IMG/VR virus record: IMGVR_UViG_3300018057_000043
Location: 1 to 22,782 of that record
Direction: 5' to 3' (one strand)
Length of the DNA stretch: 22,782 nucleotides
Source of the DNA: a virus
Below are positions 1 through 22,782 of the stretch, in pieces. The position numbers were made by a program, and so were the translations under genes. How positions within the stretch are numbered: position 1 is the stretch's first letter; each line of letters starts with the position of its first letter. The notes beneath the pieces were generated by a model. That model ran no database searches. It saw only the letters and a program-made list of their open reading frames with translations, and had not been told where the DNA came from.

Positions 1-150
1 CTCGGTTCCGGTTTCCGTAATTTCTCAGCCCGGAGGGCTTCGCCGTGTCGCCTAAGGCCCTAGTCTGTCGGGTTCCCGTTTCGCTGTGGGCGTTGAATCT
101 GGGCTCTCCTGTTGGAGTTGCAGGCGCTTCTCGCGAAGGGCCGCTACTCC
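1..150. other. Left edge without a confident gene
   Basis: One + frame is open from base 2 to a TAA at 53-55 and could be the last 17 codons of a gene lying outside the window, but it is too short to judge. No promoter or terminator stands out before the first gene. Confidence 0.3.
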
Positions 151-1515
151 ATGTCAGCCACTCGTCTCGCCGAGCGCGTGTTAGCGCGTCTCGCTCAAGC
201 CGAAGCCTCGGAACCGAATGCGCACTATCGCGACGATCTGCGCATCGCGCGCCTGACGGTCTCCTACGCCGCATCGGGCGAAGCGGTTTTGTGCAGCCCG
301 CATGTGCTCGCGAGCTACGCGGTTCTCGGCTTGCATCCCGAAAAAGTTTGGCCAGCAATTCTAGCGCGACGCAATGCGCTCGGATGGCCGGACAAAGAAG
401 TGCGCGGCGCGCCAAAAAAGCCGCCGCGGTCGGTCGAGCTCTGGTCTGAAAATACGAACGCCGCGAGAGCCGTTAACTCTCGCGGCGGTAGAACGTTGCT
501 TCGCGACAACACGAACAGTGTGCCTATGGCCGCACCATCGATAGCCGCACTATACCCCAACTCGGACGCTCCTTCTAGCGCAAAAAAGCGCGGGTTCACC
601 TATGACGAAATGCTCGCCATTGTCGAGTTTTCCGGCGCGCCGCATTCTGTCCGCCAAGGTACGCTCAGCGCCTTAAAAGCCCGCGGACAATGGCCCGGTG
701 AGGATGGTCCGGCCACCGGAGTGGTTTGCATCTCGCTGATCGGCATGCAACTGCACGGGGTCTGCTGCCGGTCCACGGCACGCTGGCGGGCGCGGCGGGC
801 GGTCCGGCTCGGCTATTGGCGCGAACTTCGCAAAGCGAACGCCTGGTCGGATTGTCCGAAGTGTGGCACCAAGCGCAAAGCCGGAACCTGCGATGCGTGC
901 GGCTACGTGGGCCGCGCGAAAACTCCGGAAGGCAAAGCGAACTTCGACGAGTTCTGCCGACCCTTCATGTACGAGATCGACATCGAGAAGTTCCGGACGG
1001 CGCAGCGTCCGAAAGAAATTCGGCACTTCGACGCGCGCACCTACGCCGAATACAAGCAAGCTGCCAAGCGCGGCGAGCATCCGAACGTCACCGAGATGCC
1101 AGCGCGCAAGCCCGCGCAGCCTGCTCCGTCAGAGCCGCCTCCGGCCACTTCAGCACCCAAGCCGGAACGAGCGAAGCCCGCAGCGGAAACCAGCGAGCCC
1201 CGCAAACCGCTCGACATCACGCGCGACGTGCGCTTCGCCATCGCAGGGTGCTACTCGAATGCGCGCAAGCAAGGCAAGGACGAGGAGGCGGCGATCCGCG
1301 AAACCTGCGATGCGTTGTCGAGCGAGACGCGCTGCCTCTCCGAATCCGAGGCGCGGCTGCAGTTGAAAATCTGGCAGTCGAAGCATGGATCGCTCGAACC
1401 TGCGAAGCGCGAGCCAATCTTCATTGCCAAGTGCAAGGAGTGTGGAAGTGATCTGCTGCAGAACCGCGGGCCAGGTCCGCGTCTCAAGTGTCCGCGCTGC
1501 ACACCGAGTCCATGA
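151..1515 (+). CDS. Zinc-ribbon, winged-helix-like phage protein (possible replication protein)
   Basis: I do not recognise a named family. The 454-aa product has an N-terminal alpha-helical part (about 1-90), a low-complexity linker, a segment around 145-245 that reads like a winged helix (FTYDEMLAIVEFSGAP, then ARRAVRLGYWRELRK), a zinc ribbon CPKC...CDAC, a proline/alanine-rich linker, a helical part and a second zinc ribbon CKEC...CPRC at the C-terminus. DNA-binding modules plus zinc ribbons at the head of an early module fit a replication initiator or helicase loader, but that is inference. ATG 151 is chosen because GAAGGG lies about 10 bases upstream. A TTG at 112 would add 13 residues and has no good ribosome site. 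A perfect 11-bp hairpin lies inside the gene at 459-487. Confidence 0.7.
   Translation: MSATRLAERVLARLAQAEASEPNAHYRDDLRIARLTVSYAASGEAVLCSPHVLASYAVLGLHPEKVWPAILARRNALGWPDKEVRGAPKKPPRSVELWSENTNAARAVNSRGGRTLLRDNTNSVPMAAPSIAALYPNSDAPSSAKKRGFTYDEMLAIVEFSGAPHSVRQGTLSALKARGQWPGEDGPATGVVCISLIGMQLHGVCCRSTARWRARRAVRLGYWRELRKANAWSDCPKCGTKRKAGTCDACGYVGRAKTPEGKANFDEFCRPFMYEIDIEKFRTAQRPKEIRHFDARTYAEYKQAAKRGEHPNVTEMPARKPAQPAPSEPPPATSAPKPERAKPAAETSEPRKPLDITRDVRFAIAGCYSNARKQGKDEEAAIRETCDALSSETRCLSESEARLQLKIWQSKHGSLEPAKREPIFIAKCKECGSDLLQNRGPGPRLKCPRCTPSP
459..487. repeat. Perfect 11-bp inverted repeat inside a CDS
   Basis: Arms 459-469 (CGCCGCGAGAG) and 477-487 (CTCTCGCGGCG) are exact reverse complements around a 7-base loop. 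It falls in the low-complexity linker of the 454-aa protein. No T-run follows on either strand, so it does not look like an ordinary terminator. Confidence 0.6.
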
Positions 1516-1550
1516 AAAAAGCAAAACGGCGCGGACATCACTCCGCGCCG
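1516..1550 (-). terminator. Candidate intrinsic terminator pointing leftward
   Basis: Arms 1527-1535 (CGGCGCGGA) and 1542-1550 (TCCGCGCCG) form a perfect 9-bp GC-rich stem with a 6-base loop. Read on the - strand the stem is followed by TTTTGCTTTTTT, the usual form of a rho-independent terminator. On the + strand there is no T-run. It lies just after the stop of the 454-aa gene, so it would stop leftward transcription before it runs antisense through that gene. Confidence 0.5.
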
Positions 1551-1597
1551 CGCTTCGAATGTGTTTTCGCCCAGACCGCCAGATCGGAGGAAAACGA

Positions 1598-1801
1598 ATG
1601 GCAACTACACCAGCATCATACCGCAACCCGCAACCCCCACAGCAGAAATGCACGGCGCCCCGGCAAACGCTCGCCGTCCGAATCCAGCGCAGCCAGATCG
1701 CGCGCACGCTCGATGAACTGTGTGCCCTCGGGCTGGTCGAGAAATTCCGCGACGAGTACAACATCACCCGCTACCGTCCGACGAATGGGCGAGTGGCATG
1801 A
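1598..1801 (+). CDS. Small winged-helix-like protein, 67 aa
   Basis: GGAGG at 1586-1590 lies 7 bases before ATG 1598, a near-ideal start. After a proline/glutamine-rich tail of about 25 residues the protein reads RSQIARTLDELCALGLVEKF followed by a short beta-like stretch, the pattern of the second half of a winged helix: recognition helix, then wing. It may be a small DNA-binding regulator; no family is recognised. Its stop overlaps the next start (ATGA at 1798-1801), so translation is probably coupled. Confidence 0.65.
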   Translation: MATTPASYRNPQPPQQKCTAPRQTLAVRIQRSQIARTLDELCALGLVEKFRDEYNITRYRPTNGRVA

Positions 1802-2055
1802 ACTTGCCGACTGAAAACCGCGTTCCTCCACACTCAGTCGGCATAGTGGACGAGGACGGCGCCGAAATCCTTGGGGGAGGAACAGTCGCCGTCCTCGATC
1901 GCGCGGTCGAGTGGATGCGCTTCTGCTACTCGTGCAACGGCCTTCATCTGTTCATCGCCGATCGCGAGTGCTTCGACGGCCTCATCGGGCGTTGCTCGCA
2001 TTGCAGCGATGAGCGGATCGCGGCGTTCACGCGCGTGAATTCGGAGGTGGCGTGA
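1798..2055 (+). CDS. Small zinc-finger protein, 85 aa
   Basis: The start overlaps the previous stop by 4 bases (ATGA). The C-terminal half has two CxxC pairs, CYSC and CSHC, about 23 residues apart, the layout of a small zinc ribbon. The N-terminal half is beta-like with a glycine run (GGG). Function unknown. The next gene overlaps its stop by one base. Confidence 0.65.
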   Translation: MNLPTENRVPPHSVGIVDEDGAEILGGGTVAVLDRAVEWMRFCYSCNGLHLFIADRECFDGLIGRCSHCSDERIAAFTRVNSEVA

Positions 2056-2924
2056 TGAGCACGAAGGCCAAGGGCGCGCCTTGGTCGGCTCCGGAGGAAG
2101 CGCGACTGCGTGAACTCTATCCGACGACGAACGTGCGTGATCTCGCTCCGATCTTTCGGCGTTCTCCGGAGGCGGTGAAGAGTCGCGCGACTTTGCTGCG
2201 GATTCCGAAAGTCAAGCAGCGCAAACTGTGGACCGCATCGGACGACTGGATGATGCGCGCCTTTTATCCACACGTCTCGAATCCTGATCTCGCGCAACGA
2301 CTGCGCTGCTCCGTGTTGTCGTTGTATCGGCGCGCACATTTGCTCGGCGTTCACAAGAGCGAAGTTTTTCTTCGCGAATTCTGTCGGCTGCGCCCGGGCG
2401 CAACCCTCGGCGCTCAGTACCGATATCGTAAGGGCCATGTTTCTTCTAACAAAGGCGTGCGCCGACCCGGCTTTTTTGTTGGCCGCATGCGCGAGACGCA
2501 GTTTCGCAAGGGGCAGCAGCCGCACAACGTGATGCCGCTGTGGAGCTTTCGCTTCAACTCGATGGGCTATCTCATGCTCAAGACGGGCAAGCCTGCGCCG
2601 AAGCCGAATAACGGTTGGGAGTGGGTTCACAAGTTGATCTGGGAGCAGGCAAACGGGCCGCTGCCGGATTTCAGCCTCGCTCGACTCTGGTGGAAGGATG
2701 GCGATCATGGCAACTGTGCGCTCTCGAATCTTGAGTTGGTCACAGCGCAAGAGCACATGGCGCGCACGACGGTTCACAACTTCCCTGCTCCATTGAAGCA
2801 GGTCATTCAACTCAAAGGCGCGCTGAAGCGCCGTATCGGAAGGATGGAAAAACAAAATGCCGAAGAACACGATCGACGATCTCCGCAATCACCTGTTTGC
2901 GACGATCGAAGCATTGCAGGATGA
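2055..2924 (+). CDS. HNH endonuclease with two N-terminal SANT/Myb-like domains
   Basis: The 289-aa protein begins with two related helix-turn-helix repeats (about 9-50, starting PWSAPEEARLRELYP, and about 58-99, starting LWTASDDWMMRAFYP), as in phage proteins that pair a SANT/Myb-like DNA-binding part with an HNH nuclease. A middle region has two F/H-x-KG-type motifs typical of homing-endonuclease linkers. The HNH domain is at about 190-240 (HKLIWEQANG ... DGDHGNCALSNLELVTAQEH), with the expected His and the N-x-x-L-SNLE signature. ATG 2055 is preferred: GGAGG at 2043-2047 is 7 bases upstream. It may be a free-standing homing nuclease or a DNA-processing enzyme. Its 3' end overlaps the next gene by 68 bases. 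Confidence 0.85.
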   Translation: MSTKAKGAPWSAPEEARLRELYPTTNVRDLAPIFRRSPEAVKSRATLLRIPKVKQRKLWTASDDWMMRAFYPHVSNPDLAQRLRCSVLSLYRRAHLLGVHKSEVFLREFCRLRPGATLGAQYRYRKGHVSSNKGVRRPGFFVGRMRETQFRKGQQPHNVMPLWSFRFNSMGYLMLKTGKPAPKPNNGWEWVHKLIWEQANGPLPDFSLARLWWKDGDHGNCALSNLELVTAQEHMARTTVHNFPAPLKQVIQLKGALKRRIGRMEKQNAEEHDRRSPQSPVCDDRSIAG

Positions 2925-3117
2925 CGACAAGCCGATGCCGATCGATCGGGCGAAAGCAATCTGCGAAGTCGCGGACCGTCTCATCGACACGGCGAAGGTC
3001 GAAGTAAAACTTTACGACCTGGTCGGAGGTCGACCTGCGAGCCAATTCCTCGCTCTTCCTCGGGAGGTCGACGAAGCACCAAAAAGGCCGACGCTGATGT
3101 CGCCGCGGGTCAGCTGA
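2857..3117 (+). CDS. Conserved small prophage protein, 86 aa
   Basis: The N-terminus MPKNTIDDLRNHLFATIEAL followed by RAKAICEVADRLIDTAKVEV matches from memory a small protein widespread in prophages, often next to replication or HNH genes; its function is not established. It is mostly two amphipathic helices, then a short tail ending in a possible disordered segment. A GGAAGGATGG ribosome site precedes ATG 2857. The gene starts inside the 3' end of the HNH gene, a frequent arrangement for this pair. Confidence 0.8.
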   Translation: MPKNTIDDLRNHLFATIEALQDDDKPMPIDRAKAICEVADRLIDTAKVEVKLYDLVGGRPASQFLALPREVDEAPKRPTLMSPRVS

Positions 3118-3731
3118 TGCACTCCGAACTGCTCAATCTCCGGCTCTTCGCCTGTGCGATCGCGAAGACTTCCCTGCTCACCGGACTGGCTCCGGGAATC
3201 CTGTTGGCCTTCTTCGGTCCGCGCGTGGCGAAGTTCTGGTGCCCGCTCTCCATCGGCAAACAGTATCGCGTTAAGGGCTACCACACCGGAGATTTCGTGG
3301 GCGAAGTCGTGAGCGTAGATCGAAGCGTGGCGCGAGTGCGCGTGACTGATCCGATGCGACGGATTCCGCACGTTGAGAATCGCTGCTCGTTTCCCGAGTG
3401 TGTGCGGAAAGATTTTCACGACGGCGATCACGAATTTGCGCGAGTGCGCGAAGGTGCGCTGATCGAAGTTTGTTGGGAGTCCGCGAAATGGATTCCTGCA
3501 GTTGATCAAGTTTCCGGGGGCGGGCAGTTAGCCGCACTGAGAATCAGTTCAATACCGACACGGTTGAACCGGGCAACAAGCCCGCCCCGGAAAGTCTGGA
3601 GGCAAGCGTGCGCGAATGGATGTGGAAGTGTGACATCTGCCGCGCTGAGCGGCCTGACGTGTTCATCAGTGTTCACAAGCTGGATATCGGCCCCAAGGAA
3701 TTTCCGCCGGGAACAATGGTACGGAATGTGA
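3117..3731 (+). CDS. Membrane-anchored small protein with uncertain C-terminus
   Basis: The start overlaps the previous stop (TGATG at 3115-3119). Residues about 8-34 form a hydrophobic membrane segment. They are followed by a beta-rich part (YRVKGYHTGDFVGEVVSVDR) that could be a small SH3-like barrel, then a short Cys-containing stretch. The first 135 or so residues look like protein. The last 70, arginine- and serine-rich, do not. A one-base change in the G-rich run at 3516-3524 would end the protein at TAG 3529-3531. The annotated end at 3731 is therefore doubtful and overlaps the next gene by about 120 bases. Confidence 0.5.
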   Translation: MHSELLNLRLFACAIAKTSLLTGLAPGILLAFFGPRVAKFWCPLSIGKQYRVKGYHTGDFVGEVVSVDRSVARVRVTDPMRRIPHVENRCSFPECVRKDFHDGDHEFARVREGALIEVCWESAKWIPAVDQVSGGGQLAALRISSIPTRLNRATSPPRKVWRQACANGCGSVTSAALSGLTCSSVFTSWISAPRNFRREQWYGM

Positions 3732-3796
3732 AGTACTGCAACGACAATCCGGCCTGTAAGGAAGGCGCGGCAAACTGGAAAGAGAAAAGTCAATGA
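3608..3796 (+). CDS. Small zinc-finger protein, 62 aa
   Basis: GGAGG at 3598-3602 is 5 bases before GTG 3608. The product has MWKCDICRAERPD near the N-terminus and NVKYCNDNPAC near the C-terminus, a two-part CxxC/Cx5C zinc finger that I associate with small phage proteins of unknown role. The same frame stays open upstream to 3506 and reads like protein (for example NQFNTDTVEPGNKPAPESLE), but has no usable start codon there. The stop overlaps the next start (ATGA at 3793-3796). Confidence 0.7.
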   Translation: MREWMWKCDICRAERPDVFISVHKLDIGPKEFPPGTMVRNVKYCNDNPACKEGAANWKEKSQ

Positions 3797-3960
3797 GCGC
3801 CGCCAAACAATTCGCCCTCGAATCTCTTTCGAGCGCCGAACTGGATGCACGTGCGGCGGCGTCCGTCACGTCCCTACGGAGTCGGCACCAAGTCGTACAA
3901 CGGCTCGGCGGAAAAACGCGAGATGGATCGGCAGAGAGAGCTGGCCACGGCGAAGTATGA
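3793..3960 (+). CDS. Small hypothetical protein, 55 aa
   Basis: ATG 3793 overlaps the previous stop and follows a purine-rich GGAAAGAGAAAAG stretch. The first 25 residues (MSAAKQFALESLSSAELDAR) look like an amphipathic helix; the rest is arginine- and serine-rich and shares its DNA with the next gene in another frame. It may be the true N-terminus of that gene separated by a frameshift, or a short coupling frame. Confidence 0.35.
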   Translation: MSAAKQFALESLSSAELDARAAASVTSLRSRHQVVQRLGGKTRDGSAERAGHGEV

Positions 3961-4150
3961 AGCTCTGGGCTATGAGCCTTACGACGCTCCCCTGCTCTGC
4001 CACTGTCCGCAACGCGAGCACCCGCACGAACTCAGCGTGCACGCCCTGATTCGGCATGAGTGGTGGAAGCGCGAACTGCGGGACAAATGGCCCTGGTCGT
4101 TGATGGCTTCGACGCGGGAGGAGCCGAGCACGGAAAGGAAGGCGGCGTGA
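3845..4150 (+). CDS. Small hypothetical protein, up to 101 aa
   Basis: The best supported part is from ATG 3923 on: a helix, then APLLCHCPQREHPHELSVH, a His/Cys-rich motif that may bind zinc, then a Trp-rich helix. ATG 3845 has no clear ribosome site. The last 16 codons are encoded by the first copy of the 4.1-4.7 kb repeat, so the C-terminus (MASTREEPSTERKAA) looks added on. The stop overlaps ATG 4150 of the next gene. Confidence 0.55.
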   Translation: MHVRRRPSRPYGVGTKSYNGSAEKREMDRQRELATAKYEALGYEPYDAPLLCHCPQREHPHELSVHALIRHEWWKRELRDKWPWSLMASTREEPSTERKAA

Positions 4151-4155
4151 TGGCG
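4101..4155 (+). repeat. Gene-start repeat, copy 1
   Basis: First of three copies. The 33-base core is 4118-4150 and is identical to copy 2. With flank it matches copy 3 at 50 of 55 positions. It carries a strong purine-rich ribosome site (GGAAAGGAAGG), a reading frame from ATG 4103 to TGA 4150 encoding MASTREEPSTERKAA, and the ATG (4150) of the next gene. Here the short frame is fused in frame to the gene upstream. Confidence 0.9.
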
Positions 4156-4401
4156 CACGAATGTGAAACGTGCGGACTTTGGTGTTGCTGCGATGGCGAT
4201 GACACCGGCGGATTGCCACAGCCGCGCGATTGTCCACATTTGATCCGACATATGGAGGAACCGGACGATGAAGAATTGTCGGAGTGCCCGCGATGTGAAG
4301 GAACCGTAATTTATAACCTTCGGGCCTGCGCAATCTGCGGCGGAGACGGCTGGATTTCCGAACATTCGCTGCTGAAGGATGAGCCTGATGGAGTCGCGTG
4401 A
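4150..4401 (+). CDS. Zinc-finger protein, 83 aa
   Basis: The start is set by repeat copy 1, with GGAAGG 7 bases before ATG 4150. The product is Cys-rich: CETCGLWCCC at the N-terminus, and a second cluster CPRCEG...CAICGGDG resembling the CxxCxG repeats of DnaJ-type zinc domains. Between them is an acidic linker. A role in binding nucleic acid or protein is likely, but the family is not recognised. The 3' end runs 14 bases into the short frame that opens repeat copy 2. Confidence 0.65.
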   Translation: MAHECETCGLWCCCDGDDTGGLPQPRDCPHLIRHMEEPDDEELSECPRCEGTVIYNLRACAICGGDGWISEHSLLKDEPDGVA

Positions 4402-4438
4402 AATCGAGGAGCCGAGCACGGAAAGGAAGGCGGCGTGA
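4388..4438 (+). repeat. Gene-start repeat, copy 2
   Basis: The core at 4406-4438 is identical base for base to the copy 1 core. A short frame runs from ATG 4388 to TGA 4436-4438 and encodes MESREIEEPSTERKAA. The GTG start of the next gene (4435) lies inside the repeat, 4 bases after GGAAGG. Confidence 0.9.
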
Positions 4439-4647
4439 GCGGCCATCAGGTTACGACGCAGCGGCAGATCAGTCAGGAACTTTTGCGCGGGCAGATCGAG
4501 CGCGAGATCGACGCGGAGTATACAGCGTGGCAGAAAAATTGGGAGCGCGGTCATCGCGGCATAAAACCGACTCCGAATTTGAAGTGGTCATGGTACCGGA
4601 GTCGGTTGGTTCGGGAAATTTGCGACCGGCGTGCGGGGATTCGCTGA
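4435..4647 (+). CDS. Small helical protein, 70 aa
   Basis: GTG 4435 overlaps the TGA of the repeat-encoded short frame, and the ribosome site comes from the repeat. The protein is a charged, mostly helical polypeptide (ISQELLRGQIEREIDAEYTA) with a Trp-rich basic second half. No signal peptide or metal motif is visible and no family is recognised. Its TGA overlaps the ATG that opens copy 3 of the repeat. Confidence 0.55.
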   Translation: MSGHQVTTQRQISQELLRGQIEREIDAEYTAWQKNWERGHRGIKPTPNLKWSWYRSRLVREICDRRAGIR

Positions 4648-4699
4648 TGGCTTCCAAGCGCGAGGAGCTGAGCACGGAAAGGAAGGCGGCATGATGGCG
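4645..4699 (+). repeat. Gene-start repeat, copy 3
   Basis: The core at 4662-4694 matches copies 1 and 2 at 31 of 33 positions. It encodes a short frame from ATG 4647 to TGA 4694 (MASKREELSTERKAA). This ATG overlaps the stop of the gene before it, and its stop overlaps the ATG (4694) of the gene after it. Confidence 0.9.
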
Positions 4700-5017
4700 A
4701 ATCGCAGGCTTTGGTGGGCAAGTCTTTCTTCTGCTTCTCCGCGGTATAACGACTGGTTTTCGATTCTCGGCTCGAACGATGTGCCGCTGCTACATCCCGG
4801 ATCGGGCGAAACGGAATTGATCGGCGAAGGCAAGCACGAAGTTTACTTGCTCGATCTTTCGGCGCTCACCGAGCAGCAGATGGATCGACTGGTCGCATTC
4901 GTCGCGAAGAAATTCCGCGCCACGCCACAAGAAGTACGCGACGGGATCATGCGCGAAGGATTTCCCGTTAGAGCGGCGGACGTGTACATCTGCTTCGACC
5001 TGAGGACGTTCGTCTGA
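4694..5017 (+). CDS. Conserved-looking small phage protein, 107 aa
   Basis: GGAAGG in repeat copy 3 lies 7 bases before ATG 4694; ATG 4691 would add one Met. The second half has a regular alpha/beta pattern: EVYLLDLSALTEQQMDRLVA, then a helix, then PVRAADVYICFDLRTFV. That spacing looks like a compact fold. I have a weak memory of similar unnamed phage proteins. Function unknown. The stop overlaps the next start (TGATG). Confidence 0.65.
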   Translation: MANRRLWWASLSSASPRYNDWFSILGSNDVPLLHPGSGETELIGEGKHEVYLLDLSALTEQQMDRLVAFVAKKFRATPQEVRDGIMREGFPVRAADVYICFDLRTFV

Positions 5018-5271
5018 TGGAAAGCAAAGAAATCTTCGAGGCCTTCACTTCGCTGAAATGCGCGGGCTGCGGTGGAGTGAAACGCCGCCATAACGCCTTC
5101 TGCACCTGGTGCTATCGCGAGCTGCCGGCCGCGCTCAAGAGTTCGCTGTGGAAGCGCTTCGGCTCCGGCTTCGAGGAAGCGTACCAGGCTTCGTTGAGCT
5201 GGTTTCGCCTGCATCCGTTTCAGGGCGAGCATCGCGCGAAACAGAAGGGTTTGTGGGAGGACGCGTCATGA
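5017..5271 (+). CDS. Zinc-finger protein, 84 aa
   Basis: The N-terminal half has CAGCGG and CTWC about 15 residues apart, a classic small zinc ribbon. The rest is a helical, aromatic-rich segment (LPAALKSSLWKRFGSGFEEA). ATG 5017 overlaps the preceding stop. Similar phage proteins of unknown function exist in my memory. The stop overlaps ATG 5268. Confidence 0.7.
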   Translation: MESKEIFEAFTSLKCAGCGGVKRRHNAFCTWCYRELPAALKSSLWKRFGSGFEEAYQASLSWFRLHPFQGEHRAKQKGLWEDAS

Positions 5272-5438
5272 AAGTCATGGTGAGCTGTTCCTGGTGTCAC
5301 GAAGCCAACCAACTCCAGTGCGGCGGACGAAAAGTCTACTGCTGGAGTTGCGGACATCGCGCGGACGTTCCTCGCGTCGAGTGTGATTGCCGGAAGTGCA
5401 GAGTGCAGCACATCTTGGCGGAGGGGAGCGCAGCATGA
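5268..5438 (+). CDS. Small Cys-rich zinc protein, 56 aa
   Basis: GGGAGG at 5255-5260 is 7 bases before ATG 5268, and the start overlaps the previous stop (ATGA). Six cysteines occur as CSWC, CWSC and CDCRKC with a His between, enough for one or two zinc sites. This looks like a stand-alone zinc ribbon. Its stop overlaps ATG 5435. Confidence 0.7.
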   Translation: MKVMVSCSWCHEANQLQCGGRKVYCWSCGHRADVPRVECDCRKCRVQHILAEGSAA

Positions 5439-5764
5439 CCGCCAAGGAATTCGTCTGTCATCTCGCGCCGGTGGAACTGGAGCGCCTGGCCTCGATCTTC
5501 AACTTCCTCGCCGAGCACGAGCACGAATTGCAGCTGGCCAGCGGCCAACCTTTGAACGATGGACTCGACTTTGCCGCTTTTCTCCGCGAAGTGGCTGCCG
5601 CCCTCCAATTTCCGGACAGGGGCAAGGTAACCGAGAGGCAGCCGCAAGCGCGCTGGGATCGCACCTGCCCGGATTGCGACCACGAGCACGAAGGCAAAAC
5701 CGAGTGCAGCCATTATCTCGGCGAGGGCAAGTTCTGCCGGTGCGAATCGAAGGTGACGGCGTGA
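5435..5764 (+). CDS. Hypothetical protein with C-terminal Cys/His cluster, 109 aa
   Basis: GGAGGGG lies upstream of ATG 5435. Residues 1-70 are helical, with HEHELQLA-type His/Glu residues. The last 35 residues hold CPDCDHEHEG and CSHYLGEGKFCRC, a likely zinc site. It continues the zinc-finger-rich run and shares a GTGA overlap with the next gene. Function unknown. Confidence 0.65.
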   Translation: MTAKEFVCHLAPVELERLASIFNFLAEHEHELQLASGQPLNDGLDFAAFLREVAAALQFPDRGKVTERQPQARWDRTCPDCDHEHEGKTECSHYLGEGKFCRCESKVTA

Positions 5765-5985
5765 ACCCACTTGCCATCTTCGGCCTGATCCTCGGCGGCG
5801 TGGCCGTGACCTTCGCAGGCTTGGCGCTCTTCTTCGATGGTTACGAGCGCGGCCATCGGATCGGCAAACAGCAAGGCTACGAGGAAGGATTCACCGCGGG
5901 GAAAATTCGCGCCGACGAGTGGTGGTCGGACGCGGAAAGCGGAGTGCAGAAGGCGCGGGAGGAAATTTGGAAGGACGAAGGATGA
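5761..5985 (+). CDS. Small single-pass membrane protein, 74 aa
   Basis: GTG 5761 overlaps the previous stop. Residues 3-28 (PLAIFGLILGGVAVTFAGLALFF and a few more) form one hydrophobic helix. A soluble tail follows with glycine-spaced motifs (YERGHRIGKQQGYEEGF) and an acidic helical end. The likely topology is N-terminal anchor with cytoplasmic tail. No family is recognised. Confidence 0.65.
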   Translation: MNPLAIFGLILGGVAVTFAGLALFFDGYERGHRIGKQQGYEEGFTAGKIRADEWWSDAESGVQKAREEIWKDEG

Positions 5986-6110
5986 AAGAGGTCCTGCGGA
6001 TCGTGGCCGTCTCGCTGGCGATTCTGTCTTTGACTCTGGTCGAGATTTTCCGTCCGGACGTGATCGAGCGCGTGTCTCGCATTCTCGGAAGGTTTGCGGT
6101 ATTCCCGTGA
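5982..6110 (+). CDS. Tiny membrane protein, 42 aa
   Basis: ATG 5982 overlaps the preceding stop (ATGA), with GGACGAAGG upstream. Residues 5-22 (LRIVAVSLAILSLTLVEI) form one hydrophobic helix, followed by a short amphipathic basic segment. It lies between two other single-pass membrane proteins in a coupled chain, so they may act together; that is inference. Confidence 0.55.
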   Translation: MKEVLRIVAVSLAILSLTLVEIFRPDVIERVSRILGRFAVFP

Positions 6111-6487
6111 AGCTTTGGCACAAACGAATTCGGAGAGCGCTGCTGGCCACACTCGTTTCAGTGTTGCTGGTGCAGTGGGCGTATCCGGATTCTTACTTCG
6201 CGGCCTACGAGTACGTACGCATCGCAGCCACCAAAGGCCAGCGGCGCCGCGGCACGAAGATCCTGCAATGCGAGTTCCGGGAGCGTTCGCTGGTCGCTGT
6301 GGGCTACGAATACGGCCTGGCGGTTCGTCGCTTCTATCACGAAAAAAGATCAACCCGCGAGGTCTGCCTGGAACTGAGCTTTGCGGATCGCGATCTCAGC
6401 GATGCCGGGCTCGATGTTGAGTACTTCAATGCGAAGCTGCGCGGCCTGGGAGATGTGCGGGCAGCATGTGCGGAGGGGAAGAACTGA
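6107..6487 (+). CDS. Membrane-anchored hypothetical protein, 126 aa
   Basis: GTG 6107 overlaps the previous stop. The N-terminus is basic, then hydrophobic (RALLATLVSVLLVQWAY), which gives an inner-membrane anchor or uncleaved signal. The rest is soluble and beta-rich, with three cysteines. Unnamed. The last 150 bases overlap a - strand frame (6337-6645), and the stop overlaps ATG 6487. Confidence 0.6.
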   Translation: MKLWHKRIRRALLATLVSVLLVQWAYPDSYFAAYEYVRIAATKGQRRRGTKILQCEFRERSLVAVGYEYGLAVRRFYHEKRSTREVCLELSFADRDLSDAGLDVEYFNAKLRGLGDVRAACAEGKN

Positions 6488-6645
6488 TGAGCTACCGCAA
6501 AGAGAACGGGGCAGGTGATCCTCACTATGAGCCGGGAGGATTTCTCGCAGCTTTTACTGGTGTCCTCGATTATGCCAAGCAGGTAGATCACGGCGTGGGT
6601 TGGATCCTCGGCCTCATAGTCGAAGGAGACGCGGTAGTTTTTCAT
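6337..6645 (-). CDS. Last gene of the leftward operon (uncertain), 102 aa
   Basis: The first 32 residues (MKNYRVSFDYEAEDPTHAVI and after) look like real protein, a beta strand followed by a helix. The remainder is Ser/Arg-rich and opposite two + strand genes. It starts 11 bases after the HNH stop with only a weak ribosome site. Probably a short real gene whose end is degraded or frameshifted. Confidence 0.4.
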   Translation of the reverse strand: MKNYRVSFDYEAEDPTHAVIYLLGIIEDTSKSCEKSSRLIVRITCPVLFAVAHQFFPSAHAARTSPRPRSFALKYSTSSPASLRSRSAKLSSRQTSRVDLFS

Positions 6646-6768
6646 GGTCGCCTATCTTATCCCTTCTGTGAGTTGCACACCCAGTGCGCCGCCCCGTTAA
6701 TCGGATTGCCGTTCTTATCCTCGATGGCATCCTGTCTCCACGCTGCCCCAATGCCCCTGCGTCGCTGA
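6487..6768 (+). CDS. Last gene of the left + strand chain (uncertain)
   Basis: ATG 6487 has a strong ribosome site (GGAGGGG at 6472-6478) and overlaps the preceding stop, so the start looks real. The 93-aa product opens with MSYRKENGAGDPHYEPGGFL, then a helical stretch. From about residue 52 it overlaps the 3' end of the - strand HNH gene and reads poorly. The true gene may have been cut short by the convergent operon. Confidence 0.4.
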   Translation: MSYRKENGAGDPHYEPGGFLAAFTGVLDYAKQVDHGVGWILGLIVEGDAVVFHGRLSYPFCELHTQCAAPLIGLPFLSSMASCLHAAPMPLRR

Positions 6769-7019
6769 TGTTCGAAAGTGGCTTGGTTCAGGGTCAACCG
6801 CTTCCCGCAAAGCGAGCAGCGGCCTTCCTGGCGCAATAGCATGGCCTCTACGCGCCGCTTGTATTCCCTCCAGCCTGCCGGGGAATCCTGGCAGACTTCC
6901 CTGCCGTCGAGGTATCTGCGTACCGCTCCGTTCAGGATGAGTTCGTAGCGGAGGCTCGGTCCTTTTGGTTCCGGGTGCCAGGAGTAGGCGGAGCGCGGGA
7001 TGGGGCGGCGGCGGATCAT
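6657..7019 (-). CDS. HNH-type nuclease, 120 aa
   Basis: A compact HNH protein: after a basic N-terminus (MIRRRPIPRS) and an alpha/beta part, the core reads EGRCSLCGKRL, then FEHQRRRG, then GAAHWVCNSQKG. That gives a CxxC zinc pair, the central His in place of the usual DH, and the final H...C-N-x-x-K. ATG at 7019 is preferred over upstream codons because it fits the basic start. It is one of three HNH genes in the window. It may be a homing-type or recombination nuclease; its target is unknown. Confidence 0.7.
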   Translation of the reverse strand: MIRRRPIPRSAYSWHPEPKGPSLRYELILNGAVRRYLDGREVCQDSPAGWREYKRRVEAMLLRQEGRCSLCGKRLTLNQATFEHQRRRGIGAAWRQDAIEDKNGNPINGAAHWVCNSQKG

Positions 7020-7204
7020 GGTTGAGTAAGTCTCTCGCTGAGGAGTTCGCAGATTTGCTTGTTTTTGAAGCATTCGGCGCTGCCGGGAATGTGCCAGTGA
7101 GGGCGCTCATCGCAAAAGCGTCCTTCGGTGTATTCAGCCACAATGATGTCGCCTTCAAAACGCACCCAGTAGAAACCGGGTATTCGCTTTCGGTCTGGTT
7201 TCAT
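7016..7204 (-). CDS. Small hypothetical protein, 62 aa
   Basis: AAGGAG lies 6 bases before ATG 7204, so this start is better than ATG 7255, which would add MRRRPIPPPTPRRKEKS. The product (IPGFYWVRFEGDIIVAEYTEGRF and after) is a small beta-rich protein of a type common in phage accessory operons. No name can be given. The stop overlaps the HNH start. Confidence 0.6.
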   Translation of the reverse strand: MKPDRKRIPGFYWVRFEGDIIVAEYTEGRFCDERPHWHIPGSAECFKNKQICELLSERLTQP

Positions 7205-7257
7205 CGACTTCTCCTTCCGGCGCGGAGTGGGCGGGGGAATGGGGCGGCGGCGCATGG

Positions 7258-7482
7258 TCACAGTTCGGTCTTCATCGACTCCATGCAGCCGGGGCAATAG
7301 TCCGCGCCATTGATGACGCCCCAACCTTCCTGCTTCGCGGCCTTGCGCAGAATCTTGGCGGTTGCGGGCGAGATGAAGTGTTGGCAGGTTTCGTGTGAAG
7401 TTTCACCGTAGATGTCGGGGAAGGTCACATCTCCCGAGCCGTGTTCGTTGTCGCAGAAGATCAATCGAGCCGAGCGAATCAT
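7258..7482 (-). CDS. Small Cys/His-containing protein, 74 aa
   Basis: The N-terminus is MIRSARLIFCDNEHGSGDV and the C-terminus has DYCPGCMESM; the four cysteines and histidines could bind a metal. AAGGA lies 8 bases before ATG 7482, within a 21-base tandem duplication that supplies a second upstream copy. Function unknown. Confidence 0.6.
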   Translation of the reverse strand: MIRSARLIFCDNEHGSGDVTFPDIYGETSHETCQHFISPATAKILRKAAKQEGWGVINGADYCPGCMESMKTEL

Positions 7483-7483
7483 A

Positions 7484-7523
7484 GAAAGTTTCCTTCAGAC
7501 TTCAGAGAGTTTCCTTCAGACTT
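7484..7523 (-). repeat. 21-base tandem repeat carrying stop and ribosome site
   Basis: The 16-base unit AGTTTCCTTCAGACTT occurs at 7487-7502 and 7508-7523, 21 bases apart. On the - strand each copy reads AAGTCTGAAGGAAACT, containing a TGA and an AAGGA ribosome site. The distal copy holds the stop of the upstream gene; the proximal copy serves the gene starting at 7482. Confidence 0.85.
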
Positions 7524-7734
7524 TTTTATTGCCTTCGTAGCTCAGCCCCAATTCGCATCGCCGTCCAAGCTCCGCTTCGCGCTTATCCCAGATTTCGACC
7601 TCGCACTCAAGCGAGAGTTTGTGCAGCAAGAGACAAGTTTCGATGCGGTCTTTCAGTGGCTTCGTTCGGTCGCTCCAGACATGATCGTGAGCCCGGACGA
7701 GCACCAGCCAACCGGAATTGTCGTAGATGCTCAT
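7516..7734 (-). CDS. Small hypothetical protein, 72 aa
   Basis: ATG 7734 overlaps the previous stop (ATGA). The protein starts with a beta strand (WLVLVRAHDHVW), then has a helix with two Cys and an acidic/basic end (LSLECEVEIWDKREAELG). No motif is recognised. Its TGA is part of the 21-base tandem repeat. Confidence 0.6.
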   Translation of the reverse strand: MSIYDNSGWLVLVRAHDHVWSDRTKPLKDRIETCLLLHKLSLECEVEIWDKREAELGRRCELGLSYEGNKKV

Positions 7735-7973
7735 CGGGCTTTGAGTTTCCGGGCGAGTTTGCGCGCTTCCCTCTCGCGGCGGCTGTAGATTTCAGCGGCC
7801 AGGTCGAATACGCCGCGCCAGGAGACTTCGTAGCGAGTCCTGGTGCCGAGCAATCGGACGGCGGCATGCTCGGGGAAAACTTCGATGACAATCTCGCGTT
7901 CCTTGCCTCGATAGCGGGCAACCTGGTTCGTGATGAACGAGAGACGGCTTTTGCGTTCGGCAATTTTCTTCAT
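7731..7973 (-). CDS. Small basic protein, 80 aa
   Basis: GGGAGA lies 3-4 bases before ATG 7973. The product is very basic: a helical N-terminus, a central beta part (REIVIEVFPEHAAVRLLGTR) and a C-terminal helix RREREARKLARKLKAR. It could bind nucleic acid, judging only by charge. Translation is coupled on both sides (ATGA overlaps). Confidence 0.65.
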   Translation of the reverse strand: MKKIAERKSRLSFITNQVARYRGKEREIVIEVFPEHAAVRLLGTRTRYEVSWRGVFDLAAEIYSRREREARKLARKLKAR

Positions 7974-8221
7974 GGTCTCCCTATTTTTCGCAAGCACACC
8001 AACAGCAAACGCGCCGCTTGAAAATCATTCGTGTCTCGTCCGCGCGCCCGCAGGTACCAGACGGCATGCCGTATCAGCCTTCGTGCGATCATCCGGGAGG
8101 ATTCCACCCCCGTGGAATCCTCCCGTCTTTCTTTCGCCAGATGTGCCGTCTGTTGGTTCACCCGGCGAAACCAGTGGCGTTCCCAAGTGAGAACGCGGCG
8201 AATTTCAGAGTTGGAGATCAT
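7970..8221 (-). CDS. Small basic protein, 83 aa, containing a strong hairpin
   Basis: Start and stop overlap the neighbouring genes by 4 bases, which supports a real gene. The protein is Arg-rich and helical (SEIRRVLTWERHWFRRVNQ; RRLIRHAVWYLRARGRD). A perfect 14-bp inverted repeat interrupts its middle, encoding EDSTGVESSR. Unnamed. Confidence 0.55.
   Translation of the reverse strand: MISNSEIRRVLTWERHWFRRVNQQTAHLAKERREDSTGVESSRMIARRLIRHAVWYLRARGRDTNDFQAARLLLVCLRKIGRP
8094..8125. repeat. Perfect 14-bp inverted repeat with a 4-base loop
   Basis: Arms 8094-8107 (CGGGAGGATTCCAC) and 8112-8125 (GTGGAATCCTCCCG) pair perfectly around CCCC. On the + strand it is followed by TCTTTCTTTC, a weak T-rich tail. 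It lies within the coding frame of the 83-aa - strand gene. Confidence 0.85.
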
Positions 8222-8700
8222 GCGGCGTCTTCGTCGTCTCCGGTCTCGCCGAGAGCTTTGCGAACGATCTCACGCGGATCGATCTTATGTTTCTTTTTGA
8301 AGTTCTCGAAAGCCTCTTCGGCGGCGCTTAGGGTGTCACACAGCCGCTTCAGTTCGTCCGCGTCCTTCGGCTCGAAGAAATTGCCGTAGCTGACCTGCTC
8401 AGACTTTTGCTCGTCATCAAACTTGACGAGGATGTTGCGGTTGCTGCCGTGGATGCCGAGGATGACTCCGGTGCGAAGCTTCCCCGGCTTGTCGTTCCAG
8501 CTTTGTTTTTCCCACATGCAAAACGGGATGCTCACGCGTTTCGAGCGAGCAATGCGGCCTGCCAGTTTTTCGGTGAGTTGCTTGAGCGATTCGGCGCGGA
8601 CCTGGTCGCCTTCGTAGTCGGCGAAGAATTCGCCCTTGTCGCTGATCTGTACAGCGAACTTCTTGCCCTTCACTTCGATCTTGCTGAAATCTTTGAGCAT
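8218..8700 (-). CDS. Hypothetical protein, 160 aa, acidic C-terminus
   Basis: AGGAG lies 8 bases before ATG 8700. The N-terminal third is a beta-rich segment (KIEVKGKKFAVQISDKGEFF) and helix. A second beta-rich part (GVILGIHGSNRNILVKFDDE) could be a small barrel. A long helix (ELKRLCDTLSAAEEAFENF) and an acidic tail ETGDDEDAA follow. No family is recognised. It lies downstream of the P-loop NTPase gene, separated by 71 bases holding two hairpins, so it may be expressed at a different level. Confidence 0.7.
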   Translation of the reverse strand: MLKDFSKIEVKGKKFAVQISDKGEFFADYEGDQVRAESLKQLTEKLAGRIARSKRVSIPFCMWEKQSWNDKPGKLRTGVILGIHGSNRNILVKFDDEQKSEQVSYGNFFEPKDADELKRLCDTLSAAEEAFENFKKKHKIDPREIVRKALGETGDDEDAA

Positions 8701-8715
8701 CGTTGGTCTCCTCGG

Positions 8716-8765
8716 TGCGCGCTTCACGCGCAGACCGGATACTAAACATTTGCGTAGTACCCGGT
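8716..8765 (-). repeat. Two consecutive hairpins between NTPase and downstream gene
   Basis: First hairpin in the transcript: arms 8755-8765 and 8734-8744, 11 pairs of which one is G-U, 10-base loop. Second: arms 8727-8732 and 8716-8721, 6 bp, 5-base loop. Neither has a T-run, so RNA processing or differential stability is more likely than termination. Confidence 0.6.
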
Positions 8766-8771
8766 TTCGAC

Positions 8772-10022
8772 CTAGGCGATCTCTTCCCGATTCGGTTGGT
8801 CGAGCACCGAAACCACTCCCTGCGGCCCCTTCGGTTTCACCGCTTCCAGGCTCTTCGCGGTCATCACCTGCAACAGTGTTAGGGCGTGCCCTGGATGGAG
8901 CACGTCTTCGGTCGCGAGATGCAGCAGCGCGGCGAGCGAAGCCTGGTCCGTGATCTTCTCTCCCTTGCCGATCCGCGCGCGCAGCGCCTTCACGATCTCG
9001 ACGTTCTGTTTGAGCCGGATGGTCGCGATCTCTTCCTCCATCCTGGACCAGGAGCTGAAGCCATTCAGGTATTCGAGCGTCAGGTTGCGATACATGGCGT
9101 CGAGTTTCGAGCGTTTCTCGCCGCCGGGAAAGCAGTGGTTGAGCAGATTGTCCAGTTCTTCGAGGAAGCCTTTGCGCGCGGCCTGGTCCTGCGCCCTCGG
9201 AGTTTTGCCGGAGACGATCAGCTCGCGCGTGCTCGATGGTTCCGGCGCGGGTGCATCGACCTTCGCCATGAAGTCCAGGTAGGGCCGGAAAGCCTGGAAC
9301 ACCGCCTTGTAGTCTCCCGCTCTATACATTCCCTGCTGGCCGGGGAATACGAATTGCATCCCATTCAGCAGCCCTGCCGTGGCATCTTTGATCACGTCGC
9401 AGAGATATTCGGGCTGGGTGCGGATGCGGAGCAATTCGCGGATGCGGCGCTTGTTGCGCGACATCTCCAGTTCGAGATCGGCTTCGTAGCCGAAATTCTC
9501 ACCCCCTCCAGCGTTGAATTTCGAGTTTCCCTGGACCAGTCGCGAGCGGCCTTTCTCGTCTTCGACGTTGTTCCACTCATAGCCGATGCGCCCGACGCCG
9601 ATGGCGTGAAAGTTTCCCAGGCGGAAGCCGCGGATGATCGGACGCCACTCGTTCATCAGTTGCTCGCGGCGCTCGAAGGGAAGATAGCCGTCTTCGTAGC
9701 TGAATTCCGACAGCCCTTCCTTCCAGGGAACGGTCAGATCGTCCTGCACCAGGACACAGCAGCCCTTGTCGGCCAGCTCCACGGATTCGGCCACCTGGTT
9801 CAGGCTTTCGCCGGAGACGATCGTGATGGGGACTTTCTCCACGTCGAAGATGGTCCGCTTGTAGATGCGCCAGCGGTCATCGGAAGAATAGGCGACGACC
9901 GGCGCATGGTCGCAGAGTTCTTTGGAGATTCCCACGGCCAGGCGGGCCGAGGTGCCGGACTTGCCGGAACCGTTCAGCCCGTCGATCGAGGCCTTGAGGT
10001 AGGACTGGTTAGTGTTAGACAT
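8772..10022 (-). CDS. Phage P-loop NTPase, 416 aa (Sak4/RecA-like or AAA type)
   Basis: Walker A is clear at residues 15-22 (GLNGSGKS). A candidate Walker B lies near 88-95 (CCVLVQDD). These are followed by a mixed alpha/beta core to about 280, then a helical C-terminal third. Phages often carry an AAA/RecA-like ATPase of this general form near recombination genes (Sak4 family) and this may be a divergent one, but it is longer than typical Sak4. ATG 10022 follows AGGAG by about 10 bases; ATG 10031 is an alternative three codons upstream. The start overlaps the end of a 49-aa membrane protein gene. It is the largest gene of the leftward operon and likely acts in DNA recombination or replication. 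Confidence 0.75.
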   Translation of the reverse strand: MSNTNQSYLKASIDGLNGSGKSGTSARLAVGISKELCDHAPVVAYSSDDRWRIYKRTIFDVEKVPITIVSGESLNQVAESVELADKGCCVLVQDDLTVPWKEGLSEFSYEDGYLPFERREQLMNEWRPIIRGFRLGNFHAIGVGRIGYEWNNVEDEKGRSRLVQGNSKFNAGGGENFGYEADLELEMSRNKRRIRELLRIRTQPEYLCDVIKDATAGLLNGMQFVFPGQQGMYRAGDYKAVFQAFRPYLDFMAKVDAPAPEPSSTRELIVSGKTPRAQDQAARKGFLEELDNLLNHCFPGGEKRSKLDAMYRNLTLEYLNGFSSWSRMEEEIATIRLKQNVEIVKALRARIGKGEKITDQASLAALLHLATEDVLHPGHALTLLQVMTAKSLEAVKPKGPQGVVSVLDQPNREEIA

Positions 10023-10164
10023 CGGGTGCATTCTCCTTTCGAGATTTGAACTTTTTGTGCCCGAGCAAGAGGAAGGGGAAGGCCACAAATCCGCACATGC
10101 AGGCTGCCTTGGCGATGCAGAGCAAGAACAGCAGGACGTCGGCAAGCTCGCTGTTTTCAGCCAC
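10015..10164 (-). CDS. Tiny membrane protein, 49 aa, coupled to the NTPase
   Basis: GGAGG lies 6 bases before GTG 10164, and the start follows the upstream stop at once. Residues 9-35 (DVLLFLLCIAKAACMCGFVA and FPFLLLG) form one hydrophobic segment, followed by a basic tail (HKKFKSRKE). The last codons overlap the first codons of the NTPase gene in another frame (ATGTCTAA), so translation should be coupled. Confidence 0.6.
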   Translation of the reverse strand: MAENSELADVLLFLLCIAKAACMCGFVAFPFLLLGHKKFKSRKENAPDV

Positions 10165-10340
10165 GGGATTCCTCCGCGTATTTGCCGAGCCTGATACTTT
10201 CGAGCAACTCGCCAGCGGTAATTGGCTGGCCGCTGAGCGGGTCGCGGAATGGACTGCCGTGCCAGACAGCGATGCCGTTGTCGAAGCATTCAGCGACTTG
10301 ATCGAGAAAACGCGGCGATGTCTTGTGCTCTCCTATCCAC
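10157..10340 (-). pseudogene. Small gene with an apparent +1 frameshift
   Basis: A perfect AGGAGGT ribosome site (10346-10352) precedes GTG 10340, but this frame stops after 16 codons (TGA 10290-10292). The frame one base over reads well to TGA 10157-10159 (FLDQVAECFDNGIAVWHG and after) yet lacks a start. Skipping one T in the TTTT at 10307-10310 joins them into a 60-aa protein. It may be a sequence error, a mutation or programmed +1 slippage: UUU followed by U allows perfect re-pairing. Confidence 0.5.
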
Positions 10341-10587
10341 GGCTCACCTCCTGAAAATGATCGAGGCAGAATTCCTGCTCCGATTCGAGATGATGCACCG
10401 TAGCTTTCCGGATGCACGGCACCGCGTCGCATGCTCCGTACCGCGATTCCGGGGACTCGTAGGAGCAGCAAGAAAGATAGGATTCGTCCTGCGCCTGGCA
10501 GACGCGGGTCACTGCCCGGTCAATGGCGTCGCGCAGTACCTGTGGAAAATCCGGAGAGCGAAGAACGGTAAGATCGTGTGCAGCCAT
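10333..10587 (-). CDS. Small Cys-rich protein, 84 aa
   Basis: GGAGG is 5 bases before ATG 10587. Residues 1-35 form helices (LTVLRSPDFPQVLRDAIDRA). The middle is Cys-rich (SCCSYESPESRYGACDAVPC) and the end has HHLESEQEFCLDHF. Metal binding is plausible. No family is recognised. Confidence 0.6.
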   Translation of the reverse strand: MAAHDLTVLRSPDFPQVLRDAIDRAVTRVCQAQDESYLSCCSYESPESRYGACDAVPCIRKATVHHLESEQEFCLDHFQEVSRG

Positions 10588-10617
10588 GATGGCCTCCGAT
10601 ATAGGCTGTTGTGGTTA

Positions 10618-10655
10618 GCCCCCGAGCGCTGTGTTGCAAGCACGCACTCGGGGGC
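10618..10655 (-). repeat. Intergenic hairpin in the leftward operon
   Basis: Arms 10618-10626 (GCCCCCGAG) and 10647-10655 (CTCGGGGGC) pair perfectly, with a smaller GTG/CAC stem in the loop. It lies just after the coiled-coil gene and before the next gene. It lacks a T-run, so it may protect or attenuate the transcript. Confidence 0.6.
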
Positions 10656-10664
10656 GTTGAAGTC

Positions 10665-10880
10665 TTAGAGCGAATTCCCTTCCAAGCGGTCGATGCGATT
10701 TTCGTGATCCATCACTATGACGGCGAAGCGATCTAGTCCGTTATTCATCTTCTCGACGCTCTGCGAGAGCCGCTCTGTGCCGTCGATAAAGCGTTGGAGC
10801 TTCATTTCGGTGTCGATCTGTAGCGAAGCCAACCTGTCGAGCTTTTGTTCCAGCTTCTTGATTTCTTCCTCGTAATTCAT
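10665..10880 (-). CDS. Short coiled-coil protein, 71 aa, first gene of leftward operon
   Basis: GGAGG lies about 5 bases before ATG 10880, and a good promoter ends about 20 bases upstream, so this is the promoter-proximal gene. The product is nearly all helix with heptad spacing (EEEIKKLEQKLDRLASLQID, then a second helix to the end). Its role is unknown; a structural or regulatory oligomer is possible. Confidence 0.7.
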   Translation of the reverse strand: MNYEEEIKKLEQKLDRLASLQIDTEMKLQRFIDGTERLSQSVEKMNNGLDRFAVIVMDHENRIDRLEGNSL

Positions 10881-10905
10881 CTGCCCTCCGTGCATCATGC
10901 GTGTC

Positions 10906-10934
10906 ACTTTATACGTAGCGGTACGTATTGTCAA
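10906..10934 (-). promoter_or_regulatory. Leftward sigma70-type promoter
   Basis: On the - strand a perfect -35 box TTGACA (complement of 10929-10934) is followed by TAAAGT at 17-base spacing (10906-10911), or TATAAA at 15-base spacing (10908-10913). Transcription would begin near 10899, about 20 bases before the first start codon. A palindromic site fills the spacer. Confidence 0.7.
10912..10927. promoter_or_regulatory. Candidate operator, site 1
   Basis: TACGTAGCGGTACGTA is an imperfect palindrome lying between the -35 and -10 of the leftward promoter, where a bound repressor would block RNA polymerase. It shares TAC-x-TAGCG-x-TACG with site 2, with two differences in 14 bases. Confidence 0.55.
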
Positions 10935-10959
10935 GCACTCTATTTGACGCATTTTCATA

Positions 10960-10973
10960 TACCTAGCGCTACG
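10960..10973. promoter_or_regulatory. Candidate operator, site 2
   Basis: TACCTAGCGCTACG contains the perfect palindrome TAGCGCTA. It lies 48 bases from site 1 in the same orientation and between the divergent genes. A TTGACG at 10944-10949 could be the -35 box of a rightward promoter overlapping it, but no good -10 box follows. Confidence 0.5.
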
Positions 10974-11014
10974 AAAGTAAGGCATCTAAAACCCGCGTGA
11001 TACAACTGTCAGCA

Positions 11015-11272
11015 ATGTCACCCAAGAACCCTGCAGCCGTCTCACTCGGGCGCAAAGGCGGAGAGGCCCGCGCGAAGAATCTCACCCCGCAACAGCGCAG
11101 CGACGCCGCTCGAAAGGCTGTTGAGGCTCGCTGGGCAAAGATGGATAAAGCCTTGGATAAACTGGAAAAGCAAACCACTCGGACAGAGGCGACGATCAAC
11201 GAACTGGTGAGGCTCAACCGCGCCAACCGCCGAAAGGCGGCTGGGAGGAAGAAAGTGAAGGCTGGAAAATGA
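11015..11272 (+). CDS. Small basic protein of the RKGGxARAxxLTPxQR type, 85 aa
   Basis: The N-terminal motif NPAAVSLGRKGGEARAKNLT and then RSDAARKAVEARWAKM is a widespread small bacterial and phage sequence of unknown role, seen from memory. Next is a coiled-coil-like middle and a Lys/Arg-rich tail. ATG 11015 fits the usual N-terminus better than GTG 10997; the ribosome site is weak. As the first rightward gene beyond the operator region it could be a DNA-binding regulator, but that is inference from charge and position. Confidence 0.7.
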   Translation: MSPKNPAAVSLGRKGGEARAKNLTPQQRSDAARKAVEARWAKMDKALDKLEKQTTRTEATINELVRLNRANRRKAAGRKKVKAGK

Positions 11273-11355
11273 AACACAGCCCTGAACCACTCTCGCCACT
11301 TCCCTCTCGGACTCCACCCGCAGGACCATACTCTCCGGGAGGCTTACCCCTATGA
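11269..11355 (+). CDS. Proline-rich 28-aa reading frame
   Basis: ATG 11269 overlaps the previous stop and TGA 11353-11355 overlaps the next start, both as ATGA. Nine of its 28 residues are proline (for example PEPLSPLPSRTPPAGP). It may only keep ribosomes moving between genes, or be a real peptide. Confidence 0.4.
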   Translation: MKHSPEPLSPLPSRTPPAGPYSPGGLPL

Positions 11356-11597
11356 AACTCGGCGAGTCGATTCAAACCTACAACCCCACCCTGGCTGTGA
11401 GGCGCGAGTATGGCACCTTTCAGGTCAAGACACCGGGCGGCGAAGAACTGTTCATCACCTGCAAGCCGGGCGAACCGGTCGGCATCGAATGGCCCGACAA
11501 CACCGGCAACAAACTTCCCTTCGTGGTGACCAAGATCAGCGAGCCGCTGGCCCTGACCACGATGGAGCACGTCGCGCCGATCCGCGCAGCGGGATAG
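11352..11597 (+). CDS. Small beta-rich protein, 81 aa
   Basis: GGGAGG lies 9 bases before ATG 11352. The sequence alternates short strands and turns (REYGTFQVKTPGGEELFITC; GIEWPDNTGNKLPFVVTKI), like a small all-beta domain. No signal peptide, no metal motif and no recognised family. The gene after it is separated by 127 bases, so this may end a transcription unit. Confidence 0.6.
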   Translation: MKLGESIQTYNPTLAVRREYGTFQVKTPGGEELFITCKPGEPVGIEWPDNTGNKLPFVVTKISEPLALTTMEHVAPIRAAG

Positions 11598-11724
11598 ACC
11601 CAGCCCAGCGCAGTTCTTTTTTACACAACTCTCGCGAGGACCTCAGCGACTGAGGGCAGGGACCGCGGTGTGTCCTCGCTCCACGTCCGCGCTTCGTAGA
11701 CCATAGGGTACAATTCCCTGCATC
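11598..11724 (+). other. Intergenic stretch with a weak -10-like box
   Basis: No gene is seen. TACAAT at 11709-11714 resembles a -10 box, but no matching -35 is present. If used, transcription would begin almost at the next ATG. Small inverted repeats (CTCAG/CTGAG near 11642) are too weak to call. Confidence 0.3.
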
Positions 11725-11943
11725 ATGGCCTCGGCTCCCTTCTTCCTCTGCGCGGACTGCGGCTCCGATAACTTCCTGCTCACCCCGGAGCGCGGCCCGC
11801 GCGGCGACTGGTTCGTGATCTGCAAAACCTGCGTCACCTGCTACGAACTCTGGCCCAACGGCTCGATCCGCCGTACCCGCGCGGGCGTCCATCCTTCCGA
11901 AATCACGCACGCCGTCCGCGCCTTGAGCGCCACCGAGACCTGA
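11725..11943 (+). CDS. Zinc-ribbon protein, 72 aa
   Basis: CADCGSDNF and CKTCVTCYEL about 24 residues apart form a standard zinc ribbon with a beta hairpin between. A short basic C-terminal part follows. The ribosome site is not obvious, which would fit a leaderless or short-leader transcript. Function unknown; such ribbons often bind nucleic acid or other proteins. Confidence 0.65.
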   Translation: MASAPFFLCADCGSDNFLLTPERGPRGDWFVICKTCVTCYELWPNGSIRRTRAGVHPSEITHAVRALSATET

Positions 11944-12166
11944 ACGCAATCCTCCGTCCACTTCGAAAACCCCTCGTTCCTACACGTTCGTAACTTGCAA
12001 CCCTCTATCTTTGGCCTCGATGATGCGTCTGACGGTGGGCGGCAGGCCAGTGACCCTAAGCGCCGCGTCTCTGACGCCCAACGACTGCTCGCTATCTCCT
12101 GCCGCCCACAGGTCTCCGGCATTCCCAGCGCCATGCTGGTTGATCCCAGGTACCCCTGCTAATCGT
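11944..12166 (+). other. Stretch without a convincing gene
   Basis: The frame of the next gene is open here from TTG 12011, but its translation is Ser/Pro-rich and unlike protein. No clear promoter, hairpin or RNA gene is seen. Confidence 0.3.
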
Positions 12167-12496
12167 GTGCGAGTCGCATTTCTAGGTCACAGTCAGCCGC
12201 GCGACGGTTCGGTCCGACCGTCCGGCGGCTACATCTCGAAAAGTGAAGCTGAAGCTCTGGTCCGGCTTTTAGTCGCCGAGCGGATTTCACAGAAGCGCAT
12301 TCGCGCCTTCGAGCCCGGTCTCTACCGCGCCCTCAGTCCGATCAGCTTCATGCCGCAACGCCTGCCCTCCGCCGAACTCCCCGGAGTGAAATTCATTCCG
12401 CCGCCCACCGATCTGCGCCCCAAAGTCTCCGCCCTGAAAGCCGGATGGGACTGGACCAAAGAAGCGGATTACCTACCGCAAGCGATCACCGCATGA
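12167..12496 (+). CDS. Hypothetical protein, about 109 aa, start uncertain
   Basis: The last 85 residues look coding: a helix (ISKSEAEALVRLLVAERISQ), then a Pro-rich stretch, then a Trp-containing helix near the end. GTG 12167 is a guess; ATG 12020 would add 49 low-quality residues, and neither has a clear ribosome site. Its stop overlaps the start of the HTH gene (ATGA). Confidence 0.5.
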   Translation: MRVAFLGHSQPRDGSVRPSGGYISKSEAEALVRLLVAERISQKRIRAFEPGLYRALSPISFMPQRLPSAELPGVKFIPPPTDLRPKVSALKAGWDWTKEADYLPQAITA

Positions 12497-12762
12497 ACTG
12501 CCCTACTTGCGGTCACAGAATAACTCCGCCGATCACGCCACGCGAAATTGGAGTGGCGAAGCAGTTGGCGGAAGGATTGGCGGGAAGAGAAATCGCCCGC
12601 AACCTTGGGAAGACGCACCGGACGGTGAAACTCCAGCTGGGAAATATTTATCGGAAGATGAATTTGAGCGATCGTCGCGTGAACCCCTACGTCAAGCTCG
12701 CGGTTTGGTGGAACTGCGAACTCTTCCAGATCGGCCTCAAGGAGCTCGGGCTTTCCGCGTAA
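12493..12762 (+). CDS. LuxR/GerE-type helix-turn-helix protein, 89 aa
   Basis: Residues 15-62 carry the LuxR C-terminal HTH signature: ITPREIGVAKQLAEGLAGRE, then IARNLGKTHRTVKLQLGNIY, then RKMNL. No sensor domain is present, so it is a stand-alone DNA-binding module. The extra N-terminus MNCPTCGH holds a CxxC pair that could bind zinc or pair with a second subunit. It lies upstream of the packaging/head genes on the same strand, which makes a transcription regulator of late genes a fair guess, but no target site can be shown. Confidence 0.75.
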   Translation: MNCPTCGHRITPPITPREIGVAKQLAEGLAGREIARNLGKTHRTVKLQLGNIYRKMNLSDRRVNPYVKLAVWWNCELFQIGLKELGLSA

Positions 12763-12774
12763 CATGCCTGCATC

Positions 12775-13107
12775 GTGCACTGGTTCAGCAATCTGGCGGA
12801 CCGCAGCTTAGCCATCTACGGCGCAACCATGACAGCGATCGAAAAAGCGAAGGAGCTCGGAACCTACAACGCGTTCGATCGCTCGAAGCAGTATCCGCTC
12901 GATCGTGGGGAACAGGTCATCGAGGCGATCAACAAGTGCTGGACGAAAGTGCACAGCCTCGAAGAATCGAATCGTCGCAAGGACGAAAAGATCGAGAAAC
13001 TCAAGAAGCAGCTTGGTCGCTACAAATTCGGCAACATCGTTTTGACCTCGATCGTGACCGGATTGGCTTGGGAAGGATTGAAGGCGCTGATCGCGCTGCT
13101 GCGCTAA
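12775..13107 (+). CDS. Coiled-coil protein with C-terminal membrane helix, 110 aa
   Basis: GTG 12775 or ATG 12829 may be the start; neither has a strong ribosome site. The centre is a long charged helix (RRKDEKIEKLKKQLGRYK), followed by one hydrophobic segment (FGNIVLTSIVTGLAWEGLKA) at the end. That order gives a tail-anchored inner-membrane protein. It precedes a tiny lipoprotein candidate by about 650 bases; a spanin-like role cannot be shown. Confidence 0.6.
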   Translation: MHWFSNLADRSLAIYGATMTAIEKAKELGTYNAFDRSKQYPLDRGEQVIEAINKCWTKVHSLEESNRRKDEKIEKLKKQLGRYKFGNIVLTSIVTGLAWEGLKALIALLR

Positions 13108-13117
13108 ATCAAAAGCT

Positions 13118-13303
13118 ATGGCAACGGTGGTCGTGAATCCGGACCGGTTTCTGCTTTCGAAACTCAAACAGCGAAGAGTTCCGCGAGCGGCGAAACCAGA
13201 ATGGCCAAGAACGCCGCGTCTCGACATGCAACGCCTGGGCAGGATCGCCGCGCAACGGCGCTGGACCCAGATGCTGGTCGAAATGTGTGCCGGACGAAGC
13301 TGA
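13118..13303 (+). CDS. Small basic protein, 61 aa
   Basis: ATG 13118 to a TGA that overlaps the next ATG. The product is Arg/Pro-rich with a final helix (RLGRIAAQRRWTQMLVEM). No ribosome site is evident and no family is recognised. Support comes mainly from the tight overlap with the next gene. Confidence 0.45.
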   Translation: MATVVVNPDRFLLSKLKQRRVPRAAKPEWPRTPRLDMQRLGRIAAQRRWTQMLVEMCAGRS

Positions 13304-13479
13304 TGTTTCCCACCGCAATCAATGACCCGAAAGTGATCGCGCGCGCCGACTACTGGTGGGAGCGCTGTCTCTATCGCCTGCTTCAGCGTCACGACGAGCA
13401 AGCTGCAGCGCTGCGCGCTCTCGTGAGTCCGCTCGCATCGACTGCGCGCGTGGCTGATCTGGTATGGCCGAGCACCTAA
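13303..13479 (+). CDS. Small helical protein, 58 aa
   Basis: The start overlaps the preceding stop (TGATG). The product is helical with aromatic residues (ARADYWWERCLYRLLQRHDE). Its TAA overlaps the next ATG (TAATG at 13477-13481). Unnamed. Confidence 0.45.
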   Translation: MFPTAINDPKVIARADYWWERCLYRLLQRHDEQAAALRALVSPLASTARVADLVWPST

Positions 13480-13652
13480 TGAAGAATCTTTACATCCGGC
13501 TTCGCGAGGAGCTGTACCTGGAGCTGATCGACGCAGCGGCCGAGTGCTACCAGCGCGACGAGCCCCGCGACTGTACGCCGGAAGACTTCGCCAAGGAATG
13601 CATCGAGTCTGCTCTGGCTTCGCGCCGGCTCGATCGTCTGGCCACTGTATGA
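13479..13652 (+). CDS. Small possible ribbon-helix-helix protein, 57 aa
   Basis: A short strand (NLYIRLREELYLELIDAAAE) runs into a helix, then a second helix (PEDFAKECIESALASRRL): the order of a ribbon-helix-helix DNA-binding fold, though the match is loose. ATG 13464 is an alternative start five codons upstream. The stop overlaps ATG 13649. Confidence 0.5.
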   Translation: MKNLYIRLREELYLELIDAAAECYQRDEPRDCTPEDFAKECIESALASRRLDRLATV

Positions 13653-13765
13653 ACGCTCGTTCTATGACTTTGCAGCTCATCGTGTTGTGGTGCGTGGTGC
13701 TCTGCGGCTGCGCTCGCCGGCCAACTACGTTCAATTCTTTTGACGCCTCGCAGTGTGATTTTTAA
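13649..13765 (+). CDS. Tiny lipoprotein candidate, 38 aa
   Basis: ATG 13649 overlaps the previous stop. The N-terminus has a positive residue, a hydrophobic core (LQLIVLWCVVL) and an acceptable lipobox ending in Cys (LCGC), giving a mature part of about 18 residues. The size and form recall the outer-membrane spanin Rz1, but no neighbouring lysis gene is visible, so this is only a hint. Confidence 0.5.
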   Translation: MNARSMTLQLIVLWCVVLCGCARRPTTFNSFDASQCDF

Positions 13766-13776
13766 GTCACAGACAA

Positions 13777-14427
13777 ATGAAGTGCTTCCTGCTTGAGCCG
13801 GTTGGAACGATTCGCGTCTGGGCGCGGCGCTACAGCAAAAGCGTTCCCAACTGCTGCCCGAAATATCCCGGCGAGTACTCCTACCACAACGCCATGAACC
13901 TCATCGCGGATGTTGATTTCCCTTTGCCGCCAGACGGCGAATACGAACAATGGGACAACTTCGTCGAAGCGATGCGCCCACCGGTCGGCGATCCGCTCTG
14001 GCCGGCCAAGTGTGAATGCGGCGCGACGTTTGAAAACAGCGAGACGATCGGGCGCGGCGGACAGATGTTCGTGCACCGCCTGCACAAACGCAGCGACAAC
14101 GGCGGGCTGACCACAATCCAGGAAGCTCCCGCCGGCGCAATGTGGCGTGCCTGGTGGATGAAGCATGAAGGCCGCTACTGGGACTGGGACAATCAGACCG
14201 AAGCGCCGCTGATGTGCAAGACACCAGGCGGAGAATGGAACATCGATAGCCGCGCGTCGAACTGCACGCTGAAGAATGATCGTCTTCACCGCTGCTGGGT
14301 TCGGCACGGCACTCCGCCCATGATCACGGTCAATAAGAATGGCGTGACCTGCGGAGCTGGTGCGGGATCGATTCAATCCGGCAAGTGGCACGGATTCCTG
14401 CGAAACGGCGAGCTGGTAGCCGCATGA
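13777..14427 (+). CDS. Conserved phage hypothetical protein, 216 aa
   Basis: The C-terminal half has a block I recall from many unnamed phage proteins: GAMWRAWWM, then APLMCKTPGGEWNIDSRASN, then HRCWVRHG and GSIQSGKWHGFLRNG. The first half has a Cys pair (CECG). The conserved Cys, His and Trp suggest a metal-binding or structural fold. No function is established. Its stop overlaps the start of a tiny membrane protein. Confidence 0.75.
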   Translation: MKCFLLEPVGTIRVWARRYSKSVPNCCPKYPGEYSYHNAMNLIADVDFPLPPDGEYEQWDNFVEAMRPPVGDPLWPAKCECGATFENSETIGRGGQMFVHRLHKRSDNGGLTTIQEAPAGAMWRAWWMKHEGRYWDWDNQTEAPLMCKTPGGEWNIDSRASNCTLKNDRLHRCWVRHGTPPMITVNKNGVTCGAGAGSIQSGKWHGFLRNGELVAA

Positions 14428-14558
14428 GCGCGAGTCTTGTCGTCTACATCGTCGGCCTGATCCTCGCCGCGATGGCTCTCGCCAAAGTGATCCGGGAACG
14501 AGCTCGTGCGGAAGAACGAAAACGCGATCGCAATTACTTCAAGCGGAACTACGAATGA
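14424..14558 (+). CDS. Tiny membrane protein, 44 aa
   Basis: ATG 14424 overlaps the previous stop (ATGA). Residues 4-21 (LVVYIVGLILAAMALAKV) form one membrane helix and are followed by a strongly basic tail (RERARAEERKRDRNYFKR). Such proteins are frequent in phages; the role is unknown. Confidence 0.55.
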   Translation: MSASLVVYIVGLILAAMALAKVIRERARAEERKRDRNYFKRNYE

Positions 14559-14617
14559 GCGTTCCAATCTGCAAGTTGCGGAAAGCAGGACACGTCTGGG
14601 CGCTGCAGCCATATTGA
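14555..14617 (+). CDS. 20-aa reading frame
   Basis: ATG 14555 overlaps the stop of the membrane protein (ATGA) and ends at TGA 14617. It encodes MSVPICKLRKAGHVWALQPY. Too short to assess; listed because it belongs to a chain of overlapping short frames. Confidence 0.25.
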   Translation: MSVPICKLRKAGHVWALQPY

Positions 14618-14660
14618 TCCGTCCACCTATCGAACTCTAAGTCAGAGCCAGGGCCAGGAC

Positions 14661-14777
14661 GTGCCACTTGGCTTAATCTTCGTCTGCAGTCACGGGGTTC
14701 CACTTCATTTGGATTGTCCGCTGTGCGAGCGCATGCTTACGGCAGGTATTCTCACCCATCTTGAACTACTCCGATGA
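14661..14777 (+). CDS. 38-aa Cys-containing reading frame
   Basis: GTG 14661 follows CCAGGAC, a modest ribosome site. The product has VCSHGVPLHLDCPLCERML, whose three Cys and two His could make a small zinc finger. Its stop overlaps the next ATG. Confidence 0.4.
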   Translation: MPLGLIFVCSHGVPLHLDCPLCERMLTAGILTHLELLR

Positions 14778-14857
14778 AAAGCAGCTTCATCGTGTCACGG
14801 CTGAACGTGGATCTCCTGCCCCATGCCTATCTTAAGAGCGACGAGGCGCAGAAGTGA
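14774..14857 (+). CDS. 27-aa reading frame before the HNH gene
   Basis: ATG 14774 overlaps the previous stop. The peptide begins MKSSFIVSRLNVDLLPHAYL. The stop is just before the ribosome site of the HNH gene. Confidence 0.3.
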   Translation: MKSSFIVSRLNVDLLPHAYLKSDEAQK

Positions 14858-14866
14858 AGGAGATTT

Positions 14867-15310
14867 ATGCCCAACGCTCCGCCCTCGATCTGCCGGGACT
14901 GCAATGCGACGGCGATCGCCGGCACTCCCTATTGCGAGGCTCACCAGAATGACAATCGCGCACTCCGGGCCGCGCGCGATCGCAACGTTGCCCGCCGCGA
15001 CTCCGGACTCAAGCGTCTCTACGACAGCGCGGCCTGGCGCAAGCGGACCGTTCCGCTCATCCTTGGTCGGGATCCGCTCTGCCAGCTCGCCATCATCTGC
15101 GAAGGCCGCGCGCTCTCAACCGAAGTCGACCATGTCATTCGAGCCGGGGCCTACATCGCCGCGCACCAGGGCGACGAGACTTACTTCTTTGACCCCGCCA
15201 ACCTCCGCGGGCTCTGTCGCGCCGACCACAGCCACAAGACGGCGCTGGAGAACCGAGGACTTTGGAAGGAACCGGAACGACCGATCGATCCAGACGCCGC
15301 GAGGGGGTAG
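14867..15310 (+). CDS. HNH endonuclease of the DNA-packaging module, 147 aa
   Basis: GAAGGAG precedes ATG 14867. The N-terminus has a zinc motif (CRDC...CEAH). A helical linker follows, then the HNH core: DPLCQLAIIC, STEVDHVIRAG and DPANLRGLCRADHSHKTALE, showing the DH, the N of NL and the final H with flanking Cys. HNH genes just ahead of P27-type terminase genes in HK97-like phages act with the terminase in cos cleavage and packaging (established for that family). The position here fits exactly. A cos site may lie close by, but none can be recognised. Confidence 0.88.
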   Translation: MPNAPPSICRDCNATAIAGTPYCEAHQNDNRALRAARDRNVARRDSGLKRLYDSAAWRKRTVPLILGRDPLCQLAIICEGRALSTEVDHVIRAGAYIAAHQGDETYFFDPANLRGLCRADHSHKTALENRGLWKEPERPIDPDAARG

Positions 15311-15395
15311 GGGGTCCGATTCGCGGGGCGGCCTGCCGGCGACCGGTTCCCACCGACATTTGCACTTTCGCAGCAAAAGAATTTTTCCCTGAAAA

Positions 15396-15686
15396 GTGGC
15401 CAAGCTGCGTAAAAACGTGCGTTTCAGCGTGATCCTGGTCGACGGCCGCCGTTTTCCGAAAATCGTGCGCGCACCAGCCGGAAGAAGGATGCCCGAGGCC
15501 CTTGTCGAAGCTGTGCTCACTCGGGAAGCCGAACTCGTCGAGAAACACTTCCCTGGCCGCGAGTTCCGCCTGGTCCCGCTGGCCAGCGGCGACTTCAACT
15601 TCGTCGAAATGGGCAAGGAAGAGGCCGAACTGCGCGCCAGGCACAGCGAATTGCACGAGAAGTACACGGAGGCAGCGGCCGTCTGA
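15396..15686 (+). CDS. Small hypothetical protein in packaging module, 96 aa
   Basis: GTG 15396 begins the first plausible strand (KNVRFSVILVDGRRFPKIVR); no ribosome site is evident and ATG 15489 is an alternative. The product is alpha/beta, with a C-terminal helix (MGKEEAELRARHSELHEKYT). It lies between the HNH and small terminase genes and overlaps the latter (TGATG). No family is recognised. Confidence 0.6.
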   Translation: MAKLRKNVRFSVILVDGRRFPKIVRAPAGRRMPEALVEAVLTREAELVEKHFPGREFRLVPLASGDFNFVEMGKEEAELRARHSELHEKYTEAAAV

Positions 15687-16213
15687 TGGGTGGAAAAGGA
15701 TCCGGCGGCCGCAATCGGAAGACGACGGCGCAGAAGAAAGCCGAAGGAAACCGCGGGAAGCGCCGGCTCAATCAAAACGAGCCGCCGACGCTGCCGGGCG
15801 AGCCAGCGATGCCTGCTTTCGTCGCCAAAGACATCGCGGTGCGGCAGGTCTGGAAGGAATTGGTTGCGGTCCTCGCCGATTATGGCGTGCTGCGCAAGAC
15901 CGACGCGATCGCGATCGGCACGCTGTGCTCGAACTATGTGCTCTTCGCCCAAGCCGATGCCTCGGTTCGTAAGCACGGGCACGTCATCGTCACGGAACTC
16001 GACCAGGAAACCGGAGTCGCTGTCCTCAAAACCAATCCTTCGTTCAGGGTCCGCAGTGACGCATTGAAGCAACTGCGCGCCGGCTGGCAGGCCTTTGGAC
16101 TGGATCCGCGATCGGCGGCAGGCATTCAGCTTCCCGACAATCCGGACAAGCCCAAGACCGGGCTCGATCTGATCAAGTTGGCAAAAAGCGCGAAGGACGA
16201 GATCGTTCACTGA
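15686..16213 (+). CDS. terS: Terminase small subunit, P27 family
   Basis: The 175-aa protein has a basic, flexible N-terminus (MGGKGSGGRNRKTTAQKKAE and a GN-x-G-KR motif) typical of P27-type small terminases, then a helical core (WKELVAVLADYGVLRKTDAI) and a central helical domain. The NPSFRVRSDALKQLRAGWQA segment followed by FGLDPRS is a hallmark of the family. Small terminases bind the packaging site and feed DNA to the large subunit. The gene overlaps both neighbours by one base, consistent with a coupled packaging operon. Confidence 0.93.
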   Translation: MGGKGSGGRNRKTTAQKKAEGNRGKRRLNQNEPPTLPGEPAMPAFVAKDIAVRQVWKELVAVLADYGVLRKTDAIAIGTLCSNYVLFAQADASVRKHGHVIVTELDQETGVAVLKTNPSFRVRSDALKQLRAGWQAFGLDPRSAAGIQLPDNPDKPKTGLDLIKLAKSAKDEIVH

Positions 16214-17385
16214 TGATTCAGCACGAAACCAAATGGAAAAGCAGCGCGGCGCAGTCTCTGCTGGCGGAGAGCTGCAGCCGGATCCCGACCGTCGGGCGCT
16301 ACGTGCTCGACGTGCTCACCGGAAACGTGCTCACGGGTCGATTAGTCTTCCTGGCAGTCGAGCGCTTCCTCCATGACCTGGAGCGGGCGCACAACCGCGA
16401 TGCATCGTTCCCTTTTTTCTTTGACCAGGGTTCGGCGGTTGCGATCATCAAGTACTTCCGCGATCTCTGCCCGTTCAGTCTCGTCGCCTTTCAGCAGTTC
16501 GCGGTGAGCAATCTATTCGGCTGGAAGAAAATGGGCGTGGAGTGCTCGGTGCATCCCACGGGCCATCGCCGCTTTCAAACCGCGTATATCGAAATGGGAA
16601 AAGGCTCGGGCAAGACGCCGCTGGTCGCCGGCATTTCGACCTATGGCGTCTGCGCCGATGACGAGCCGAGTGCAGAGGTCTACATCGCAGCTCCCTCGAA
16701 GGACCAGGCCGCGATCTGCTTTCGCGATGCAGTGCGCATCGTCGATGAGAGTCCCGAGCTGGCGCGCATCTTCAAGAAGCATGGCTGCTCCGGCAAGATG
16801 CTCTCCGGGAATCTTTCCTTCGGCACCTCGTTCATGCGGCCGATTTCCGCCGAGCACAAAACGCTCGACGGTCCCCGTCCGCACATGATCGTCGCCGACG
16901 AGCTTCACGAGCACCACACGACTCTGGTTCTCGATAAACTCACCGCCGGCTTCAAAGCGCGGCATCAGCCTCTGGCCCTCGAAATCACGAACTCCGGTTG
17001 GGACCGGGAGACGATCTGCTGGTATCACCACGACTATTCGCGCCAGGTGCTCGAAGGCATCATCCAGAACGAGGCCTGGTTCGCCTACGTGTGCCAGCTG
17101 GACGCCTGCGAGTCCTGCCGCGCGGCGGGCAAAGAGCAACCGACGTGCGATGACTGCGACTCCTGGCTCGACGAGCGAGTCTGGATTAAAGCGAATCCCG
17201 GTCTGGGCACGATCCTGCAGAAAAGCTATCTCGACAAGCAAGTGAAAGAGGCGCTGGAGATCCCGGCCACGCGCAATCTGAAACAGCGGCTCAACTTCTG
17301 TATCTGGACGCAGTCGGAGGAGCGCTTCATTTCACCCGAAGCCTGGCGCGTGTGCGCGTGGGAAGAGGCGGGCGCCGCCGCGTGA
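16213..17385 (+). CDS. terL: Terminase large subunit, ATPase half
   Basis: The 390-aa product matches the N-terminal ATPase domain of phage large terminases. Walker A is at 129-135 (GKGSGKT); Walker B with catalytic Glu is at 226-230 (IVADE), followed by LHEHH. A CxxC-x9-CxxC zinc-like loop lies at 299-315. The protein ends right after FISPEAWRVCAW, which in intact terminases is followed within a few residues by the linker and nuclease domain. The nuclease is instead encoded 352 bases further on, after a separate gene. The TGA at 17383 overlaps the GTG of that gene. No frameshift restores a single protein. Confidence 0.93.
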   Translation: MIQHETKWKSSAAQSLLAESCSRIPTVGRYVLDVLTGNVLTGRLVFLAVERFLHDLERAHNRDASFPFFFDQGSAVAIIKYFRDLCPFSLVAFQQFAVSNLFGWKKMGVECSVHPTGHRRFQTAYIEMGKGSGKTPLVAGISTYGVCADDEPSAEVYIAAPSKDQAAICFRDAVRIVDESPELARIFKKHGCSGKMLSGNLSFGTSFMRPISAEHKTLDGPRPHMIVADELHEHHTTLVLDKLTAGFKARHQPLALEITNSGWDRETICWYHHDYSRQVLEGIIQNEAWFAYVCQLDACESCRAAGKEQPTCDDCDSWLDERVWIKANPGLGTILQKSYLDKQVKEALEIPATRNLKQRLNFCIWTQSEERFISPEAWRVCAWEEAGAAA

Positions 17386-17738
17386 GAGTTTTCTATTTCG
17401 GCTGTATCGACGTGGCTGGCCATTACATGCATGCGAGTTCACCGCCTCGTAATCTGGAAGAGCGGCGAGCAGTCAGTCAACTCACGCACAGTAACCCGTG
17501 GGGACTCAATATCGATGGAGGTCTCTGTCCTCGACGCGGGGGTGCGCTCGTCCATCACAAAGATGGATGGACGGCGCTGGCCTTCGAGGATTTCACCGTA
17601 GATTCGCGCCCTGGATCGAACAGCGTTTTTCTCGCTGAGGGCACTTACGACTTTGACGAAATGGCTCGAATCGCTGAGGAGTATTTCCCAGCGGTATGGG
17701 CTCGATGCGGCCGGGGATTGATCCCGGCTAAGGTCTAG
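17382..17738 (+). CDS. Gene inserted between the two terminase halves, 118 aa
   Basis: GTG 17382 overlaps the ATPase stop (GTGA) and TAG 17738 overlaps the GTG of the nuclease half. The protein starts MRVFYFGCIDVAGHYMHASS, has a central Gly/Arg/His part and ends in a helix-rich segment (FLAEGTYDFDEMARIAEEYF). I dimly recall unnamed phage proteins opening with FYFGC...GHY, but no function is known. There is no HNH, LAGLIDADG, GIY-YIG or intein motif, so it is not a known homing element. Base composition appears less GC-rich than its neighbours, hinting at separate origin. Confidence 0.75.
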   Translation: MRVFYFGCIDVAGHYMHASSPPRNLEERRAVSQLTHSNPWGLNIDGGLCPRRGGALVHHKDGWTALAFEDFTVDSRPGSNSVFLAEGTYDFDEMARIAEEYFPAVWARCGRGLIPAKV

Positions 17739-18430
17739 TGAGTGCTTCGCCCTACATCGGCGATCCGGTCGCCTGGCGCCGGCACCAGATCGAAGTTCTG
17801 CGCGGCAAGATCTGCTATGGCGGGCTCGATCTCGGAGTGGTCAATGACTTCACCTGCCTCGCGCTCTATTTCCCCAAGCAGAAGGAGATGCTCAAGGACC
17901 TCCTGCTGCTCTGGTCCTGGGTTCCGGAGAATGTTGACCATCATCAACCGCTCAAGGAGCGTTTCGGCTACGAGGACTGGGTGCGCGGAGGCTTTCTGAA
18001 ACGGACGTCCGGCAACCGCACCGATTACGCCATCGTGCGCGACGACATCCTCAAGCTCGACCAGGAGTATCGCATCGAGGAACTGGCCTTCGATCCCGCG
18101 TACTCGACCCAGTTGGTGCAGGAGCTCATGGGCCACGGCGTGAACATGGTCGAGCATCGTCAAGGCACGCTCTCGATGACCTATCCCATCAAGGAATTCC
18201 AGCGCCGGATCATGGGCCGCGACTTTGCACACGGGATGAACCCGCTGTTGACCTTTATGGTCGACAACCTGGTCGTGAAATCGGACGGCAAAGGGAACCT
18301 GTGCTGCGTGAAGCCGGACAATCCCAAGTCGCCGCGCAAAATCGACGGAGCCGTGGCTTCGATTATGGCCATGGGCCGGGCTGCGGCCAATCCGGAGGCA
18401 ACGTCGAGCGGGAAAGTGTTCTTCGGATGA
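17738..18430 (+). CDS. terL: Terminase large subunit, nuclease half
   Basis: The 230-aa product is the C-terminal RNase H-like nuclease domain. YGGLDLGVVNDF puts Asp31 as the first metal ligand and Asp37 close by; FDPAYST (Asp119) and KIDGAVASIMAMGRA (Asp203) give the other conserved acids. The first 23 residues (about to LRG) match the linker that normally follows the ATPase domain, so little or nothing of the terminase is lost. GTG 17738 overlaps the TAG of the inserted gene. It should cut the concatemer at the end of packaging, acting with the separate ATPase protein. Confidence 0.92.
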   Translation: MSASPYIGDPVAWRRHQIEVLRGKICYGGLDLGVVNDFTCLALYFPKQKEMLKDLLLLWSWVPENVDHHQPLKERFGYEDWVRGGFLKRTSGNRTDYAIVRDDILKLDQEYRIEELAFDPAYSTQLVQELMGHGVNMVEHRQGTLSMTYPIKEFQRRIMGRDFAHGMNPLLTFMVDNLVVKSDGKGNLCCVKPDNPKSPRKIDGAVASIMAMGRAAANPEATSSGKVFFG

Positions 18431-18437
18431 AAAGCCG

Positions 18438-18599
18438 ATGAAGGATCGACGAGAAATAAACTTTTTTCCACTGGCATTTCAGCTGGCGGGCTTCGCACTG
18501 CTCATTGCCGGAATGTGGCGGATCTATCATCCCGCCGCGCTGATCGTGGCCGGCATTCTGCTCTACGCCTTCAGTCTGTCGGGTCGATCGGTCGAATAA
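18438..18599 (+). CDS. Two-helix membrane protein, 53 aa
   Basis: ATG 18438 to TAA 18599. Two hydrophobic segments (FPLAFQLAGFALLIAGMW and AALIVAGILLYAFSL) are joined by a short RIYHP turn, so it is probably a membrane hairpin. It lies between the terminase and portal genes. Small membrane proteins are seen in this place in other HK97-type phages, but I know no established role. Confidence 0.6.
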   Translation: MKDRREINFFPLAFQLAGFALLIAGMWRIYHPAALIVAGILLYAFSLSGRSVE

Positions 18600-18602
18600 T
18601 CT

Positions 18603-20372
18603 TTGGGCATCCGCACACAACTAAGAAGCTTTTGGCGCAATGCTTCCTTTCGCGCCGACGTCGGGCTGGGCATCGTGGGCTCGCCTTCGCCCGATTCGGA
18701 TTACTGGTACCACGGCCTCGGCTATCGCAGCGAAGCCGGTCCGATGGTCTCGCCGGCAACGGCGACCCGGCTGGCCGCAGTTTTTTCCTGCACGCGAGTG
18801 TGTGGGGAAACGCTCGGTTCCCTGCCCTTCGGCATCTACCGGGAACGGAAATCCGGCGGCCGCGACCTGGCCTCGGCTCACCCGGCCTACGAACTTTTTC
18901 TGCAGCCGAATCCGTGGCAGACGGCGATGGAATTTTTCGAGATGATGCAGGTCCATCTCGAACTCCGCGGCAACGCATATTCGATCAAGGTTCCAGGCAA
19001 CGGCCGCGCCATCGATCAGCTGATCCCGTTGCATCCCGACCGCGTCCGAGTTTACTTGCTGCCGAACAATCGCCTGCGCTACGAAGTGACCGCCTATTCC
19101 ACCGGACAAATCGACCGCTACACCCAGGACGAGATCCTGCACGTGCGTGGCATGAGCTATGACGGCATCATGGGGATCTCGACCGTGAGCGCCATGGCCG
19201 AGGTGATCGGCGTGGGCCTGGCGCAACAGCAGCACCGCGCGCGCTACTTCCACAACAGCGCCATTCCTTCGCTCTCGGTTGAGACGGTGAAGATGACCGA
19301 CGAGGCGCGCGAGACGATGGTGAACTCCATCTCGGAGAAATTTTCCGGCGAAGGCGCCTTTCGGGTGATTGCCCCGCCGCCCGGGGCGAAGGTCACAGCG
19401 CTTGGACTCACGAACAAGGATTCCCAGCTGATTGAAGCCTCGCAGGCAACCCGCACCGAGGTCTGCGGCGCCTGGCGCGTGCCCCCGCACAAGATCGGCG
19501 ACTTGAGCAAAGGGACTTTTTCCAACATCGAGCAACAGAACATCGAGTTTGCCACCGACTGCATCCGCCCGCGTGTGATTCGCATGGAGCGCCGCGTCGA
19601 TCGCGACGTCATCGATTCGCTGCGCGCCTATGAATCGGCGATGGGCGACTTCTACCTGGTCTTCAACATGGATGCGTTGTTCCGCGGCGACATGAAGAGC
19701 CGCTACGAGGCTTACAGCCAGTCGCTCAGCTGGCAGACGCGCGACGAGATCCGCTCGACCGAAGGCAAGAACCCGATCGGGGGCGCTGCCTCCGAGCTGC
19801 TGGTGCCGGTGAATCTCGAAACCGTCAGCCAGGCGGAAACCCGCTCGTTCAGCAAGCACGGCGTGGACTCGGCGGAGGAAGAAAGCGATCAAGGCCAGAG
19901 CGAACAGGAGCTGGGCGGCGAGCCAGAGACTCCGCAGGATGGAACCGACGAGACTAGCGAAGCTCATGCCCGGCTGCAGTATTCCCGTCTGCGGGCCATG
20001 GCTCTGAGCGCGGCCAGCCGCATGGCCAGGCGCGAGGCGCGTTCCTTGCTCCGGATCAATGCTTCCGAGCAGTTCGCGGCAGACTTGAGCAAACTCTACG
20101 AGGACCTGGCGCCGGTGATCTCCGAAGCGATGGTTCTGCCGCTCGCCAGCGCGCAGCGTTACCTCGAGGATCATCGCAGCCTGCTCCTCGAGGCTCACGG
20201 GCGTCCGCTGAGTTTCGCGCGCGAACCGATCATTGCGCTGATTGAGGACTCGGCACCCGCGGTGCTCGCCGCCCTGGCGCTTGGTGCCCGAGGGCGGAGC
20301 AGATTCTCGCGGTCCGCGGTACCAAATTCCCAGACATCGCACCTGCCAGCAGCTTGGAGCGGGCTCGCTTAG
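18603..20372 (+). CDS. HK97-type portal protein with extended C-terminus, 589 aa
   Basis: The TTG start at 18603 follows the previous stop closely and gives the expected basic N-terminus (GIRTQLRSFWRNA). Family signatures appear in order: AVFSCTRVCGETLGSLPFGI near 60-80, the LELRGNAYS and DQLIPLHPDRV block near 115-145, DEILHVRGMSYDGIMGIST near 175, and RVPPHKIG with NIEQQNIEF near 295-320. Residues after about 420 are an acidic Ser/Glu linker and a 110-aa helical domain not found in the shortest members. The portal forms the ring through which the terminase pumps DNA and the tail attaches. Confidence 0.93.
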   Translation: MGIRTQLRSFWRNASFRADVGLGIVGSPSPDSDYWYHGLGYRSEAGPMVSPATATRLAAVFSCTRVCGETLGSLPFGIYRERKSGGRDLASAHPAYELFLQPNPWQTAMEFFEMMQVHLELRGNAYSIKVPGNGRAIDQLIPLHPDRVRVYLLPNNRLRYEVTAYSTGQIDRYTQDEILHVRGMSYDGIMGISTVSAMAEVIGVGLAQQQHRARYFHNSAIPSLSVETVKMTDEARETMVNSISEKFSGEGAFRVIAPPPGAKVTALGLTNKDSQLIEASQATRTEVCGAWRVPPHKIGDLSKGTFSNIEQQNIEFATDCIRPRVIRMERRVDRDVIDSLRAYESAMGDFYLVFNMDALFRGDMKSRYEAYSQSLSWQTRDEIRSTEGKNPIGGAASELLVPVNLETVSQAETRSFSKHGVDSAEEESDQGQSEQELGGEPETPQDGTDETSEAHARLQYSRLRAMALSAASRMARREARSLLRINASEQFAADLSKLYEDLAPVISEAMVLPLASAQRYLEDHRSLLLEAHGRPLSFAREPIIALIEDSAPAVLAALALGARGRSRFSRSAVPNSQTSHLPAAWSGLA

Positions 20373-20403
20373 CAAATCCCATCATCGGGAGGACAAAGAA
20401 CCA

Positions 20404-20865
20404 ATGAAGGGCTCACCGCAAGTCATCGAGACACTGCAATCCGCCGCAGCCGCCGAGGCGCACCTGAACCTGCAATACCGGCTCGATCGGCGGTCACTCA
20501 AGTTCATGGGCATCAAACAGGTCTCCAAGAAAACCGCCGAGTTCGGCGACGACACGCACGAGTTCTTGAAGTACGTCACCAAGCGAATCCTCTTCCTGGA
20601 GGGCGATCCTAGCTATGCCATTGCCAAGGTCGTCGAGCAGTCCACGTTGACTGCGCTGCTGAAAGCGGAACTCGCGCTGGAGATGGCGATTGTGAAGCCC
20701 TACGAGGACGCGGTCCAGGTGGCCATGAAAGCGCTCGACGATACCACCCGGAACCTGTTCGAGCATTTGCTGAAGTGGCACGAGAAGCATGTGGACTGGA
20801 TCGAACGCCAACTGCGCCTGATCGAAGGCATGGGCGAAGCCACCTACATCTCGGCCAAATTGTAG
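20404..20865 (+). CDS. Bacterioferritin-like protein with altered ferroxidase ligands, 153 aa
   Basis: The sequence follows bacterioferritin from end to end: MKGSPQVIETLQSA, Tyr25, KRILFLEGDP, LALEMAI, HEKHVDWIERQLRLIEGMG, and length 153 against about 158 for E. coli Bfr. From memory of E. coli Bfr, the diiron ligands Glu18, Glu94 and His130 are kept (here 18, 93, 129), but Glu51 is Thr51, His54 is Phe54 and Glu127 is His126. The haem Met52 is His52. A nearby DDTHE could supply a shifted site. GGGAGG precedes ATG 20404. In cells this family stores iron as 24-mers. In this head gene cluster it may be a structural or iron-carrying capsid part, which is inference. Confidence 0.82.
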   Translation: MKGSPQVIETLQSAAAAEAHLNLQYRLDRRSLKFMGIKQVSKKTAEFGDDTHEFLKYVTKRILFLEGDPSYAIAKVVEQSTLTALLKAELALEMAIVKPYEDAVQVAMKALDDTTRNLFEHLLKWHEKHVDWIERQLRLIEGMGEATYISAKL

Positions 20866-20881
20866 AAAGGAATCCCTTTTT

Positions 20882-22516
20882 ATGGCGCTCAAGTTCGAAG
20901 GACAAGCCAAGCAACCCGCTCTCAAGTACGGCCACATTCTCTCTGCCTTTCACCGCCGGGTGTGGGCCATCCTGCCGGAGAAGTTTGCCGTCATCCAGTC
21001 CTTTCTGCAGCTCAAGGCTGCCGGCGGCACAGTTTCGGCCGAGCAACTGGCGCTGGTGAAGCGACCGATGCGGCGTCCCTACCTGTTGGAACTCGACGGA
21101 TCGGCTCAGCCATTGCTGGCGGGGGCGATTCCGCACGAAGCCAAAGATGACTCGCCAGAATGGGATGGCGCTGCGGCGAAGGACCGGTTGGCCAAGTGGG
21201 CATCCTCCGATGGTTCGGGCGACAAAGACAAAATCGACTGGGCGAAATATCGCAGGGGCTTTGCCTGGTACGACTCCGACAATGCCGAAAACTTCGGCTC
21301 CTACAAGTTTCCCCACCACGACATCAAAAACGACAAGCTGACGCTGGTCTGGGGCGGAGTCAAGGCGGCGATGGGTTCGCTGCTCGGCGCGCGCGGCGGA
21401 TCGTCGATTCCCGCGGGCGATCGCAAGGGCGTCTACGACCATCTGGCCGCCCACTACAAAGAGTTCGACAAGGAACCACCGGAGTATCACAGCGAAGCCG
21501 ATGTCACGATCGAAGCCAGTGAAGCCAATGGAGGGAAGGTTGTCGCAGCCGGCGATGCGCGCACCAAGGACGGTTCCACCATTGCGGTGCTTCCCCTGAC
21601 CGGAACCATTTCGCACCGCATGGGCATGCTGAGTGAAGCCTCGGGAGGAATTTCGACCGAGCGCTTCACTCAATGGCTGCGCGCGGCCGCGGCGGACCCG
21701 AGTGTGAAGGCCATCGTGATCGATGCCGACTCGCCGGGTGGCACGGTGGACGGCGTTCCCGAACTGGCCGACGAGATTGCCCGCACCAACAAGAGTAAGC
21801 CCGTCGTCGGCGTAGCCAATTCCATGGCCGCTTCCGCGGCCTATTGGCTGCTCTCCCAATGCGGCGAGTTGGTGGTTACGCCGTCGGGCGAAGTGGGATC
21901 GGTCGGAGTGTTTGCCTCGCACGAAGACATTTCGAAGATGTACGACCAGATCGGAGTGAAAGTCAACCTGATCGCGGCCGGTAAGTTCAAGACCGAGGGC
22001 AATCCCTACGAGCCACTCTCCGACGATGCTCGCCAGGCGCTGCAGGGCCAGGTGAACGACTTCTACGACCTGTTCACCAAAGCCGTCGCCCGCGGCCGCA
22101 ACACGGACCAGAAAACTGTGAAGGCAGGATTCGGCGAAGGCCGCATGCTCCTGGCAGCGCAAGCGGTCAAGGAAAACATGGCGGACCGCGTGGCCACGCT
22201 CGATCAGACACTAGCGAAGCTGGGAGCCAAGAATTCCTCGGCGAAAGCCATGGCCTTCGCTGCCGCGGACGACGAGATGGACGAGAAGCACTCTCCGCTG
22301 CCGGATCAGAACGATCCCGACAATGATGACGACGACGACGGCTGCGCATGCCCGTGCGAAGGCTGCCGCGCCGACAACTGCGAAGAGTGCTCCAACGAAG
22401 TCTGCGCCGATCCGAATTGTGCGCATGAGCCCCGAGCGGAGGAGATGCCGGACGTCGCGGCGCTGGATTGGAAAGCCAAGCTGGCCGCACGCCGTCGCGC
22501 GTTGAGTCTGCTCTGA
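20882..22516 (+). CDS. Phage capsid maturation protease, S49/SppA type, with inserted domain and Cys-rich tail
   Basis: The 544-aa protein has three parts. Residues 1-60 are the usual N-terminus of phage S49 proteases (HILSAFHRRVWAILPEKFAV). About 85-205 is an inserted domain (FAWYDSDNAENFGSYKFPHH ... GVYDHLAAHYKEF) resembling a module of other prohead proteins. About 230-450 is the SppA-like protease: IDADSPGGTVDGV, the nucleophile candidate Ser318 in MAASAAYW, and Lys368 or Lys370 in GKFKTEGNPYE as base. The C-terminal tail has an Asp run and eight Cys (CACPCEGC...CEEC...C...C). It should cut scaffold and coat proteins during head maturation. It is placed before the capsid gene, as usual. 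Confidence 0.88.
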   Translation: MALKFEGQAKQPALKYGHILSAFHRRVWAILPEKFAVIQSFLQLKAAGGTVSAEQLALVKRPMRRPYLLELDGSAQPLLAGAIPHEAKDDSPEWDGAAAKDRLAKWASSDGSGDKDKIDWAKYRRGFAWYDSDNAENFGSYKFPHHDIKNDKLTLVWGGVKAAMGSLLGARGGSSIPAGDRKGVYDHLAAHYKEFDKEPPEYHSEADVTIEASEANGGKVVAAGDARTKDGSTIAVLPLTGTISHRMGMLSEASGGISTERFTQWLRAAAADPSVKAIVIDADSPGGTVDGVPELADEIARTNKSKPVVGVANSMAASAAYWLLSQCGELVVTPSGEVGSVGVFASHEDISKMYDQIGVKVNLIAAGKFKTEGNPYEPLSDDARQALQGQVNDFYDLFTKAVARGRNTDQKTVKAGFGEGRMLLAAQAVKENMADRVATLDQTLAKLGAKNSSAKAMAFAAADDEMDEKHSPLPDQNDPDNDDDDDGCACPCEGCRADNCEECSNEVCADPNCAHEPRAEEMPDVAALDWKAKLAARRRALSLL

Positions 22517-22541
22517 CAAAGAGAAAGCAAACCAAAAGTTT

Positions 22542-22566
22542 TTGGCGAAGCGTTGCCCTTCGCCAA
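22542..22566 (+). repeat. Hairpin between protease and capsid genes
   Basis: Arms 22542-22550 (TTGGCGAAG) and 22558-22566 (CTTCGCCAA) pair perfectly with a 7-base loop. The 199-base gap 22517-22715 has no other clear feature. It may raise capsid mRNA stability or separate expression levels; no T-run follows. Confidence 0.6.
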
Positions 22567-22715
22567 TGAAACCAAGTCCGGCCGACGCTGGCTTTTTCAT
22601 GCCCTGAACGCCGCAATCCTTCGATTGCCGGATGGGGAAAAGCAACCGGCTGCCACCGCCGCCTTGGTGGACTGCACACACAGCAATCACTTCAGAAACG
22701 AAGGAGACACACATC

Positions 22716-22782
22716 ATGAGTACCCTCAGCATTGATGCCCTTCGCCAGCGGAAGATCGAGATCGAATCTCAGATCAAGCCTC
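22716..22782 (+). CDS. Probable major capsid protein, first 22 codons
   Basis: AAGGAGA at 22701-22707 lies 8 bases before ATG 22716. The visible part MSTLSIDALRQRKIEIESQI is a charged helix, as at the N-terminus (delta domain) of HK97-type capsid proteins. The call rests mainly on order: terminase, portal, protease, then capsid. The gene runs off the window. Confidence 0.6.
   Translation, partial: MSTLSIDALRQRKIEIESQIKP

Follow-up and report, generated by a model that had tools for sequence, protein, structure and literature searches.

The duplicated 3' end of a conserved phage gene probably marks the joints between stacked small genes

Introduction

Integron gene cassettes consist of a gene and a 3' repeat and lie head to tail. 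The repeat, attC, is an imperfect inverted repeat that forms a hairpin. In lambdoid phages, boundary sequences are short sequences common to different phages at the joints of unrelated genes (Clark et al. 2001, on HK620, and Susskind and Botstein 1978, both as cited in the accessible part of PMC3029335). The start-associated sequences (SAS and ESAS) of cluster K mycobacteriophages have the consensus GGGATAGGAGCCC, occur in many copies per genome and are conserved by downstream gene family; they lie directly ahead of unrelated small-gene starts and are linked to translation initiation (PMC3203893, accessible text). For genes that overlap as ATGA or TGATG, coupling was strict in 13 of the 14 pairs tested, all from other organisms (PMC6728339, accessible text).

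How phages can add genes to tightly overlapping operons and leave the translation of the adjacent genes intact is still an open question in the study of mosaicism. We describe a phage locus in which such joints appear to be still readable: a protein end and a ribosome site are duplicated, and one of the copies (copy 2) can be traced to two likely parents. The window, by which we mean the whole stretch of DNA analysed, is a linear IMG/VR viral record of 22.8 kb from a soil bacteriophage, with phage packaging genes in its right half. A comparison with 50,697 named phage records gave no near relative. In named phages we found no DNA match to the whole window or to the repeat, and no protein match to gene 1, the gene that ends in the first copy of the repeat.

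Results

Three repeat copies at overlapping gene ends and starts

A sequence-only reading of the window had reported three similar cores, each with a ribosome site and a short frame ending in STERKAA whose stop overlaps the start of a different gene. We found the 33-base cores where that reading had placed them, at 4118-4150, 4406-4438 and 4662-4694. Copies 1 and 2 are identical (33/33) and copy 3 matches each of them at 31/33 positions. Copies 1 and 3 are similar across 59 nt (53/59). Allowing up to three mismatches, a 20-mer of the core matched the window three times, compared with a mean of 0.01 in 100 shuffles.

The STERKAA frames, all on the + strand, run from 4103 to 4150 in copy 1 (MASTREEPSTERKAA), from 4388 to 4438 in copy 2 (MESREIEEPSTERKAA) and from 4647 to 4694 in copy 3 (MASKREELSTERKAA). 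Their stops overlap GTG 4147 and ATG 4150 (copy 1), GTG 4435 (copy 2) and ATG 4691 and 4694 (copy 3). Every core contains the stretch AAAGGAAGG, which forms the Shine–Dalgarno (SD) sequence of copy 1 at 4134-4142 (+); the mini-ORF tails of the window (copies 2 and 3) carry the SD motif AAGGAAGG. At all three copies the SD lies inside the upstream frame and the stop of that frame overlaps the downstream start. The SD pairing energy is −8.1 kcal/mol at each. The ribosome site and the overlapping STERKAA frame are thus confirmed for each core. The frame of 15–16 codons noted in the sequence-only reading stands by itself at copies 2 and 3, which are free frames of 16 and 15 codons; at copy 1 it instead terminates a longer open frame of 101 codons (3845-4150), which has homologues elsewhere. 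The mini-ORF of copy 2 starts 14 nt inside the end of the preceding gene. That of copy 3 overlaps the preceding stop as TGATG: an out-of-frame TGA (4645-4647) is the stop of the gene called g3 below, and ATG 4647 opens the 15-codon frame that ends at 4694.

The repeat as the 3' end of a conserved gene

Gene 1 (3793-4150, +) is a conserved small phage gene whose product has the motif CxCPQRxxPHELSxH and the C-terminus WPWSL..REEPSTERKAA. We followed it with an 18-mer scan of viral contigs, which gave two further records, and then with profile searches. Gene 1 or a remnant of it was present in 14 of the 20 records, one of the 14 having a remnant only. In one of these two records (L005/L018), the repeat closes a gene that is a homologue of the open frame 3845-4150. 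The C-terminal residues W-P-W-S-L and S-T-E-R are invariant in 7/7 aligned homologues. Because the repeat ends gene 1 homologues and the C-terminus is invariant, copy 1 (tail 4097-4150, +, with core 4118-4150 and stop TGA 4148-4150) is the native 3' end of gene 1. Judged by these alignments, the repeat belongs to a single conserved phage gene, as its 3' end, and is no free-standing start signal. The core was found at up to three mismatches in 8 of the 20 records, with more than one copy in the window only.

The N-terminal part of gene 1 is in the frame of 3793 and the remainder in the frame of 3845-4150. In L018 the frame is continuous, and these two stretches (3793-3960 and 3845-4150) match it in different frames; gene 1 of the window thus has a frame break near 3880, which is either real or an assembly error. 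Gene 1 had no match in Pfam, PHROGs or NCBIfam, and its AlphaFold model is poor (mean pLDDT 61.6, about 48 in the tail).

The sequence-only reading had suggested a check of the tail frame for synonymous change. In ten gene 1 homologues, synonymous codons were indeed unusually conserved in the tail: the same-codon fraction per column was 0.77 (7 columns) versus 0.47 in the body (54 columns). The Mann–Whitney p-values, 0.0023 for all columns and 0.0046 for residues with 4- and 6-fold degenerate codons, count columns and not events as independent, in sequences that are related. The tail ranked top of 55 sliding windows for codon identity, and the arginine AGG inside the SD stands out. Pairing with the anti-SD averaged −7.4 kcal/mol at 14 tails versus −3.1 kcal/mol at 2000 random positions. 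Such constraint is as expected if the tail has a putative double role, as a C-terminus and as the ribosome site of the next gene. L018 has an identical 33-base core in spite of different gene bodies, an identity that could also be due to a recent exchange of the tail.

Part of the tail also occurs elsewhere. A 17-mer of it ends two unrelated gene families (L027, L032 and L035; L031), where the TERKAA stop overlaps the next start. The 13 loci with this 17-mer comprise four gene 1 tails or remnants, four other genes ending in it and five that are neither; of the nine loci without gene 1, four belong to the two unrelated families. Another set of matching stretches lacked such a gene end in 11 of 17 cases. 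We counted 359 RTGA overlaps between open frames (45 codons or longer, many of them not genes); 28 of these overlaps ended in AA, the commonest pair (16 loci). Since EAA* and KAA* endings are common at RTGA overlaps, KAA largely represents the ribosome site and the overlap as spelled in that frame. The 17-mer in two unrelated families may reflect some convergence on a strong ribosome site, or wider travel of the tail. If genes in a GC-rich phage had independently reached a near-optimal ribosome site and overlap, both these families and the frequent AA endings would follow, but the 33/33 identity of copies 1 and 2 and the 59-nt likeness of copies 1 and 3 extend far past the ribosome site. We give convergence as the origin of the repeat only the slimmest of chances.

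Unrelated genes behind the tail

Gene 5 (5017-5271, +; MESKEIFEAF...) is conserved and has a weak double zinc ribbon match below the Pfam cut-off. In the seven records in which both genes were placed, the distance from the gene 1 stop to the gene 5 start was 866, 545, 440, 0, 166, 386 and 618 nt. As gene 5 follows gene 1 at 0 to 866 nt, the two genes flank a slot of variable content, with gene 5 on the right. The slot of the window holds three genes on the + strand. The first stacked gene, g2 (4150-4401), encodes a Cys-rich protein of 83 aa whose N-terminal 34 residues are 74% identical to a protein of phage contig L091. Searches of L091 gave neither gene 1 nor gene 5 nor the tail; there the g2 relative begins at the same codon and has no tail in front, which fits g2 having come from elsewhere. 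The second stacked gene, g3 (4435-4647, 70 aa), is weakly similar to an ORF that precedes a tail remnant in L022. The third gene, g4 (4691-5017), has homologues just upstream of gene 1 in L019 and L026, without a tail in front, and further downstream in L040 and L047.

We compared 14 tails: nine native gene 1 ends and five extra or remnant tails (copies 2 and 3 of the window, a second tail in L020, and remnants in L022 and L004). They lie directly upstream of unrelated starts, as none of the 91 pairs among the 14 proteins encoded behind them was similar at E ≤ 0.1. One of these proteins is assigned to a family of phage RNA ligases (PHROG 14301, E 2e-74) and one has a weak HAD-like match. A likeness of the L020 stacked gene to g3 (E 0.013 in one search) was absent at E ≤ 0.1 in another and is not claimed. 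Homology is lost at the stop codon: at the 14 sites, mean pairwise identity falls from 0.71 (final 15 nt as far as the stop) to 0.26 (next 15 nt), and the window and L018 are identical at 30/30 positions up to the stop and then at 5/30.

When the core is followed into related phages and the genes behind it are listed, as the sequence-only reading had proposed, the tail is thus seen ahead of many unrelated gene starts. That reading had also considered the contrary case, a repeat that stems from the duplication of one gene and has no link to varied starts. The first half applies, in that the repeat does derive from the end of one gene; the second does not, the link to varied starts being strong.

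These findings also bear on a start-associated signal with a coding leader, either SAS-like or a leader-peptide switch, that is selected ahead of certain small genes. Such a signal would agree with tail codons conserved beyond the needs of the protein and with mini-ORFs that retain their own ribosome sites (for example GGAGG in L004, −11.6 kcal/mol). However, each relative has a single copy per genome, which is the end of gene 1 wherever gene 1 is present. The SAS consensus GGGATAGGAGCCC gave 0 matches in the window at up to two mismatches, the relatives of g2 (L091) and g4 (L019, L026) lack a tail in front, and RNA structure is not consistent between tails. We consider this explanation quite improbable.

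Composition of the extra tail copies

Copy 2 is made of two halves. The left half (4388-4405, +) resembles the start of gene 5 (MESREI), whereas the right half (4406-4438, +) is the gene 1 tail core, identical to copy 1 at 33/33 positions. For the left half, the best of 448,706 positions outside itself was the gene 5 start of L022 (16/18 identical), and five of the six positions with at least 14/18 identities were gene 5 starts (L022, L018, L019, L026 and L044). Copy 2 thus looks like a gene 5 start fused to a gene 1 tail. The natural reading of this sequence is that g2 formerly abutted gene 5, and that a gene 1 tail together with g3 was joined into the head of gene 5. Copy 3 (4641-4694, +) contains the gene 1 tail from 'SLM' on.

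Could the copies have arisen by plain tandem duplication of gene 1, the 5' parts having since diverged past recognition? The match of copies 1 and 3 over 59 nt would be accounted for in this way. On the other hand, g2 and g3 had no match to gene 1 in the searches made, the g2 relative sits in a phage contig without gene 1, and the left half of copy 2 matches the gene 5 start and not gene 1. A tandem duplication is therefore very unlikely.

Extra or remnant tails in the relatives take several forms. In L004, a record without gene 1 by profile search, the tail is a 13-codon frame; a search for a parent gene of the head of this mini-ORF gave none. L022 has only a 27-codon gene 1 remnant, between another ORF and gene 5. 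In L020, a second, degenerate tail ends the gene behind gene 1. The tail frame lacks a usual start in L022 and in copies 2 and 3 of the repeat in G005 described below; hence the mini-ORF is not essential and the ribosome site is. No empty site for g2 or g3 was found in the records compared, so that the insertion itself is unseen.

Repeats of the same design with other sequences

A search of 15 relatives revealed repeats of the same design with other sequences, in three records in all; they lie in L004 (7222-7249 and 7479-7506), L021 (3731-4327) and L046 (2045-2217). Copies one small gene apart were spaced by 257, 256 and 146 nt in G001, G005 and G013, respectively. In G001, the neighbouring genes G001_A and G001_B share their final 28 nt (AKQKKEAK*). 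In G013, RKGMEEQR* (27 nt) ends two unrelated proteins. In G005, a 43-nt gene end recurs, and there is a partial third copy. The proteins behind paired copies are 2–10% identical (ungapped). Two other kinds of repeat were seen in relatives: a long 9-nt repeat array in L046 (4787-5200; reported as 34 shifted copies), which may be repetitive coding sequence, and a perfect 38-nt tandem duplication in L025 (2046-2121) with a ribosome site and an ATGA start inside it. In the window, positions 11015-11943 contain a G001_A-like gene, then another gene and then a weak relative of G001_C; this region may be a second variable slot between conserved genes.

We scanned 34 segments (596 kb) with 92 strand-specific repeat pairs and counted the pairs that end −2 to +6 nt from an RTGA overlap with an SD and in which the frames behind both copies stay open for 30 codons. 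There were six such pairs in four records (G000 three times, G001, G005 and G013), versus a mean of 0.28 under random relocation, which reached six in 0/5000 runs. With the window left out, 3/86 pairs remained (null 0.245; reached in 40/20,000 runs). The boundary rule was set with the cases already in view, and the window served as the query; both 6/92 and 3/86 carry that bias. When any RTGA inside the repeat was accepted, that is, without the boundary condition, 6/92 pairs were counted against a null of 2.58 (74/2000 runs), a weak excess, and 1/70 in the control. Under the full rule, the controls gave 0/70 pairs in 24 unrelated viral loci, 0/0 in lambda, 0/2 in HK620 and 0/8 in most of Adephagia, whose SAS repeats did register as repeats in the scan.

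These repeats bear on whether the tail of 33–59 bp is a dedicated recombination site, at which cassettes of a gene plus a tail are inserted, deleted or swapped by homologous recombination or by a site-specific enzyme. Tail copies do flank g2 (at 288 nt) and g3 (at 256 nt), the spacings in G001, G005 and G013 likewise correspond to one gene, and tails are common to phages with unrelated genes behind them. Yet the repeat sequences vary between phages, and the tails have no consistent hairpin signal (fold z of 0.19, −2.00, 0.65, −0.05 and 1.08). An attC-like fold was not found: with RNA parameters, single-strand folds were near the shuffled level in four of five tails, copy 2 (z −2.00) being the fifth. 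Exchange confined to the tail also leaves unexplained why copy 2 has a left half derived from another gene. Finally, since relatives carry one tail per genome, recombination between the tails of two genomes would swap genes and not stack them. A dedicated site is thus rather unlikely. As to the gene-exchange role proposed in the sequence-only reading, the tail does mark joints; nothing shows that it is itself the site of recombination.

Host and genome context

A gene 1 relative is present in an Acidobacteriaceae metagenome-assembled genome (L050). Gene 1 was found in 1/396 sampled Acidobacteriota genomes, at a locus that also has other window-like genes; the host assignment therefore hangs on this one locus. 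Host chromosomes were considered as a source of the repeat and rejected: the core was found in 6/396 Acidobacteriota genomes, with three mismatches every time.

In the packaging region, the gene for the terminase large subunit (16213-18430) is interrupted at one site by an insert of ≈ 350 bp. The same site has other inserts in L008 (≈ 260 bp) and L009 (≈ 1,000 bp) and is uninterrupted in L006 and L010. The window and L009 had no Rfam intron match.

Discussion

The reading that we favour is that the gene 1 tail has a dual use and that copies 2 and 3 are joints left when g2, g3 and g4 were stacked in the slot, with translation passing from gene to gene by termination–reinitiation. We consider it probable. 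Several findings count against it: no empty site for g2 or g3 turned up, the head of the L004 mini-ORF has no traced parent, some tail frames lack a usual start, the identical L018 core could stem from a recent exchange, and two unrelated gene families end in the 17-mer. The gene 1 tail would encode a C-terminus while holding the SD and overlapping the start of the following gene. Gene 1 and gene 5 would bound a slot with phage-specific content, in which the window has stacked g2, g3 and g4. Each newly joined gene would have kept an extra gene 1 tail in front of it, seen as copies 2 and 3.

The form of the joints can be understood from the overlaps. To be viable, a joint would have to retain the stop of the left gene, located in the head of the gene that formerly followed it, and the ribosome site of the right gene, located in the tail of the gene that formerly preceded it. 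Because neighbouring genes overlap, joints would leave a small head-plus-tail piece that is able to read as a mini-ORF. The observed scars appear to fit this form. Joining may have occurred by illegitimate recombination or through short homology, followed by selection.

Ribosomes that end the tail frame would stop on the next start codon, with the SD positioned for reinitiation. The anatomy (SD, stop/start overlap, −8.1 kcal/mol) agrees with the translational coupling suggested in the sequence-only reading, and it is from this anatomy that we infer coupling. 

With more hesitation, we suggest as a possible though doubtful generalization that this Acidobacteriota-associated phage group extends its arrays of small genes singly, each gene being joined behind a spare tail of its left neighbour; the tail would vary while the geometry of the joint stays constant. 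On that view a stacked gene would arrive pre-coupled, as the portable tail brings C-terminal codons, a ribosome site and a stop/start overlap. Direct repeats that end at a stop/start overlap and lie one gene apart may serve as a search criterion and reveal recently stacked genes in any phage. For annotation, frames of 13–16 codons such as those described here may be joint scars and not leader peptides.

How does the tail compare with the described systems? Integron cassettes also have a gene plus a 3' repeat in head-to-tail order; the present repeats differ in that they vary between phages. Termination–reinitiation systems likewise have ATGA, GTGA and TGATG overlaps in which the upstream gene contains an SD, whereas at copies 2 and 3 a mini-ORF scar replaces the upstream gene, and coupling at this locus is read from the sequence (compare the accessible text of PMC6728339). 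Like SAS, the tail lies directly ahead of unrelated small-gene starts. It differs from SAS as described in the accessible text of PMC3203893 in being a C-terminus, present once per relative genome and three times in the window. SAS membership was ruled out by the consensus (0 matches) and by the copy number (8/20 records, more than one copy in the window only). The resemblance to SAS as a type of signal, drawn in the sequence-only reading, has consequently to be given up: the repeat encodes protein, namely the C-terminus of one gene family, and is single-copy in relatives.

A description of duplicated gene ends as joints was not found in the literature searched, most of which lay outside subscription journals. 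The lambdoid boundary sequences come nearest. As at those sequences, homology gives way to non-homology at the tail, from 0.71 to 0.26 at 14 sites and from 30/30 to 5/30 against L018. Compared with the boundary sequences covered in the accessible part of PMC3029335, the present joint is the coding 3' end of an identifiable gene and contains the next ribosome site; the tail is duplicated within one genome, the genes are stacked and not swapped, and the reused sequence is phage-specific. On this comparison, the gene 1 tail appears to act most like a boundary sequence and is not an SAS.

Follow-up and report, generated by a model that had tools for sequence, protein, structure and literature searches.

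Models of viral DNA packaging assign to the hinge of the large terminase (TerL) the coupling of ATP hydrolysis to DNA movement and the switch between pumping and cutting. In HK97, TerL (PDB 6z6d) belongs to a P27-like/HNH packaging module and is one polypeptide, in which an ATPase domain is joined to a nuclease domain with the catalytic triad D302/D388/D471; its authors speculate that the linker strand between them switches cleavage and translocation (PMC9410871). When the TerL domains of phage T4 are separated without the hinge, they keep their activities and lose translocation (PMC9958956). Genes for TerL that exist as at least two coding pieces with DNA between them are known from Jug phages (PMC12363816), ICP1 (PMC10448857) and Bastillevirinae (PMC11878797), where the interruptions are group I introns and splicing restores one protein. 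Essential enzymes that are functional as two polypeptides, with a gene between their parts, have been described for the ribonucleotide reductase of Aeromonas phage Aeh1 (nrdA, interrupted by mobE) and the DNA polymerase of phage 25 (gene 43), the inserts being homing endonucleases or untranslated spacers (PMC2988022). The OM43 phages MEP401/402 carry a split DNA polymerase, a different enzyme, for which the authors leave an intron open (PMC10580990).

The window analyzed here, a stretch of 22,782 nucleotides of viral DNA, encodes a TerL that resembles that of HK97 in its two domains, its triad and its module, but is cut in the linker and β-strand that join the domains. As in the intron-split genes, DNA lies between the coding pieces and, as in Aeh1 and phage 25, a gene stands there; in the clade of the window, however, various genes other than endonucleases occupy the site, and what is split is a packaging motor. 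A literature search, largely of openly accessible papers, found no report of TerL as separate ATPase and nuclease proteins. What is new is an essential phage gene split of a known sort, here in TerL; intron-split terL and split enzymes were known already.

Results

The packaging module of the window is listed in Table 1. A preliminary description of this DNA had placed the ATPase motifs and the nuclease acids of TerL in two genes, linked to a third between them by start/stop overlaps, and the open reading frames, coordinates and junctions are as claimed. At the first junction, GTGA, the GTG start at 17382 lies over the TGA stop ending at 17385; at the second, TAGTG, the TAG stop ends at 17738, where the GTG start begins. 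The stop of the small terminase (TerS) gene overlaps the start of the ATPase gene in TGATG, and the portal and protease genes downstream of the split TerL are both intact. Elsewhere in the window, in surroundings that are otherwise accessory, a large minus-strand ORF carries the P-loop-like motif GLNGSGKSGT. The portal gene of one relative (L003) contains a large in-frame, intein-like insertion (CLPGDVLVST... to ...FIGELVIIKNSN), which the portals of other relatives lack.

The division of motifs between two genes is borne out by profile matches and by alignment to HK97 TerL. The ATPase half (TerL-A) matches PF03354 above the cut-off and contains Walker A (GKGSGKT), Walker B (VADE) and the catalytic carboxylate, its motif residues being invariant in six split relatives. 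The nuclease half (TerL-N) matches PF20441 above the cut-off and is an RNase H-like nuclease; its three catalytic acids, D31, D119 and D203, align in 6z6d with HK97 D302, D388 and D471 (numbered as in PMC9410871; the 6z6d chain appears to carry 10 additional N-terminal residues, an offset that all three Asp fit). In place of a single polypeptide for both domains there are two genes in different frames, and likewise in 11 relatives. Columns 168-470 of phrog_9 are matched by TerL-A and columns 463-672 by TerL-N; these cover the break continuously, and hence nothing is missing between the halves. Of the 286 columns of the Pfam TerL_nuclease model, 15-83 fall in TerL-A and 89-284 in TerL-N, so that by Pfam's boundaries the break is internal to the 'nuclease' model. 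On the HK97 structure it lies in a short linker and unique β-strand between the ATPase lid and the nuclease core, just before Asp302 (PMC9410871). TerL-A ends a few residues past the last matched HK97 position, about 287, and TerL-N supplies about 30 residues upstream of Asp302 together with everything downstream. The cut is thus at the domain linker, as had been proposed, even though the Pfam model itself is crossed, and because the break falls within this short linker the ATPase and nuclease domains are each whole. The protein ends at the break are conserved, with ...AWRACAWEE and a few residues on the ATPase side and M..LYIGDPxAWRRHxIExL...GGLDLG on the nuclease side. The structure prediction for the nuclease half, built on only six sequences, is mediocre (pLDDT 66), and its best PDB match is HK97 TerL.

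Table 1. Features of the window and of related contigs. The labels 'KOW-like' and 'cysteine-rich' were read from the sequence by eye, strong family matches being absent.
Contig	Feature	Position	Strand	Evidence or remark
Window	Large ORF with P-loop-like motif	8772-10289	-
Window	HNH endonuclease, packaging-module context	14867..15310	+	phrog_144 E 9.9e-17
Window	TerS, P27 / Terminase_4 type, context	15686..16213	+	PF05119 E 6.1e-16; phrog_83 E 8.5e-30
Window	TerL-A, ATPase + lid half of TerL, 390 aa	16213..17385	+	PF03354 E 9e-23
Window	Cargo gene, 118 aa	17382..17738	+	relatives in L008-L014; predicted fold pLDDT 87
Window	TerL-N, RNase H-like nuclease half of TerL, 230 aa	17738..18430	+	PF20441 columns 89-284, E 1.5e-21
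Window	Portal protein, context	18603..20372	+	PF04860 E 1.1e-85
L003	Gap: 71-aa KOW-like gene		-
L004, L005	Gap: two small cysteine-rich genes and KOW-like gene		- (cysteine-rich pair)
L006	Gap: 58-aa gene		-
L015	Gap: one gene		+
L016	Gap: 60-72-aa gene		-
L017	Gap: two genes		+
L027	Gap: no clear gene			148 nt
L052	Gap: 66-aa gene		+
L003	Portal gene with intein-like insertion	6845-9400	+
L009	Relative of 118-aa protein and TerL-like gene	497-2477
L016	Short repeats at intergenic joints	2845-6928
L017	Short repeats at intergenic joints	4810-7473
L076	Distant split TerL	3935-5969
L129	Two-piece terL, Staphylococcus phage vB-SscS-F1	765-2722		MW589261.1

The same linker break occurs in 11 further IMG/VR contigs, which come from nine metagenomes and belong to one clade (L002, L003, L004, L005, L006, L015, L016, L017, L027, L031 and L052; L015 covers the ATPase side alone and in L006 the ATPase gene is truncated at the contig end), which makes 12 with the window and excludes a sequencing error. 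That TerL is decaying or non-functional, with another terminase packaging the DNA or the phage being defective, is highly improbable in light of these relatives. Some prophages do have frame-disrupted terminases, and TerL of Streptococcus phage phi-SsuNJ2_rum is broken inside its ATPase domain, but the break described here is clean and repeated in many lineages, with conserved ends and intact catalytic residues. Between the window and L002, its nearest relative (90% identical; about 82% DNA identity), dN/dS is 0.078 for the ATPase half, 0.085 for the nuclease half and 0.092 for TerS. After the split both TerL halves, at about 0.08, are under strong purifying selection comparable to that on TerS, with no sign of relaxed selection or of lost catalytic residues. 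In 13 records of up to 68 kb, all of them metagenomic fragments, neither TerL domain was found a second time, and the genes downstream are undamaged. Halves with inactivating changes, which the preliminary description had named as evidence against its reading, were not found, and its proposal of a two-protein TerL, not a decayed gene, is supported by the conserved ends, catalytic residues and selection across the 12 contigs.

A search of genome contigs with the nuclease profile found no host or prophage relatives, and the ATPase profile gave one match, a distant intact TerL in a Rokubacteria MAG. Cultured phages were represented by an evenly spread sample of 60 of the 1749 records with a related TerL; none of the 60 has a linker-split TerL, and two have two-piece matches, both broken inside the ATPase domain. 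The terL of Staphylococcus phage vB-SscS-F1 is annotated in two pieces, separated by 218 nt within the ATPase domain; introns usually account for such gaps, but Rfam found none here.

Over 8 kb of alignment between the window and L002 there is a single interruption, of 380 nt in the window and 27 nt in L002. The two TerL genes overlap by 4 nt in L002 and by 8 nt in L031, and the insert is absent from both. The intervening gene, to which the preliminary description had attributed the split, is accordingly not needed for it, as these two relatives are split without an insert. In the window and most relatives the gaps measure 148-989 nt, which in many relatives would leave room for small introns, and introns explain most reported cases of split terL. 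It is nonetheless very unlikely that the gap is a self-splicing intron, or what remains of one, that houses an ORF and restores a single TerL frame on excision. In contrast to the intron-split genes, L002 and L031 have no intervening DNA, hence nothing to splice and no room for a group I or group II intron, and their frames differ, which excludes splicing for them; in other relatives it is unlikely, since the gaps contain antisense genes, share no common sequence and yield no intron in Rfam. The Rfam result, which covers the window and ten relatives, has limited sensitivity and is weak alone, the 218-nt Staphylococcus gap being negative as well. The RNA fold of the insert is unremarkable (z -1.4).

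Programmed frameshifting or stop readthrough would yield a fused TerL alongside the separate proteins, and at the junctions of L031 and of the distant contig L076 the open frames do overlap, by about 98 and 330 nt respectively. The shared open stretch in L002, however, is about 10 nt, the window and most relatives have intervening stops over their 148-989 nt, and the frame relation among relatives may be +1, -1 or 0. Because frame relation and gap length both change, a conserved frameshift is ruled out, and we consider this route to a fused protein extremely unlikely. The preliminary description had also held that all three frames can be translated in series; the junctions of the window do allow such coupling, which is particular to this phage since its relatives carry unrelated, often antisense genes at the same place. 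Of the three-gene order for which it proposed a metagenome search, the split recurs in the 11 contigs, whereas the middle gene differs or is absent.

The 118-aa ORF of the window is a real gene and not a chance frame, as homologues occur in seven contigs (43-50% identity, best tblastn E 7e-28) with an invariant core, HHKDGWTA. The protein has no match in Pfam, PHROG or NCBIfam. Its fold is predicted with confidence and matches no characterized protein; the one confident match is an uncharacterized viral protein (TM 0.59/0.64), and no relative of solved structure was found. Neither this protein nor the cargo of the relatives has an endonuclease match, and the split thus lacks the endonuclease gene of a mobE-type insertion. 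The GTGA and TAGTG junctions link the gene translationally to both halves, as would befit a third motor subunit bridging ATPase and nuclease, but we give this idea very little credence: the gene is missing from the site in L002, unrelated proteins take its place in other relatives, and its homologues lie in unrelated gene neighborhoods. Its GC3 is foreign, at 56% the lowest of 28 window ORFs measured (the rest 61-82%), which fits the expectation for a recent arrival. The 118-aa gene is a passenger that is not required for the TerL split, nor is it what keeps TerL split, as the overlapping, insert-free gene pairs of L002 and L031 show. In L009, the homologue lies directly upstream of a TerL-like gene with an intein-like insertion near Walker A.

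Traces of exchange are visible at the joint. L004 and L005, from two metagenomes, are 99.96% identical over 6.7 kb and carry, between the TerL genes, cargo A, 28 nt that duplicate the start of the nuclease gene, 42 nt that duplicate the end of the ATPase gene, and cargo B, in that order; in L003, whose ATPase gene is 97.5% identical, cargo B stands alone with a border of its own. The duplicated borders would most simply be read as the product of an unequal crossover between two phages differing in cargo at this site. Repeats were also considered as a cargo-mobilizing signal; none occur in the window or L003, and the candidate was rejected because the repeats of L016 and L017 are present at other intergenic sites as well. 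These short repeats (TTGGCTCTTAGCT; GAGTCAATGAGTCA) stand at several intergenic joints, far above chance, and flank the L016 cargo on both sides; they may possibly be recombination boundary sequences.

A full-length TerL tree rejects a single split clade (AU p 4e-7), and its strongly supported branches require four changes. One of these is a distant lineage, L076 and L077 (identical over 6.2 kb), whose TerL breaks at the same linker; the two genes overlap by 11 nt, cargo is absent, and the nearest relative, L059, has an intact TerL. The split of L076/L077 is independent of that in the window clade, and at least two origins of split TerL are needed overall. Within the clade the count is less direct. 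Intact L045, L046 and L048 fall inside the split clade in the ATPase-half tree and group with L053 in the nuclease-half tree (98/93), which suggests that their ATPase and nuclease domains were likely exchanged at the same linker; such exchange would blur the count of split events. In the nuclease tree, the well-supported branches are compatible with one origin within the clade, and the data fit either several splits or one split followed by re-fusions.

Discussion

Our findings are best explained by a functional large terminase made as two polypeptides, whose halves probably assemble non-covalently and whose joint hosts exchangeable cargo, a reading that we hold with good confidence. The conservation of a two-gene TerL and the use of its joint as a hotspot of cargo insertion are evident across the clade. 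One protein would comprise the ATPase and its lid, the other the RNase H-like nuclease preceded by a short N-terminal extension of its own; the two would be made from neighboring or overlapping genes, translated separately, and docked non-covalently with TerS and the portal. Translation could be coupled through the cargo gene in the window, and in L002 and L031 through direct overlap of the TerL genes. From conservation and selection we infer that the two proteins bind each other and package DNA. Such assembly is not trivial, given that T4 domains without the hinge lose translocation (PMC9958956). The joint would tolerate insertion, with small accessory genes landing there and moving from phage to phage as the conserved flanks recombine, and being absent from some relatives; the terminase halves would serve as homologous arms for the exchange of whatever stands between them, which we take as the presumptive route of cargo arrival.

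We lean slightly toward the broader view that this is a motor with separate, exchangeable ATPase and nuclease subunits, in which the covalent hinge is dispensable, the joint is a site where accessory genes land and are swapped, and the halves themselves are open to reassortment among phages. Because the hinge is naturally cut in this clade, the role of the linker becomes accessible to direct test: docking without a covalent bond is enough, or coupling proceeds via other contacts. Annotation may mislabel phages with a split TerL as terminase-defective. In these phages, a core virion-assembly gene serves as a site of cargo insertion.
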